DNA from: Coriobacteriia bacterium
GTDB taxonomy: Bacteria; Actinomycetota; Coriobacteriia; Anaerosomatales; Anaerosomataceae
Length of the DNA stretch: 54,362 nucleotides
Assembly (NCBI GenBank): GCA_030652115.1
Contig: JAUSBK010000002.1
Span: 1 to 54,362 of the forward strand
Reading direction: 5' to 3'
Shown here: piece after piece, positions 1-54,362 of the stretch
Layout of the letters: every line of letters begins with the position of its first letter
Position numbering within the stretch: the stretch's first letter is position 1
Made by a program: the position numbers and the translations under genes
Notes under the pieces: generated by a model
Seen by the model: only the letters and a program-made list of their open reading frames with translations
Database searches by the model: none
What the model was told of the DNA's origin: nothing

Positions 1-1
1 G

Positions 2-133
2 GCGTATCTTTCTCCTGAGGTGATCTGGCGATACTTCATGCGTGGTTCCCCTTGTCTTGGCGGATGCGAGGAACCTGAAGTGTCCCAGATTGCCTCGCCC
101 ACCGAAGGTGGGGGTGGTGCACTTAGTATCTGA
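2..133 (+). CDS. C-terminal end of a cassette ORF, unknown
   Basis: A reading frame is open from the left edge of the window to a TGA at 131-133, giving about 43 residues. It stops 10 bases before the first attC site, which is the spacing seen at the other cassettes here, so it is probably the end of the preceding cassette's gene. The fragment contains the stretch YLSPEVIWRYFMRG and a Cys/Gly-rich tail. I do not recognise a family. Its true length and start lie outside the window, and chance openness of a 43-codon frame in GC-rich DNA cannot be excluded. Confidence 0.4.
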   Translation, partial: AYLSPEVIWRYFMRGSPCLGGCEEPEVSQIASPTEGGGGALSI

Positions 134-143
134 ATTCGCGCTG

Positions 144-228
144 GCTAACAAGCGCTTCCAGCTGACGCGCCGGAGCGCTCGGCTACACTGTCAGGTATCG
201 GCGCGCAGCTGAAGCGCCGGACGTTAGC
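144..228 (+). other. Integron attC site 1
   Basis: The site starts with GCTAACA and ends with CGTTAGC, the expected complementary simple-site cores (RYYYAAC ... GTTRRRY). Inside are arms AAGCGCTTCCAGCTGACGCG and GCGCGCAGCTGAAGCGCC, which are near-inverted copies able to fold as a hairpin with a variable centre. The orientation puts the GTTRRRY end next to the start of the following gene, as in integrated cassettes. It belongs to the closed cassette on its left. Confidence 0.92.
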
Positions 229-245
229 TGTATTCGGAGGATCTC

Positions 246-1058
246 GTGAGGGCTGACAGCCACAGCCACATCAACTCGTCCGGCTTTCCGCTGCAGATTG
301 GCCTCGCACACGCGATCAATGCGAGTTGCCACAAGCACGGATGGCACGTCCTCCACACCGAGCACGGTTGGCTGAACCCGGATACCGGCGAGTCTGGATT
401 CATCGATCTTGTGGTGGAGAACCAAGCGGGCACCGTCGTCCTCAACGTGGAGTGCAAGCGTCCGCAAGACGCGACATGGCAGTTCCTGGTGCCAGCTCCC
501 GATGACGGTCCGGAAGGCCGCGCCAAGTTCTGGGCTTCGTACATCTCCAGAGCGGGTGCTCGCACCTTCGACTGGTTGGACTTGCAGTTGCGCCCAGTCT
601 CTTACGAGTCGGCGTTCTGCGTCGTCGCTGGGCAGGACTCGAAGTCCCGGCCAATGCTGGAGCGCGTCGCGGCGCAAGTGGTTGAATCCACTGCGGCACT
701 TGCGCGCGAGGAGGCTCTCCTGCTCGAGCAGCAGGATTCACCTACCCTCAGAACCTACTTCAACGTAATCGCTACGACCGCGAAGCTTGAAGTATGTAAG
801 TTCGATCCCGCAGATGTCGATCTCGATACAGGAACGATCGACGCGGCAAGTAGCGAAGAGGTTCAGTTCATTCGATTTCGCAAGCAGCTCTCCCCGCGTC
901 CCATACTGCCGGAGCGACTGAGCGGCTGGGGCTTCGGGACACTGGCGCGCGCCAAAGAGAACACCGTTCTGGTGGTCCAAGCCAGCAGCTTCTTGGACTT
1001 CATCGAACGAATCCATCTGGATCCCAACATTGGCCGGACAATTGCCCGAAACAGCTGA
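246..1058 (+). CDS. Cassette gene: PD-(D/E)xK nuclease-like protein
   Basis: This 270-residue protein is the first complete cassette gene. It starts at GTG 246, chosen because GGAGG sits just upstream, 17 bases after the attC1 core. The motif GFIDLVVE ... VECK places Asp54, Glu69 and Lys71 in the spacing of a PD-(D/E)xK nuclease core, within the N-terminal third. The rest is an uncharacterised mixed alpha/beta region with no visible signal peptide or membrane segment. Its stop codon lies inside attC2, a compact cassette layout. I infer a DNA- or RNA-cleaving defence role from the motif and the nuclease-rich neighbours. The exact family is not recognised, and a non-catalytic member remains possible. 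Confidence 0.75.
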   Translation: MRADSHSHINSSGFPLQIGLAHAINASCHKHGWHVLHTEHGWLNPDTGESGFIDLVVENQAGTVVLNVECKRPQDATWQFLVPAPDDGPEGRAKFWASYISRAGARTFDWLDLQLRPVSYESAFCVVAGQDSKSRPMLERVAAQVVESTAALAREEALLLEQQDSPTLRTYFNVIATTAKLEVCKFDPADVDLDTGTIDAASSEEVQFIRFRKQLSPRPILPERLSGWGFGTLARAKENTVLVVQASSFLDFIERIHLDPNIGRTIARNS

Positions 1059-1139
1059 CAAGCGCTTCCAGCTGACGCGCAGGAGTCGTCGGCTGGGCTG
1101 AGAAGTAGTTGGCGCGCAGCTGAGGCGCCGGACGTTCGA
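1054..1139 (+). other. Integron attC site 2
   Basis: The left core GCTGACA and right core CGTTCGA flank the same arm sequences as attC1 (AAGCGCTTCCAGCTGACGCG and GCGCGCAGCTGAGGCGCC). The left core overlaps the stop codon of the preceding gene, and the next start codon follows 8 bases after the right core. Confidence 0.9.
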
Positions 1140-1147
1140 TTGACGGG

Positions 1148-2209
1148 GTGACCGACAGCAAAGTGCCTCAAGTCACACGCAACAACCATTTCGTTCCGCA
1201 GGCGTATCTGCGTCGATGGGCTGATGAGTCCGAGTGCGTCTATCGGTATCGGCTGCTCGTTTCGCACAAGCAGGTGCCACTGTGGACCAAGACTGCGGTT
1301 CGCGGCCTGGCTAGCAGGCCGCATCTCTACACGCTGCTGGAGGACGACGAAGACGTCGACGCCTTCGAGCGGTGGTTCGAGCAGGAGTTTGAGACGCCAG
1401 CTCAGGATGCTATCGACAAGGCGGTGAGCGGCGCACGGTTGCGCCGTCCTGACTGGGAACGGCTGGTTCTCTACTGCCTAGCACAGGACCTGCGGACACC
1501 GCGTACATATCACAGAGTGACCTCGCTGTTTGGGGACAAGCTAGGCGGGGTTCTCGAGGACGTCGCTCAACGACTTAAGCGGGACGCTGAGGCCGGCGTC
1601 CTGCCGTCGAGGGTAGCCGCGGCGGCCAACTCGCAGCCAGACTCCATGGCAGACGTGATGAGGGTCTCAATCGACCCAGATGCCTATCCGGAACGTGACG
1701 AGGGGCAGATCGCAGTGCGGGCGCTTGCGGGCAGGCGACTCTGGCTCAACGAGGTGAAGCGTCTGATTTCCGGCCAGGTCCGCAGTGTTGCGTTGGGTCA
1801 CGAATGGTCAATCGTTGAGCCGGCAGAGGGATCAACCTGGGTGACAAGTGATCATCCGGTCGTCAGGCTGAACTACTACGGCTCAGATGGAACGTACGAT
1901 CTGGACGGCGGGTGGGGGCGGCGTAACGGCAACATCGTCATGCCTCTTTCGCCAAGACACATGTTGTACACCCAAGTAGGCGATCGACGGCCCCGCCGGT
2001 TCACGTTCAATCGCGACCTAACGGCGCTGTTTCGCAAAGTGCAGGTTGAATCCGCTCTCGACGATGTCTTCGCTGACTCGCCCTCGAGGGACGTAGTCGC
2101 GTTTCGCCGCAGGACCGTCGATGCGGATGTCTTCACCCAACGCGAGAAGGCGTGGGCCACGTGGCATGAGGAGCAGAATCGCGCAGAGTCGGAGTTTCGG
2201 GCAACGTAG
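1148..2209 (+). CDS. Cassette gene: DUF4238 family protein
   Basis: This 353-residue protein opens with the DUF4238 signature: residues 12-24 read NNHFVPQAYLRRW, matching the family's conserved His-Phe-Val-Pro-Gln and Tyr-Leu-Arg elements. A second conserved-looking block is the WVTSDHPVV segment in the C-terminal half. The start is GTG 1148, eight bases after the attC2 core, with GACGGGG upstream as a weak ribosome binding site. No signal peptide or membrane helix is visible. DUF4238 has no firmly established biochemical activity. The family recurs in mobile and accessory DNA, and its position in this nuclease-rich array suggests, without proving, a defence or toxin-type role. Confidence 0.85.
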   Translation: MTDSKVPQVTRNNHFVPQAYLRRWADESECVYRYRLLVSHKQVPLWTKTAVRGLASRPHLYTLLEDDEDVDAFERWFEQEFETPAQDAIDKAVSGARLRRPDWERLVLYCLAQDLRTPRTYHRVTSLFGDKLGGVLEDVAQRLKRDAEAGVLPSRVAAAANSQPDSMADVMRVSIDPDAYPERDEGQIAVRALAGRRLWLNEVKRLISGQVRSVALGHEWSIVEPAEGSTWVTSDHPVVRLNYYGSDGTYDLDGGWGRRNGNIVMPLSPRHMLYTQVGDRRPRRFTFNRDLTALFRKVQVESALDDVFADSPSRDVVAFRRRTVDADVFTQREKAWATWHEEQNRAESEFRAT

Positions 2210-2218
2210 TGGCCGCAA

Positions 2219-2302
2219 TCGAACAAGCGCTTCGAGCAAATGCGCAGGCGGTTGTCGTACTCTGGAAGTCGATGGCGCGCAGCTCAAGCGCAACACGTTC
2301 GG
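2219..2302 (+). other. Integron attC site 3 (diverged arms)
   Basis: The left core TCGAACA and right core CGTTCGG are complementary. The arms (AAGCGCTTCGAGCAAATGCG and GGCGCGCAGCTCAAGCGC) keep the outer part of the attC1 type but diverge in the inner part. The length is about 84 bases. The following gene's frame runs through the site, so its start codon may lie inside. Confidence 0.82.
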
Positions 2303-3180
2303 AAGAGGGCGAATCGATTCGCGGTCGCGAGTACATACTCTCCAAGCAGCTCGCCTGGGCGCGAGGGCGAGACATCGAACTCGTGGGTAGCAGGGTCGAT
2401 CGCGGACGCCCATGCTACACTCCGACGCTCGAGCAGAACCTGTTCGCTCCGCTGCTTCCGGATGTCGAAGCGTCCTTCTTGCGTGGTAGCGGTGGCGAAC
2501 TGGGCGGCGGTCTCAATCCCGGGAAGATGCAGGCGTTGCATTCATCGTCTGCGCTCGGCGTCAATGTGTTCCAGTACTGGATCACGGTTGACGATTCAGC
2601 CTCAATCGCAGCGGCCTGCGGCTTGTGCAGACGCGGCTCCGGCGATCCGGAGCGCATCGAATTCGAGGCGCAGTATCCCATCGATGACCGTTTCGCCGTG
2701 CCACCCAATCTCGATGTCGTCATCCATAATCGGTCCGGGGCGCGAATCAGGGCACACGCGATCGAGTGCAAGTTCTCGGAGGCCTACGGGTCGCGTGAGC
2801 ACGCAGGTCTGAAGCCGGCCTACTTGGGGCTTGAATACGTCTGGGGCAAGATACCCGCGCTCCGTGATCTTGCCGTCCGAATCTCACCCACTGACGCCGT
2901 GTTCGAACTGCTTCACGGTGCGCAGTTGATCAAGCACATTCTCGGCTTGACACGAGAGTACGGTCACGGACGGTTTCGGTTGCTGTACCTCTGGTACGAC
3001 GTTCTCGGCCCAGAAGGGGTGGCTCATCGTCGGGATGTGGAGCACTTCGCATCCGCGGCTACCAGTGACGGCGTGCTGTTTCACGCACTAACCTATCAGG
3101 AGTTGGTTCTGGGCATGGCTCGCACGTTCGGTGATAAGCACGAGGAGTACGTGCAGTACCTGACTGATCGCTACGTGTAG
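2272..3180 (+). CDS. Cassette gene: PGN_0703-like putative restriction endonuclease
   Basis: This protein resembles the PGN_0703 family of putative restriction endonucleases. The catalytic-type core is NLDVVIHN followed about 17 residues later by AIECKF, giving Asp ... Glu-x-Lys near residues 148-167, a PD-(D/E)xK arrangement. Family-like features include the SSALGVNVF block, the LLYLWYDV segment and the terminal HEEYVQYLTDRY. The start is uncertain. ATG 2272 lies inside attC3, GTG 2382 lies downstream, and the frame is open back to GTG 2209 at the previous stop. No partner methyltransferase is in the cassette, so it may be methylation-dependent, toxin-like or simply a cargo nuclease. No membrane segment is visible. 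Confidence 0.78.
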   Translation: MARSSSATRSEEGESIRGREYILSKQLAWARGRDIELVGSRVDRGRPCYTPTLEQNLFAPLLPDVEASFLRGSGGELGGGLNPGKMQALHSSSALGVNVFQYWITVDDSASIAAACGLCRRGSGDPERIEFEAQYPIDDRFAVPPNLDVVIHNRSGARIRAHAIECKFSEAYGSREHAGLKPAYLGLEYVWGKIPALRDLAVRISPTDAVFELLHGAQLIKHILGLTREYGHGRFRLLYLWYDVLGPEGVAHRRDVEHFASAATSDGVLFHALTYQELVLGMARTFGDKHEEYVQYLTDRYV

Positions 3181-3189
3181 GTGCCCCTT

Positions 3190-3277
3190 CCTAGCCGCGG
3201 ATCGAGCAGAACGCGCACGACTCGTCGGCTAGACTGAGAAGTAGCTGGAGCGCAGCTGAAGCGCCAAGACGTTAGGC
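3190..3277 (+). other. Integron attC site 4 (degenerate left half)
   Basis: The right half is intact, with GCGCAGCTGAAGCGCCAAG followed by the core GTTAGGC. The left half is decayed: CCTAGCC stands where an AAC-type core is expected, and the left arm is poorly matched. Excision at this site may be impaired. Confidence 0.72.
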
Positions 3278-3291
3278 GGATTGGTGGTGGC

Positions 3292-4026
3292 GTGGGGACC
3301 AAGGCCCGATTGAAGTTCCTGAATCGAGCGGCACGATTCGACGGAGACATCGAGTTCGTCGACGTCATCTACTCCGCGGTGCTTCATGGCGACCTGACCC
3401 CGTCGGCGGACCACCCTCTGTTCCTCCACGTGGAGGCTGCTGCGCACCCCCGACTCTCGAGCCAGAAGATCTCTGAGGGCAACCGGAATCATGTAGTCGG
3501 CCACCTTCGCAAGTCGGTCTACGCATCCTACGTCAAGGACCTGTACGAGGACTTCTCGGAGTACCTGGCTGAGATCGTCAATGTCGCCAGAAAGGGCTTC
3601 ACTCCGCGCCGTATTGCCGCGGGCCACAAGGTCACCCTCGACGCCAACGAGATTCTTGACTGCGGTTCCTGGGAAGGCGTCCTCGACCTTGTCACGGAAT
3701 CGGTCTTCGATCGACTCGGGAGCATGAGCAACACTCAGCGCATTACTCAGCTGCTTGATGACGTGCTCGGTCTGAACCTGGACGGAGCCATCGTGTCCGC
3801 GGCGCAGCCGTACGTGGAGCTCCGCCACCTTCTGGTACACGCGGATGGGGTTGCCACCCCGGAGTTCTGCTCAACCTTCCCCGGGTTTGGGGCGTATGAG
3901 AATGAGACCGTAAAGCTCACATCGGCGACAGTCCGGGATGCCAGAGCAGCGGTTACCGCCCTGGTCGAGCACATCGATGCAAGAGCGATTGCCGCTGGGC
4001 TTGTCGTGGTCGATGACATGCAGTGA
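3292..4026 (+). CDS. Cassette gene: HEPN-like protein
   Basis: This 244-residue protein is mostly helical and carries RHLLVH at about residues 178-183, preceded by a helix (QPYVEL). That is the R-x4-H arrangement of HEPN ribonuclease domains. The length and the position of the motif in the C-terminal half fit the RiboL-PSP-HEPN/MAE-type branches better than minimal HEPN toxins. The start GTG 3292 follows the attC4 core by 14 bases. No antitoxin such as a MNT nucleotidyltransferase is encoded beside it. The inferred role is RNA cleavage as an abortive defence effector. The family assignment rests on the motif and general look only. Confidence 0.62.
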   Translation: MGTKARLKFLNRAARFDGDIEFVDVIYSAVLHGDLTPSADHPLFLHVEAAAHPRLSSQKISEGNRNHVVGHLRKSVYASYVKDLYEDFSEYLAEIVNVARKGFTPRRIAAGHKVTLDANEILDCGSWEGVLDLVTESVFDRLGSMSNTQRITQLLDDVLGLNLDGAIVSAAQPYVELRHLLVHADGVATPEFCSTFPGFGAYENETVKLTSATVRDARAAVTALVEHIDARAIAAGLVVVDDMQ

Positions 4027-4040
4027 GCGGTGGACAACCG

Positions 4041-4126
4041 GCTGACAAGCGCCTACAGCTGACGCGCCACGGTGTAGGCTTCGAAGCGAGGTGCTCGGCG
4101 CGCAGCTGAAGCGCCGGAGGTTAGGC
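4041..4126 (+). other. Integron attC site 5
   Basis: The left core GCTGACA and right core GTTAGGC flank arms of the same family as attC1 (AAGCGCCTACAGCTGACGCG and GCGCGCAGCTGAAGCGCC). Confidence 0.9.
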
Positions 4127-4142
4127 CTAGTCAGGGGGAGAT

Positions 4143-4604
4143 TTGCACGACTGGGAGGAAGAACTCACGCCGACTCAAAGGCAGGAGATTCGCACGCACA
4201 TTCGGCACGAGTGGCGGATGGTGCAGCACCTCGACCAGGCACTGATCGACCTCTTCTTCGATGATCTCACGGCTGAATGGTGTATACGGGTCGCGGTGTT
4301 GGATTCGCTGCTGATGCACGCCCGTAACCTTCACGGCTTCTTCCTTCGTTCGCCGCGCCTTCGCGGTGACGTTGCAGTATGTCAGATTCTGCCCCGCGAG
4401 CTCGGAGGCTGGAAGCCGGATGGCCTCGACACGCTCGCGGCTCATATCGAGGCCATCAACAAGCTTCGTAGTCACTTGACGTACGACATGCTGTCTGATG
4501 ACCGGTCATGGCCAGCCGGCAAACTCCGTCGTGAGATTGACTCGGCCTTTGAGCAACTGATCTTGGTCCTGCCTGAGAGTGAGCGGGAATTCTGGCAGGC
4601 CTGA
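4143..4604 (+). CDS. Cassette gene: small all-helical protein, possibly HEPN-related
   Basis: The 153-residue product starts at TTG 4143, supported by the purine-rich AGGGGGAG seven bases upstream and by the position right after attC5. It is predicted to be helical throughout, with LLMHARNLHGFF near residue 60 and INKLRSHLTY near residue 110. Arg-x2-His and Arg-Ser-His elements of this sort occur in HEPN-like folds, but a clean R-x4-6-H is absent. I therefore do not assign a catalytic function. Similar short helical proteins with an IN-x-x-x-SHLTY ending are familiar to me as hypothetical accessory proteins. The stop overlaps attC6. Confidence 0.6.
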   Translation: MHDWEEELTPTQRQEIRTHIRHEWRMVQHLDQALIDLFFDDLTAEWCIRVAVLDSLLMHARNLHGFFLRSPRLRGDVAVCQILPRELGGWKPDGLDTLAAHIEAINKLRSHLTYDMLSDDRSWPAGKLRREIDSAFEQLILVLPESEREFWQA

Positions 4605-4686
4605 CAAGTGCTTTCAGCTGACGCGCCAGAGTCGTAGGCTGAACTGCAAGGCTTCGGCGCGCAGCTGAAGCACCGGACGTTGGACG
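4600..4686 (+). other. Integron attC site 6
   Basis: The left core CCTGACA and right core CGTTGGAC flank arms AAGTGCTTTCAGCTGACGCG and GCGCGCAGCTGAAGCACC. These form a compensating variant: the changed bases in the outer arm pair with each other (GTGCTT with AAGCAC), as expected when selection acts on the folded strand. Confidence 0.9.
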
Positions 4687-6011
4687 GACGGCAGGAGGAG
4701 GTCGACCTGGACACCAGTCCGGATTGCATCGATTCCCTGCGCCTCGTCATTCGCGCGTTCAAGCGTCGCGGATCTCGATTGAGAGAGGGCTTTCGTCTGA
4801 GTGGCGAGTCCGCGAGCTGCTCACTGAGCATCAGCGCCGGGCCCGAAGGCGCCGCTAGTTCGTTCGACGAGACCGCTGCGCTTTCACGTTACGCCGCGCT
4901 GCTGCGCCCTTTCATGGCTCCTGGTTCGGCCGTAGAACTGCACTCGGTGTTAGGCGCCGTTTCCTCGTCGGGCCTCGTTGACCCAGCTGTCTGTTCGTGC
5001 CTCGCCTCTGCGCTCGAGGACGCTGACAACAAGTTGTTCATGTCGATGGTCGTCAATGGCAAAGCGTTCTCTTCGAGGGATGTCTACTTCGCATACGCGG
5101 AAGGACATCTCTTCGCAGACGACGATGTGGCGAAAGGCGTCCTCGCGCAGTTCTCGATGGCGCCCGCTTGGCACCTGATCCAGTTTCTATTCCACAACGT
5201 TTGTCGGCGATACGCCGGGGTAGTGGCCCTGTTCTTGGACGCGGTTCTCGAACTCGAACGGAATCACCCAGAGTTGGCCATCCAGAATGCGGACAGCCCG
5301 AGGTGCATCTACTGCCTCCGTGACGACGGAGACTTCGGGCCTGAGGAACATGTGATTCCCGAAGCGTTCGGCATCGATGAACTCATCCTCAATGGTGCCG
5401 TTTGCGGCAACTGCAACAACGCGCTGTCGGCGTTGGACCAGCGCCTAGCTGAGTTCGAGCCCCTCGCGCTCTTGCGTGCGGTGAACGTGCCGCTCACGAA
5501 GAAGGGCAAGTTTCCGCGTGCGAGTTTTCGCGAATTTGACGTGCAGAAGACAAAGCCGCGCGAGCTTCACTTTCAGGTCAAGCCGGACCAGGATCCATTC
5601 GTCTTCGAGGATCTTCCGGACGGCCGGGTTCGCATTCAGATGAAGGCTCACGGTCGCCGGATCTTCGATCCGGTAGGACTCGCTAGATGCCTGTTCAAGA
5701 TCGGGCTCGGCCTGGTGGCTCACGATGTTGGTGAGACAGCGGCGTGCGCGTCTCGGTACGACGCGGCGCGAGCGTTTATTCTCGGCAACGGGTACTTCCC
5801 AAATCACCTGCTACTGTCCACTAAGGTCAAGCCGGATGGCAGAGTGACGGCCGCGTGGAACGACTTCGGTCAGGCAACTATCGTCGCGCTCAGCATCTAT
5901 GGGGTTCGCTTCGCGTTCAACATCGAGCCGACTCCGTTCGACATGCCACCCGGTGTGGTAGAGCTGAACTTGGATAGCTGTTGGCTCGGTGAACCGGTTG
6001 CGAAGCCATAG
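4680..6011 (+). CDS. Cassette gene: HNH endonuclease-like protein
   Basis: The roughly 440-residue protein has a central zinc-finger-like HNH core. CIYC at about residue 210 is followed by EEHVIPEAFG and then CGNCNNALS, the C-x2-C ... EH-x-x-P-x ... C-x2-C-N arrangement of HNH proteins related to HNH_5. The N-terminal 200 residues are helical and the C-terminal part is mixed, both unrecognised. The start is unusual. TTG 4680 lies within the attC6 right core, while a strong ribosome binding site (AGGAGGAGG) points to an in-frame CTG at 4707. No in-frame ATG exists for another 70 codons. The predicted role is a nickase or endonuclease, possibly a defence effector. Confidence 0.75.
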   Translation: MDGRQEEVDLDTSPDCIDSLRLVIRAFKRRGSRLREGFRLSGESASCSLSISAGPEGAASSFDETAALSRYAALLRPFMAPGSAVELHSVLGAVSSSGLVDPAVCSCLASALEDADNKLFMSMVVNGKAFSSRDVYFAYAEGHLFADDDVAKGVLAQFSMAPAWHLIQFLFHNVCRRYAGVVALFLDAVLELERNHPELAIQNADSPRCIYCLRDDGDFGPEEHVIPEAFGIDELILNGAVCGNCNNALSALDQRLAEFEPLALLRAVNVPLTKKGKFPRASFREFDVQKTKPRELHFQVKPDQDPFVFEDLPDGRVRIQMKAHGRRIFDPVGLARCLFKIGLGLVAHDVGETAACASRYDAARAFILGNGYFPNHLLLSTKVKPDGRVTAAWNDFGQATIVALSIYGVRFAFNIEPTPFDMPPGVVELNLDSCWLGEPVAKP

Positions 6012-6041
6012 TCTGTCAGACCCGCGAGGCTGTGCCCGCTC

Positions 6042-6121
6042 GTCCAACAAAGGCGAGCGGACGGCGAGAGGTAGAATCGACCAGTAGGTCATGGGCCGCC
6101 GCTCATGCCTAACACGTTGAC
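6042..6121 (+). other. Integron attC site 7, unrelated arm sequence
   Basis: The core pair GTCCAAC and CGTTGAC flanks arms AAAGGCGAGCGGACGGC and GGCCGCCGCTCATGCCTAAC. These pair with each other through GAGCGG-x-GGC but share nothing with the arms of the other eight sites. It therefore looks like an attC recruited from a different cassette pool. Confidence 0.75.
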
Positions 6122-6136
6122 GCAGCAGGGGGGCAC

Positions 6137-6904
6137 ATGAGAGTAGACGTCTGGGGAACGGTGGCCGACTCTCTTGACTCGTATCTCGGGCTCGATGTGC
6201 TGAGCGCGACACTTCCTCATGCCGTGCTGCAGGTAGAAGAGTCCACCTCCCTTGCCCAGATTGTGGCGGAAGTGGAAGTCGAGTTGGGTCTCGCGGATCA
6301 GCAGTATAGTGGGCTTACGATCACCTTTGGCCATGAGTTGCATGAACGCTACGGCTCAATGGTCCCTGATTCCCACGGAGACTACTTGACCGTACTGGAT
6401 GACCGCGGCGCCGTGCGATGGTGGGTTCCCCGCGGAGAGTGGGATTCCATCACCTATCGAAACCTGGTGGATAGTCACCTCGCGGGACTGGTCGACGATC
6501 CCAGCGAGATTCGCCTCGTCAAGTCGCATCAGTACGGCAACGGCATCCCGCCCATGGAGTGGGCTCGCTTCTTCGAGGTCCTCGGTTACATTCTCAGCGC
6601 TCGCGAGCTAGGCAAGCTCGCGCTCGCAGGAGCGAAGGCTATCAAGGCCCACTTTGATGACTGGCGAGATCGGCGCGCGAAGCCGGAGGACATCTTCCAC
6701 TTCATCCTTGATCGGCGCAGTTGGGACCGCGATGACCTCGCGAAACGTCTCTCGCTCTCGACAGATGAATCGGAGGGTGTTCTTGAACTGTTCGGCTACT
6801 CCTTCGACGAGGAGAGCGAGTTGTTCGTACGTGACGAAGATGGGCGGACGATGCGGTTCCGCAACGAGCTCAAGGATGCGTTCGAGAGGTACGAAGACGA
6901 CTAG
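6137..6904 (+). CDS. Cassette gene: unknown protein
   Basis: The 255-residue protein begins at ATG 6137 with AGCAGGGGGGC upstream as ribosome binding site, 15 bases after attC7. The N-terminal half looks like a beta-rich domain (MRVDVWGTVADSLDSYLG). The C-terminal half has helical, charged segments (ILSARELGKLALAGAKAIKA; LKDAFERYEDD). One segment, RSWDRDDLAKRLSLS followed by LELFGYSFDEES, resembles a winged-helix or HTH unit, so a regulatory or nucleic-acid contact is possible. I do not recognise the family. Its own attC differs in ancestry from the preceding one. Confidence 0.8.
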   Translation: MRVDVWGTVADSLDSYLGLDVLSATLPHAVLQVEESTSLAQIVAEVEVELGLADQQYSGLTITFGHELHERYGSMVPDSHGDYLTVLDDRGAVRWWVPRGEWDSITYRNLVDSHLAGLVDDPSEIRLVKSHQYGNGIPPMEWARFFEVLGYILSARELGKLALAGAKAIKAHFDDWRDRRAKPEDIFHFILDRRSWDRDDLAKRLSLSTDESEGVLELFGYSFDEESELFVRDEDGRTMRFRNELKDAFERYEDD

Positions 6905-6910
6905 CGGCGC

Positions 6911-6997
6911 GTCTGACAAGCGCTTCCAGCCGACGCGCAAAGCGCTATCGTTGAGCTGTGAGTCAACGGCGCGCAGCTGAAGCACCGGACGTCAGGC
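6911..6997 (+). other. Integron attC site 8
   Basis: The left core GTCTGACA and right core CGTCAGGC are complementary. In place of the usual GTTRRRY there is GTCAGGC, which pairs with GTCTGAC. The arms are AAGCGCTTCCAGCCGACGCG and GCGCGCAGCTGAAGCACC, the common family of this array. Confidence 0.87.
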
Positions 6998-7009
6998 CGA
7001 CAGGATGGC

Positions 7010-7771
7010 ATGGACGCTGAGAAGCAGTTTCTAGCGGAGCTTGAAGCGTTTCGCGTGGACTCGGAGAGCGCCGCGCAGTTCTTCTACACCTTCCAAGCCA
7101 TTCACTACATGGCCTCGCAAGACAAACGTCTGCTCACTCGGCTGAACTGGAATCCCATGTTCTGGAACACGACCATGGGCGCCCTGCGAGACTCCTCGCT
7201 CAGCGCGCTCGGCCGTGTGTTCGATCAACACGGGGAATCGCACAACATTCGTCGGCTCCTGAAGTTTGCGCAAGACCATCCGCAGGTCTTCAGCAAGTCG
7301 GCCTTGAGAGTCCGCAAGCTTGGTGAGATGAAGGATGCACCGGACCGGGTGGACGACTACGTACATGATGCGTATGAGCCAACCGCGGACGACTGGCGGC
7401 GTCTCCGGAAGCACGTCGGCAAGTGGGAGGCGGTCTATCGCAGGAACTACCGGGACATCCGTCACAAGGTCGTGGCGCACCGCGAGCGCATCACGGAATT
7501 CGAGCGGGCCGATCTCTTCGCCAAGACCAGATACGTCGAACTCGAGAAGGTATGCGCCTTCCTGGATGCATTTCATGAGGCTCTGTGGCAGCTGTATCAC
7601 AACGGCCGGCGCCCAGTGATCAAGTACCGCAGGTACTCGCTGCGCTCTATGCTCGGCCGCGGGACTAGGACTCGGCGTGGCGCCACGGCGGGAGAGCTTG
7701 CCGCGATCGACGCGAAGTCGTTCCTCTCCAGGCTTGTAAGCAGGCATCGCAAGTCTACTGGGGCGGCCTAA
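7010..7771 (+). CDS. Cassette gene: AbiU2-like HEPN protein
   Basis: This 253-residue helical protein contains RDIRHKVVAHRE at about residue 146, an Arg/His motif in the position and context of AbiU2-type HEPN domains. A preceding segment (LSALGRVFDQHGESHNIRRL) also fits. AbiU2 proteins are linked to abortive phage infection, and HEPN domains commonly act as RNases. The start is ATG 7010, downstream of GACAGGATGG. The C-terminal 40 residues are very basic and probably disordered. The gene ends within the left core of attC9. No antitoxin gene accompanies it. Confidence 0.72.
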   Translation: MDAEKQFLAELEAFRVDSESAAQFFYTFQAIHYMASQDKRLLTRLNWNPMFWNTTMGALRDSSLSALGRVFDQHGESHNIRRLLKFAQDHPQVFSKSALRVRKLGEMKDAPDRVDDYVHDAYEPTADDWRRLRKHVGKWEAVYRRNYRDIRHKVVAHRERITEFERADLFAKTRYVELEKVCAFLDAFHEALWQLYHNGRRPVIKYRRYSLRSMLGRGTRTRRGATAGELAAIDAKSFLSRLVSRHRKSTGAA

Positions 7772-7866
7772 CAAGCGCTTCCAGCAGAAAGCGCCGCCGT
7801 GTGCGGTATGCTCGGGCGGAGTGTGATTGGGGGCGGCGCTTCAGCTGAAGCGCCAAGACGCTAGAC
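7766..7866 (+). other. Integron attC site 9, last of the array
   Basis: The left core GCCTAAC and right core ACGCTAGAC flank about 100 bases. The outer arms AAGCGCTTCCAGC and CAGCTGAAGCGCC match the array family. The inner part is extended and pairs differently (GAAAGCGCCGCC with GGGCGGCGCTTC). It is the longest site and the last one before the array is interrupted. Confidence 0.85.
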
Positions 7867-7872
7867 AGAACG

Positions 7873-8451
7873 ATGGGGTTCGCGATGAGCACGAGCGATC
7901 AGGTGAAGCCGTCACGACCCAACCCCGACGTGCTCGAGATTCTCGATGAGTTCTGGGTGATGTTCCTCAAGAACCGGTCACTGTGCGGCTACCTGCCTCC
8001 CAGCGCGATCGGGATGCGGCGCCTGATGCCGGGCTACTACTACGACGGGTCGACTCCATACGAATCCATCATCTTCAAGGAGTCCGTGACCCCGGAGTCC
8101 CGGGCGGCGCACAACGCCGTGGCGACTTGGAACAACGAGAACTTCATTCTGCGCCTTTGGGCAATCCTCGAGAGCAACGGATTCACCAAGCCAATTCGCG
8201 GCGGCGCAGTGCGAGCTGACCACGTGAGACTGCTCAAGGAACTGCGACAGCACTTCGGGCACGGATCGGGACGCTTTGACCTATCCAAGCCGGAGCACCG
8301 TCGGCTCCACCGAGACTTCGCTCGGCTCTTTCCTGATGTCGCCAGCGAAGAACGCATTCCTCTCAGCATCGATACTGTGCTGGAGCCGATGCTTCTCTAT
8401 TGCCGCGAGTATGTCGCAGCAGTGCTTGCTCTGGGGGATGCGTCTGCGTAG
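7873..8451 (+). CDS. Cassette gene: HEPN-like protein, cassette lacks its attC
   Basis: This 192-residue helical protein carries LKELRQHFGHGSGRFD near residue 120, an R-x4-H HEPN-like motif. ATG 7873 follows the attC9 core by about 7 bases. A second ATG at 7885 is an alternative start. The sequence after the stop has no attC-like core or arm. Instead it reaches, within 50 bases, the first copy of the module-delimiting repeat. The cassette is therefore probably truncated on its 3' side, which would freeze it in place. The inferred role is an RNase-type defence effector. HEPN assignment by motif only. Confidence 0.65.
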   Translation: MGFAMSTSDQVKPSRPNPDVLEILDEFWVMFLKNRSLCGYLPPSAIGMRRLMPGYYYDGSTPYESIIFKESVTPESRAAHNAVATWNNENFILRLWAILESNGFTKPIRGGAVRADHVRLLKELRQHFGHGSGRFDLSKPEHRRLHRDFARLFPDVASEERIPLSIDTVLEPMLLYCREYVAAVLALGDASA

Positions 8452-8500
8452 GTTCAAGTTTGTACTGCACCGTCTAGCTCTCTTCTTCTCGTGAAACGCT

Positions 8501-8694
8501 CCGGGTTTGATAGAGGCACTCACGCTGGGATTGCGCCCCGTACTTGTCGCCCGATTTGTCGCCCAAATACATGGTGACTGTTGGGACTCGTTGGTACCTA
8601 TTGGGACTCGCCGCAGCTCTGCTGTACCATCGAGTCCCAACGAGTCCCAATAGTCACAAGCACAATCAGGATTCGAATTCCCTTGGGGGCACCA
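8501..8694. repeat. Module-delimiting repeat, copy 1 (putative att site)
   Basis: This is the first of four copies. It begins with GGGTTTGATAGAGGCACTCA, shared with copy 2, and continues with TTGTCGCCC repeated twice. A long imperfect palindrome (8574-8657) is built from TTGGGACTCG-type units in both orientations. The last 25 bases resemble a tRNA T-arm and acceptor 3' end (TTCGAAT, then TGGGGGCACCA). Sequence to the right of the tail differs from the other copies, which fits a recombination crossover at the tRNA-like core. Confidence 0.85.
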
Positions 8695-8704
8695 CACCTG
8701 AGCT

Positions 8705-8732
8705 GCGGCGACTTCGGTCGCCGCTCCTTATT
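8705..8732 (+). terminator. Strong UUCG-loop hairpin, probable intrinsic terminator
   Basis: An 8-bp perfect GC-rich stem (GCGGCGAC with GTCGCCGC) closes on a TTCG tetraloop and is followed by TCCTTATT. The T-tract is short, so termination strength is uncertain. It sits just inside the 30-kb module. Confidence 0.55.
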
Positions 8733-8955
8733 GCGCGTCATCACGAGCCGTTGGGGCACACTGGAGGCGCACGGCTGCGCGCCAAGAGCGTCTTAATGGC
8801 TACTGCGTCGTCCGTCGCCCCCAGCCTCACACTCCCGTGCGATGTATACTCGACTATGTCAGGGGCATGTAGTAAGAACGTCGCAGCCGTCTTGAAGCGG
8901 TGGTGTTCCAAGGGCACTTCCGAATCCTTGGGTGGAGGGACGAAGGGAGCGACCG

Positions 8956-9387
8956 GTGGCACGCACAGTTGATGTTGCGGAATACATCTTGGCCAGTCGC
9001 GGTGAGATGACCGCAATGAAGCTTCAGAAGCTGGCCTACTACTCGAAGGCATGGCACCTCGTCTGGGAGGGCAAGTCTCTCTTCCCTGACGATATTGAGG
9101 CATGGGCGAATGGGCCCGTAGTTAGGTCTCTCTACGACATGCACAAGGGAATGTTCGTCGTGGTCCCGGGGGTATTCGGCGGCGACGCGACGCAACTGTC
9201 TATCGACGAAGTGAGCTCGGTCGACGCCGTGCTGGGCTTCTATGGCGACTACACGCCATTCGACCTCAGTGAACAGACGCACCGCGAAGCTCCTTGGCGG
9301 GCCGCTCGGGCAGGGCTTCAGCCCGGCGAGCGTGGTGACAGCGTCATTACCGAAGCATCTATGGCTGAGTACTACGAGTCGTTGTAG
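8956..9387 (+). CDS. Panacea-domain (DUF4065/SocA-like) antitoxin
   Basis: The 143-residue protein shows the Panacea (DUF4065) pattern. It starts with VAEYIL and continues through MKLQKLAYYSKAWHLV, then EAWANGPVVRSLYD and the C-terminal ITEASMAEYYESL. Panacea domains act as antitoxins toward many unrelated toxins, as a hyperpromiscuous partner. The GTG 8956 start is chosen because a GGGAGC site lies just upstream and the family N-terminus matches. The frame is open back to GTG 8932. The next gene overlaps its stop by one base, the usual coupled arrangement. The pair may stabilise the module. Confidence 0.88.
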   Translation: MARTVDVAEYILASRGEMTAMKLQKLAYYSKAWHLVWEGKSLFPDDIEAWANGPVVRSLYDMHKGMFVVVPGVFGGDATQLSIDEVSSVDAVLGFYGDYTPFDLSEQTHREAPWRAARAGLQPGERGDSVITEASMAEYYESL

Positions 9388-9839
9388 TGGCCTCACGCAA
9401 GAGTCCGCCTGAGACGGCCCGTCCTGCACAGGCTCTGAAGCGGCCGAAGCTCCCTGCGTCGGAGCGCTTCGTAGACGAGCACATCGCTTGGCGCTTCGAG
9501 TACTTCCATAGACAGGGGTCGTTCTTCGGGTGGGATGCCCTCATTGCCAAGGGCGGCTTCGAGCAGTTGATGCTGCACCTTCGAGACTTCGAGGGCATGA
9601 ACGTCGAACGTCTCTTCCATCACTACACAAGAAAGCCAGGCAAGTACTATGAACCGCCGGACATTGTGCCAAATCCTGATGCCAAGCGGGTGCTTGCGGA
9701 ACAGTATGATGACCAAGACAGGCTGTACCTGCTCAGACTCTGGGGCAGTTGCCGTCTCTTCGGATTCGTATCGGGAAATGTCTTCAATGTCTTGTGGTGG
9801 GACCCTGACCACCTGATTTGGCCGACAGACCCTGACTGA
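9387..9839 (+). CDS. Putative toxin of the Panacea pair
   Basis: This 150-residue protein is translationally coupled to the Panacea gene: its GTG overlaps the preceding TAG by one base. The C-terminal half (LYLLRLWGSCRLFGFVSGN then VFNVLWWDPDHLIWP) resembles the ending of proteins found next to Panacea antitoxins. It is compatible with a small beta-sheet toxin fold of the RelE/interferase kind, though I cannot confirm the fold. The N-terminal 60 residues are charged and helical. The target is unknown. A toxin role is inferred from gene order. Confidence 0.7.
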   Translation: MASRKSPPETARPAQALKRPKLPASERFVDEHIAWRFEYFHRQGSFFGWDALIAKGGFEQLMLHLRDFEGMNVERLFHHYTRKPGKYYEPPDIVPNPDAKRVLAEQYDDQDRLYLLRLWGSCRLFGFVSGNVFNVLWWDPDHLIWPTDPD

Positions 9840-9850
9840 TGCGACTCTAG

Positions 9851-10168
9851 CCGCCGCTCGCCAGTCTGGCTCGTGCCACAGCCCTCGTCTCCGCAAGCGC
9901 GCACCTGGAGGTCAAGTGCCAAGCCCAGCTCGGCTTTGTCGGCATCACGCACGCCGGGCTACTCAAGCCGTGCAACCTCACGGAGGACTTCTTCGATTCG
10001 ATCGAGGCTGACGTCGTCGACGAGATCGAGCCGTCCGGATTCCTCTACGGCCAGTCGACAACATACCAGCGGGTCGACCGCGCTTGCGGCGGGGAGGGGT
10101 CTCGCCGCATGGACGAACTCGGCTTCCCGGTCTGCGTTCTCGACAAGACGGGCGCCCGGGCGACCTAG
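9851..10168 (+). pseudogene. 3' remnant of an unidentified gene
   Basis: A 105-codon frame is open from just after a TAG at 9848 to TAG 10166-10168 and contains protein-like sequence (FVGITHAGLLKP; VVDEIEPSGFLYGQ; RMDELGFPVCVLDKTG). It has no ATG or GTG and no ribosome binding site near its beginning. This suggests a C-terminal fragment whose 5' part was lost by insertion or deletion beside the toxin-antitoxin pair. The overlapping frame in this stretch is Ser/Arg-rich and looks like an artefact of the real one. The family is not recognised. Confidence 0.5.
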
Positions 10169-10224
10169 GCGCGATCGGGGAACCTCTCGCTCAGCTTCGT
10201 CACACCCCGTAGGGCGGCCGATCC

Positions 10225-11217
10225 CTAGCTGGCAGCCAGTCGCTGCACGACGTGGCCCGCGCGCTTGAGAAGCACTCCGTGCCTAAGCGCCTGTCGGGAC
10301 ACGATGATCTCATCAAGCTCGAATGCATCGAGGACTTGCAGGTAGGTGGACAAGCCCGCGATCTGCGCCGCATGGTCGAGCAGCTCGGGCGGTACGGTGT
10401 CCCCGATAGGCCCCTTGATCTTGGCGGTCTCGGCGGTGAAGGAGTCGACGCGTTCCCTGAGGGCCGAGCGCGGGACGGTCGTTCCGTGCAGGTCGGGGAG
10501 TGACACGCGTCGGCCGGTCGTATTGCGGATATACTCTTGGGCGAACTGAGTGATCGAGCTGCCTACGGCGATCGCGATGGCCGGGCGGAACGCGCCGGTC
10601 TTCCTGCGGTCGAGGGCCTCGGCCACTGCGTCCGCGAGCGTCTCCGTCGCGTCAGGGATCGACTTCGCTGTCGACCAAGACGCTTCGAGCGCCTTGGTCC
10701 CGACCGGTACGCTGAAATGGTCCACCACCCCTAGTGCGCCGACTCGCGGATAGCGTCCGAACGCGACCTCGGTGCTACCTCCGCCCTGGTCGATTGTCAC
10801 GAATCCCTGCTCGAATCCACAGGTGGATTCGAAGGAGGACGACGCGCCGAGGCAGGATAGGTACGCCTCCTGCATGGGATCGAGGACGAGCAGGCCCGGG
10901 ATCGTCTGGAGCACCTCTGCGCGATTGTCGGCCGCCCGTACCACCTCGGTCGTGAATGCCGTGACCTTGGCCGACCCGTGGTTGCTGCGACACTGGCGCA
11001 CGGCCAGCGACACGAGTCGCAGGGTGTCAGCGAGGGATGCGGGCGGGATGGTCCGGGTGTGGGGCGAGTAGTACAGAGGCGTCAGCCCCCCGGTCGAGAA
11101 GACGACGCGCTCGATTCCGGTGGGCGTGGCGTCGGCGACGAGTATGCGGTAGCCGCGGGTGCCCAGCTCGATGACCCCGTAGCGCTCGCTCTTGGTTTCC
11201 TTGGCGTCCTGAGTCAT
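10225..11217 (-). CDS. Ppx/GppA-family phosphatase
   Basis: This 330-residue member of the Ppx/GppA (ASKHA) family may hydrolyse polyphosphate or pppGpp. Visible elements are the N-terminal phosphate-1 type segment (GVIELGTRGYRILVAD), TEVVRAADNRAEVL, and TIDQGGGSTEVAFG, the family's glycine-rich ATPase-type motif. The first motif has ELGT in place of the usual DxGS/T, so activity may be altered. The length is that of the short two-domain form. The minus-strand ATG at 11217 is preferred over the longer frame, whose first 33 residues look non-native. It is the only minus-strand gene in the window and diverges from the sensor gene. It may regulate the neighbouring system or be a core gene overtaken by insertion. 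Confidence 0.85.
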   Translation of the reverse strand: MTQDAKETKSERYGVIELGTRGYRILVADATPTGIERVVFSTGGLTPLYYSPHTRTIPPASLADTLRLVSLAVRQCRSNHGSAKVTAFTTEVVRAADNRAEVLQTIPGLLVLDPMQEAYLSCLGASSSFESTCGFEQGFVTIDQGGGSTEVAFGRYPRVGALGVVDHFSVPVGTKALEASWSTAKSIPDATETLADAVAEALDRRKTGAFRPAIAIAVGSSITQFAQEYIRNTTGRRVSLPDLHGTTVPRSALRERVDSFTAETAKIKGPIGDTVPPELLDHAAQIAGLSTYLQVLDAFELDEIIVSRQALRHGVLLKRAGHVVQRLAAS

Positions 11218-11327
11218 GGGCGCTATTCTAACCGAGGGGCGGTTGCGTGTCGCGTTCGGCAGCGCACGCGCGCGGGGAGCGGGCTCGTCGGGCGGTGCAT
11301 TCTCGGGCAAGAGCAAGGGGGGGGGGC

Positions 11328-14300
11328 GTGGCTGCTGAGTCTGTCGATCCAGATCCCCCGGTGCGGCGCGATCGCCGCCAGCAGTGCATCCGGGACTTCG
11401 CGGGCAATCTGCGGACGATCAAGGTCACGGCGTGCCGCCTGATCGAATGCGACGCCACCGTCCGGGCGATGTTCGCCGACGACATGTACACCCCCCACCT
11501 CGCGCCCCTCGTCGACGAGTGCCGGGACCGCGCGGTTCCGCGATTGGACGATGCGCTCCAGAAGTGTCTCGAGCAGCTCGGGGAGGCCATCCCGGCCAAG
11601 GAGCGGGAGTCGCTTGCCGTCGCGATAGCGACCGGTCCTGACCTCGTGCTGCAGACCAACCCCGTTGAGCCATCCGCGCTGTTCGACCAGCGGTTCGGGA
11701 ACGACCGCGCATTGCAGAAGATGTTCGCCGCCGAGGGCCGTTACGTTCGTGCGTTCGTCGAACACCCCGGCGGCCGTGCCGCCTGCGAGGATCCGTACTG
11801 GGGCGAGCTTGCCGACTATCTGATCGCGCTCGCTGCCGACGCGGAGGAGGCTCTGAAGGCGTGCGTGATGGCGGCTCGGACAGAGGGCAGGGATAGCGCG
11901 TCGCTGGTCCTGGGTACCCGCTGGTCGTTCGTCGCACGCTGCCGCCTCAAGATGCTCGGGTATCTCCATCGTCGCGAAGCCGCTGTCGCCGCAGTAATCA
12001 CTCATCTTGCCGACGAGGTGTACGAGGATGACCGCGTGGTCGCTCACGCGTACGAGTCCACCATCGGAGACGTTCTGGGGTCGTTCAAGCGCCTGAACCC
12101 AGGGTTGCTCGACGTTCTGGAGCCCCTGCTCGCACCGGACCCGCAGCCCGGTGCGATGCGGGAGGGCGCGCTGTGGGTCCGAGCGCTCCAGGCCCCTGTG
12201 GTACTCAGCCGGCTCGCGGACGACCGGGCTCTCACTCTCGAGGAGATCGACCGGCAACTCACTCACATTCGCGAAGTGCAGGACCACGCGACCTGCTACT
12301 TCGGTCGGGTGGGGACGATCAGGGACGTCATCCGCACCCTTGACGAGACGGTACAGGAGCTCATCCGCTACCGTCGCGGGCTCGCGAACGGCGAGGAATC
12401 GGCCTGGGTCACCGAGCAGCTCAAGGACCTGTGGAGTCATGTCACCGGTCTTCGCGCCGACCTCATCCAGACCGAGCGGGGCGGGGACGCGGCCCAGTTC
12501 GGCAGCTACTACACACTGCTCCGCATCTACGGGAGCGGCTGGCTGCGCTCACGAGAGGAAGCTGACGAGGTCCGGAAGGCGGTCTTCCACTGCTACGAGA
12601 AGGGCTCCGCATACTGGAACCAGTTGAAGGGCGGTTGGAAGCCCCCGACCGGGCCCGACGCCTTCCGGGTCGGCTACGTGTGTGCGCGGTTCGCTGCGCC
12701 GCTCTTCTCGGGCGTCGTTGTGGAGGGTTTGGAGGAGCGGCTGCGGCTCGGGGTCGAAGCGCTTCGCATCGCCACCAGCAGCCGCGATCCGGGCTTCCTT
12801 CACGCGAACCTGCCGCTGGGGCGGTGCCTCGCTCGGCTGGGCGAGTGGGACGCGGCGCTGGCCGCGTTCGAGAAGATAGCCGGCGCTGAACCTGACGGCA
12901 GGCTGTGGCCCGAGACACGGGTAACCGCGCTTCTCGAGATTGCGGACGTCGAGACCGCACTCGCGCGCAGGGCGAGTGACGGGAGTTCGCTCGCGCTGCA
13001 CGTGAGCCGGGGGTTGGACGCCCTCGACCGGGCCGAGCGGGCGAACGGTCACGGCGCGCTGCCCGGCTCCGCGCTGCGTCGCGCACACCTCCGTCTGGCC
13101 TCCGGCGACACGCCCGCGGCCGCGCGGCTGTATGCGGACGCGGTCCGGAATGGGCGTCGTCGGGACCGCACGGCAGCGCTCCGGATCCTCGCCGGCAGCC
13201 CCGACAAGCGCGAGTTCGTCGACACGCTCATCGCCGCTCTCTCGGAGCCACCTCGTGGTGGTTCGCGCGAGCTCTACGACGACGTGGCCGCGGCACTCGT
13301 GGGTGTGGAGGGTGCGCCCGCTGAGCTCTACGCGGCCGTGGTGGGAAGCTACGAGGGCGCCGTACGTCTCGGGCGCCCGGCGAAGGATGCCGCCCGTTCG
13401 GTGGCCTCACTGCTGGGGGAGCGGCTCGTGGCGGCGTACTTCAGCGCCGGCCCGGAGCGGTTCCGCGTCGTGGTGGATTCGGTCGTCCAAATCCTGCCGG
13501 AGGATGCGGAGAGCCGCGACGACCTCGTCTACTTGGTGGTGAGCCTGATGCGGGAAGCGCTCACGTCCGAGTACGTCGCCCGGCACGTCATGTACCAGCA
13601 CCGCCTGATCGAGGGCGTGCTGGCAGAGTGGGACCATCTTGGCGAGCCGGGTACGACGAGCGTGATCGACCCGCTTCACAGGCTGCTGGATGGCGCGGTG
13701 CCTGCAGAGACGCTCCCCGCCGGCTACTGCGGCACGGACCTTCAAGATGCGGCGTCCTTCCTTCCCGAGCCGTTCCCGATCAAGCTGACCGAAGAACGTG
13801 GCTGCACGGTCACGTGCCTCAACGATGGTCGCAGCCCCGTAGGCCTTCCAGCAGGCGCTCTACTCGAACTCCACTCGTTCCTGACCAGGTTCGCAAACTC
13901 GGACCGCGGGCCCCTCGGTCCGCTCTGGATGTGCAGGCCTTGGGCGGTCCAGTGGCGCATGAGCGAGAACGGCTTCAGGGCTACGGTCCGGTTCGACGCA
14001 GTCTCGGTACGAACGAGAGTGTCGACTGAGAGGATCGCCTCTGCCGAGGCGGACACTCGCGCGGAGTTCGACGCGCTCGTGTTCTGGGATGCGAGATGCG
14101 ACATGCGCAACGTGACCGCCGACGGGACCGTCACGCTCGAGCTGCTGCCGAAGGCGAGCCCTGCCTGGGCCATCGCCGCCGGTGTCGCGGACACCTGGGC
14201 CCGCTACAGTACGTTCCTCGCGGAGTCGCAGACGAAGTACCTGGAGACCCGCGCTACGAGCGGCACGTTCCACCCGCAGGCGCGCCCGATGTTCGATGCC

Positions 14301-15041
14301 GCGATCAAGGAAGTAGCCGATCCGGGTGACCTCGCGGCGGCTCTCACACTCGTGTTGGACGACGCGCTCGCTTCAGTCGCGCATTGGCTGAACCTGAGCC
14401 CGGACGTGCCGAGGCGGACCCTGATGGGCAAGCTCCACTCTCTCGTCTATGACGCCGAGGGCCACGCGAGGGCGCATGACGGGACCGCCGGAGCCGTTCC
14501 CGAAGTGCCGATCGACGTCGTCTTGAGGGAGTGCGACGAGTTCCTCGAGCTGATCGCGGGCGACCTCCAGGCGGGCAGGGTCCGCGGCAGGTCGGTCGCG
14601 TACTGTGACGCAGCGCGCGTCGTGGATGCGGTCGTGGCCTCGGCCCGGGAGACGCTTCCGAACGCCTGCACGATCTCGTACGACAGGCCCGCGAACTGCC
14701 CGGTCGCGATGCCGGAGTGGGCACTCGAGATGTCGCTCGAGAACGCGTTGCGCAACGCGGTGCGCGCCACCGCAATCGCCGGCGGTGGCGATATCCTTGT
14801 CTCACTGGGGTCAGTCGAGGACGACGAGGACCGTTCGGAGGTGGCAGGGATGGTCGGGATCACCGTGTCGAACGCGTTCCGGCCAGACGTCGACGCCTCG
14901 AGCGGCGGTCACGGCGTGGGAGTGTCGGTCATGAGGAAGCTCGTCGAGAGCTTCGACGGCGCTATCGAAGTGTCGGTGAGCGCGGCTTCGAACATGCACA
15001 GGGTCGCGCTCTCGGTTCCGAAGGCGGAGATGCCGGCATGA
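11328..15041 (+). CDS. Large helical-repeat sensor with C-terminal GHKL ATPase domain
   Basis: The 1,237-residue protein has a long helical N-terminal and central part with TPR-like segments (for example LGRCLARLGEWDAALAAFEK). It ends in a GHKL histidine-kinase-type ATPase: an N-box-like LENALRNAVRA, then VGITVSN where the Asp of the G1 box is missing, then SGGHGVGVSVMRKLVES as the G2 region. A clear phospho-acceptor His was not found, so kinase activity is uncertain. No membrane segment is visible, suggesting a cytoplasmic sensor of protein or ligand cues. The GTG start has a run of G directly upstream. Its stop overlaps the next gene (ATGA), pairing it with a response regulator. Confidence 0.82.
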   Translation: MAAESVDPDPPVRRDRRQQCIRDFAGNLRTIKVTACRLIECDATVRAMFADDMYTPHLAPLVDECRDRAVPRLDDALQKCLEQLGEAIPAKERESLAVAIATGPDLVLQTNPVEPSALFDQRFGNDRALQKMFAAEGRYVRAFVEHPGGRAACEDPYWGELADYLIALAADAEEALKACVMAARTEGRDSASLVLGTRWSFVARCRLKMLGYLHRREAAVAAVITHLADEVYEDDRVVAHAYESTIGDVLGSFKRLNPGLLDVLEPLLAPDPQPGAMREGALWVRALQAPVVLSRLADDRALTLEEIDRQLTHIREVQDHATCYFGRVGTIRDVIRTLDETVQELIRYRRGLANGEESAWVTEQLKDLWSHVTGLRADLIQTERGGDAAQFGSYYTLLRIYGSGWLRSREEADEVRKAVFHCYEKGSAYWNQLKGGWKPPTGPDAFRVGYVCARFAAPLFSGVVVEGLEERLRLGVEALRIATSSRDPGFLHANLPLGRCLARLGEWDAALAAFEKIAGAEPDGRLWPETRVTALLEIADVETALARRASDGSSLALHVSRGLDALDRAERANGHGALPGSALRRAHLRLASGDTPAAARLYADAVRNGRRRDRTAALRILAGSPDKREFVDTLIAALSEPPRGGSRELYDDVAAALVGVEGAPAELYAAVVGSYEGAVRLGRPAKDAARSVASLLGERLVAAYFSAGPERFRVVVDSVVQILPEDAESRDDLVYLVVSLMREALTSEYVARHVMYQHRLIEGVLAEWDHLGEPGTTSVIDPLHRLLDGAVPAETLPAGYCGTDLQDAASFLPEPFPIKLTEERGCTVTCLNDGRSPVGLPAGALLELHSFLTRFANSDRGPLGPLWMCRPWAVQWRMSENGFRATVRFDAVSVRTRVSTERIASAEADTRAEFDALVFWDARCDMRNVTADGTVTLELLPKASPAWAIAAGVADTWARYSTFLAESQTKYLETRATSGTFHPQARPMFDAAIKEVADPGDLAAALTLVLDDALASVAHWLNLSPDVPRRTLMGKLHSLVYDAEGHARAHDGTAGAVPEVPIDVVLRECDEFLELIAGDLQAGRVRGRSVAYCDAARVVDAVVASARETLPNACTISYDRPANCPVAMPEWALEMSLENALRNAVRATAIAGGGDILVSLGSVEDDEDRSEVAGMVGITVSNAFRPDVDASSGGHGVGVSVMRKLVESFDGAIEVSVSAASNMHRVALSVPKAEMPA

Positions 15042-17053
15042 GTCCGCGTGCGGCGACCGACGGGAAGGTCGCCCAGGCGAAGACCGCCAAGGCGAAGACC
15101 GCCGCGGCCAGTGCGTCCGACGCCGCCGCCTCGCCCATCAGGGTCCTGCTCCTCGACGACGAGACCGAGCATCTGGACCGCACCGAGGAGGCGATTCGCT
15201 CGGCGTGGCCCTTTGTGGCGGGACCGCTGAGGTCGGCCGAGGTCGATCTTGTCTTGGATCGGTGCGAGGACGTGGGCGCCGCTCTCGAGGCGGTGGGGAC
15301 CACCGGCTACGACGTCGTCATCGCCGACGTCTTCATGCCGGAGGATTCGCCCGGCGCGCCGCTCACCGACGCCGGTGGCGCCCTCCGCCTCATACGCGGG
15401 CTCGACGGCATGCCTGACGAGCCGCTGGTGGTCATCACCACGAACAAGTACTCGGGAGTGGGGGCATGGCTCGACGAGGAGCTGCGGGCGCAGCCGAGCG
15501 ATGCACCGTGGCTGCTCGTCGTCCAGAAGCCCACCGGACTCGGCAGCGATGACGAGTCGGTCCTTCTCGACACCACGACGTGGAAGGGCTTGCTCTGCAA
15601 CGCCATCTGCCGCGCGCGCGACCTGCGCTGGAGGCAGGGGTTCGCGACGAGCGAGCTCAACCGCATCGCGCGGTTCAGCAAGGCCCTCCAGTCGATCCGG
15701 GCGCGGGAGCACGACCTGCGCCGGGCGCCGTTGGTCTTCGTCGAGGGGCCCGCAGGTTCCGGACGCGAGATGTTCGCTCGGTGGATGCACGAGCTGCGCA
15801 CCCGCCCCGATGAACCGGCCCACTGGAGCATCCTGCACACCGGCGGAGGGCATCCGCCGGTGCAGTTGCGCGCGAGCCTGTTCGGAGCAGCGGGCCAGCC
15901 GGGCAAGCTCGAAGAGGCCGGCCGGGGCGTCGTCTTCGTGGATCCGATCGATGGGAGCCCGCAGTTCGGGCACGCGCTCGACCGGTTCGTCCGCGACGCG
16001 GTCGTGACCGGGCGATTCCTCTTCGGGCGCGAAGGCGAACCCCACGATGCGCGCGAGTACGCGGGAGCGCTGGTGGTCGGTATGGAGGACGCCGTCCGGG
16101 TCGGTGACGATCGCGACCTGTCCGACTCCTGGCGCAGCGCGATCGCGAGCCGGGTGGTGTTGCCGCCGGTACCGGAGTTGTTCGACGATCTGGCCGGCTT
16201 CGCGATGGACTTCATCAACCGGCGACGGCGCGACCGTGGTGTGCCACTCGTGGAGGAGCTGGCTCCCGAAGCGATCGCGGCGCTGCGCGGGCGTCCGTGG
16301 CCGGGCAACCTGAAGGAGATCGAGGGCTTCCTCGCTTCGTTGGACGAGCGGTGCTTCGCGACGAGGATCACCGGCGCGGACGTGAGCGCAGAGATCGCGA
16401 TGCGTGGGGAGGCGGCGGTGCACGCCGGAGCCGAGGTGCCGGCGCTCGCGGCCAGTTCGGAGGCGAGAGCGGCGGATCCCGGCTACGCCGAGGATTGGCG
16501 GCTGCTCATCGACGCGGTGGACGGCCGCCGCAAGGTACGGTTCACCCTTCGGTCGTCAAGCGGCGACGTCCACTTCACATCCGCCGGTGTCACCTCTCCC
16601 GCGATCATCGCGGGGCTGTACAAGGTCAACGTGAGAAAGGCGCCCGGATCGGGTCCCGAACTGGTACTCGTACGCCGCGAACCGCTCGACGACCTCTCCG
16701 TGGACATGTCGGACTGGGCCCGCAGCCTGTGCCTCATCGCCCCCGTCTGCGGGTTCGGGGCGCTGCACGTGGAGTTCGTCGAGAACGAACCCAGGATCGT
16801 CGCGAAGAGCGTCGAGGGAATCCAAAAGAAGCTGCAGCGGGCCGGTCTCAACGACGCTTCGGGCGAAGCTCGGATCCGCATCGAGGCCTCCAAGGGGGGC
16901 ATCGAGTTCTCGGGACGCTGCGAGTGCGCCGAGGAGATCGTCGTCCCCGTAACCCGAGAGCGGTTCAACGACTACAGGCGTACCGTCAACGCCATCAAGG
17001 ACGTCGAGGTTGCCGTCAACGCTATCAAGGACCGCGCCCAGAAGCGGCCCTGA
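15038..17053 (+). CDS. Response regulator with degenerate NtrC-type AAA domain
   Basis: The 671-residue protein starts with an Ala/Lys-rich linker. A receiver domain follows (LLLDDE at 38-42, Asp97 in VVIADVFMP as phospho-acceptor, Lys164 in VVQKP). Next comes an NtrC-like AAA region with a Walker A variant GPAGSGRE (237-244, Lys replaced by Arg), a Walker-B-like GVVFVDPID, and GRPWPGNLKEIEGF, the usual end of sigma-54 activator AAA domains. The C-terminal third is an unrecognised beta-rich region and no Fis-type HTH is evident. Arg in place of the Walker A Lys argues against ATP hydrolysis, and the sigma-54-contacting GAFTGA loop is not visible. It overlaps the sensor gene by 4 bases. It probably transmits the sensor's state to the downstream system, maybe by protein contacts. 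Confidence 0.82.
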   Translation: MSPRAATDGKVAQAKTAKAKTAAASASDAAASPIRVLLLDDETEHLDRTEEAIRSAWPFVAGPLRSAEVDLVLDRCEDVGAALEAVGTTGYDVVIADVFMPEDSPGAPLTDAGGALRLIRGLDGMPDEPLVVITTNKYSGVGAWLDEELRAQPSDAPWLLVVQKPTGLGSDDESVLLDTTTWKGLLCNAICRARDLRWRQGFATSELNRIARFSKALQSIRAREHDLRRAPLVFVEGPAGSGREMFARWMHELRTRPDEPAHWSILHTGGGHPPVQLRASLFGAAGQPGKLEEAGRGVVFVDPIDGSPQFGHALDRFVRDAVVTGRFLFGREGEPHDAREYAGALVVGMEDAVRVGDDRDLSDSWRSAIASRVVLPPVPELFDDLAGFAMDFINRRRRDRGVPLVEELAPEAIAALRGRPWPGNLKEIEGFLASLDERCFATRITGADVSAEIAMRGEAAVHAGAEVPALAASSEARAADPGYAEDWRLLIDAVDGRRKVRFTLRSSSGDVHFTSAGVTSPAIIAGLYKVNVRKAPGSGPELVLVRREPLDDLSVDMSDWARSLCLIAPVCGFGALHVEFVENEPRIVAKSVEGIQKKLQRAGLNDASGEARIRIEASKGGIEFSGRCECAEEIVVPVTRERFNDYRRTVNAIKDVEVAVNAIKDRAQKRP

Positions 17054-17166
17054 CCTGCGGTTTGCCGGCCCGACGGACCGATCTCCCAGCTAGTCCCACC
17101 AAGGTGTCGGCGACTGTCCCCGACCCCTTCTCGGCTCTCGCCATGCTGTGAACCAGCAAGTCAGTC

Positions 17167-17189
17167 GAACCGGTTCCCACTCCCGGTTC
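17167..17189 (+). promoter_or_regulatory. Inverted repeat upstream of the conjugation-system genes
   Basis: GAACCGG and CCGGTTC form a perfect 7-bp inverted repeat with a 9-base spacer, 28 bases before the start of the small gene at 17217 and just before its ribosome binding site. It lies in the largest gap between the regulator pair and the vWA/RING genes. It could be an operator or an RNA hairpin. No -24/-12 sigma-54 element was found nearby. Confidence 0.4.
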
Positions 17190-17216
17190 CGAGCGAGAAG
17201 AGGGGAGGTGTTCAAG

Positions 17217-17375
17217 ATGCCGCTGTTCGTCTCTGCAACCGTGCGTCAGGCCGCTCCGCGCACCCGGCTCCCGCAGGAGTTCCGCACCCAGAACCTGATC
17301 TGCGACGAGCCGAGTCACCCGCTCCCGATCCGCATGGTTCGAGCGATCGCTAACGACACAGTCACTGCAGGCTGA
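17217..17375 (+). CDS. Small protein, unknown (52 aa)
   Basis: This short frame has an excellent ribosome binding site (GGGGAGG) seven bases before ATG 17217 and ends 19 bases before the next gene, which also has a strong site. The product (MPLFVSATVRQAAPRTRLP ... RMVRAIANDTVTAG) has no recognised motif, membrane segment or Cys pair. It is the first gene after the regulatory gap and may be a leader or small subunit of the conjugation system. Coding status is inferred from the translation signals. Confidence 0.6.
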   Translation: MPLFVSATVRQAAPRTRLPQEFRTQNLICDEPSHPLPIRMVRAIANDTVTAG

Positions 17376-17394
17376 ACGAGGAGGTCCGAGAAAG

Positions 17395-18213
17395 ATGAAT
17401 GACGACATCCGTACCGATACGACGATCGACCGGATAGCAACCCCTACCGCCCCGACCGACGCACCGGGTCGCACACCGCACCGCCCGACTCGTGACGGAG
17501 CCGAGCGCGTCTTCCGCGCGGTAGCGCTCCAGACCTCGCGCTCGATGCTCAACCCGGCAGTCGGTGGAGCCACGCAGCACGATATCGGCCGGCTTGCCGC
17601 CCGCTCCGAGCTTCACAACGTGGGCAAGTCCCCCGGCTCCCGCGTCGCGGTCGTCACTTTCGGGACCGAAGCTCAAACCGTTGCGCGGAGGAAGTTCGCA
17701 ACCGAGTGGGCCACCCATCTCGCGGTCGATCAGACGACCTGTGGCACCCAGGACTCGCCTGCCAGCATATGCCGATGCTTGGACTCGTTGGCGGCGGTCC
17801 TCGACGGGCTGCCTGACGACATTACGGCCCAGCTCCGCGTTATCACCAACGGCGACCTGTTCATCGAGGACGATGATCGTTTGCACGACCTGGCGCTCGA
17901 GCTTGGTGAGATGAACGTGTCGATCACGTTCATCAACGTGGCAGAGGAGGTGTCGGACACACTCCTTGCGGTGGCGTCCGTCCTTGAGCCTGAGGTCCGT
18001 GTGAAGGTCCGGTCCCTGTCCTCCTCCGATTGGATTCTTTCTGCGTTCCGATTCGCTGTCGAGCGCGCAACCGGTGAGCGCCGGGACGAGCTCGCGCCTT
18101 ATCTCGGCCGCGCCTTCGATGCACTCGACACACGGCGTGCGGCCGCCGACCAGGACGCCGTTTCATCCTGTCCCTCGACCCGCGAGCCCGCCCCGGCGCT
18201 CGCCGTAGCCTGA
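17395..18213 (+). CDS. von Willebrand factor A (vWA) domain protein with altered MIDAS
   Basis: The 272-residue protein has a vWA-like alternation: RVAVVTFGTEAQ (82-93), a helix pair, LRVITNGDLF (147-156) and VSITFINVAEE (175-185). The usual D-x-S-x-S metal site appears as Q-T-S-R-S (46-50) and the later Asp as Asn (TNGD), so the MIDAS is only partly conserved. vWA proteins often act as substrate adaptors or scaffolds for AAA ATPases, and an AAA gene lies three genes downstream. ATG 17395 has GGAGG upstream. No signal peptide is seen, so it is cytoplasmic. It is probably a receptor or adaptor in the tagging machinery. Confidence 0.72.
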   Translation: MNDDIRTDTTIDRIATPTAPTDAPGRTPHRPTRDGAERVFRAVALQTSRSMLNPAVGGATQHDIGRLAARSELHNVGKSPGSRVAVVTFGTEAQTVARRKFATEWATHLAVDQTTCGTQDSPASICRCLDSLAAVLDGLPDDITAQLRVITNGDLFIEDDDRLHDLALELGEMNVSITFINVAEEVSDTLLAVASVLEPEVRVKVRSLSSSDWILSAFRFAVERATGERRDELAPYLGRAFDALDTRRAAADQDAVSSCPSTREPAPALAVA

Positions 18214-18270
18214 CGGCCGACAGCCGAGTGTTCAGGGTGTCTGGCGACTTACGAAGCGGAGGGGAACGCG

Positions 18271-18885
18271 GTGGACTTCATCGATCAGGCTGCTCTTGTT
18301 CTGCTTGCGACGTTGCTGCCCCTCGTGGCGCGGCTTGACAGCAGGCGGCGGTTGGCGGGATGGCTCGCGGCCGGGGTGCTGGGGGCGGGTCTCTGGGTAG
18401 CGGAGCGGAGTCTCACGGCGGCGGGGCTCACGCTCGCCGACGGCATCCGCCTGGCCAGGGGCGGCGATCTTGCGTGGCTCGTATGGTCGGCAGCAGTCGT
18501 TGTGGCCGCGACTATCTGGCTGAGTGCTGCCTGGCCTTCGAGCAGCCCGGGTGCCTGGTCGGCCGGGCGTGCATCGACCTCTCAGGGTCGACCATTCACG
18601 TCGGCCAGGACTGCCGCATCCGGCGGATCGGTTGCGCGGCCAAAGGCCACGACCGGGCGACCGGCGCCAACGCAGCCCAGGCCCGCCGCACCGAAGAGCG
18701 CCTCCGCCGGAGCGTCGGCTCGGAACGTCGGTACCGCATCGAGCGGTGCAGTGGCCGTGTTTCCGATCTGCCCGACCTGCCTCGAACCTGTCACGCAAGA
18801 CGGCGCTGCGTGCGTGCGTGGTCACGTGTCCCATCGCGTGTGCCTGGATTCGGGCGGGCGGTGCTGCGCGTGCATGAGCGTCTGA
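18271..18885 (+). CDS. Membrane-anchored RING-H2-like protein 1 (putative E3)
   Basis: The 204-residue protein has two or three hydrophobic segments in its first 90 residues (AALVLLATLLPLVA; LAWLVWSAAVVVAATIWLSA). A Ser/Thr/Ala/Pro-rich linker follows, and the end is a cysteine-rich module: C-x2-C, ten residues, C-x3-H-x2-H-x2-C, six residues, C-x2-C. This is the C3H2C3 order of RING-H2 domains, which in eukaryotes bind E2 enzymes. With E1, E2 and ubiquitin-like genes in the same run, a membrane-bound E3-like role is the natural inference. The GTG start is preceded by GCGGAGGGG. A simple zinc ribbon is the main alternative. Confidence 0.78.
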   Translation: MDFIDQAALVLLATLLPLVARLDSRRRLAGWLAAGVLGAGLWVAERSLTAAGLTLADGIRLARGGDLAWLVWSAAVVVAATIWLSAAWPSSSPGAWSAGRASTSQGRPFTSARTAASGGSVARPKATTGRPAPTQPRPAAPKSASAGASARNVGTASSGAVAVFPICPTCLEPVTQDGAACVRGHVSHRVCLDSGGRCCACMSV

Positions 18886-18919
18886 TCCGGAATCCCGTTC
18901 GGATACGAGGAGGTGCGCG

Positions 18920-20170
18920 ATGAGTGCTGCATTCGCAGTCTTGCCTGTGTTGCTGGGAGTACCGGTGGTGGTTGCGGGTGCCGCTGCCTACGGTGTCGGC
19001 TGGCTGACCCTCCAGGTTGCCAGGCTCACGTTCAAAGGCGTAGCGAAAGCCGCGGGGTTCTGCGGTCGGGTCGCTGTCGAGCATGCGCTCCCGGCCGCAC
19101 GCGCAGGACTCTCGCGGATTCGCAACCAGGCCGAAGCACGGCGCGAGGCGGCCCGTGATCAGCCGGTGGCGGTCGACATGCGTCGCCGCATGGTGCAACC
19201 GGCACTCCCGCTGCCGACGGCAGCACCGGGCCTAGGTCAGTCTTCGTCGGCCGCGGCGCCGCGTGCCGTGACCGTGCGCCCTGTGACAGACCGACAGGAT
19301 GTCGGGCGGTCGATCGGGTCACCTGCCGTGACTCGCGTTGAGCGCCCGAGCCCGGTAGAGCCCTTCGTGCCTGAGACGGCGGAAGTGGTCACCTCAGCCC
19401 TCGCGGTCGAGCCCGGCATTCAGCCTGTCACGATCGTCTGGAACCGGGAGACGCCTGCAGACGGTGCTGTCCTGCTGCTGCCCGCCGAAGAAGGGGCAGC
19501 CGTCCGTGGGACGCTCCAGTTCGATGGGTCGCTGATGGCGGCCCGCGACTCGCTCGTCGCGGCGGCGGAGGAAGTGGCGCTCGCCGAGACCATCGGCCTC
19601 GAGGAGGCGGCGAGTCTTGGCGCGACGCTCGACCGCCTGGCGGCATCGCTCGAGCTCGGAGAGGACCCGCTCGTGGTGCTCGTCGGTGCGCGAGACGTGC
19701 TCGCAGAGGCCAAGGCGGCGGTCGAAGCGTTCGAGACCGAAGAGCAGGCTGCCGTGCTCCGGCGCATCGGGCATCGCAAAGAGGTTCGGCTGCTCATGGA
19801 GACGCTGCGCGCGCTGTCATACACGCACATCCGAATCGCCGAGCGTGACGGTCGGGCTGGCTGGACGGTTGTGAAAGCGGTTCCGCCGGGCGGCCGGCAG
19901 GACGTCACCGCGGTCATCAATGCCGACGGATCGGCGCTCTTCGACACGCGGGGCGCGTTCCGCGGCCGTGCGTGCGTGAAAGCGCTCGAGGCGGTGCGGA
20001 AGGACTTCGTCTCCCGCCTCGGCATCGATCTTCGGATCGAGGAGCTCGTGCACGCTGCGGGTGCCGGCGGTCAGACGACCACCGGGCGCACTCACGAGCT
20101 GACCGCCAGGCGACGGGCCAGTGAGCAGACAACGACCTTGTCGCATGTCGGAGTGCAGGAGGTGTTCTGA
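18920..20170 (+). CDS. Membrane-anchored protein of the conjugation cluster, unknown
   Basis: The 416-residue protein begins with an N-terminal hydrophobic helix pair (VLPVLLGVPVVVAGAAAYGV), then a basic helical stretch, a Pro/Ala-rich linker and a mostly helical 230-residue C-terminal domain. The latter includes LLMETLRALSYTHIRIAER and a beta hairpin (DVTAVINADGSALFDTRG). I do not recognise it. The start ATG 18920 has GAGGAGG upstream. The gene ends one base before the AAA ATPase start, so the two are probably co-translated and may form a membrane platform for the ATPase. Confidence 0.75.
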   Translation: MSAAFAVLPVLLGVPVVVAGAAAYGVGWLTLQVARLTFKGVAKAAGFCGRVAVEHALPAARAGLSRIRNQAEARREAARDQPVAVDMRRRMVQPALPLPTAAPGLGQSSSAAAPRAVTVRPVTDRQDVGRSIGSPAVTRVERPSPVEPFVPETAEVVTSALAVEPGIQPVTIVWNRETPADGAVLLLPAEEGAAVRGTLQFDGSLMAARDSLVAAAEEVALAETIGLEEAASLGATLDRLAASLELGEDPLVVLVGARDVLAEAKAAVEAFETEEQAAVLRRIGHRKEVRLLMETLRALSYTHIRIAERDGRAGWTVVKAVPPGGRQDVTAVINADGSALFDTRGAFRGRACVKALEAVRKDFVSRLGIDLRIEELVHAAGAGGQTTTGRTHELTARRRASEQTTTLSHVGVQEVF

Positions 20171-20171
20171 G

Positions 20172-22079
20172 ATGGCCGCCAACACCGCCGCCCAGCTCGC
20201 GCAACCGATGCCGAAGTCGGAACCGCAGGCCGCCCAGGTGGAGTTCCCGCGCCCGCTGTGGCTCCGCGCGCTGACCCGCGAGATCGAGGGCGGCACGTCG
20301 CACGTCTTCCTGCTTCACGGTAACGTGCGCGACGAGTTCGCCCTGACGGTGGACGGCCGCCCCGCGCTCTGGCCGATCGAGCAGTATCTGCGGAACCGCC
20401 TGCCGGACATCCAGCTTTGCGTGCGGGTCTCTCTCTCACGCGGCGTCGAGCTCGTCCTGCCGCTGTCGAGCGGAGGCCTCACCGACCTCGAGCGCACCGT
20501 GATCGAGGGGCAGAAGATCCACTCTCCGGCCGATGAAGAGCAGCGCGATCGCGGACCAGCCGATGAGACCGAAGCGGAGCGCGTGCTGCGAGACATCGCC
20601 CGGGAGACCGCCGGCGAGAACGGGCCCGCGTCTCCGGAGGAGGCCTTCCGTATCGTCGACCGCTTGCTCCGGACGCGCGAAGGCCTGCTCGTGCTGGTGG
20701 ACTTCGTGCATCATCTGCTGCCCGATGCGCCCGGAGGGAGCGTTCCGACCGACCAGCGCATGTTGGCCGAGTGTGTCATCCGGTGGACCAGCGATCCGGC
20801 TATACGCACGGTTGTGGAGCCCGACGGCAGCCGTCGTCGGCGCCAGGCGGTCGTGGCGTTGCTTGCGCCGGACCTCGGCCTGCTCTGCTCGGAACTCACA
20901 AGCAAGGATTCCGGTGTGCAGACAATCGCTGTCGGTCGTCCGTCAGAGGAGGAGCGCCTGTCGCTCATCAGCACGCTGCGCGACGCAAACCTCTTCCCGC
21001 TCTCGGAAGAACTTGATCTCGCGCAGGCCGCGAACATCACCGGCGGCATGACGAACCGCGATATCCGCGATCTCGGTCTGGGTGCCGTGCGCCGAAAGGA
21101 GCGAATGGACGCGGCTACGGTCGCCGATCGCAAGTCGTCGTGCATTGCGGCCGATACCGACGGCGTACTGCACCTCATGCCGGAGCTCGTGACGCCCGAG
21201 ATGGTGGGCGGACATCGCGCCCTTAAGGCCGATTTCGGCACTCTCGCGGAGCGGTTCCGCGCGGCTGACGCCGAGAGCCGCAAGCGGTTGCCGCAGCTGA
21301 TCGTGCTCGTCGGTCCGCCCGGCACCGGTAAGTCGCTGAACGCGAAATCGTGGGCATATTCTGCCGCCATGACCTATGTGGAGCTCGGGCGGCTGCTCGA
21401 TATGTGGGTGGGTCAGTCCGAGCGCCGGTTCGACTACGCGCTCCAGGTGCTCGTCGACCTCGCTCCCGCCGTCTTGTTCGTGGACGAGATCGAGAAGGAA
21501 TTCGGCGCTGACGCCGGCAGCTCGGTGGGCAACCGCCTGCAGAGCAAGCTTCTCAAGTTCCTCTCGAGCGAGCCCGTGCGGGGGAAGGTCGTTGTGATCG
21601 CTGCCACTAACTACCCCGAGCAGCTCGATCCTGCGCTCCTGTCTCGTGCGCGCGTGTATCCCGTTCTCGCGCCGACAGCGGGTGACCGGGCCGAGATCTT
21701 GATGGCCATGACCGCCCAGAACGGGGTTCCGCTCGATCCACAGGTTAGTGTCGAGCGCGTTGCAGCCGCTCTTGCCGGCCTGTCGGGTCGCGATATCCGA
21801 CAGGTGTGGGACCTGGCGTGCGACCTCTCCTCGGGCGCGCCGGTGAACGAGCAAGTCCTTGAGGAGTGCATCGCCGAGTACGTCCCCTCGGAAGGTTGGG
21901 CCCAGCGGCTGATGACGTTGCGGGCCATCCAGGCGTGCCGCTACCTTCGCCACCTACCCGAGGTGCCGCTGCCGTGGATCGGAGAGGGCGTCACGTCTCA
22001 TGGGCTGGCCCGTGACCGCGACCGGCTTGAGGCCGAAATCGTGCGCGCCTACACGGCGACGCGCGTCGAGCATGCCTAA
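20172..22079 (+). CDS. AAA ATPase of the conjugation cluster
   Basis: The 635-residue protein has an N-terminal degenerate ATPase-like region (SHVFLLHGNVRDEF at 43-56, LLVLVDFVHHL at 172-182). A full AAA module follows: Walker A GPPGTGKS (381-388), Walker B VLFVDEIEKEF with Asp438/Glu439, sensor-1 AATNYPEQLDPALLSRAR and a C-terminal helical lid. This domain order is like Ycf46-type and related classical AAA proteins that remodel or unfold proteins. It has no protease domain of its own. Placed with vWA and RING genes, it is a good candidate for extracting tagged substrates. ATG 20172 is chosen since it follows the upstream stop by one base. Confidence 0.87.
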   Translation: MAANTAAQLAQPMPKSEPQAAQVEFPRPLWLRALTREIEGGTSHVFLLHGNVRDEFALTVDGRPALWPIEQYLRNRLPDIQLCVRVSLSRGVELVLPLSSGGLTDLERTVIEGQKIHSPADEEQRDRGPADETEAERVLRDIARETAGENGPASPEEAFRIVDRLLRTREGLLVLVDFVHHLLPDAPGGSVPTDQRMLAECVIRWTSDPAIRTVVEPDGSRRRRQAVVALLAPDLGLLCSELTSKDSGVQTIAVGRPSEEERLSLISTLRDANLFPLSEELDLAQAANITGGMTNRDIRDLGLGAVRRKERMDAATVADRKSSCIAADTDGVLHLMPELVTPEMVGGHRALKADFGTLAERFRAADAESRKRLPQLIVLVGPPGTGKSLNAKSWAYSAAMTYVELGRLLDMWVGQSERRFDYALQVLVDLAPAVLFVDEIEKEFGADAGSSVGNRLQSKLLKFLSSEPVRGKVVVIAATNYPEQLDPALLSRARVYPVLAPTAGDRAEILMAMTAQNGVPLDPQVSVERVAAALAGLSGRDIRQVWDLACDLSSGAPVNEQVLEECIAEYVPSEGWAQRLMTLRAIQACRYLRHLPEVPLPWIGEGVTSHGLARDRDRLEAEIVRAYTATRVEHA

Positions 22080-22095
22080 CAGAAAGGAGGACGCC

Positions 22096-23295
22096 ATGCA
22101 GACCGCAATCGCCGGGGGTGTCACCCGCTCGCCGTTCGATGCCGGGATGCCGGAGCGGATTCTCGCGGGTGAGAGCGACCCCTTGACCGAGGTGATGCGG
22201 GCGTGGGCGGGCGGAGCGCTGGGTGGTGCGATCGCCGGGCTGGGCGCTCTCTCCGATGAGGCACAGCGTGCGAGCCTGCTCTCCCGGCTTGCGCTCGAGG
22301 ACTTCAAGCGTGGAGGCACCCCCGGAGCGGCCGAGCGGCTCGTCGCCGCGAGCGAGGGAGCACTCGAACGTCATCCTGGCGATGACCCCTGGCCCGCTGT
22401 AGCGTACGCGACGGGCGTCGCGGCGCTCGTCGGCGAAGTCCCGGCCCGCATGCGCGACTGCGCACTTCGTGCAGTGCAGGACGTCCGCGCGCGTACCGCG
22501 GACCCGGATGCCCTGGTCGCACTGGCTGGCCCGATGACGGCGCTGCGGTACGTGGTGCCGGTGCCGGACGAGGAGATCGGATCACTGGCGCGCAGCGCGC
22601 TTGCGCTGTCCCCCTACCACTCGGGTGCGCTCAGACTGTGGGCGGAGCACGTCGCCGGCCATCCCGTCCGGGAGCCCGGTGCGCTGGCACGCGCGTACGC
22701 GGATGTCGCAGACACCCACGCACTCACCCAGGCCGAGTGCGATGCGTCGGTCACCGACGTCCGCGACATAGGAGACGCGCTGTTGCGCGCCCGTATCGCC
22801 ATGGCGGCGCGGGATCCGGGCGGCGCGGCGAGTGCCTGCGATGCGGCAGGCGAGGGCGAGGCGTGGGTGCCGCGCGTCCGCTCCCGTATCGCGCTCGATC
22901 TTGGTCGGGTCGAGGAGGCGCAGCGAATCGCCTCGGATGACGAACCCTGGGCGATTGTTACGGTCGCGCTCTGTGCTCTCGCGCGAGACACGAACGCTCC
23001 GGTAGATGTCGGAAGGCTTGTACGCGCGGCGCGGCAGGGGCGCCCGGTCGATGCGGCCGAGCTTGCTGCTGCGCTGGCGCCTAACCACGACGAGACTGCT
23101 CGACGTGTTCTCGCCGGGGGTCTGAGTGCCTACCCGGGAAGCGAGGCGCTTCGTTCGTCGTTCGCCAGCCTGCTCAAGGGCCGACTGAAGCCCCGCACCG
23201 CGGCGCGTCGCTGCAGCGAGCCATCCCGCAACACCCCGGCGCGTCCGGTTCTCGCCGAGTCCGGTGTGGCCGGCTACACCGGACTGGAGATGTGA
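22096..23295 (+). CDS. Helical-repeat protein (TPR-like), unknown
   Basis: This 399-residue, Ala-rich protein is helical throughout, with repeated helix pairs (LARSALALSPYHSGALRLWAE; LLRARIAMAARDPGGAASAC; RSRIALDLGRVEEAQRIA) typical of TPR or SEL-like solenoids. GAAAGGAGG precedes ATG 22096 by seven bases, 16 bases after the AAA gene, so it is in the same transcript. The C-terminal 35 residues are basic and Pro/Arg-rich. The likely role is a protein-interaction scaffold. No catalytic motif was found. Confidence 0.75.
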   Translation: MQTAIAGGVTRSPFDAGMPERILAGESDPLTEVMRAWAGGALGGAIAGLGALSDEAQRASLLSRLALEDFKRGGTPGAAERLVAASEGALERHPGDDPWPAVAYATGVAALVGEVPARMRDCALRAVQDVRARTADPDALVALAGPMTALRYVVPVPDEEIGSLARSALALSPYHSGALRLWAEHVAGHPVREPGALARAYADVADTHALTQAECDASVTDVRDIGDALLRARIAMAARDPGGAASACDAAGEGEAWVPRVRSRIALDLGRVEEAQRIASDDEPWAIVTVALCALARDTNAPVDVGRLVRAARQGRPVDAAELAAALAPNHDETARRVLAGGLSAYPGSEALRSSFASLLKGRLKPRTAARRCSEPSRNTPARPVLAESGVAGYTGLEM

Positions 23296-23296
23296 G

Positions 23297-23899
23297 ATGG
23301 GCGCGATGCAAATCCACTGCGCCGATGTGGTACACGGCCTCTCCGTCATCAGCCGCGTCGAGGCGACGCACGTGTGGGCGCAGGGCTGCCCGCACAGCTG
23401 TTCGGGCTGCTGCAACCAGGAATACCGTTCGGCGACCGGCGGCGCGCTGCTCGATGTGCGCGATCTCGCCGACGCGATCGCCGCGCGCCCGAGGACGAGA
23501 CTGCTTGTTCTCTCGGGAGGAGAACCGTTCGGGCAAGCCCGCGCGGCCGCCTCGCTCTGCGCCTTGCTTGCCGAGGCGCGTCCCCGCCTCGGCGTGGTGG
23601 CCTACACGGGCTACGCGCTCGAGGATCTAGTGCACGTGCCTTATGCCCGGGAGTTGTTCGAGTACGTGGATGTGCTCGTCGACGGCCCGTACATGGCCGA
23701 CATGCCTGCAGACGATGGCGTGCGGGGGTCGACCAACCAGAGGGTTATCCAGGTCGGCGCCCGTGTTCGCGCGTCCACGCTGGGCCGTCCGCCTGAGTTG
23801 CGGTTCGAGTTCCGCACCGTGCGCGGACACCTCAGGTTCATTGGGCTGCCGCCCCCAGACTGGCGCAGCCTGGATGACCCCGGGATTGCGCGCTCCTAA
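23297..23899 (+). CDS. Radical SAM enzyme, NrdG-like small type
   Basis: The 200-residue protein carries the radical SAM cluster motif CPHSCSGC (C-x3-C-x2-C) within WAQGCPHSCSGCCNQ, then LLVLSGGEPFGQ as the SAM-contacting Gly-Gly-Glu motif. It ends in a short segment RFIGLPPPDWRSL. Size and layout match NrdG/activating-enzyme-like single-domain members that cleave SAM to make a 5'-deoxyadenosyl radical. No glycyl-radical partner enzyme is nearby, so the substrate is probably a cluster protein or a modification linked to tagging. The start at ATG 23297 follows the previous stop by one base. Its last 77 bases are repeated downstream by a tandem duplication. Confidence 0.85.
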   Translation: MGAMQIHCADVVHGLSVISRVEATHVWAQGCPHSCSGCCNQEYRSATGGALLDVRDLADAIAARPRTRLLVLSGGEPFGQARAAASLCALLAEARPRLGVVAYTGYALEDLVHVPYARELFEYVDVLVDGPYMADMPADDGVRGSTNQRVIQVGARVRASTLGRPPELRFEFRTVRGHLRFIGLPPPDWRSLDDPGIARS

Positions 23900-24582
23900 G
23901 GTCGAGACGTCAAGGGAAACCGGCCGCGATGCGGTCCACGAGGAAGGGAGGTAGGAGAGATGAGGATCACGGTTCGTGACAAGTACAGCGAGGTGGAGCA
24001 GACCTTCGAGGTCACCGGCGGCGTGCCGGTCTCGATTCTGCTCGAGCCCTTGGCGGCCTCGCTCGGAGCGACGGTCGGGCCGTGCCCGGGCGAGGCCTCC
24101 ACGCTCATCCTCGAGCGCACGCAGGAGGTACCGCAGCTCGGACGATCGCTCGAGGAGAACGGCGTTCGGGACGGCGATGTCCTCCTGCTCGCCCGGTCCT
24201 GCTATGTAGACCCCTAAGCGGACACCTCAGGTTCATCGGGCTGCCACCCACGGACTGGTGCAGCGTGAATGATCCCGGAGCCGGCGCTCCCGGGGTCGAG
24301 ATGTCAAGGGAAACGGGCCGCGACGCGGCCCACGATGAAGGAGGTAGGAGAGATGAGGATCACAGTTCGTGACAAGTCCAGCGCGGTGGAGCAGACCTTC
24401 GAGGTCACCGGCGGCGTGCCGGTCTCGAGCCTGCTCGAGCAGCTGGCAGCCTCGCTCGGAGCGGTGATCGGTCCGGACGAGGTCATCAAGCCCATCCTCG
24501 AGCGCACGAGCGAGGCACTGCAGCTTGGGCGTTCGCTCGAGGAGAACGGTGTTGCGGACGGCGACGTCCTCCTGCTCGCCCG
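23823..24582 (+). repeat. Tandem duplication spanning radical-SAM end and ubiquitin-like gene
   Basis: Unit 1 (23823-24195) and unit 2 (24218-24582) are homologous along their whole length. Each contains the last 77 bases of the radical SAM gene, the same intergenic ribosome binding site (GGAGGTAGGAGAG) and a ubiquitin-like coding region. The 22 bases between them (24196-24217) are unique and encode the odd tail of the first ubiquitin-like protein. In unit 2 the radical-SAM end is now non-coding. Confidence 0.88.
23960..24217 (+). CDS. Free ubiquitin-like protein, beta-grasp
   Basis: The 85-residue protein follows the ubiquitin/YukD-like pattern. The first strands are MRITVRDK and EQTFEVTGGVPVS, the helix is ILLEPLAASLG, and the end is LGRSLEENGVRDGDVLLLAR. 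It is about 80 percent like the N-terminal domain of the next protein, from which it differs mainly at its end. The tail reads SCYVDP and has no Gly-Gly, unlike classical conjugated modifiers. The start ATG has an AGGGAGGTAGGAG site. It may be a modifier conjugated through an atypical end, a non-conjugated regulator, or an inactive duplicate. The beta-grasp call is by pattern, not by alignment. Confidence 0.8.
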   Translation: MRITVRDKYSEVEQTFEVTGGVPVSILLEPLAASLGATVGPCPGEASTLILERTQEVPQLGRSLEENGVRDGDVLLLARSCYVDP

Positions 24583-25105
24583 CGATTCGAGAGGAGGCGG
24601 ACTCCGGGAGGACCGGGTACGTGAGTTCGAGGCGAGCCTGGCCCTCATCGGGTCAGCGTCTTGCGGCCGGGTTGCCGGCCGCAAGACCGCTCCCGGTCGC
24701 TACGTGCTCGCGGTCGACGGGATCAAGGGCCTGCGCAAGCGCGATGGTCGCATTCAGGAGGTGGACGATCATCGCATCCAGATCACGCTCACCCAGGGCT
24801 ACCCCTTCGAGAAGCCGAAGGTCGATCTGGGTCCTGACATGTTCCACCCCAACTGCTGGGCGTCGGGCGCTCTTTGCTACACGTACCGCCCGCAGTGGTC
24901 TGGCACCGAGATGATCCACGCGCTTCTCGAGTTCGTCAGCGCACGCACGTTTCTGCTTGAGAGGCGCCCCGCCAACGCCGAGGCGACTGACTGGTACGGT
25001 GCGCACCCCGCAGAGGTGTCGCGTCTGGCGAACACCGCCTGGCCGTTCAGGGTGCCCGTCGTTCCGAGCGCGCTGTCACTCGCGCGTCCCGTGGCACAGG
25101 CGTGA
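24353..25105 (+). CDS. Ubiquitin-like domain fused to an E2 (UBC) domain
   Basis: The 250-residue protein has a ubiquitin-like domain at 1-78, the segment RDSRGGGLRE (77-86), and an E2 ubiquitin-conjugating domain at about 88-225. The E2 core shows YPFEKPKVDLG, the HPN motif (165-167) and GALCYTYRPQWS with Cys175 as the expected thioester cysteine. The Gly-Gly-Gly right after the last beta strand is where ubiquitin has its LRGG tail. So a protease such as the JAMM protein encoded downstream might cut here to release a mature modifier. ATG 24353 is fixed by the duplicated ribosome binding site. The stop overlaps the next start (GTGA). This is the strongest evidence for a conjugation pathway. 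Confidence 0.9.
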   Translation: MRITVRDKSSAVEQTFEVTGGVPVSSLLEQLAASLGAVIGPDEVIKPILERTSEALQLGRSLEENGVADGDVLLLARDSRGGGLREDRVREFEASLALIGSASCGRVAGRKTAPGRYVLAVDGIKGLRKRDGRIQEVDDHRIQITLTQGYPFEKPKVDLGPDMFHPNCWASGALCYTYRPQWSGTEMIHALLEFVSARTFLLERRPANAEATDWYGAHPAEVSRLANTAWPFRVPVVPSALSLARPVAQA

Positions 25106-25605
25106 TCACGATGACCTGGCTTACCGAGCCGGTGCCGGTGTGGATGGCCCTCGCGTTTGGGCTCGTGACGGTGTGCTGGTTGGCGCGCAGTCTGTTCACG
25201 GCCGGCGGGCGTGGTCTTCGCAGGCGGTGGAGGCGTCGCCGTGAGCTGCGTCTGCAGCGACTCGCAACGCGGATTTCGAGCGTGTCTGCACCGTCGCAGG
25301 TAGCGCAGCCGATCTACCAGCATCCCCACAGCGACCCTACCTGGTCGGATGCCCCGTTACCGCTGACACCGATCGCGCCTCAGCTGGTCGCGGTCGCGAC
25401 TACGCAGGCCCCACTCGTCACACCGATCTCTCCCGTCCGTCCCGCCGGTACGGCCGCGCAAGCACAGCCGTCCGCCGCGGTCGTCATCTGCGGCTGGTGC
25501 GCGCAGCCGGTGGGGCCTGACGAAGGAGTGGCGTGCGAGCGCGGTCACGCGGAACACGCCGAGTGTCGCGCCGCCATGGGCGGCCGCTGCGCGAGCTGTG
25601 CGTAG
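25102..25605 (+). CDS. Membrane-anchored RING-H2-like protein 2 (putative E3)
   Basis: The 167-residue protein has one N-terminal membrane helix (PVWMALAFGLVTVCWLA) followed by a strongly basic segment (RRRWRRRR), placing the rest in the cytoplasm by the positive-inside rule. A Pro/Thr-rich linker leads to a C-terminal module with C-x2-C, eleven residues, C-x3-H-x2-H-x2-C, seven residues, C-x2-C, a RING-H2 order nearly identical to that of the protein at 18271. It is translationally coupled to the E2 gene (GTGA overlap), supporting an E2-E3 partnership. ATG 25111 is an alternative start. Confidence 0.8.
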   Translation: MITMTWLTEPVPVWMALAFGLVTVCWLARSLFTAGGRGLRRRWRRRRELRLQRLATRISSVSAPSQVAQPIYQHPHSDPTWSDAPLPLTPIAPQLVAVATTQAPLVTPISPVRPAGTAAQAQPSAAVVICGWCAQPVGPDEGVACERGHAEHAECRAAMGGRCASCA

Positions 25606-25657
25606 CAGTGGGTGCGGACGTGTTTAACCCACGATCAGATCGAAAGGAGTGTTGACG

Positions 25658-26386
25658 ATGAATACGTACACGGGCGACACGGATCGGGTGCCTCCGGTGG
25701 GTGGGGCACCGCTCGTGACTCCGATTGGTGATCTGCGGAGGCTCGATGCGCCGCAGCGCATCGCTACCCCGCCCACCTTCGAGCTGGTACCGCTTGCGTC
25801 ACTCGGCATGCCGACGTGGACAGAGACGCCCACCCGTCCGCTGGCGGCGACGCACGAACAGGCACGGCCCAGCCGGCCGGCGCCCGATTACGTTCAGCCG
25901 ATCGGACCGGCTGTCAGGCAGCGTCCGGCTGCCGCTCCCGTCGCGAACGTTGAGGGCGCACGGGCGACCGTTGCCGCTCCGATTGGCGTGATCGCCGGCG
26001 AACGTGTTCGCGTGCGCGGCGCCCGGCGTGTGGCGCGCCGTGAGGCCCGGCGGAACGCCGTTCGCGTCTCGGTTCCGGCGATGCTCTGGGTGTTGCTGGT
26101 GGCCGCGGCGCTCGGGCCGTTCGTATCGGTGCCGCTCGCCGTCCAGCTCATCGAGGCGCGCGGATTCGCGACGGTCGGGTCGAACGCCGCGGCCGATGGT
26201 GCCGTTGTCACGACACTGGACGAGGAGGTGACCGAAGACCCAGTGATGCCGGCAGCGGTCACCAGGTCCACGGCGCCCGCTGCGTCTATGGTGACGACGC
26301 CGAGCCCGTATGCGGCCCCTTCGGCAGCCACGACGGAGACGAGCGGAGAGCTCGATGACACAGCACGCCCGCGGGGGTGGCAGTGA
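25658..26386 (+). CDS. Single-pass membrane protein, unknown
   Basis: The 242-residue protein has a Pro/Arg/Thr-rich, probably disordered N-terminal half. A basic cluster (RVRVRGARRVARREARR) precedes one membrane helix (PAMLWVLLVAAALGPFVSVPL) near residue 150, and the tail is acidic and Ser/Thr/Ala-rich. The basic cluster predicts a cytoplasmic N-terminus and an exterior C-terminus. ATG 25658 is set by AAAGGAG nine bases upstream. Several Pro-rich stretches (for example PLVTPIGDLRR) resemble those in the RING protein before it, suggesting a shared linker history or a common partner. No catalytic motif. Confidence 0.72.
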   Translation: MNTYTGDTDRVPPVGGAPLVTPIGDLRRLDAPQRIATPPTFELVPLASLGMPTWTETPTRPLAATHEQARPSRPAPDYVQPIGPAVRQRPAAAPVANVEGARATVAAPIGVIAGERVRVRGARRVARREARRNAVRVSVPAMLWVLLVAAALGPFVSVPLAVQLIEARGFATVGSNAAADGAVVTTLDEEVTEDPVMPAAVTRSTAPAASMVTTPSPYAAPSAATTETSGELDDTARPRGWQ

Positions 26387-26970
26387 TGTCCGATCACACA
26401 CACCTTGACGGCGTGGTCATCTCGCGTAGCGCTGCTGCAGCGATCGACCGATTCGCAGGGCGCGCTACAAAGGCCACCGGCACCGAGGTGATCGGGCTGC
26501 TCTTCGGGCTTCCGTTCGAGACGGTGGCCGGCGAGCGGGGGGTGTGGATCGTGCACGCCGATCTGGCCGCGGGGCAGACCGGCAGTGCGATCCACGTCGA
26601 GATGCCCGCCGAGGCGTACGGCCCCTCGTGGGCCGGCTGCCGGGAGGCGTGGCACCGGCTCGGTTTGGATGAGCTGCGGCGCGATCCGCTCGTGGTGGGG
26701 TGGTGGCACTCACACCCGAACATGGACGTGTTCATGAGCGGCACCGATGTCGATAACGCGCGGACGCAGTTCTCGCTGCCCTGGCAGGTGAGCTACGTGG
26801 TGGCGCCTCCCGGGCCGCAGCGCGCGTTCTTCGGGTGGACGGAAGACGCTCTTCGGCCAGATGTCCGCCTCCCCGCGCATGTGTGGTCCGGTCCGGATAG
26901 CGAGCTGCGGTGGCACCTGCGCGAGCAGACCGCATGTCGGATGTGGGGAGAGGAGGTGCTGGCGTGGTAA
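26386..26970 (+). CDS. JAB/JAMM metalloprotease (deubiquitinase-like)
   Basis: The 194-residue protein has a complete JAMM zinc site: Glu34 (GTEVIGLLFG), His108 and His110 in GWWHSHPNMDVFMSGTD, Ser118 and Asp121 (E ... H-x-H-x7-S-x2-D). JAMM enzymes such as Rpn11 and bacterial BilC/Cap3-like proteins cleave ubiquitin-like proteins from precursors or from targets. Here the probable substrates are the ubiquitin-like proteins encoded 2 kb upstream, including the Gly-Gly-Gly junction of the E2 fusion. ATG 26386 overlaps the previous stop by one base (TGATG). Its end overlaps the E1 start. Confidence 0.92.
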   Translation: MSDHTHLDGVVISRSAAAAIDRFAGRATKATGTEVIGLLFGLPFETVAGERGVWIVHADLAAGQTGSAIHVEMPAEAYGPSWAGCREAWHRLGLDELRRDPLVVGWWHSHPNMDVFMSGTDVDNARTQFSLPWQVSYVVAPPGPQRAFFGWTEDALRPDVRLPAHVWSGPDSELRWHLREQTACRMWGEEVLAW

Positions 26971-28256
26971 CCGGCAACAGCACGACGGGGGGGGAGCTCG
27001 GCAGGTACGCGAGCCAGGCACTCATCAACGGCTGGGACCAGGAGCGGCTGTCGGCCGCCCGGGTGCTCGTCATCGGCTACGGCGTGCTCGGGGATCCGAT
27101 CTGCCGCACGCTCGTGACGCTCGGGATCGGGACACTCGCCATCGCGGACTTCGATGTGATCGAGGAGCGCAACCTCGGCAAGCAGCCTTCGCTTGCCGCG
27201 GGATGGGACGGCACTGGTGGCGTGCCCAAGGTGGAGGTCGGCTGCCAGGAACTCGCACGGATCAACCCCAGCGTTCGGCTCGAACCACTGTGCGTGGACA
27301 TCGTGACCGGCTTCGGCGCGGCGTGCTATGCGGAGTACGACGTGGTGGTGCTCGCCGCCGACAACTACACCGCGCGCCACTGGCCGCACCGGTACGCGAC
27401 GCTGATGGGCGTGCCCGTGGTCGAGTGCGGCACGGAGGGCCTCTACGGCCAGGTCACAGTGACGTGGCCGGACGATGCCGATGCAGCGTGCTTCGCGTGT
27501 TGGGGCAACCCTCGCGAACGTCTGGCACGGGACGTCCGCAAGTCGTGTCAGGGCCTGTATCTCGACGAGCACGGCGCGAAGATCCCGATGCTGGTGGCGC
27601 CCGCAACGGCGACCGCAGGCCTCGCGTGCCTCGAAGTCCTCAAGTGCATCTTCGCCCGCGAGGAAGGCTCGGCATTCCCCAAGCCGGCGGCCGGGATGCA
27701 GTATCTGCTCGACGGCTTCGACGTGACGCGGCCGGTGATGGGCGTGCGACTCACGCGTCGCGATGATTGCGAGCACCACGAGCGGCTGGACGCGACCAAC
27801 GCGCTCGAGTATCCGCTGACGGATCAAACCATGATCTCGGACGTGCGCACATTCGTGGCAGGCAGCGCAGGCTGCGCGCCCGAGGATGTGGCGCTCGAGG
27901 TGCACTGGGACGTGCTTCACGAGTGGATCTGCCCGAACTGCCACGCGGTGGCAACGCCGCGGATCGCTGCGTCACGCGCCGGCAAGCTCGCTTGTACCGC
28001 GTGCGGATACGTGGTGTCCGAGAACGCTCTGGACACCATCCCGGTCATCCTCCACCCGTACCTGGACGACGGCGACGGGTTGACACTCGCCGACTACCAT
28101 CTGCCCGAGCGCCACGTGCTCAAGGCGAGCGCAGGCGACTGGCAGGGCTACGTGGTGCCGACTGGCACGCTCGCGCTGTGCGGGAGGGAGGTGAAGGCCG
28201 CCGAGGCTACTCCTGCGATGCGCGATCGCTTGATGAGCGCGACCGATGGCACGTGA
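26964..28256 (+). CDS. E1-like (ThiF/MoeB-type) activating enzyme
   Basis: The 430-residue protein has an E1 adenylation domain: VLVIGYGVLGDP nucleotide loop (35-45), ADFDVIEERNLGKQ (61-74, D-x3-E-x2-N-L-x-K/R-Q), Lys89 and VVVLAADNYTARH. CFAC (177-180) and a later CPNC ... CTAC form zinc-binding pairs. Cys196 in RKSCQG lies where ThiF-type enzymes have the catalytic cysteine. The C-terminal 140 residues combine a zinc ribbon and a segment probably used for E2 recruitment. GTG 26964 has GAGAGGAGG upstream and overlaps the JAMM gene by 7 bases. It should adenylate the ubiquitin-like C-terminus and pass it to the E2. Confidence 0.92.
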   Translation: MVTGNSTTGGELGRYASQALINGWDQERLSAARVLVIGYGVLGDPICRTLVTLGIGTLAIADFDVIEERNLGKQPSLAAGWDGTGGVPKVEVGCQELARINPSVRLEPLCVDIVTGFGAACYAEYDVVVLAADNYTARHWPHRYATLMGVPVVECGTEGLYGQVTVTWPDDADAACFACWGNPRERLARDVRKSCQGLYLDEHGAKIPMLVAPATATAGLACLEVLKCIFAREEGSAFPKPAAGMQYLLDGFDVTRPVMGVRLTRRDDCEHHERLDATNALEYPLTDQTMISDVRTFVAGSAGCAPEDVALEVHWDVLHEWICPNCHAVATPRIAASRAGKLACTACGYVVSENALDTIPVILHPYLDDGDGLTLADYHLPERHVLKASAGDWQGYVVPTGTLALCGREVKAAEATPAMRDRLMSATDGT

Positions 28257-28316
28257 TGGCCCAGTAGCTAGACAGTCCCACGCGCATGCGAGCCACACGG
28301 AGGGAGGATGAGCCCC

Positions 28317-28430
28317 ATGAAGTGCCCGAACTGCGGTAGCACCCACACCGTGCGAATCGGCGTCACCGTTGATGATTCAAGCACCCCGGCAAACGAGTGA
28401 CAGGACTGCGGTCACAGGTTCAGCAAGTAG
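28317..28430 (+). CDS. Zinc-ribbon microprotein interrupted by an in-frame UGA
   Basis: ATG 28317 opens a frame MKCPNCGSTHTVRIGV ... PANE that meets TGA at 28398-28400, then continues in the same frame as QDCGHRFSK to TAG at 28428. The first half supplies C-x2-C-G. The second half supplies only the last Cys of a matching C-x2-C-G, and the missing Cys position is exactly the TGA. It may be a nonsense mutation (TGC to TGA), a 27-residue short protein, or a UGA decoded as selenocysteine or otherwise. GGAGGGAGG lies upstream. A GGTC element follows the TGA but only a weak stem can form. Confidence 0.5.
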
Positions 28431-28445
28431 CTTTCACATACCCGC

Positions 28446-28474
28446 GGGGCGCCCGGCATCGGGCCGGGTGCCCC
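28446..28474 (+). promoter_or_regulatory. GC-rich hairpin between small genes
   Basis: GGGGCGCCCGG and CCGGGTGCCCC pair (one G-U) around a short loop, with no T-tract. It may be an mRNA stabiliser, a processing site or an attenuator. It separates the E1 and zinc-ribbon genes from the gene at 28497. Confidence 0.5.
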
Positions 28475-28496
28475 ATGCCAGAAGGAGGCACCTCAG

Positions 28497-28646
28497 ATGG
28501 GCGGAACGGCGAGTCAGGACGCAGCAGCCCAGCGCATCAAGGAAGCGATCGAGCGCCGCAAGTTCGAGGAGCGGAGCCGGCATGCGGCCGAGGAAGGCCG
28601 CAAGGCAGCGATGAAGGACTACGTGAAGAGCGCCTTCAAGAAGTAG
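28497..28646 (+). CDS. Small charged helical protein (49 aa)
   Basis: ATG 28497 follows AAGGAGG by eight bases and opens a 49-codon frame. The product is strongly helical and charged (AAAQRIKEAIERRKFEE; GRKAAMKDYVKSAFKK) with a Gly-Thr N-terminus and a Lys-Lys end. It has no Cys and no membrane segment. It could be a small adaptor or a substrate tag. Coding potential rests on the ribosome binding site and composition. Confidence 0.6.
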   Translation: MGGTASQDAAAQRIKEAIERRKFEERSRHAAEEGRKAAMKDYVKSAFKK

Positions 28647-28713
28647 GCACATCGCGCACGTGCCTTTCGCACAAGCGTCGGTGGGGCGTGGAGGGAGGCC
28701 CGTTCCACCGACG
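28645..28713 (+). promoter_or_regulatory. Two hairpins at the boundary between gene blocks
   Basis: AGGCAC pairs with GTGCCT (28645-28665), followed by TTTC, a weak terminator-like shape. CGTCGGTGG (28676-28684) pairs perfectly with CCACCGACG (28705-28713) across a 20-base loop. Together they suggest that expression of the tagging genes and of the ATPase block downstream may be uncoupled here. Confidence 0.4.
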
Positions 28714-28788
28714 GCGGGAGGCGCGTACCGGACGGTGGTCGCGCAGTCTCCGGCCTCGACTTCGTACCCAAGGAAGGATGCACGCACG

Positions 28789-28935
28789 ATGGAAGAGACC
28801 CCGGAGAGACTAGACCGTGTGTCGTCGAGGTCTCCCGGCTGGACGACCTCGAGTCGAGGATGCGCGGCGGCGCGGCCCGACTGGTACGGGCTTCGGGTGA
28901 CTCAGCGCTCCCTGGAGGATTGGGCGGCGCGCTAG
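28789..28935 (+). CDS. Possible small protein (48 aa)
   Basis: ATG 28789 lies 11 bases after AAGGAAGG. The frame encodes MEETPERLDRVSSRSPGW followed by a Ser/Arg-rich middle and the protein-like end DWYGLRVTQRSLEDWAAR. The middle part looks like a different frame of a coding sequence, since the next frame reads VVEVSRLDDLESRM. A frameshift inside a once longer gene is therefore possible. No family recognised. Confidence 0.35.
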   Translation: MEETPERLDRVSSRSPGWTTSSRGCAAARPDWYGLRVTQRSLEDWAAR

Positions 28936-28980
28936 ATACCGCCGACTCGTGCTTAGCGAACTCGGAGAAGGGAGGCGAAT

Positions 28981-31419
28981 ATGCGACAGGCGGACGATAC
29001 TCAGGCGGCGGTGTGGATCCCGACCGTGCATGCGGATGCGGATGCAGGCCCAGAGGCGTCTTCGCTCGGTCACGCCGTGGTTGGCTACGAACTGACGCAG
29101 ACCACGGCGCTTGTTCGTTCGGACGATGACATACTTACGCGAGCACGCTTCTGGGAGCTCGCCTGGACGCTCCTGGAAGACGGAGCGCTCGAGTTCCGAT
29201 GGGTCGCCTCGAAGGGCTTGCTGCGTACATATCTGTTTGTCCGCCACCGTGGTCTGACGAGTGCTGAGGGCGAGGCTGAAGCCCGCCGGATCGGTGCGGC
29301 TGCTCGAGCGCTACTACAGCGTGTTTCGCCCGGGATCCGGCTGCGAGCACTGGCGGCCGTGGAGGGTGCCGCGGCGCCGGTCGCCTGGGTGGGCAACGGC
29401 GGCGAAGGTGGCGACCTGCTGCGTAGCATGCTCGAAGTTGACGCGAACGCACACGCGCTTGATGTGCCGACACCGCTGACGCCGGGTCTCTCCGCGCGGT
29501 CCCTGTTGGCTCGGGAGATGAGCGACTCCCCTGTGCCCGTCTGCGTTAGCCTCGTGGCAGCACCGCTCGCGCTCGATCTGCTCGAGCGGCGAGAGCTCGA
29601 TCGCGACATGACAACTCTCGAGCAGATGGTCCTTAAAGCGCGCCGCCCCTCAGAGGCGGCTGGGCACACCTCTAGCGCACACATTGCGGAGGACTTACCG
29701 CTTGCACGGCTCGAAGCTAGCGCAGCAGCGCTCGCGCACAGGATGCAGCATCTCTCTCGCTTGGGTTCCCTCAGGATATCCGTCGCTTCCGCAGGGCAGA
29801 TGCCGCTGACGTTCCTCGCGGCTGCGCGAGCGAGTCTCGGCTGGTCGGCAGGGCCGCTTGTTTACGCCCCCGCAGCGGAGCTGGGCGAGCAGGTCACGTT
29901 CCGGCGCAATCTGGCCTCCGTTGGATTCGAGCCCTGGGGGGTGTTGGCCGAACGGGGCATCGAGCATCGGATGGTGAGTGATCGATACCTTGCCTCCCTC
30001 ACCGAAGTTGTTGCGTGCGCTTGGCTGCCGCCTATCGACGAGGTCACCGAAGGGCCGACGAGTCTCGCCGAGCCGGCGCCGCGTGCGGTTCCCGGTATGG
30101 TGCCGCACCAGGGCGCGCTCATAGGGTCGAACTTCGCGTCCCCGGCGCCGAGAGAGGTGGCGCTCAGCGATGAGGACCGTTCCCGGCACATGCTGATCTG
30201 GGGCCAGACTGGCTCCGGCAAGTCCACGCTAGCCGCCAACCTTGCTTTGCGCGACATCCGCGCGGGAGAAGGTGTCTGCGTCATCGATCCCCATGGTGAT
30301 CTGGTCGACGAGATCTTGCTGCGGTTCCCGGAAGAACGTAGGGATGATCTCGTGTTGTTCGACCCCAGTGATGACACGGTCGCCCTGGGCCTGAACTTGT
30401 TCGAGGCGAAGAACCAGTTCGAGCAGGACTTCGTGATCCAGCAGGTCATCTCAATGCTCTACCGCCTGTATGACCCGCATCACGATGGAATCATAGGGCC
30501 TCGCTTCGAGCACATGCTGAGGAGTGCTGCCCTCACAGTGATGGCGGATCCGGCCGGCGGCACGTTCCTGGAGATCCCGTTTATGTTCACGAACGAGAGG
30601 CTACTAGCCGCCAAGCTCAAGCACGTGCAGGACCCGGTCGTCCGGTCGTTCTGGCTGGACGAGCAGTCAAGGACGTCGGACTACCACAAGTCCGAGGTCC
30701 TCGGCTGGTTCCTGGCGAAGTGGGGCGCGTTCCTCTCCAATGGGGCGATGCGCCGGATTCTCGGGCAGCACCGCTCGGCGTTCGACTTCCGGACGGTGAT
30801 GGACTCACGGAAGGTGCTGCTGGTCAGGCTCGCCAAAGGCCGAATCGGCAGCATCAACGCCCAGATACTCGGCATGATCCTGTTGAGCAAGCTTCAGCTC
30901 GCCGCGCTCGGGCGCGGGGACACGTCGGCTGATCAGCGCAAGCGGTTCTATCTCTACGTTGACGAGTTTCAGTCGTTCGCACTCAGTCAGTTCGACGAAC
31001 TCGTGTCCGAATCCCGCAAGTACGGCTTGGCCCTCACGCTGATGAACCAACACTCGGGGCAACTTTCCACCACCCTGCGGGAAGCCCTATTCGGCAATGT
31101 GGGAACGCTTTGTGCGTTCAGGTTGGGCTTGCACGATGCCCAGCTTGTCGCGGAGGAGCTGGAGGGCTACAGCCCGCGCGATCTCACCCGGCTCGAGAAC
31201 TTCCGATGCGTGCTGCGTACCTCGGCTTCCGGGCGCGTGATGACGCCTTTCGACGTTCATACGGTCGCGCTCTCCGAGCTCGACGCTGAGGCGGCAGTGC
31301 GTCGGCTGGAGCTCATGGAGCTCTCGCGCGTGCGTTGGGGAACGCCGCGGGACCTGGCAGAGGAAGAAGCACTTCGCTTCCTGCGGACGGCCGGGTCGAA
31401 CGAGAGGTCGGAATCGTGA
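28981..31419 (+). CDS. VirD4/TraG/HerA-like ATPase
   Basis: The 812-residue protein has an unrecognised 380-residue N-terminal part. A motor ATPase core follows: Walker A IWGQTGSGKST (about residue 406), VCVIDPHGDLVDEILLRFPE, LGLNLFEAK, and Walker B YLYVDEFQSFA (about 658) followed by a sensor-like LTLMNQHSGQL. DPHGD and DEFQ are typical of the VirD4/TraD/HerA-FtsK group that pump DNA or proteins. No relaxase, VirB4 or channel genes are in the window, so conjugation cannot be claimed. No clear N-terminal membrane helices are visible, which favours the soluble HerA-like form. ATG 28981 has AGGGAGG. Its stop overlaps the CHAP gene start. Confidence 0.83.
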   Translation: MRQADDTQAAVWIPTVHADADAGPEASSLGHAVVGYELTQTTALVRSDDDILTRARFWELAWTLLEDGALEFRWVASKGLLRTYLFVRHRGLTSAEGEAEARRIGAAARALLQRVSPGIRLRALAAVEGAAAPVAWVGNGGEGGDLLRSMLEVDANAHALDVPTPLTPGLSARSLLAREMSDSPVPVCVSLVAAPLALDLLERRELDRDMTTLEQMVLKARRPSEAAGHTSSAHIAEDLPLARLEASAAALAHRMQHLSRLGSLRISVASAGQMPLTFLAAARASLGWSAGPLVYAPAAELGEQVTFRRNLASVGFEPWGVLAERGIEHRMVSDRYLASLTEVVACAWLPPIDEVTEGPTSLAEPAPRAVPGMVPHQGALIGSNFASPAPREVALSDEDRSRHMLIWGQTGSGKSTLAANLALRDIRAGEGVCVIDPHGDLVDEILLRFPEERRDDLVLFDPSDDTVALGLNLFEAKNQFEQDFVIQQVISMLYRLYDPHHDGIIGPRFEHMLRSAALTVMADPAGGTFLEIPFMFTNERLLAAKLKHVQDPVVRSFWLDEQSRTSDYHKSEVLGWFLAKWGAFLSNGAMRRILGQHRSAFDFRTVMDSRKVLLVRLAKGRIGSINAQILGMILLSKLQLAALGRGDTSADQRKRFYLYVDEFQSFALSQFDELVSESRKYGLALTLMNQHSGQLSTTLREALFGNVGTLCAFRLGLHDAQLVAEELEGYSPRDLTRLENFRCVLRTSASGRVMTPFDVHTVALSELDAEAAVRRLELMELSRVRWGTPRDLAEEEALRFLRTAGSNERSES

Positions 31420-33026
31420 AACGCCGGACTGCAGCGGGGAGACTCCCCGGAACCGGATGCGGGCGGTGCGGCACTGCTCCGAGGCGGTCCCATCTGGCTC
31501 TTAGCGTCTTGCATGCACTGGTCACGCTTTCGGTCGCAGCGATGTTCTGCCTTACACCCGCGCCCGCCCTCGCCGCCGTCGCTTTCGGCACGAATCTCGG
31601 CAGTTACTCGGGGGTCGTTGCATACTCCAACGGCTACGACCACGGCGTCAACGGCTCGTACTCGACCTACGGCTATCAGTACCAGTGCGTCGAGTATGTG
31701 AACCGCTACTACGTGCTGGCGCTGGGTCACAAGAACATGCGCGGGACCGGTAATGCAGACCAGTACTTCGGGACGGCGGCGTCACGCGGCCTCGAGGCCT
31801 ACACCAACGCGGGCTCAGTAGCCCCTCGGCCAGGCGACGTCTTGTGCTCGAATGGCGGTGACTACGGCCATGTAGCAATCGTCCGGGAAGTCGGCGCCAC
31901 GTACATCCGTGTCATCCAGCAGAACTGGTACAACGACTCGCGTGACGCAGCGATGACGCTCTCGATGTCCGTGTCGGGTGGGAAGTACACCGTTGCGGGC
32001 TTCAACTCCTCGTATCCGGTCAAGGGGTGGCTGCACAAACCGAGCGCCGCACCCGAACCGCCCGCTCCGCCCGCAGCGAATCCGGTCTATCCGACCCACC
32101 CTGGGTTCACGAAGTACGGGAACCCGGATTACTGGTGGCCGATCGGCAGCGGTTACGCTGGCACGGGCATCTACACGTACTGCAACGGCAACGTTCGCGC
32201 GAACTACGCTCGTTGGACGTTCGATCTCAGCAAGTTGGCTGGTTCCGGCACGTATCGCGTCGAGGCCTACATCCCTTCCGTCAACGCCACTACCCGCAAG
32301 GCCGACTACCACATCAGCACGTCTTCAGGGATTGCGCACAAGGTCGTCGACCAGCATGCCTACTACAACGTGTGGGTCGACCTTGGCACGTACAGTCTGG
32401 CCGAAGGGGCCGCTTGGGTCGAGCTCGACGACGCCACCGGCGAGGCCTACACGAACTCGTCCTCGCCGAAGATCGGGTTCGACGCCATTCGGCTCACGTA
32501 CGTGCCTCCTGTCACGCAGCCCGCCCCTGCGCCGACCCCGCCGGAGGCCGTGCCCGCACCACCCGACACCACGCGGCCGGGCGGAATGATCACGGTCTAT
32601 CGCTTCTACAACCACTTCACCGGCACTCACTTCTACACTCCGTCGGAGGCTGAGCGGGACACGGTTATCGCGACGTGGCCGGATGTGTATCGCTACGAAG
32701 GCATCGCCTACACCCTCGACCCGGCGCGGAACACGCAGCCGCTCACACGGTTCTACAACGTTGTGCGGGGCAGTCACTTCTACACGGCGTCGTCGGCCGA
32801 GGCCGAGACGGTACGCGTGCAGTGGCCTGGCGTATTTCGCTATGAAGGACTGACGTACCCCGTCTCGACTGCCACCGGCCCCGGGAAGCTCCCCGTGTAC
32901 CGCTTCTACCAGATCTACGGCGGGAGCCACTTCTACACCGCCTCCGAAGAGGAGAAGGGCCGCGTTATCGCCGAACTCGGTGCGATCTACAGCTACGAGG
33001 GGGTGGCGTTCTGGCTCGCGCAGTGA
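31416..33026 (+). CDS. Secreted CHAP hydrolase with golvesin-like domain and DUF5648-type repeats
   Basis: The 536-residue protein has a signal peptide with a long basic start and a hydrophobic core (LHALVTLSVAAMFCL), cleaved near Ala53. A CHAP amidase/peptidase domain follows with Cys91 in YQCVEYVN and His in YGHVAIV. Next is a golvesin C-terminal-like domain (ANYARWTFDL ... IGFDAIRLTYV). The end has three tandem DUF5648-type repeats (RFYNHFTGTHFYT, RFYNVVRGSHFYT, RFYQIYGGSHFYT), usually surface-associated. It probably cuts peptidoglycan. GTG 31416 overlaps the ATPase stop (GTGA). Such a hydrolase next to a VirD4/HerA-like ATPase recalls secretion loci. Confidence 0.88.
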   Translation: MKRRTAAGRLPGTGCGRCGTAPRRSHLALSVLHALVTLSVAAMFCLTPAPALAAVAFGTNLGSYSGVVAYSNGYDHGVNGSYSTYGYQYQCVEYVNRYYVLALGHKNMRGTGNADQYFGTAASRGLEAYTNAGSVAPRPGDVLCSNGGDYGHVAIVREVGATYIRVIQQNWYNDSRDAAMTLSMSVSGGKYTVAGFNSSYPVKGWLHKPSAAPEPPAPPAANPVYPTHPGFTKYGNPDYWWPIGSGYAGTGIYTYCNGNVRANYARWTFDLSKLAGSGTYRVEAYIPSVNATTRKADYHISTSSGIAHKVVDQHAYYNVWVDLGTYSLAEGAAWVELDDATGEAYTNSSSPKIGFDAIRLTYVPPVTQPAPAPTPPEAVPAPPDTTRPGGMITVYRFYNHFTGTHFYTPSEAERDTVIATWPDVYRYEGIAYTLDPARNTQPLTRFYNVVRGSHFYTASSAEAETVRVQWPGVFRYEGLTYPVSTATGPGKLPVYRFYQIYGGSHFYTASEEEKGRVIAELGAIYSYEGVAFWLAQ

Positions 33027-33688
33027 TTGATGCAGTACGCGAGATCGTGGATGCCCGCGCCCTTCTCCTACTCGTCGTTCTTTGGGGCAGTCTGGCGGTT
33101 CACGAGATTGCACACTGTCGAGTTCTTGACTTCCTCGGTGACTCGACGCCCCTAGAGCAGGGGCGCCTCACCTGGTGGCCACACCGACACCTCTCGTTCT
33201 GGGGTTCCCTCGTCGTGCCGGCGGCGCTGCTGTTCCTGACCTCGGGCTCGTTTCTTGTCATGTGGGCGAAGCCGGTGCACTACCGCCCGGGGTCCATGCG
33301 ACTCCGCGAGCCGCTCGCGACGATACTCGTGAAGCTCGCCGGTCCCGCCGCGAACGCAGCGCTTGCCGCAGTCGCAGCCATCGCGCTGGCTGTCCTGCCG
33401 CACGACATCCCCTATGCGGCGTGGAGGGCCCTCGTTGCTGTGCTGGCTGTGAACATCACGCTCGTCGCTTTGAACATGCTGCCGATTCCTCCGCTCGATG
33501 GTGGGGCTCTCTGGCTGCTGGTGCCCTTGCCGCCGAAGGTGCGTGACATCGGTGCGGCAGCAGCAGCAGTAGCGCTTCTGGCGGTCGTCGTGGGAATGCC
33601 GCTGGCAACCCCGCTAGATCCATTCGGAGACATGGTCGGCGCCGCGGTGGACTCGACGCTCAACCTTGCGATGGACGGGCACCTGTGA
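33023..33688 (+). CDS. M50/site-2-type intramembrane metalloprotease
   Basis: The 221-residue protein is hydrophobic, with about five membrane segments. It has the zinc motif HEIAH (27-31) in the first helix and NMLPIPPLDGG in a later one, the N-x2-P-x2-DGG motif of M50 proteases. A short GRLTWWPHRHLSFWGSLVVPA loop lies between. Length and layout match the FlxA/Rip-like small S2P group lacking a PDZ domain. S2P enzymes cut membrane-anchored regulators, so one of the single-pass proteins in this cluster may be its substrate. GTG 33023 overlaps the CHAP stop by 4 bases. Confidence 0.88.
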   Translation: MIDAVREIVDARALLLLVVLWGSLAVHEIAHCRVLDFLGDSTPLEQGRLTWWPHRHLSFWGSLVVPAALLFLTSGSFLVMWAKPVHYRPGSMRLREPLATILVKLAGPAANAALAAVAAIALAVLPHDIPYAAWRALVAVLAVNITLVALNMLPIPPLDGGALWLLVPLPPKVRDIGAAAAAVALLAVVVGMPLATPLDPFGDMVGAAVDSTLNLAMDGHL

Positions 33689-33766
33689 GGCAGGGAGGTG
33701 TAGGGCCGCCTCCCTTGAGGAGGGTTGTAATGGGTGGGGAACGGTGGATCCTGAAAGGAGGTCACG

Positions 33767-33919
33767 ATGGCTAGTGCCGAGGAGTACGACCGTGTTCTGC
33801 TGAAGGCCGAGTTGCGGGGTGCCGCTGCTTTGACCGCCCAGGAGAAGGAGTTGCTCAAGCGTCTACTGAGCGAGTCGGGCGCTCGCGGGAATCGCGCACG
33901 CAAGCTCGTCAACGGCTGA
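33767..33919 (+). CDS. Small helical protein (50 aa)
   Basis: A perfect AAAGGAGG site sits six bases before ATG 33767. The product (MASAEEYDRVLLKAELRGAA ... ARKLVNG) is helical with an acidic start and a basic end. No family recognised. The next gene begins 14 bases after its stop, so it is part of the same transcript. Confidence 0.65.
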   Translation: MASAEEYDRVLLKAELRGAAALTAQEKELLKRLLSESGARGNRARKLVNG

Positions 33920-33933
33920 TGGAGGGACGTCTG

Positions 33934-34392
33934 ATGTTCGCGGGACCTTGTGACGACTGGATCGAGTCCTCCTCGAGCTATCAAGCCGCGCTCGAGGAGG
34001 CGCTGGCGGCCGGGCGAGCCGCCGAGGCTGAGTCCATCGCCCAGATGATCGCGCACTACGCGCGCACCTTCACGATCACGTGGATGCTGCGCCTCGCGCC
34101 AGAATTCCGGCTCGAGCACCTGGTCGATTCGCAGACGTGTTCGGACACGGTCTTCGACGGCATCACAGTACCCGACGCCAGCGGACCGGTGACTGCGATC
34201 CACATGCTGAGCCTCGTGGTCGACCAGCGACTGATCACGGCGATCAGCCCTGCTTGGGAATCTGAAGACGGCGTGATCCACCCACTGGTTACGTACGATG
34301 AGGCGAGGCAGGCGGCTATCGAGCAGGTGATCGTGCCGATGATGAACAATGAGCCAGAGTACAGGCTCCATCAGGGACACGGAGTGACATGA
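33934..34392 (+). CDS. Unknown soluble protein
   Basis: The 152-residue protein is mixed alpha/beta, with an N-terminal helical part (AALEEALAAGRAAEAESIAQMI) and a strand-rich centre (FDGITVPDASGPVTAIHML). ATG 33934 is preferred because GGAGGG precedes it. The frame also opens at ATG 33919, which overlaps the preceding stop. It overlaps the next gene by 4 bases (ATGA). No recognisable motif. Confidence 0.7.
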   Translation: MFAGPCDDWIESSSSYQAALEEALAAGRAAEAESIAQMIAHYARTFTITWMLRLAPEFRLEHLVDSQTCSDTVFDGITVPDASGPVTAIHMLSLVVDQRLITAISPAWESEDGVIHPLVTYDEARQAAIEQVIVPMMNNEPEYRLHQGHGVT

Positions 34393-36284
34393 GACGAGTC
34401 GACCCTCTCGCGCCTCCGCCTGAAGCCATCGTCCGTGGTGACTCCCTGCTCGCCCGCGCCCGCTCGTACTATGAGGAGGGCCGTCACTACGAGGCGCAGC
34501 GCCTCCTGCGCCGCATCGAGACCCTCTCTGGCCCTGACGGCCCTTCCCTCCGTCTCGGACTCGAAGTCGACGTCCTGCGAGCGCTGCTCGCGCTCGGCTC
34601 GGCAGACTACGCATCAGCCGAGGTGTGCTGCAGGCGCGCTTTCGAAGCGAGCGGTTCTGGCGCCGAGTTGCACGCGGAAGCCGGACTCCTCCTGGCTCGC
34701 ACGTTCGCGCGCACGGGCCGCATGGACGAGTGCATCGCGACCCTGGCGAAGGTGGGCGAGGGTCTCAGAGATCCTGCTATCTCCCCGGATATCACCTTCC
34801 GCATTCACCGTGAGCTTGGCCAAGCACTCTGGTCGCAGAACCGTCGGGTTGAGGCGAGCAGGCATTTCGTGGAAGCACTGGGTCTCGGGCGACCCATAAC
34901 CGATGGGCATGCCGAGTCTCTGCGTCTAATCAAGGAGATGGAGCTTGAGGTGCTGCTCGGCACCGAGGCGACCGACTCCGCTATCGAAGCGGTCTTCGAT
35001 GTGCTCGACCAGCAGGTCTTCGAAGGCCTCACAGAGGGTGACTGGCGATACATGCTTCGGCTCCTCGGCCAGCTGGCTTCGCTTGGTGATCGGGTGCCGC
35101 ATGACCGCATCGCCGAGTGGCTGCGCAAGGCGGACGAAGTGTATCGCTCACGAACGGATTCCTCAGCAGTCCAGGGGGTGACCGCGCGATTGGGCGTTCT
35201 CGCCGAGCTGAACGCCTACGCCGCGCAGATGGAGAAGACTCATCCGCATGATCTCGAGGAATCAGACGTGTGCGAACTCGAGCGGCAGTTCGGGGTCGCG
35301 TGGACGGAGATGGACACCCACCAGATGTGCGATTGGCTGGAGCGGGCATGCCGCCCGTTCCAGCTCGCCCGCGGATGGAAACCGATCTTGCGCCTTTGGC
35401 GGCGGCTGTTCGTGAGGGCTGACGACTTCGTCGGTTGCTCGGGGTATCAGACGTGGGAGGAGTCGACGCAGGCCGCGAACGCGCTCGCAGGCTGGTGCGA
35501 GATGGTCGGTGAGCTACCGGAGGCCGACTGTCTGCTGCGCCTAGTGTACGAAGGGAATCGGTCGGCCGGTGAGGACTTCCTGGCGGCTTACAGTGGCAGG
35601 AGGCTGGCCCGCTCGCTGCTCTGGCACGGCGACCATGGGCAAGCCCTCGCGCTGCTTGAAGAGACTCTGGAGTACCGACAGCGTGACAGGTGCGCCTCCG
35701 TCTCGAGTGCGGAGTGGGGCCGTTGGCTGCGGGCCGAGATCTGCGCAGCCGCGGGTGACCTGGCCGCCGCTGAGGGATTGATGCAAGCGGAGCTCGACCG
35801 GGACATGGAGAACCACGGCGCTGAGAGTATGGGTGTCGCAACAGTTCGCACCAGATTGGCCGAGCACCTACTCGCCATGGGGCGAGCCGAGGAAGCTCGC
35901 AGCCTCCTCGCCTGGCCGGAGGCATTTACGGATGACGACCACCGGTCGCCGCAACCCCCGGGCGGTATCGAATACGACAGGCTGCTGCATAGGCTCCGTC
36001 AGGCGACTCTGGCTGTGAGACTCGGTGAGTTTCGCGCTGTAGACGAACTGCAGTTCATCGCGGACGACGCCGATGCGCTGCTCGGTCCCGGCTCGGCTGT
36101 GGCGGCGGAGGCTACGACGGAGTGGGCTGCGGCGGAATGGGCTGTGGGGCCACGGGATCGCTCCCTATGCGCTGCGGCTGCCGCGGCACTCCGGGCGGAG
36201 CGGCGCCTGCGCCATTCGGAGCACCCCAAGGTGCTGCGGGCGCGCGAGGTCCTTCGGCAGGTCTCGATGGAAGAGGCCGAATGA
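34389..36284 (+). CDS. Large TPR-type repeat protein
   Basis: The 631-residue protein is helical throughout, with TPR-like units (LLARARSYYEEGRHYEAQRLL; LGQALWSQNRRVEASRHFVEAL; LLWHGDHGQALALLEETLEY). The C-terminal part contains further helix pairs ending in HPKVLRAREVLRQVS. No enzymatic or DNA-binding motif was seen. It is coupled to both neighbours by ATGA overlaps and probably acts as a protein-binding scaffold. In its overall look it resembles the helical N-terminus of the sensor gene. Confidence 0.78.
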   Translation: MRRVDPLAPPPEAIVRGDSLLARARSYYEEGRHYEAQRLLRRIETLSGPDGPSLRLGLEVDVLRALLALGSADYASAEVCCRRAFEASGSGAELHAEAGLLLARTFARTGRMDECIATLAKVGEGLRDPAISPDITFRIHRELGQALWSQNRRVEASRHFVEALGLGRPITDGHAESLRLIKEMELEVLLGTEATDSAIEAVFDVLDQQVFEGLTEGDWRYMLRLLGQLASLGDRVPHDRIAEWLRKADEVYRSRTDSSAVQGVTARLGVLAELNAYAAQMEKTHPHDLEESDVCELERQFGVAWTEMDTHQMCDWLERACRPFQLARGWKPILRLWRRLFVRADDFVGCSGYQTWEESTQAANALAGWCEMVGELPEADCLLRLVYEGNRSAGEDFLAAYSGRRLARSLLWHGDHGQALALLEETLEYRQRDRCASVSSAEWGRWLRAEICAAAGDLAAAEGLMQAELDRDMENHGAESMGVATVRTRLAEHLLAMGRAEEARSLLAWPEAFTDDDHRSPQPPGGIEYDRLLHRLRQATLAVRLGEFRAVDELQFIADDADALLGPGSAVAAEATTEWAAAEWAVGPRDRSLCAAAAAALRAERRLRHSEHPKVLRAREVLRQVSMEEAE

Positions 36285-36958
36285 TAATGTACCAGCCAGT
36301 CGACTATCCCTGGAACGACGACTTCGACTTCGCCGTATTCAGGCAGCACGTGGGGGAGTTCGCCGAGCTGCTCGGCACCGCCGAGCTTCGAAGCAGCTTC
36401 GCATTCAGGTGGGAGCTCATCACGCACCTCGCGCGTCTGTACGCATCCGGTACGCAGATGCCGCCCTACTCGCCCTTCATGCCGGACGAGGCAGACGACG
36501 GCGAGTCTGTGCCCGACGCAGCGGTCGATCCGAGGAAGGCCAAGTATCGTGCCAGGCACATCCGCCACATAGGGGACACCGTCGAGGCCTGCATGGGCGA
36601 TGACGACGCCTACCACGGGGTCACATGGCCGGATGAAGACACGGTCGAGAAGCTCACCCTTTCAGGCGAGCTAGCGTGGATCTACAGCGATCTTCTCAAG
36701 GGCGCCGAGGAGTGGGACCAAGGACGACTCGACGACGCTGCTTCCACTTGGGTCTACGGTTTCGAGGAGGGTGACTGGGGCCCGAGGTGCCTCTCGGTGC
36801 TCGGATGCCTGCACTTCTACGCTGGAGACAGGATGAGTCTGCTCGTAGGATCGACATCAGAGGCGTGGGACTCAGTATCGGATCAGGACGCAGCATCCTG
36901 TAGTGAGGTCAGCTTCACCGGCACCCTGGAGATCGACCAGGCGATGCCGGCGGACTGA
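36281..36958 (+). CDS. DUF5063 family protein
   Basis: The 225-residue protein matches the DUF5063 pattern of helix-rich proteins: FRQHVGEFAELLG, WELITHLARLYASGTQMP, SGELAWIYSDLLKGAEEW and a Phe/Trp-rich YGFEEGDWGPRCLSVLGCLHFY. The family's activity is unknown to me. ATG 36281 overlaps the preceding stop (ATGA), and ATG 36287 is an alternative. The acidic, low-complexity C-terminus is unconserved. It appears to be the last member of the tightly coupled run that begins near 11328. Confidence 0.75.
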   Translation: MIMYQPVDYPWNDDFDFAVFRQHVGEFAELLGTAELRSSFAFRWELITHLARLYASGTQMPPYSPFMPDEADDGESVPDAAVDPRKAKYRARHIRHIGDTVEACMGDDDAYHGVTWPDEDTVEKLTLSGELAWIYSDLLKGAEEWDQGRLDDAASTWVYGFEEGDWGPRCLSVLGCLHFYAGDRMSLLVGSTSEAWDSVSDQDAASCSEVSFTGTLEIDQAMPAD

Positions 36959-37091
36959 GTCGCATCGCGTGCCGCCACCAGCACCTCGACGGACCCATCT
37001 TCCGTTGGGCCGATCACGCCGAGGAGTTCCAGTAAGTTAGACCGCTCCCCCCTGGGGTCGGGTTTCAGGCTTTCGCTGTCGGACAATTTCG

Positions 37092-37325
37092 ATGAAGCCC
37101 CTGACAACAGTCCGGACGGTTGGAGAGCTGCGAGAGCAGATTCGTAACGGCGCCTACGACCAGCAGGCACTCAGAGCTCTTGTGCTCCACTTGTGCTCGG
37201 CTCTGGAAGTCCTTGCGCACGAGATCGCGACCGTCTACAGCATCAATGTGGATGCGGCACCTACGATCGATGCTCTTTGTGCGCGCGCGTCCCGTGCTCA
37301 GGTGGCTGCACTTCTGCGCAGCTGA
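37092..37325 (+). CDS. Small helical protein (77 aa), unknown
   Basis: The frame from ATG 37092 gives MKPLTTVRTVGELREQIRNG followed by two helices (ALRALVLHLCSALEVLAHEI; TIDALCARASRAQVAALL). There is no clear ribosome binding site, so expression is uncertain. It follows a 130-base gap after the DUF5063 gene, in which no convincing terminator was found. Confidence 0.5.
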   Translation: MKPLTTVRTVGELREQIRNGAYDQQALRALVLHLCSALEVLAHEIATVYSINVDAAPTIDALCARASRAQVAALLRS

Positions 37326-37420
37326 TCGTGTAGGGCTTGTCCTGTTGCCCGGAGCTGGTACGCGGGATGCCGAGACTACTCAGGGTGCGGCGCCCTCCGT
37401 CGAGGTCGATCTGGGCACGA

Positions 37421-37444
37421 CTACCGGTGGGGCGCCATCGGTAG
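37421..37444 (+). promoter_or_regulatory. Hairpin upstream of the MraZ-like gene
   Basis: CTACCGGTGG (37421-37430) pairs with CCATCGGTAG (37435-37444) with one G-U pair and a 4-base loop. No T-tract follows, so it is a candidate regulatory or weak terminating structure within the 196-base gap before the next gene. Confidence 0.45.
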
Positions 37445-37521
37445 ACTAACCTTGATGGCGCGATCATGTGACAACCGCTTTACTGACCACAGCCACCTTT
37501 GGTGCACGGGAGGGATCGTCT

Positions 37522-37884
37522 ATGTTTACGGGGGAGTCCCGGGGGACAGTCTGCGAATCGCGCGTGACCCTGCCCAAATGGCTCCGTGCGGACCTTCCGG
37601 ATGACTCACTGGTGCTTTGCAGGGGCCTCGGGGGCTGCCTTCTTCTCTTCTCAACGCAGGGGTACGCTTCCTATCTGGCGCAGCTGCTAGGCATGGCCCC
37701 CGAGAAGGACACGCGCAAGGTCGCTCGCTTCTTCGAGGCAGCAGCTGCAGAGGTCGAGCCTGATGCTCGGGGGCGCATATACATCCCGCGCGTGCTGCTA
37801 GAGTATGCGGGGCTGCACTCCGAAGTACTATGGCGCGGTGCTTCTGACCGCGTAGAGATGTGGAGTCCGGAGCGGGCGCCATAG
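37522..37884 (+). CDS. MraZ-like protein, orphan
   Basis: The 120-residue protein shows the MraZ double-AbrB layout: N-terminal FTGESRGTVCESRVTLPKWL, then LVLCRGLGGCLLLF, a linker helix (KVARFFEAAAAEVEPDARG), second half GRIYIPRVLLEYAGL, and end RVEMWSPERAP. MraZ proteins are about 140-150 residues and repress the dcw cell-division cluster by binding TGGG repeats. Here there is no mraW, ftsL or other dcw gene nearby. So it may be a paralogue acting on the module or a mobile decoy. ATG 37522 has GGGAGGG upstream. Confidence 0.82.
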   Translation: MFTGESRGTVCESRVTLPKWLRADLPDDSLVLCRGLGGCLLLFSTQGYASYLAQLLGMAPEKDTRKVARFFEAAAAEVEPDARGRIYIPRVLLEYAGLHSEVLWRGASDRVEMWSPERAP

Positions 37885-37982
37885 GGCTACAAATGTCCGT
37901 GGCTGGAGGATTCGACGGGACCACGTCCGCCACCGAGTCTCACACGGTGGACTTGGCTCGCACGATTCGCAAAGGAGCACCG

Positions 37983-38624
37983 ATGCCTTCTTGGCCTAAC
38001 TACATCCGACTCGAAGCGGACCCTTCCGAGGGATACGTCGAAATCGAGTATTCGCTTTCGGTCCAAGACCCGGAGGATGTGGACATCGACGAATACCTGG
38101 AGCTAACAGCTGAGCTATGGCCGGCAGTGGGCGAGTTCTTCTCTGCCTTCTTGGGCCTGGATAGCCCTGAGTTGCTGTGGTCACGCCCGCGGGTGCGGAA
38201 GGTCATTCCCGGGAACAAGCCCCACGGTGATGGCAATCACATCGTAGAAGTGAAGCTCATTCGGAGCTTGCCCGGAATCCAGCCGATCCGAGGGCGCTGG
38301 AAGCAGATCGAACTCGCCCTGAACCTCGGAAACTGCCCATGGTTCCACATAGACGAGTTGTCTGACGATCGTTTTCGGATCCTCGTTGCCCCATGCGACA
38401 AGTACGAATACGGCGGTTATGTGCCGTGCTCTTTCGATGATGATTCCCGCGAACTTGCGGAGACGGCTCTTGCCGCGGCAAAGGCGCCGTTGATGGAGCT
38501 GATGGGAAGGCTCTTAGGGGAACCGAGCCCGGATCTTGTCTTCACCCCGTTTGCCTTGGCAGAAGAGGCCATGCCCGAATACGGTGGAGACGCCTTTGAG
38601 TCGACGGGGCTTGTTGTCGAGTAG
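37983..38624 (+). CDS. Unknown soluble protein
   Basis: The 213-residue protein starts at ATG 37983 with AAAGGAG upstream. It is acidic and of mixed structure, with segments IRLEADPSEGYVEIEYSLS, WPAVGEFFSAFLG, WKQIELALNLGNCPWFHI and a C-terminal helix rich in Leu. Several Trp and Cys residues occur, but no metal motif. I do not recognise it. It is the last gene before the second delimiting repeat. Confidence 0.7.
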   Translation: MPSWPNYIRLEADPSEGYVEIEYSLSVQDPEDVDIDEYLELTAELWPAVGEFFSAFLGLDSPELLWSRPRVRKVIPGNKPHGDGNHIVEVKLIRSLPGIQPIRGRWKQIELALNLGNCPWFHIDELSDDRFRILVAPCDKYEYGGYVPCSFDDDSRELAETALAAAKAPLMELMGRLLGEPSPDLVFTPFALAEEAMPEYGGDAFESTGLVVE

Positions 38625-38714
38625 CTCAGCCAGTCGGGCTCTGCCGGTGATTCAAGACGACGGCGATACTCCTAGCAACCCTCGGCTGATCTGCCAGCGG
38701 CAACTGTAACACCC

Positions 38715-39115
38715 TGGGTTTGACAGAGGCACTCACGCCGAGATCGCGCCTCTCGATTTGTCGCCCGATTTGTCGCCCAAATACGTGGTGACTGTTGGTA
38801 CTCGTTGGTACCTATTGGGACTCGCCGCAGTTCCGCTGTACCAACGAGTCCCAACGAGTCCCAATAGTCACAAGCACAATCAGGATTCGAATTCCCTTGG
38901 GGGCACCACAAGACCGCAGGTCAAGGGCCGTAAATTCCCATTTACGTGCATAGAATCCGGCACCAAATCATGCCATCCTGAGAAACGCACAGAGGACAAA
39001 GCCGCAGCTCAGAGGCCATTTCAATCCCATTTCGGCGCCCGGAATCCTGAATCGGTCATCGAGATCGACTTGTTGCCCGATTTGTTGCCCGATTGCACGG
39101 GCAGCGCGGCCATTG
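38715..39115. repeat. Module-delimiting repeat, copy 2 (putative att site, extended)
   Basis: It starts with GGGTTTGACAGAGGCACTCA as copy 1 does. It then carries tandem GATTTGTCGCCC, the palindrome of TTGGTACTCG-like units and the tRNA-like tail ending at 38908. About 200 further bases match the same flank of copy 3, including CCGCAGGTCAAGG and CCGCAGCTCAGAGGCC, followed by tandem TTGTTGCCCGATT repeats. This extended flank suggests arm-type recombinase sites on both sides of the core. Confidence 0.85.
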
Positions 39116-39245
39116 CGAAATCGGCGTGCCGACCTGCGGATTCGGGCTCTCGAAGAGGACTTGCGCTCAGCGTACACCGCGACGTTCGAGTGACTGGACC
39201 CGCTCACTAGGCACAGTGCGGGACATCGGGCATCCTGCTGGAATA

Positions 39246-39259
39246 CGAACAGGTGTTCG
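39246..39259. promoter_or_regulatory. LexA-type (SOS) box upstream of the methyltransferase
   Basis: CGAACAGGTGTTCG matches the LexA consensus of Gram-positive bacteria and Actinomycetota (CGAAC-N4-GTTCG) exactly in both half-sites. It is 108 bases before the start codon of the methyltransferase. Outer bases GAATAC and GTATTC extend the dyad imperfectly. Confidence 0.7.
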
Positions 39260-39311
39260 TGTATTCTGGGCACGTCAGACGTACGGCAATCACCCAGCGC
39301 GTCTACAAGCC

Positions 39312-39320
39312 TGCTAGTAT
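39312..39320 (+). promoter_or_regulatory. Candidate extended -10 promoter element
   Basis: TGCTAGTAT combines a TG extension with a TATAAT-like hexamer, 47 bases before the TTG start. No good -35 was found, as is common for extended -10 promoters. Confidence 0.35.
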
Positions 39321-39367
39321 CCAGATGTGTCCGTGAGAGCACTCTGCGGTAAGAGGGAGACAGCATC

Positions 39368-40321
39368 TTGAGCTTCAGTTCAGTCGAGATTTGTTCGGGA
39401 GCGGGTGGCCAGGCCCTGGGGCTGGAGCTCGCGGGATTCGACCATAGGGCGCTCGTTGAGATCGAGCCCGCGGCTTGCCAGACTCTGCGGCTCAATCGCC
39501 CCAGCTGGAACGTCATCGAGGGCGACTTGCACGCATTTGATGCAACACCCTACAAGGGAATCGATCTTCTCGCAGGCGGCGTGCCGTGTCCTCCGTTTTC
39601 CAAGGCCGGTAAGCAACTGGGCGCAGACGACGAGCGTGATCTGTTCCCCCAAGCTGTTCGTCTGGTCGATGAGTGTCGGCCTCGTGCCGTCATGCTCGAG
39701 AACGTGCGCGGGCTTCTTGATGCTGTGTTCGAAGACTACCGGGACAAGGTCGAGCTACAGTTGAAGAGTCTCGGCTATGTCTCGGGTTGGCGGCTACTGA
39801 ACGCATCGGACTTCGGCGTCTCTCAGCTGCGGCCACGGGTCGTCTTTGTGGGCATCCGAAAGGATGTTGCTGATCATTTCGAATGGCCAGTTCCGCAGGC
39901 GATTGAGCCTCCGACCGTCGGCGAATTGCTCTACGACTTGATGGCGGCAAACGGCTGGCGGGGTGTTGACCAGTGGCGCGAACGAGCCAACTCCATCGCA
40001 CCGACGCTAGTGGGTGGCTCCAAGAAGCACGGTGGCCCTGATCTCGGTCCTACTCGAGCTCGTCGTGCATGGGAGTCGCTCGGCGTGGATGGTCGTGGGC
40101 TCTGGGATGCGGCGCCGGATCCGGATTTCGTTGGAATGCCACGCCTGACGGCGCAGATGACCGCACGCGTTCAGGGCTTCCCGCATGACTGGCAGTTCTC
40201 CGGACGCAAGACCGCGGCCTATCGGCAGATTGGCAATGCCTTCCCGCCTCCTGTCGCTCGGGCCGTGGCGGGTCAGATCGGCATTGCCTTAGCCGCCAAA
40301 CGTGTCATCAGGGTTGCCTGA
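39368..40321 (+). CDS. DNA cytosine-5 methyltransferase (M.NgoMIV-like, predicted GCCGGC)
   Basis: The 317-residue protein has the usual 5mC methyltransferase order: motif I CSGAGGQALGLELAGF, motif IV GGVPCPPFSKAG with Cys in PCPP as nucleophile, motif VI MLENVRGLLD, motif VIII QLRPRVVFVGI, a short target domain, and motifs IX-X RVQGFPHDW and YRQIGNAFPPPVARAV. It is compact, as in type II enzymes. It overlaps the restriction gene by one base (TGATG). TTG 39368 is the best start, after GAGGGAGAC. The predicted target follows from the partner nuclease. A LexA-type box lies upstream. Confidence 0.92.
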   Translation: MSFSSVEICSGAGGQALGLELAGFDHRALVEIEPAACQTLRLNRPSWNVIEGDLHAFDATPYKGIDLLAGGVPCPPFSKAGKQLGADDERDLFPQAVRLVDECRPRAVMLENVRGLLDAVFEDYRDKVELQLKSLGYVSGWRLLNASDFGVSQLRPRVVFVGIRKDVADHFEWPVPQAIEPPTVGELLYDLMAANGWRGVDQWRERANSIAPTLVGGSKKHGGPDLGPTRARRAWESLGVDGRGLWDAAPDPDFVGMPRLTAQMTARVQGFPHDWQFSGRKTAAYRQIGNAFPPPVARAVAGQIGIALAAKRVIRVA

Positions 40322-41184
40322 TGTACGGGCGCGTTGAGTTCGCAGAGGCTCGAAAGGCCTTCCACAACGCTCTGCTGCAAAGCTGCCTGACAATCGATCC
40401 GCAGGGCAGACCCAGCAATTGCGACGGCTCCAATCAGACAAGCATCAAGCTCGCGAAGGGAATCGCAGACCTGCTGAAGGCGGAGACCGTTGGTGAGCGC
40501 GCGGCCGGACAGACCTCGGGAAACCAGTTTGAGGCGATATGCGCGGAATTCGTGGACAGTACATTCCGCCAGCTTGGCCATCTCAGGCCCGGCAATTGGC
40601 AAGTCCTGCACGTGAAAGGGCGCAACCGGCTTGAGATTGCGCGCTATGAACAGTACTCGCACCTGGTCGCTCTGGACCGCGCTGCCAAGAACGATCCGGA
40701 ACTTGCGGCAGCTCTTGGCAGTGACTACACGATCACTCCCGACGTCGTCGTTGTGCGCAACGTCGAAAGCGACGATGCCGTCAACAGCCCGGTGATGCTC
40801 GTAGATGACAGCGTCGCGACCCTGGCGAGCCTTCGGGAGCGGGAGGGCGGCCTCCCGCTTCTCCATGCGAGCATCTCCTGTAAGTGGACGATTCGCAGCG
40901 ACCGCGCGCAGAATGCCAGGTCGGAGGCGCTGAACCTGGTTAGCAATCGTAAAGGTCCACTGCCTCACATCATGGTCGTTACGGCAGAGCCGACACCCAG
41001 CAGACTGGCGTCGATTGCCTTGGGCACCGGCGATGTTGACTGTGTCTACCATTTCGCGCTCTATGAACTGCAGCAGACGGTGGAAGCGCTCGGCATGCAT
41101 GATGCTGCGGACGCTCTCGCAGTCATGGTTGAAGGCGATCGTCTCAAGGACATCTCCGACCTACCGCTCGACCTGGCAGTCTAG
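40321..41184 (+). CDS. NgoMIV-like type II restriction endonuclease
   Basis: The 287-residue protein resembles NgoMIV, a tetrameric type IIF enzyme cutting GCCGGC. Residues I recall as active in NgoMIV (Glu70, Asp140, Lys187, Glu201) correspond here, shifted by one, to Glu71, Asp141 (ITPDVVVV), Lys188 (SISCKWTIRSDR) and Glu202. The base-recognition residues Arg191, Asp193 and Arg194 also match, as Arg192, Asp194 and Arg195, as do Ser37, Gln64 and Arg228. This argues that the target is the same. ATG 40321 overlaps the methyltransferase stop. Confidence 0.92.
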   Translation: MYGRVEFAEARKAFHNALLQSCLTIDPQGRPSNCDGSNQTSIKLAKGIADLLKAETVGERAAGQTSGNQFEAICAEFVDSTFRQLGHLRPGNWQVLHVKGRNRLEIARYEQYSHLVALDRAAKNDPELAAALGSDYTITPDVVVVRNVESDDAVNSPVMLVDDSVATLASLREREGGLPLLHASISCKWTIRSDRAQNARSEALNLVSNRKGPLPHIMVVTAEPTPSRLASIALGTGDVDCVYHFALYELQQTVEALGMHDAADALAVMVEGDRLKDISDLPLDLAV

Positions 41185-41369
41185 AACGCGCACTGGTCAC
41201 GGCGGCACGTGCCTGACTTCAAGTTTGAATCGCAGCACTTCCTATGATGACGCCTGCGATCATGCATAGCATTCCTCCGGTGTCCTGAAGCAGCTTGATA
41301 AGCGCAAGCGCTGATGCACCCGGCCCAGGTCGGCTGCTGAATGGAAGCAGGGCCACTCTACGTGCGGCC

Positions 41370-44300
41370 ATGTGTCTCAAGGAGATGGTTCACTTGGATG
41401 AAGTCCTTCCGGGCGAGAAGAACACCGGTCTATCTCTGGGGGCCGAGGAGCTGCGGCTGTACCAGCGACTCGCCAAGATCGCCCCGGCGGCGGCGACCAT
41501 GTTCATGGATGCGACGCGCTTGATGAGCATAGGGACGCAGATCGAATCGCGAGCGCACCTGGTCGCGCACCTCGTGAGGGAGATCGAGTCGACGCTCACT
41601 GCGATGCTTGATCCCCAGGGAGGGAAGAACGACGCCGGCGAGCCCGATGGCGAGGGTGCGAAGCGGAAACGAATCATCGAAGCGCTGGAGCTCGGCACTG
41701 ATGAGGCGTGGGTGGAGCTCGCCTCCAAGCGCAACCGAGAGGAGCTTCGGCCGGCAGGGTGGGCACATCGAGACAGCTCCAGCCTGGATCGACTGCGTGG
41801 GACTGACAACGATTTCGACAGGTTCTGGCGGCTGCACTCAGCGATGTTCGATGCTCTTCTCGACGTGTTCGAGCGGCGCTCCGTGTTCATCCAGCAGCAC
41901 ATCAGCGAGATCGTCCGCCGCGGTCCGACCGCGAAGTCGGCCGAGGCCCTGGCTGCTCGCATGCCGAGGGACCTCGTTACAATGCGTGAGCTGTTCGCAC
42001 AATGCGCGGATCCTGCATGGTTGGGGCCCCTGCACAACGTCGGACTGTTGACCTGTCCGCCTGAGCCTGTGACTACCGCTGAGGGGAAGCGCTACTCCAG
42101 CTGGCCGGCCGGGGACTACTTGACCCAGATGGCCTCGGTGCAGGCAGCACAGGACGAGGTTACGGGAATCCTGGAGACTCTTTCGCCGACCGAGAACATA
42201 TACGCCTACCAGAACGTCGTCGACGCTGCGAAGCAGATGTCGGCGTCACGCGCTGCACGTCTTGTGGCACAGGTCGAACGAGGCATCGCGCTCGCCTCGC
42301 GCCTGCCTTCCCAGCGCGACGTCGCTGAACTGGTGTCGAATCTGGCTTCTGGCGGGGCACTCGACGAAGCCTATCTATTAGCGACGCCGCTCCTCCGACT
42401 CGACGCTCGAGAGGGACCGCTCACTCGCGACCTAGTCAGCCAGTACGGTGATTGGGGGTTCGGTGAGGCATGCAGTGGAATCAGCGGCGCCCTCATAGAC
42501 GCGGACCCGGAGAGGGCGTTGAGCCTTGCGGCCGATCTTCTTGAGGCAGCTGTCGCTCTCGTGAACGGTGAACGCGACGCCCAATGGGACATGTCCGAAT
42601 ACTGGCGCCCGGACATTCGTGACAGCGACGACAACCGCGATTCCGAACCACGCAATGCCCTGGTGTCGTTCGTGCGAGACGCCGCCTTGAAGTGCGCAGT
42701 CTCCGGGCGAATGACAATCGCCGAGTGCGTCGAGCGACTCACAGAACGCAAACCCATGGTGTTCACGCGCGTTGCCATCGATTTGCTTGCTCAGCATCCC
42801 GCCAACGACGTGGACTTGACTACCAGCTATTTCTTGTCAGGGATTCGCGACGACGAGGAGCGCACCAGCCTGGAAATGGTCAGACTCCAGTCTGTTGCCT
42901 ACCCGATCGTCCCCGAAGCTGCCAGGGACGAGTTCCTGCGCACCGTCTTCGAAGGACCCGAACTGGAGGAATGGCGAGCAAGGTTCTTCGAGTGGAAGGG
43001 CTCGACCCCATCTGCCGAGGATGAGGATGGCTATATACGCGCATGGCGCGCGAGGCGCCTCTTCCCGGTCAAGGACTGCCTGCCAGCAGAGCACCTTTCT
43101 GAATACGAGCGAATGGCGGAGACACTCGAAACGCAGCCCGCATGGGATGACTATGCTCAGTTCAAGGTCCGCAGCGGATGGGGTGATCGCCCGCCTGTGG
43201 ACCGCGAAACACTTGCCGGGATGACGGTTGAAGAACTTACGGCGTATCTCAGGGATTGGGCTCCTGAGAAGGAGGACGACTTTCTGGGGCCCACGATCCG
43301 AGGCCTGGCCTCCCAAGTTCAATCCATCATCGAATCTGATCCGGGCAGCTTCGCCCCCGTCGCACCCGAATTCCTCGATCTCAAACAGGACTATGTGAAC
43401 GCCGTGATTCGCGGGTTCGAGCAAGCGCTGCGGAACAAGACGGAGTTCCAGTGGGACGGCGTCATCGATCTCCTGCGGGGATGCACGCTGGAACATCGCT
43501 ACGAGTACACGGGGTCCGGCCGCACCGAGGGCGATGAGACACTTGCCGCGTCGGCGAGCCTGCTGGCAGACGGCATGCTGTCTCAGGTTGCGCCTATCCC
43601 AGCATTGCTCTTGCCCAGCGTGTGGGAGATTCTCTTGCCCGTTTTTGAGGACCCGAACCCCACCGAAGCGCATGAGGCGGAGTTCGGCGGAACGAACATG
43701 GACCCTTTCACGCTGTCGCTCAATACGGTTCGCGGGAAGGCGGCTCATGCTCTGATGGCGTACATGGTCGAAGCTGCAAAGCAGGATGGCGTGTTCGACC
43801 TGGACCTGGAAGACCGACGCGGCATTTCGTCGCGTCCTGAGGTGGCGGAGAAGCTCGAACAACTCCTCGACATCACTAACGAGAAGTCGCTGGCGGTGCG
43901 CGCGGCAATCGGCGCTCGCCTGGATTGGATCGCCATCGTTGATCCCGAATGGCTGCGCGCACACTGGGAGAGCCTCTTCCCCGCCCTTGACATGGCGCGC
44001 CGCCACGTCGTGTTCGACGCGTACCTGACCTTCGGTACCATACGCACGCCGATCTTGCCGGACTTGCGCAGTGAATACCACTTCCGTGCTGCGCACATCG
44101 CTGAGGAACTACCGGTAGTCTGGGAGCGGAACGAGCCAACCCTAGCTCTGGCCAGGCACATCGTCGTCTTGTATCAGATTGGAGCGATCGAGCTAGATGA
44201 TGAGCTCATGGACCTTCTCTACGCCGACTCAGCGCAGCCCTTCTGGGAGACCGCGTCAGTCCATCCACCGCGTCTGGCTTCGGCTCGCAGGGACGCGAAG

Positions 44301-44783
44301 GAGCAGGTGGAGCCGGCTTTCCTCGATCGTGCATGTGCTCTATGGGAACGTCGGATTGGGCTCGCGGAACAGGCCAATGCCGTGGGATCGCTCGAAGCGC
44401 ATCGTGACGAGATCGTCGCGTTCGGCGCGATGGTGGACTCTAGCCTGTTCCCGTCTGATTGGTGGCTGACACAACTTGAGCGAGTGCTTGCACTTGTCCA
44501 CTGGGTTGAGCCCGACTACGTGGTCATCCAGAGCCTCGCTGAAGATGTCGTCACGCATCCGGGTCGAATCGTCGATGCAGCAACGGATTTGTTGGTCCAC
44601 GACCCTGAAGGCTATGTCCATCAATCCTCGCGCCGAGAGTACCTGACCATTGTTGAGGCTGGGGTCAGTTCGACTGATCCGGCTGTACGGGCCAAGTCTC
44701 GCGAGCTGGCGAACCGTCTTGCAGCCAAGGGGATGAGCGGTTTCCAGCAGTTCGCGCTGTCGGAGAATTGGGGCCGAGTCTGA
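41370..44783 (+). CDS. Very large helical protein downstream of the R-M pair, unknown
   Basis: The 1,137-residue protein appears entirely alpha-helical. Segments such as LIDADPERALSLAADLLEAAV, IRGLASQVQSIIESDPGSFA and LVHDPEGYVHQSSRREYLTI suggest a HEAT- or TPR-like solenoid. No Walker, nuclease, HTH or membrane motif was found. The start is uncertain: ATG 41370 is used, with ATG 41385 and 41397 and an upstream TTG at 41295 as alternatives. It follows the restriction gene by 185 bases and is the last gene of the 6.3-kb module. It may be a second, independent defence effector or a partner for restriction. Confidence 0.7.
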   Translation: MCLKEMVHLDEVLPGEKNTGLSLGAEELRLYQRLAKIAPAAATMFMDATRLMSIGTQIESRAHLVAHLVREIESTLTAMLDPQGGKNDAGEPDGEGAKRKRIIEALELGTDEAWVELASKRNREELRPAGWAHRDSSSLDRLRGTDNDFDRFWRLHSAMFDALLDVFERRSVFIQQHISEIVRRGPTAKSAEALAARMPRDLVTMRELFAQCADPAWLGPLHNVGLLTCPPEPVTTAEGKRYSSWPAGDYLTQMASVQAAQDEVTGILETLSPTENIYAYQNVVDAAKQMSASRAARLVAQVERGIALASRLPSQRDVAELVSNLASGGALDEAYLLATPLLRLDAREGPLTRDLVSQYGDWGFGEACSGISGALIDADPERALSLAADLLEAAVALVNGERDAQWDMSEYWRPDIRDSDDNRDSEPRNALVSFVRDAALKCAVSGRMTIAECVERLTERKPMVFTRVAIDLLAQHPANDVDLTTSYFLSGIRDDEERTSLEMVRLQSVAYPIVPEAARDEFLRTVFEGPELEEWRARFFEWKGSTPSAEDEDGYIRAWRARRLFPVKDCLPAEHLSEYERMAETLETQPAWDDYAQFKVRSGWGDRPPVDRETLAGMTVEELTAYLRDWAPEKEDDFLGPTIRGLASQVQSIIESDPGSFAPVAPEFLDLKQDYVNAVIRGFEQALRNKTEFQWDGVIDLLRGCTLEHRYEYTGSGRTEGDETLAASASLLADGMLSQVAPIPALLLPSVWEILLPVFEDPNPTEAHEAEFGGTNMDPFTLSLNTVRGKAAHALMAYMVEAAKQDGVFDLDLEDRRGISSRPEVAEKLEQLLDITNEKSLAVRAAIGARLDWIAIVDPEWLRAHWESLFPALDMARRHVVFDAYLTFGTIRTPILPDLRSEYHFRAAHIAEELPVVWERNEPTLALARHIVVLYQIGAIELDDELMDLLYADSAQPFWETASVHPPRLASARRDAKEQVEPAFLDRACALWERRIGLAEQANAVGSLEAHRDEIVAFGAMVDSSLFPSDWWLTQLERVLALVHWVEPDYVVIQSLAEDVVTHPGRIVDAATDLLVHDPEGYVHQSSRREYLTIVEAGVSSTDPAVRAKSRELANRLAAKGMSGFQQFALSENWGRV

Positions 44784-45026
44784 TACCGGTCGTGCGAGGC
44801 CGATTCAGTGGGCGGACGCATGCCGCCGTCAGGACGCTGGGATGGCCATGAGCGCGGCCCTTCCCAAGGCGGTCGGCCGTTCGGCACTCACCCGGCGGTG
44901 CGCACCTTCCTCAGGGCCTCTGCAGGGCCGTCAGCCGCCGGCAAGACATGGACGTCGATTTCCGGATGGGCGCAGAGGAACTGACGGTTCGGAGGACCTG
45001 GCGCTTCGCGGTCGGTCGGACCCCTC

Positions 45027-45396
45027 CGATTTGTCGCCCGATTTGTCGCCCAAATACATGGTGACTGTTGGTACTCGTTGGTACCTATTGGGACTCGCCG
45101 CAGCTCCGCTGTACCAACGAGTCCCAACGAGTCCCAATAGTCACAAGCACAATCAGGATTCGAATTCCCTTGGGGGCACCATAAAACCGCAGGTCAGAGG
45201 CCTGAAATTCCCTGTTGCGTGCTTGAAATCGGGCAACCAATCACGCTCCTCTGAGGGCCAGACACAGGGCAAAACCGCAGCTCAGAGGCCGTTTCAATCT
45301 CATTTCGGCGCCCGGAATCCGGAATCGGTCATCGAGATCGATTTGTCGCCCGATTTGTCGCCCGATTTCACGGGCAGTCCGTCTAATGCGAAATGG
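45027..45396. repeat. Module-delimiting repeat, copy 3 (putative att site, extended)
   Basis: CCGATTTGTCGCCC is repeated and followed by the palindrome of TTGGTACTCG units and the tRNA-like tail ending at 45181. The right flank shares with copy 2 CCGCAGGTCAGAGGCC, CCGCAGCTCAGAGGCC, CATTTCGGCGCCCGGAATCC and tandem GATTTGTCGCCC. GATTTGTCGCCC thus occurs as a pair on each side of the core. Confidence 0.86.
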
Positions 45397-45767
45397 GCGG
45401 GCTGACCTGCGCAAAGAGGTCGGCAAGCGCTGCCTGGTGAGGGTGGGGAGAGCCCGAATACTCGCCATTCACTCGCCTATTGGCGGCAGAACAGCCATTC
45501 ACCCGCCTCGGGGATGGCGGATTCCGCCCGCGCGTGAAGGTGGCTCCTCGTGGCCGATTGCCGACATCTGGCTCAATGGGCACCGATCTGTACGGACTGG
45601 AGGTGCCGTCGACGCTCCCGGTGGCGCATTGAGCTGGAGGCGTGTCATGCAGAAGTAGGTAAGATGTGGGGTGAAGGTTCTGCAGACTGCTCAACTGTGG
45701 GTTGGACAGAGGCCTAGCAAGACCACGATGTGAGACCGCCGGGGGTCGTTGAGATCAGGGGGAGCGA
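45397..45767. other. Gene-free stretch before the helicase gene
   Basis: About 370 bases without a convincing gene. It contains CCATTCAC twice with CGCCTATTGGCGG between, a short dyad, but no clear promoter or terminator. The AGGGGGAGC ribosome binding site of the helicase gene ends it. Confidence 0.5.
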
Positions 45768-48341
45768 ATGGTCCGTTTCAAGGTGCCAGGCGAAGACTCG
45801 GCGAGTGTAGAGTCCCCATCGCTCTTGTTCCGAGACCTGCCTCGCGACGAAAGCATTAAGTTTCTGTGGGGTCACCAGGAGAAGATGCTTGATGACTACT
45901 ACGCCAATCACCTAGAGACACCGGATGTGGCTCTGGAGTTGCCTACTGGGTCAGGCAAGACCCTGGTAGGCTTGCTCGCTGCGGAGTATGCGCGTCGAAA
46001 GCACGTCGCAGCTGTCGTCTTCCTATGTCCCACTCGGCAACTCTGCAAGCAAGTGGACGAGCAGGCCGAACGCTACGGTATTCCAACCGTGAATCTGACG
46101 GGTAGTCACCGCAACTGGAGCCAGAAGGACGTCTACCGCTTTCAGCAGGGTCAAGCGATTGCAGTTGCCACCTACAGCACCGTGTTCAACTCCAACCCCG
46201 CGATTCAGGGTGTTGACACCTTCGTCTGCGACGACGCCCACGCTGCGGCGGACTACGTGTCCGGCCTCTGGACGCTTGAAATCTCCCGCGAGGATCATCC
46301 GGGCCTGTTTGACGGGGTCATGGGTCTACTGGCACCGATTCTTCCCACCAATGTGGCAGTGGCCATCGAAAGTGCGCACGAGCAGGACGCGGTTGACTTG
46401 GTTTCTCTCATTCGACTCCACGAGTACATGGACCGGCTGAAGGCGCTGATGTCGCGCTTCGCCAGCGAGGACGACGGTCTCAAGTGGGCTTGGGGCGAGA
46501 TAGCGGCCCACATTGATGGGTGCTGTCTGTACTGCTCCTCGCGGAAGATCGAGATCCGGCCCGTAATACCCCCCACCGACACTCATCAGCTGTTCAAGGG
46601 CGCGCGGCAACGCGTCTATATGTCTGCGACTCTCGGTGAGGACGGCGATCTTGAGCGCGCATTCGGACGACGCAACATCTCGCGACTTCCGATACCCGAA
46701 GGCTGGGAGACCCGTGGAACTGGCCGACGCCTGGTCATGCAACCAGGGCTGAGTATCGAAAACCCGAGAGCTGCCGCCATCAGAATCATGCAGCATGCCG
46801 GCAGAGGACTATGGCTCGCGAACAGTTCAGTCGCCCAAGTGCGCATCAGTCGAGAACTGGAGGAGGCCGGATTCGCGGTCGTTGGACTGACAAATCGAGA
46901 CGGCATGAGCGACGCTTTCGCACGTACCGCCAACCCCGCAGCAATGGTAGTTGCGTGCCGCTATGACGGAATCGATCTCCCCGGCGATCTATGCAGGGTG
47001 GCGGTCGTTGAGGGACTCCCTCGTTCACTTGGGCTGCAGGAGCGATTCCTCTACGAGAAGCTGCAAGCACAGGCGGAGCTTCGCGACAGAATCAGGACTC
47101 GCGTCGTCCAGGCGTTCGGTCGCTGCACCCGAGACGAGACGGACTACTCGCTTGTCTTGGTAGTGGGTGGATCGCTGCACAACTGGCTCGCAATACCTGC
47201 GAACACTCGGGGCATGCACCCCGAGAGCCAAGCGGAGATTCAGTTTGGAGCGAGTAACTCTCTTGAGACTACCGAGGACGAGTTCGTTGAACTGTGCGTG
47301 TCCTTCCTGGATGAGCGAGACACGAGGCAGGAGGTCGACCGGGGCGTGCGGGCTCTCCGTGACCGCTGCACCAAGGTAAGCGATGCGGAGGCGGGGCAAC
47401 TCGTGGTGGCTGCACGTTACGAGATTGACTACTCGCACTTGATGTGGCGTGCCGACTACGCAGGAGCACTCGCGGCCGCCGTGAAGGTGCTCGACTCGCT
47501 GGAGGGCGGAGAGGAACTGCGCCCATACCGTGGCTTCTGGTACCACGCGGCAGCGGTTGCATCCTTCCTCGCATGGAAGGATAGCGGCCAGTCGCAGCAC
47601 CGGGACAAGTGCATAGAACTTATACGCGGAGCCAAGGCATGCTCACACACGGTTACTTGGCTCTCTCAAGTCGAGGCGATGCTTGTCGGTACGCTCGAGC
47701 TCGAGAGTGCGCCAGCACAAGAATCCGCAGTACTTGTCGCTGAGGTTACGCGTTTCCTCGACAAGTATCGCTTGCTGGGATCCCGATTCGATTCGCGAGT
47801 CAGCGAGACGCGTGGGCTGCTCACAAGCTCCGTTGCCAAGGACTTCGAGCGCGGCCTGAAGTCACTGGGCCAGATGCTCGGTGCGCAGGCATCGCGGCCG
47901 ACGGGCAGCGGCGCACCAGACGGTCTGTGGGTCTTTGACACCTTCGCAGTGGTGCTCGAGGCCAAGAGCGACTCCAGCCCTGACAGGGCTGTCTCCATCG
48001 ACACGGTCCGTCAGACCCTGACGCATGAGACGCGGGTGCGAGCTGACAGCCAGCTCGGCAGTCTCCCGGTGGACACACTCCTTCTCACGCCACAGGCCAC
48101 GATCGACCGCGAGGCCGCCAAGATCGCTGGCAACATACGTGTACTAGCGCCTGCGGACGCACTTGCGCTGTTAGACGTTGCTGCAATCGCGCTCGGTGAG
48201 ATACGAGCCGTCGCGACCAGCACCATGCATGACTCGCTCGCTTCTCTGATAACGAGTGTGTACTCGCAGCGAGGTCTGTCGGCGGTCGACCTGCGCAAGC
48301 GACTTGTCAACACGTCGCTTTCGTCGCTGCCGGTGGCATAA
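45768..48341 (+). CDS. Superfamily 2 helicase fused to a PD-(D/E)xK-like nuclease domain
   Basis: The 857-residue protein has an N-terminal SF2 helicase core: Walker A LPTGSGKT (58-65), motif Ia CPTRQLCKQ, motif II CDDAH (DDAH at 155-158, a variant DEAH box), motif III MSAT, and motif VI QAFGRCTRD. The C-terminal part is helical and then contains PDGLWVFDTFAVVLEAKSD near residue 735, an Asp ... Glu-x-Lys arrangement of a PD-(D/E)xK nuclease. Helicase-nuclease fusions are typical of restriction or anti-phage machines. No methyltransferase accompanies it in this module. ATG 45768 has AGGGGGAGC upstream. A partner may be the next gene. Confidence 0.82.
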   Translation: MVRFKVPGEDSASVESPSLLFRDLPRDESIKFLWGHQEKMLDDYYANHLETPDVALELPTGSGKTLVGLLAAEYARRKHVAAVVFLCPTRQLCKQVDEQAERYGIPTVNLTGSHRNWSQKDVYRFQQGQAIAVATYSTVFNSNPAIQGVDTFVCDDAHAAADYVSGLWTLEISREDHPGLFDGVMGLLAPILPTNVAVAIESAHEQDAVDLVSLIRLHEYMDRLKALMSRFASEDDGLKWAWGEIAAHIDGCCLYCSSRKIEIRPVIPPTDTHQLFKGARQRVYMSATLGEDGDLERAFGRRNISRLPIPEGWETRGTGRRLVMQPGLSIENPRAAAIRIMQHAGRGLWLANSSVAQVRISRELEEAGFAVVGLTNRDGMSDAFARTANPAAMVVACRYDGIDLPGDLCRVAVVEGLPRSLGLQERFLYEKLQAQAELRDRIRTRVVQAFGRCTRDETDYSLVLVVGGSLHNWLAIPANTRGMHPESQAEIQFGASNSLETTEDEFVELCVSFLDERDTRQEVDRGVRALRDRCTKVSDAEAGQLVVAARYEIDYSHLMWRADYAGALAAAVKVLDSLEGGEELRPYRGFWYHAAAVASFLAWKDSGQSQHRDKCIELIRGAKACSHTVTWLSQVEAMLVGTLELESAPAQESAVLVAEVTRFLDKYRLLGSRFDSRVSETRGLLTSSVAKDFERGLKSLGQMLGAQASRPTGSGAPDGLWVFDTFAVVLEAKSDSSPDRAVSIDTVRQTLTHETRVRADSQLGSLPVDTLLLTPQATIDREAAKIAGNIRVLAPADALALLDVAAIALGEIRAVATSTMHDSLASLITSVYSQRGLSAVDLRKRLVNTSLSSLPVA

Positions 48342-48436
48342 TTGTGGGAATAGCGGCCCCGTCCAACCCTGAGATCGAGCGGACAACGCTCCGCGTCGCC
48401 TCTCATCTCAAGGAACGTTAGGCCGAAGGGGGAGGC

Positions 48437-49102
48437 GTGGCGCGCCAGAAGATCGAGATGGAGCCCGGCGGCATATCGCCCGTGCAGCGCGATCTCTGGG
48501 TAGCTGCGGTCGAGAAGCTCGACGAAGCGACTGCCGCCGTAGAACAAATGGGCGCAGCACAAGACAGGATTGAGTTTGAAGCGGGATGGACGCGCCTCGT
48601 GGACTCTCTGGAGGAGTTCTGGGCGCGTTTCTTCGATGAGGGGAAGTCCCGTTTTCCGAGCTTCCAGCCGTGGGCGGGCGCGGTGCTGTCCTTCAGGAAG
48701 TCCGAGCCCCTGCTCCAGTATCTCGTCCAGGCGAGACACCAGAGCCAGCACGGCAGGATAGCTCTTGTTTGGGAGGAGGGTCGGCTACAGGTGGCTCCCG
48801 GGTTCTCTGGTGCAATCCGGGGGTTCCAGGCGTTTGAGGACGGGACATTCGAAATCGACGCTGTGCCAGCTCACCCATCTGTACCGTCACCGACTCTCAT
48901 CCACTCACCGGGTCGCCCACATCTGCCGCTGATTGAGAACAAGAAACACGGCGGCAGGTTCGCACCTCCCACAGCCTATCGGGGCCAATTACTTCAGGAT
49001 GCCTCTCCGGCCACCGTGGCCCGAATCGGCATTGACTACTACTCGGGGGTTGTAGCGGGAGCCTTGGAGAAGTTCGGCGGCCAGTCGGCATCCTTGGCCT
49101 AA
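48437..49102 (+). CDS. Unknown protein, possible partner of the helicase
   Basis: The 221-residue protein starts at GTG 48437, preceded by AAGGGGGAGG. Its N-terminal half is helical with Trp and Phe clusters (WTRLVDSLEEFWARFFDEG), followed by YLVQARHQSQHGRIALVW. The C-terminal half is strand-rich and Pro/Gly-rich. The Arg-His-Gln-x2-Gln-His segment could be a HEPN-like R-x-x-x-x-H but is not a clean match. It lies 95 bases after the helicase gene and may be co-transcribed. Family unknown. Confidence 0.72.
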   Translation: MARQKIEMEPGGISPVQRDLWVAAVEKLDEATAAVEQMGAAQDRIEFEAGWTRLVDSLEEFWARFFDEGKSRFPSFQPWAGAVLSFRKSEPLLQYLVQARHQSQHGRIALVWEEGRLQVAPGFSGAIRGFQAFEDGTFEIDAVPAHPSVPSPTLIHSPGRPHLPLIENKKHGGRFAPPTAYRGQLLQDASPATVARIGIDYYSGVVAGALEKFGGQSASLA

Positions 49103-49221
49103 CCCGCGCGTCCACCGCGACAAACCGCAGCGGAGAGCGGTAGGCTGAAGGGAAGCGTATGGGCTGGTGTTTGCGGGTGATGCGCAACTACGCTAGGCAC
49201 ACTGCAGAGGGGGAAAGCCAC

Positions 49222-49452
49222 ATGCGGCGACGCATCCTTGAGCTCGCAATCTCCGCTTGGTTCTTCATCGCATGGCCCGCACTCGCTAACGCTGACTTCA
49301 GTGATTATGCGAATGCGAACGCCACTCGGGCGGCTGCAACGACTGCGGCGAGTGCCGCGACACAATCAGCCCTGATCTACGGCGGAGCCATAGTCTTGGC
49401 TGGAGTCGCCATTGGGGTAGGTCTCTACCTTGGATTGCGGAATAGGAAGTAG
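49222..49452 (+). CDS. Small secreted/membrane protein (76 aa)
   Basis: ATG 49222 after GAGGGGGAAAG starts a signal-peptide-like N-terminus (MRRRILELAISAWFFIAWPA, then LANA cleavage). An Asn/Ala/Thr-rich segment and a C-terminal membrane helix (IYGGAIVLAGVAIGVGLYLG) follow, with a basic end (LRNRK). It might be a single-pass or toxin-like membrane protein. The longer frame from 49159 is disfavoured because the signal peptide begins at 49222. Confidence 0.62.
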   Translation: MRRRILELAISAWFFIAWPALANADFSDYANANATRAAATTAASAATQSALIYGGAIVLAGVAIGVGLYLGLRNRK

Positions 49453-49472
49453 TCCGTCCAGAGGACCAGACG

Positions 49473-49709
49473 ATGGGCGCAACTGTGGAAACTCGCGACG
49501 ACGTATACCGTGAGTTTGGCGTGGCGGGTGAGATCGCTCAGGCCATGGAACATGATCTCGGCAGGGTGCTGCTCGCACACAAGGGTCTTGAGGAGCGGGT
49601 GTATCTCTTCGATGAGCCCTGGAAGCCTGAGGAAGCTTTCGTCGAGTCGGTTCGGCGCAATACTCTCGGATCCACTTTCTACCAGGAACCATTCTGGGGT
49701 CTAGACTAG
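49473..49709 (+). CDS. Small acidic protein (78 aa), unknown
   Basis: Starting at ATG 49473, 20 bases after the membrane protein, with a weak AGAGGAC site. The product has a helix (EIAQAMEHDLGRVLLAHKG) and an aromatic end (GSTFYQEPFWGLD). No recognised motif. The spacing suggests co-expression with the preceding gene. Confidence 0.6.
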   Translation: MGATVETRDDVYREFGVAGEIAQAMEHDLGRVLLAHKGLEERVYLFDEPWKPEEAFVESVRRNTLGSTFYQEPFWGLD

Positions 49710-49807
49710 GCGAGATTCACAGCCGACTATTCGGCCGTGAGCTCTACTGCCGCTCATGGCGTAGACTCGGGGTGACTGCATGGTCTGCGCATTGACGGGG
49801 GAATGGC

Positions 49808-50152
49808 ATGCTCGAAGAGAGGCGCATTCTGCGGCTGCGCTACATCGCTGACTCCGAAGTTGACCTGGACGAGGTCGACCTGCTCGCGACCGCACCCTAC
49901 GTTGGACACGAGCCGGGCGCCTACCACCGCCGAAATCATCGCCAAGCTCGTGAAGCTGACCGAATTCATCGCGGATCGTGTTCTCTCGGGATCACTGGGG
50001 AAGTGCCAACGAGACTCAGAGGACACTACTGGACCGACCGCAACAGCAGCGGCGAGCTTGATTACGCAGTGCGGTCGAGTCAGATGGCCGAGGACTTTGA
50101 CAGGGCGGTCCGTCTATTCACGATGGCGGACGCTCAAGGTGGCCACCAGTGA
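49808..50152 (+). CDS. Small gene before the YobI-like NTPase, possibly frameshifted
   Basis: The frame from ATG 49808 (GGGGGAATGGC upstream) gives 114 residues, beginning MLEERRILRLRYIADSEVDL and ending SSQMAEDFDRAVRLFTMADA. In the middle it turns Arg/His-rich, while another open frame reads TTAEIIAKLVKLTEFIADRV, a much more protein-like helix. Switching frames near 49912 and back near 50010 would give a sensible continuous protein, so two compensating indels are possible. Its stop overlaps the NTPase start (GTGA). No family recognised. Confidence 0.5.
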   Translation: MLEERRILRLRYIADSEVDLDEVDLLATAPYVGHEPGAYHRRNHRQAREADRIHRGSCSLGITGEVPTRLRGHYWTDRNSSGELDYAVRSSQMAEDFDRAVRLFTMADAQGGHQ

Positions 50153-53100
50153 AGGGGAAGGGCAAAGACGCAGGAGACACTGCACGCGACTCGGTCGCAC
50201 ATGCAGCCCTTCTGCCTCTTACTCCCATCTACGTCACCTCTGATCACGAAACGTATGTCAATGCCATCGAGACTGCCCTCAAGGAGAACAGCGGCTCTGC
50301 CATCCGCAACATCGCCCTTACGGGCAGCTATGGCGTGGGGAAGAGCAGCATTCTTCAAGAGGTTGCCGACCGGCATGACGACAAAGTCGTGCAGGTATCC
50401 CTCTCGACCCTCGGCTTCTCGGATCTGCCGAAGTCGGATTCCGCTTCAGGTGCGCCAGTTACGAAGACGAACCTGATACAGAAAGAGATCGTCAAGCAGC
50501 TGCTCTACAGGGAAGATCCGGCCAAGATGCCCGGCTCGCGCTTTCGTCGCATCGGCCGATTCAAGTTCTGGCGTCAGGCCTTGGAAGCCGCGCTGGTTGG
50601 TTTCGTCACAACACTCGTATTCTTTCTGGCGGGCTGGACTCAAAGACTAATTGTTCTCGTGCCGTCGGATATCAAGCTCGGCGGTTACGCGCACGCGGCC
50701 GTGTTCTTCGCTGCGACAGCTCTTGCGCTTGCGCTTGAATGGTTGTTTCACAATCGCATCCGGATTGAGAAGCTCTCTGCTGGCGCGGCTACCATCGCCC
50801 TGTCTGGGGAGTCGGGGACGTACTTCGACGAGTACCTAGATGAGATCGTCTACTTCTTCGAGATCACTGGTAGAGACATCGTCATATTCGAGGACATCGA
50901 TCGTTTCGACGATCCTCATATCTTCGAGACCCTCCGAGCACTCAATAGCTTGCTGAATCGCGCGGGCCAGTTGAAGGGTCGCAAGATTCGCTTCATTTAT
51001 GCCATCAAAGACAGCATCTTCGACAAGCTCGGCGTGCGGGCCGCCGCCGAAGAGGGTGACAGTGATTCGCCCGAGAGAGTCGATGCGGTTGATCGCGAGA
51101 TGGCTCGGACCAACCGCACCAAGTTCTTTGACCTTGTCATTCCTGTCGTCCCGTTCATCACTCACCGCAATGCTCGGGACCTCATGGATCGGGTGATGAA
51201 GCAGTCCGGTTCGACGATATCGAGCGAGCTGATTGACCTGTCCGCTCAGCACTTGGTCGACATGCGGCTGATCAAGAACGTACATAACGAGTTTGTGATC
51301 TTTCGCTCAAAGGTTCTCGATGGTGAGGGTGGCGGGCTTGGCCTGAGCGAGGACGCCCTGTTCGCCATGATGCTCTACAAGAGCACACATCTGAAAGACT
51401 TCGAGAACATCAAGATCCGCGAAAGCCGACTTGATGTTCTCTATGAGGATTATCGACAGCTGGTAGCAGAGAACATGGCCGGGCTAGCGTCGGATGAGGC
51501 CAACGTGCGACGGCGCGTGGCTAGTCTTGACTCGGTCGAGAGTCGAAGTGCGGCTCTCGGACAAGATCTATTGGACTACATCGATCGACTCCAGCGACAG
51601 TTGAGCGCCAATGAGACTGTGTTCACGTATGCGAATGCAAACATCAATGCCGACCACCTCAAGACCAAGGAGTTCTGGGAAGGCCTCTTGGCTGGCGAAC
51701 AGCCCGTTGTGGTGAACATGCGGCAGCCGAACAACCATATAGCAGCGTTCAGCTTGACCCGTGCCGAGCTGGAGTTGGCACTTGGCAAGTCGCTCTCACC
51801 GAAGAACTGGGAGATGAGCGATCGAGCGCAGCTGCGAGAGCGTCTCCAGAAGATCAGGCAGGATCGCGAATTCCTTCGGTCGGCTGGTATGCGCGATCTC
51901 TTTGATCGCGAGGAGTTCAAGCTGACCAAGGTGGATGCGGGGCAATTCTCATTCCGTGAACTTGTGGCCGATCATCTGGGCTCGAACCTGGCGCGTCAAC
52001 TCGTTGCGGCCGGTTACATCGACCGCAACTTCACTCTCTACACCTCGACCTACTACGCGAACAGAGTCAGTTCGCAGGCGATGAACTTCATGATTCACAA
52101 CATCGATCCGAACTTGATGGATCCGCATTTCGAGCTGAGCTCGGCCGATGTGCAGGCGGTATTCCGCGAGCGCGGCGAGTCCGTTCTGCGTCAGCGCGGG
52201 ATGTACAACATCAACGTGCTGGACCACCTGCTAGAGAAGAAGGACACAAGGGTTGAGGCTCTCGTGCGGTCTTTGATGATCGATGGCGAAGATGAGCGAG
52301 TGTTCCTCGTTTCCTACTTCGCGGGTGGGGCTCAACTGGACGCTCTCGTCCGCAAGCTCGCGGAGAGATGGACCGCCATCTTTAGATTCATTCTCAATGA
52401 CGCTCAACTTGGAGATGAAGTACAGTCTCGCCTGGTAAACGTCGCTCTTGGAAGCATCGTTGATGAGCTCGAATACGAGAGCGATGAAGCCGTTCGCGAG
52501 TACTTTGAGGGCTATTATGCAGAACTCCAAGTGCTCACTTCAGAAGACACGACTGCCGAACGCGCGGCGATTGTTGCGAAGCTATTCGCGGCAGCCGACG
52601 TACGTATTGCGGAGCTCATTGGGATCGCTCCCGAGGTGCGTTATGCGATGGTGGCTTCAAATCGCTACATCATCAGTCGCGACAATCTTGTGCTTGCTCT
52701 GGGTGAGCCTGCGAGCTTGGCCCTCGATACCATCAAGACGACGGACGAGGTTGTCTACGCCTACGTCATGGACAACCTGCCTGGCTACTTGGAGGCACTG
52801 GTCGAGGATGAACCGTCCGTTTCAATCGTCACGGCCGACGATTTCGGAGCCATCCTGAGTGACGTCGCTGAGCACGATGGAAGTCAGCTCGCTCGGGTGA
52901 TCGCTCTGGCCGCGCCTGATTGCATGATCCAAGACCTCGAGGAAGTTCCGCAGGTCGCATGGCCATTCTTGGCCGAGGGCAATCGCTTTCCGGCAACCTC
53001 TGCAAACGTGTTCGCATATGTCGCGCAGGATGGACGGCTCGACGAGCATCTTGCGGGTCTGCTAACAGCGGCGGAATCGATCGTCGTCGCCGAGGATACC

Positions 53101-53832
53101 GAAGAGTCCTACAAGACAGCCTTGGCCAAGTACATCCTTGACGCCAAGGATGTGCTGCCAGATCCCGCTATTCGGACACAGTTGGTCGTTAGCCTCGGAC
53201 TGGGCGACTGGCTGCCGGGGGACGCGGTTCCGAAGGAGTCGGGCCAACTCATCGGCATACTCGTTGAGGCCAAGGTTGTTGCCGACGACGAAGACACCTT
53301 CGAACTTGCGGCGGACATGGACTGGGCAACACGCGAATACCTGATCAGCAAGTCAAAGGACTTCGTTTCGTACATGACCCCCGCGCAGATCCCTGAGGAC
53401 GAGGTTGCGCCGCTGATTCGTAGTTCAATCATCCCCAAGGTTGTGAAGACCGCATTGCTCGCTCGCCCGGCCGAGTTCACGGCGGACGCTGATCGGGTAA
53501 CGCTGACGGTGCTCGCTCAGTACGCACTGGAAGAGGAATCGCGAGTTCCCGTGGCGGAGCTGAATCGATGGGCGTGTGCCCGCGTCGAATCTGCCCTGGT
53601 CGTGCAATTGCTGTCCAACATGTTGCTGGGTGTGTCGGAGGCCGAGCTGACGCAACTACTGGTCTCCCTTGGTGGTGACTATGCCGCCGTGTCGGCACGG
53701 AACGGCAGACGGCCGAAACTGGTCAACACTGAATCGAATCTTGCGCTGATCGACCGACTCAAGCAGTTGGGAATCGTGAGCTCACATGAGGTTGTCGGCA
53801 ATAAGCTCAGGGTCAACATGAGGAAGGCCTAG
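50149..53832 (+). CDS. YobI-like membrane P-loop NTPase
   Basis: The 1,227-residue protein begins with a YobI-type P-loop domain: LTPIYVTSDHETYVNAIETA, IRNIALTGSYGVGKSSILQ (Walker A at 59-67), two membrane helices at about 143-160 (LEAALVGFVTTLVFFLAGW) and 180-195 (HAAVFFAATALALALEWLF), and Walker B DIVIFEDIDRFDD. The remaining 900 residues are helical with possible repeats and no recognised enzyme domain. YobI-like NTPases are STAND-like and occur in accessory and defence regions. It probably senses infection and acts at the membrane. GTG 50149 overlaps the upstream gene by 4 bases. Confidence 0.85.
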   Translation: MKGKGKDAGDTARDSVAHAALLPLTPIYVTSDHETYVNAIETALKENSGSAIRNIALTGSYGVGKSSILQEVADRHDDKVVQVSLSTLGFSDLPKSDSASGAPVTKTNLIQKEIVKQLLYREDPAKMPGSRFRRIGRFKFWRQALEAALVGFVTTLVFFLAGWTQRLIVLVPSDIKLGGYAHAAVFFAATALALALEWLFHNRIRIEKLSAGAATIALSGESGTYFDEYLDEIVYFFEITGRDIVIFEDIDRFDDPHIFETLRALNSLLNRAGQLKGRKIRFIYAIKDSIFDKLGVRAAAEEGDSDSPERVDAVDREMARTNRTKFFDLVIPVVPFITHRNARDLMDRVMKQSGSTISSELIDLSAQHLVDMRLIKNVHNEFVIFRSKVLDGEGGGLGLSEDALFAMMLYKSTHLKDFENIKIRESRLDVLYEDYRQLVAENMAGLASDEANVRRRVASLDSVESRSAALGQDLLDYIDRLQRQLSANETVFTYANANINADHLKTKEFWEGLLAGEQPVVVNMRQPNNHIAAFSLTRAELELALGKSLSPKNWEMSDRAQLRERLQKIRQDREFLRSAGMRDLFDREEFKLTKVDAGQFSFRELVADHLGSNLARQLVAAGYIDRNFTLYTSTYYANRVSSQAMNFMIHNIDPNLMDPHFELSSADVQAVFRERGESVLRQRGMYNINVLDHLLEKKDTRVEALVRSLMIDGEDERVFLVSYFAGGAQLDALVRKLAERWTAIFRFILNDAQLGDEVQSRLVNVALGSIVDELEYESDEAVREYFEGYYAELQVLTSEDTTAERAAIVAKLFAAADVRIAELIGIAPEVRYAMVASNRYIISRDNLVLALGEPASLALDTIKTTDEVVYAYVMDNLPGYLEALVEDEPSVSIVTADDFGAILSDVAEHDGSQLARVIALAAPDCMIQDLEEVPQVAWPFLAEGNRFPATSANVFAYVAQDGRLDEHLAGLLTAAESIVVAEDTEESYKTALAKYILDAKDVLPDPAIRTQLVVSLGLGDWLPGDAVPKESGQLIGILVEAKVVADDEDTFELAADMDWATREYLISKSKDFVSYMTPAQIPEDEVAPLIRSSIIPKVVKTALLARPAEFTADADRVTLTVLAQYALEEESRVPVAELNRWACARVESALVVQLLSNMLLGVSEAELTQLLVSLGGDYAAVSARNGRRPKLVNTESNLALIDRLKQLGIVSSHEVVGNKLRVNMRKA

Positions 53833-54093
53833 TGGCCAACCGCAAGAGCGCCTGCCGACCGAAGAGGTCTACATCCTTCCTGCTGGGGGAAGAACGACAG
53901 CACTGGTCAGCTCCGCAACAACTCAACAGTCAATAGTGGAGTTGGAGTTGCCCCGCTCTTGTTGACACCTCGACTTCAGACAGCGACCGCTGCCAACGCC
54001 CACACAAACGCGCCCACTAAGTCTGGCCACTGAACGACAACACGCCGTTGCGCACGGTAATCGTCTTACGGCGGCGCACTCTGTGTCTGTCCG

Positions 54094-54362
54094 GGATTTG
54101 TTGCCCGATTTGTTGCCCAAATACATGGTGACTATTGGTACTCGTTGGTACCTATTGGGACTCGCCGCAGCTCCGCTGTACCAACGAGTCCCAACGAGTC
54201 CCAATAGTCACAAGCACAATCAGGATTCGAATTCCCTTGGGGGCACCATAAAACCGCAGGTCAGAGTGCCTGAGTGGCCCGATTTCGAGCGTGAAATCGG
54301 GCCACAATTGTCTTCGGGCCGAAAGCGGTTGGAGGCTAAAAGCGCAGGTCAGAGGGTGTGTA
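54094..54362. repeat. Module-delimiting repeat, copy 4 (putative att site, at window end)
   Basis: GGATTTGTTGCCCGATTTG leads into the palindrome and the tRNA-like tail ending at 54248. The right flank keeps AAAACCGCAGGTCAGAG and, 90 bases on, GCGCAGGTCAGAGG, but otherwise differs from copies 2 and 3. It continues to the window edge, so what it bounds on the right is unknown. Confidence 0.85.

What the first reader, a model, noticed from the sequence alone, without database searches (positions are those of the whole stretch)
17217..28256. A complete bacterial ubiquitin-like tagging pathway with membrane RING-H2 proteins, AAA, vWA and radical SAM
One same-strand run of coupled genes encodes E1 (26964), E2 (24353), two ubiquitin-like domains, a JAMM protease (26386), two RING-H2 order proteins with membrane anchors (18271, 25102), an AAA ATPase (20172), a vWA protein (17395) and a radical SAM enzyme (23297). 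Known bacterial systems such as BilABCD and type II CBASS Cap2/Cap3 hold E1, E2 and JAMM parts in short operons, and as far as I know lack this combination of paired RINGs, AAA/vWA and radical SAM. The key residues are visible for each enzyme. A full E1-E2-E3-like cascade at a membrane is the inference.
Basis: partly seen in the sequence, partly recalled or inferred. Interest (0 to 1): 0.95.

Follow-up and report, generated by a model that had tools for sequence, protein, structure and literature searches.

The report
Bacterial ubiquitin-like tagging gene cassette
A bacterium carries a mobile block of about a dozen genes that looks like a complete miniature ubiquitin-style protein-tagging machine with membrane-anchored parts, probably a defence system; it is a rare variant of a kind of gene cluster predicted from genomes in 2020 and, as far as I know, never tested.

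Summary
Window 17395-28256 is one same-strand, tightly packed 12-gene run: divergent vWA, two membrane-anchored RING-H2-patterned proteins, a two-part AAA+ ATPase, a NrdG-like radical SAM enzyme, a YukD-like UBL, a UBL-GGG-E2 fusion, a JAMM protease, an E1 with a C-terminal zinc ribbon, and three uncharacterised proteins. It is 90% identical, as one 11.4-kb block, to a locus in another genus of the same family. Every gene is under purifying selection; catalytic and metal-ligand residues are kept. It is rare (2 of 69 genomes of the order; none of the other 395 sampled in the phylum) and lies among defence genes. Distant E1-UBL-E2-JAMM relatives sit on a cyanobacterial plasmid and an IMG/VR viral contig.

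Kaur et al. 2020 (PMC7159879) described "FtsH ternary systems" combining JAB, E1, RING E3, a UBL-E2 fusion, divergent vWA and a double AAA+ with a dead N-terminal domain; radical SAM enzymes occur in the same class. This cassette matches on these points but lacks MoxR, EAD1, a caspase effector and the vWA beta-propeller: a new variant, not a member. Conjugation chemistry is well supported. E3 activity is inferred: both RINGs lack the tryptophan and linchpin arginine of canonical RING E3s.

The parts
17395..18213 (+). Divergent vWA protein; metal-binding DxSxS lost (reads QTSRS)
   Evidence: PF13519 E=0.0057, sub-threshold; no MIDAS motif in either copy; 87% identical to L009 copy, dN/dS 0.33
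18271..18885 (+). RING1: hydrophobic N-terminal stretches read as membrane spans, linker, C-terminal RING-H2 pattern
   Evidence: Pattern at 18769-18873; ligands invariant; dN/dS 0.39
18920..20170 (+). Uncharacterised protein with N-terminal hydrophobic segment
   Evidence: No Pfam family; DUF1257/DUF2997 idea not supported; 90.5% identical, dN/dS 0.50
20172..22079 (+). Two-part Cdc48/FtsH-type AAA+ ATPase: N-terminal half without P-loop or Walker B, C-terminal half active
   Evidence: PF00004 5.3e-23 at 377-494; CDC48 model 4.8e-25; PDB Cdc48 1e-37; single P-loop at 381 and single Walker B at 434; halves weakly alike by hhalign, E=0.0019, probability 14%
22096..23295 (+). Uncharacterised protein, probably alpha-helical
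   Evidence: No significant family; 90.5% identical, dN/dS 0.28
23297..23899 (+). NrdG-like radical SAM enzyme, CxxxCxxC present
   Evidence: PF13353 4.1e-25; TIGR02491 80.6 bits against cut-off 126.1; the only NrdG-model match in the genome; most conserved gene, 97% identity, dN/dS 0.12
23960..24217 (+). UBL1: YukD-like beta-grasp protein; no GG at its end here, but GG plus a tail in the relative
   Evidence: PF08817 6.7e-5; tandem duplicate of 24340-24582; L009 copy reads ...DSIGGSHSAPW...
24353..25105 (+). UBL2-GGG-E2 fusion: YukD-like UBL, then GGG, then HPN-type E2 with Cys175
   Evidence: UQ_con 5.3e-7 and YukD 5.7e-4; aligns with UBE2A/Rad6 over HPN and Cys; dN/dS 0.20
25102..25605 (+). 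RING2: N-terminal hydrophobic stretch read as membrane span, linker, C-terminal RING-H2 pattern
   Evidence: Pattern at 25489-25599; ligands invariant; dN/dS 0.38; model has helix 11-61
25649..26386 (+). Fast-evolving protein with one hydrophobic stretch read as a membrane span
   Evidence: No family; 75.5% identical, dN/dS 0.63
26386..26970 (+). JAB/JAMM metalloprotease with complete catalytic motif
   Evidence: Prok-JAB 1.7e-8, JAB 1e-5; best PDB match archaeal Rpn11 6fjv; motif invariant in four sequences
26964..28256 (+). E1: one ThiF adenylation domain, invariant SC cysteine, C-terminal zinc ribbon and tail
   Evidence: ThiF 5.8e-36; near full-length match to plasmid E1 H21; motifs and zinc ligands invariant
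28789..28935 (+). Truncated remnant of a ClpB-like AAA+ gene that is intact in the relative
   Evidence: First codons match L009:11824-13668; homology stops near 28823; L009 protein hits AAA_2 4.2e-17 and ClpB_D2-small

Best explanation
A horizontally moving operon for reversible conjugation of a YukD-like ubiquitin-like protein at the membrane, coupled to an ATP-driven unfoldase, most likely a defence (conflict) system. Proposed working: the JAMM protease cuts after the GG of UBL2-GGG-E2 (and trims UBL1 where it has GG), freeing UBL and E2 (inferred). The E1 adenylates the UBL, loads it on Cys195 and passes it to E2 Cys175 (inferred from intact motifs). The two membrane-anchored RING-H2-patterned proteins bring E2~UBL to a target at the membrane (inferred). 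The double AAA+, with the vWA protein as adaptor, extracts or remodels the tagged target, and the JAMM protease removes the tag (inferred). The radical SAM enzyme modifies an unknown component, perhaps a peptide (speculative). Shown here: the gene set, its intact residues, its conservation and its transfer.
For: Enzyme families and intact residues. Conserved 11.4-kb block in two genera with different flanks. Purifying selection on every gene. Distant operons keep E1, UBL, E2 and JAMM together: Crinalium plasmid and an IMG/VR viral contig. UBLs with GG followed by extra residues, as a JAMM-processed precursor would have. Archaeal precedent: CsRpn11 cuts pro-ubiquitin after GG, and E1, E2 and small RING conjugate in vitro (PMC6043591, PMC5654768). 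Defence neighbours: NgoMIV restriction enzyme, DruM2-like methylase, AbiU2 HEPN, candidate PDC-S28 helicase. A very similar component set was proposed as a conflict system in PMC7159879.
Against: No experiment. The RINGs lack canonical E3-activating residues and have no Pfam match. Window UBL1 has no GG. No EAD1 or effector domain was found, so how a target is chosen or killed is unknown. Structure models of RING2 and UBL-E2 were poor. Membrane anchoring is read from hydrophobic stretches, not from a topology prediction.
Confidence: 0.6

Rival explanations
1. The E1-E2-UBL-JAMM part conjugates, but the RING-H2 proteins are not E3 ligases; they are membrane receptors, scaffolds or the substrates of the tag.
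For: No Trp between C6 and C7 and no Arg/Lys after C8 in either RING (sequence), whereas Trp58 and Arg69 mattered in the archaeal small RING (PMC5654768). The Crinalium and viral-contig operons show no RING-H2 protein next to E1/E2/JAMM. Structure model inconclusive.
Against: The complete RING-H2 ligand set is kept in both paralogues although the rest diverged. The E2 reads YPFEKPKV at loop 4, with the Phe that my own knowledge of UbcH5 places at the RING contact. RING-type E3s are reported in the related FtsH-ternary operons.
Confidence: 0.4
2. A regulatory or quality-control pathway of the host or of a mobile element (for example extraction of membrane proteins, or control of conjugation), not antiviral defence.
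For: A TraG/VirD4-like gene lies next to the cassette in the window and next to JAMM in the Crinalium plasmid; the relative carries an extra ClpB-like chaperone.
Against: The TraG-like gene is absent from the conserved block in the relative; the window is rich in defence genes; the gene set is sporadic, as accessory defence systems are.
Confidence: 0.3
3. A sulfur-carrier or cofactor system (ThiF/MoeB plus ThiS/MoaD-like protein and JAMM), not protein tagging.
For: The E1's best PDB match is MoeB.
Against: A canonical HPN-Cys E2 has no known role in sulfur carriage; E1s of this family carry an extra zinc ribbon and tail absent from the MoeB-type hits, which match only the first 160-264 of 394 profile positions; no thiamine or molybdopterin genes in the cassette.
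Confidence: 0.05

Closest known systems
FtsH ternary systems with a UBL tri-ligase module (Kaur et al. 2020, PMC7159879; UBL/RING part after Burroughs et al. 2011, which I could not read)
   Same: Divergent vWA without metal-chelating residues, double FtsH/Cdc48-type AAA+ with dead N-terminal half, separate JAB, E1 and RING genes, UBL fused to E2, uncharacterised helical proteins; radical SAM occurs in the class
   Different: No MoxR in the cassette, no EAD1, no caspase effector, vWA not fused to a beta-propeller, two RINGs read as membrane-anchored, an extra stand-alone UBL, radical SAM is NrdG-like with no AMMECR1-type match at E<=0.1
Caldiarchaeum subterraneum ubiquitin operon (PMC5654768, PMC6043591)
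   Same: UBL, E1, HPN E2, small RING, Rpn11-like JAMM; pro-UBL processed after GG
   Different: UBL here is YukD-like, E2 is fused to a UBL, RINGs are membrane-anchored and lack the Trp and Arg, AAA/vWA/radical SAM added
Crinalium epipsammum plasmid pCRI9333.03 E1-UBL-UBL-E2-JAMM operon and IMG/VR contig IMGVR_UViG_2521172724_000002 operon (found here)
   Same: E1 with C-terminal zinc ribbon, YukD-like UBL(s), HPN E2 and JAMM in one operon
   Different: No vWA, double AAA, radical SAM or RING-H2 seen nearby; E2 not fused to UBL; J-domain gene beside the viral-contig operon
BilABCD, type II CBASS Cap2/Cap3, Bub
   Same: Bacterial E1, E2, UBL and JAMM logic; defence role for Bil and CBASS
   Different: BilD has an inactive plus an active adenylation domain and BilB a CEHH motif (PMC11354881); Cap2 is an E2-E1 fusion; BubCD is only a marginal match; no RING, vWA or double AAA+ in them to my knowledge

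Membership tests
FtsH ternary system, UBL tri-ligase type (PMC7159879) | Third component with two FtsH-type AAA+ domains, the N-terminal one without P-loop and Walker B | tested here: met
   One P-loop (381) and one Walker B (434), both in the C-terminal half; N-terminal half only weakly alike by hhalign, E=0.0019, probability 14%
FtsH ternary system, UBL tri-ligase type (PMC7159879) | Highly divergent vWA, metal-chelating residues sometimes lost | tested here: met
   Sub-threshold VWA_2 match, no DxSxS
FtsH ternary system, UBL tri-ligase type (PMC7159879) | MoxR AAA+ partner of the vWA protein | tested here: not met
   No MoxR in the cassette; the genome's only AAA_3 match is on another contig, C1:81276; the relative's extra AAA+ is ClpB-like
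FtsH ternary system, UBL tri-ligase type (PMC7159879) | Separate JAB, E1 and RING genes and a UBL-E2 fusion | tested here: met
FtsH ternary system, UBL tri-ligase type (PMC7159879) | EAD1 on the UBL and an EAD1-linked (caspase-like) effector | tested here: not met
   No EAD1 or caspase match in any cassette protein at E<=1; an EAD2 match in the AAA is only E=0.11
FtsH ternary system, UBL tri-ligase type (PMC7159879) | vWA fused to a beta-propeller or ClpN repeats | tested here: not met
   vWA protein is 272 aa with no second domain match
Canonical RING E3 ligase | Eight zinc ligands in RING-H2 order and spacing | tested here: met
Canonical RING E3 ligase | E2-contact Trp before C7 and linchpin Arg/Lys after C8 | tested here: not met
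   Sequences ...CRAAMGGRCASCA and ...CLDSGGRCCACMSV
Canonical RING E3 ligase | Cross-brace fold | tested here: inconclusive
   Model mean pLDDT 56.5
UBC-fold E2 enzyme | HPN motif and catalytic Cys in register with known E2s | tested here: met
BilABCD | E1 with inactive plus active adenylation domains; E2 with CEHH motif | tested here: not met
   E1 is 430 aa with one ThiF domain; E2 has HPN...C without CEHH
Any of these as a conjugation system | Covalent UBL-target conjugates | not testable with these tools
   needs biochemistry

The most novel reading that the evidence does not exclude
A bacterial E1-E2-RING cascade at the membrane in which the ubiquitin-like tag is supplied from a self-processing UBL-GG-E2 polyprotein and tagged targets are pulled out by a Cdc48/FtsH-like AAA+ with a vWA adaptor: a bacterial counterpart of membrane-protein extraction, used for defence, and needing neither MoxR nor EAD-type effectors.
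Probability: 0.3. Interest if true: 0.85.

Novelty: new variant of a known kind. Interest (0 to 1): 0.6.

Why it matters
RING-dependent ubiquitin-like conjugation has been reconstituted from an archaeon (PMC5654768) but, to my knowledge, not from bacteria; the FtsH-ternary tri-ligase class was predicted from genomes only. This cassette is compact, intact in two genera, and has a testable self-processing junction (UBL2-GGG-E2), a testable extraction motor and duplicated RINGs. It would let one ask directly whether bacteria run a full E1-E2-E3 cascade coupled to an unfoldase, and whether it defends against phage.

Tried and rejected
AlphaFold of RING2 with four sequences and of UBL-E2 with two gave low confidence, so no fold search was run on them. 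The idea that gene 18920 contains DUF1257/DUF2997 (Ycf35 neighbourhood) found no match there. The TraG-like gene at 28981 was dropped as a core part because the relative lacks it, though a TraG gene also follows JAMM in Crinalium. Searches for relatives in plasmids by E2, in phages and in viral contigs by E1 gave nothing beyond those reported; JAMM in viral contigs gave one locus, and its E1 found only itself. The Spirosoma E1 hit is a thiamine operon. The plasmid hits to the AAA gene listed cover 43-62% of it and the ones opened lie in unrelated contexts. The profile search of 396 phylum genomes with the E1 alignment gave only MoeB/MoeZ-like partial matches apart from the window. Burroughs et al. 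2011 and the Bil structure paper are not in the library.
Full report
WHAT IS THERE. The window is the first 54 kb of contig 2 of a 2.38-Mb genome. Genes 17395-28256 lie on the + strand with spacings between a 7-bp overlap and 135 bp, so they read as one operon. Family searches support E1, E2, JAMM, AAA and radical SAM; the UBLs score below the YukD cut-off but with significant E-values, and the vWA is weak. The AAA protein has a single P-loop and Walker B, both in its C-terminal half; the N-terminal half has neither. The vWA protein has lost the DxSxS motif. RING1 and RING2 carry the full RING-H2 ligand pattern; no other six-frame ORF of the window does, and 400 shuffles gave none.

CONSERVATION. 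A second genome, of another genus of the same family (contig DCVQ01000025.1, 'Actinobacteria bacterium UBA2184'), holds the whole block at 90% nucleotide identity over 11.4 kb, with different DNA on both sides. All twelve genes are open in both, with dN/dS from 0.12 (radical SAM) to 0.63 (the protein at 25649). All eight RING ligands, E2 HPN and Cys175, the JAMM motif and the E1 motifs are kept. No other genome of the order has it (2 of 69). In 396 genomes drawn from the phylum only the window's own genome has the E2 and only it has a full-length E1 match, all others being partial MoeB-like hits. The four other genomes of the window's genus lack it. It is therefore an accessory cassette that has very probably moved between lineages.

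WIDER FAMILY. The E1 found a near full-length relative on the Crinalium epipsammum plasmid pCRI9333.03, in an operon E1, UBL, UBL, E2, JAMM, TraG. The JAMM alignment found an IMG/VR viral contig with J-domain protein, E1, UBL, E2 and JAMM. The E1s of all three lines share the C-terminal zinc ribbon and an invariant SC cysteine. In the PDB the E2 is nearest in sequence to eukaryotic Rad6/UBE2A, and the JAMM protease to archaeal Rpn11.

UBLs. The window and Crinalium each have two similar UBLs of which only one carries GG followed by further residues. In the window that copy is fused as UBL-GGG-E2; the stand-alone copy has no GG here but has GG plus a tail in L009. The window pair is a tandem duplication that includes the end of the radical SAM gene. 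JAMM processing of these precursors is inferred from the archaeal case, where CsRpn11 cuts after GG (PMC6043591).

RING DOUBTS. Archaeal small-RING function was impaired by mutating Ile30, Trp58 or Arg69 (PMC5654768). Neither RING here has a Trp before C7 or a basic residue after C8. The E2 does keep 'YPF' at loop 4 (sequence). The RING2 model was low-confidence. E3 activity is thus plausible, not shown.

WHAT IT IS LIKE. Kaur et al. 2020 define FtsH ternary systems by a double FtsH-type AAA+ whose N-terminal domain has lost P-loop and Walker B, with a highly divergent vWA; the larger subtype adds JAB, E1, RING E3 and a UBL-E2 fusion, with JAB proposed to release the UBL. Radical SAM enzymes are reported in the class and in linked peptide-processing genes. 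These features are met here. MoxR, EAD1, caspase effector and beta-propeller are not. I therefore call it a new variant that works like that class, without claiming membership.

CONTEXT AND FUNCTION. The window carries many defence-type genes: REase-ARP, HEPN AbiU2, NgoMIV restriction enzyme with DruM2-like methylase, PDC-S28 helicase, YobI-like ATPase. With the sporadic distribution this favours a conflict role. The relative has a ClpB-like AAA+ gene directly after E1 that is truncated in the window at about 28823, so the window copy may have lost a part. An M50 membrane protease, a DUF5063 gene and an MraZ-like gene lie downstream in both.

VERDICT. The novelty claim was not: the combination had been described. 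What remains of interest is an intact, compact, rare variant of a predicted and apparently untested class, with clear experimental handles.

Noticed in passing
window 145-225, 1055-1136, 2222-2299, 3211-3273, 4042-4122, 4601-4681, 6913-6993, 7768-7796: About eight full or partial copies of an ~81-bp imperfect palindrome (CTAACAAG...GGACGTTAG) that folds into a long hairpin and sits mostly between single genes: they look like integron attC sites, so 1-8 kb may be a cassette array carrying defence-type genes.
   Followed up: partly
window 8541-8712, 38755-38926, 45028-45199, 54095-54266; also contig 3 and several copies in G010 C36: Dispersed 170-300-bp repeat, 90-98% identical over the 172-bp core, spaced between defence modules and at contig ends.
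   Followed up: partly
L013 14483-18274: Motif LxWR[DQ] occurs twice each in JAMM, TraG and two small proteins of the Crinalium operon against under 0.05 expected each; not found in the other plasmid proteins tested. Possibly a docking motif.
   Followed up: partly
window 25649-26386 and 25102-25605: Linkers of RING2 and of the 25649 protein share near-identical stretches (APLVTPI, PTW[ST][DE]), perhaps a docking motif.
   Followed up: no
L009 11824-13668 and window 28789-28935: ClpB-like AAA+ gene intact after E1 in the relative, truncated in the window.
   Followed up: yes
window 28981-31419: TraG/HerA-like ATPase next to the cassette; absent from the relative's block, but a TraG gene also follows JAMM in the Crinalium plasmid.
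   Followed up: partly
window 33023-33688, 36122-36958, 37468-37884; L009 13506-16995: M50 membrane protease, DUF5063 and MraZ-like genes downstream of the cassette in both genomes although the DNA between differs.
   Followed up: partly
window 11247-17053: Large TPR-HATPase protein followed by a receiver/sigma54-type AAA+ protein directly upstream; not in the conserved block.
   Followed up: no
L019 2616-5435: Viral-contig operon J-domain, E1, UBL, E2 with C-terminal zinc ribbon, JAMM: a phage- or prophage-borne ubiquitin-like set.
   Followed up: partly
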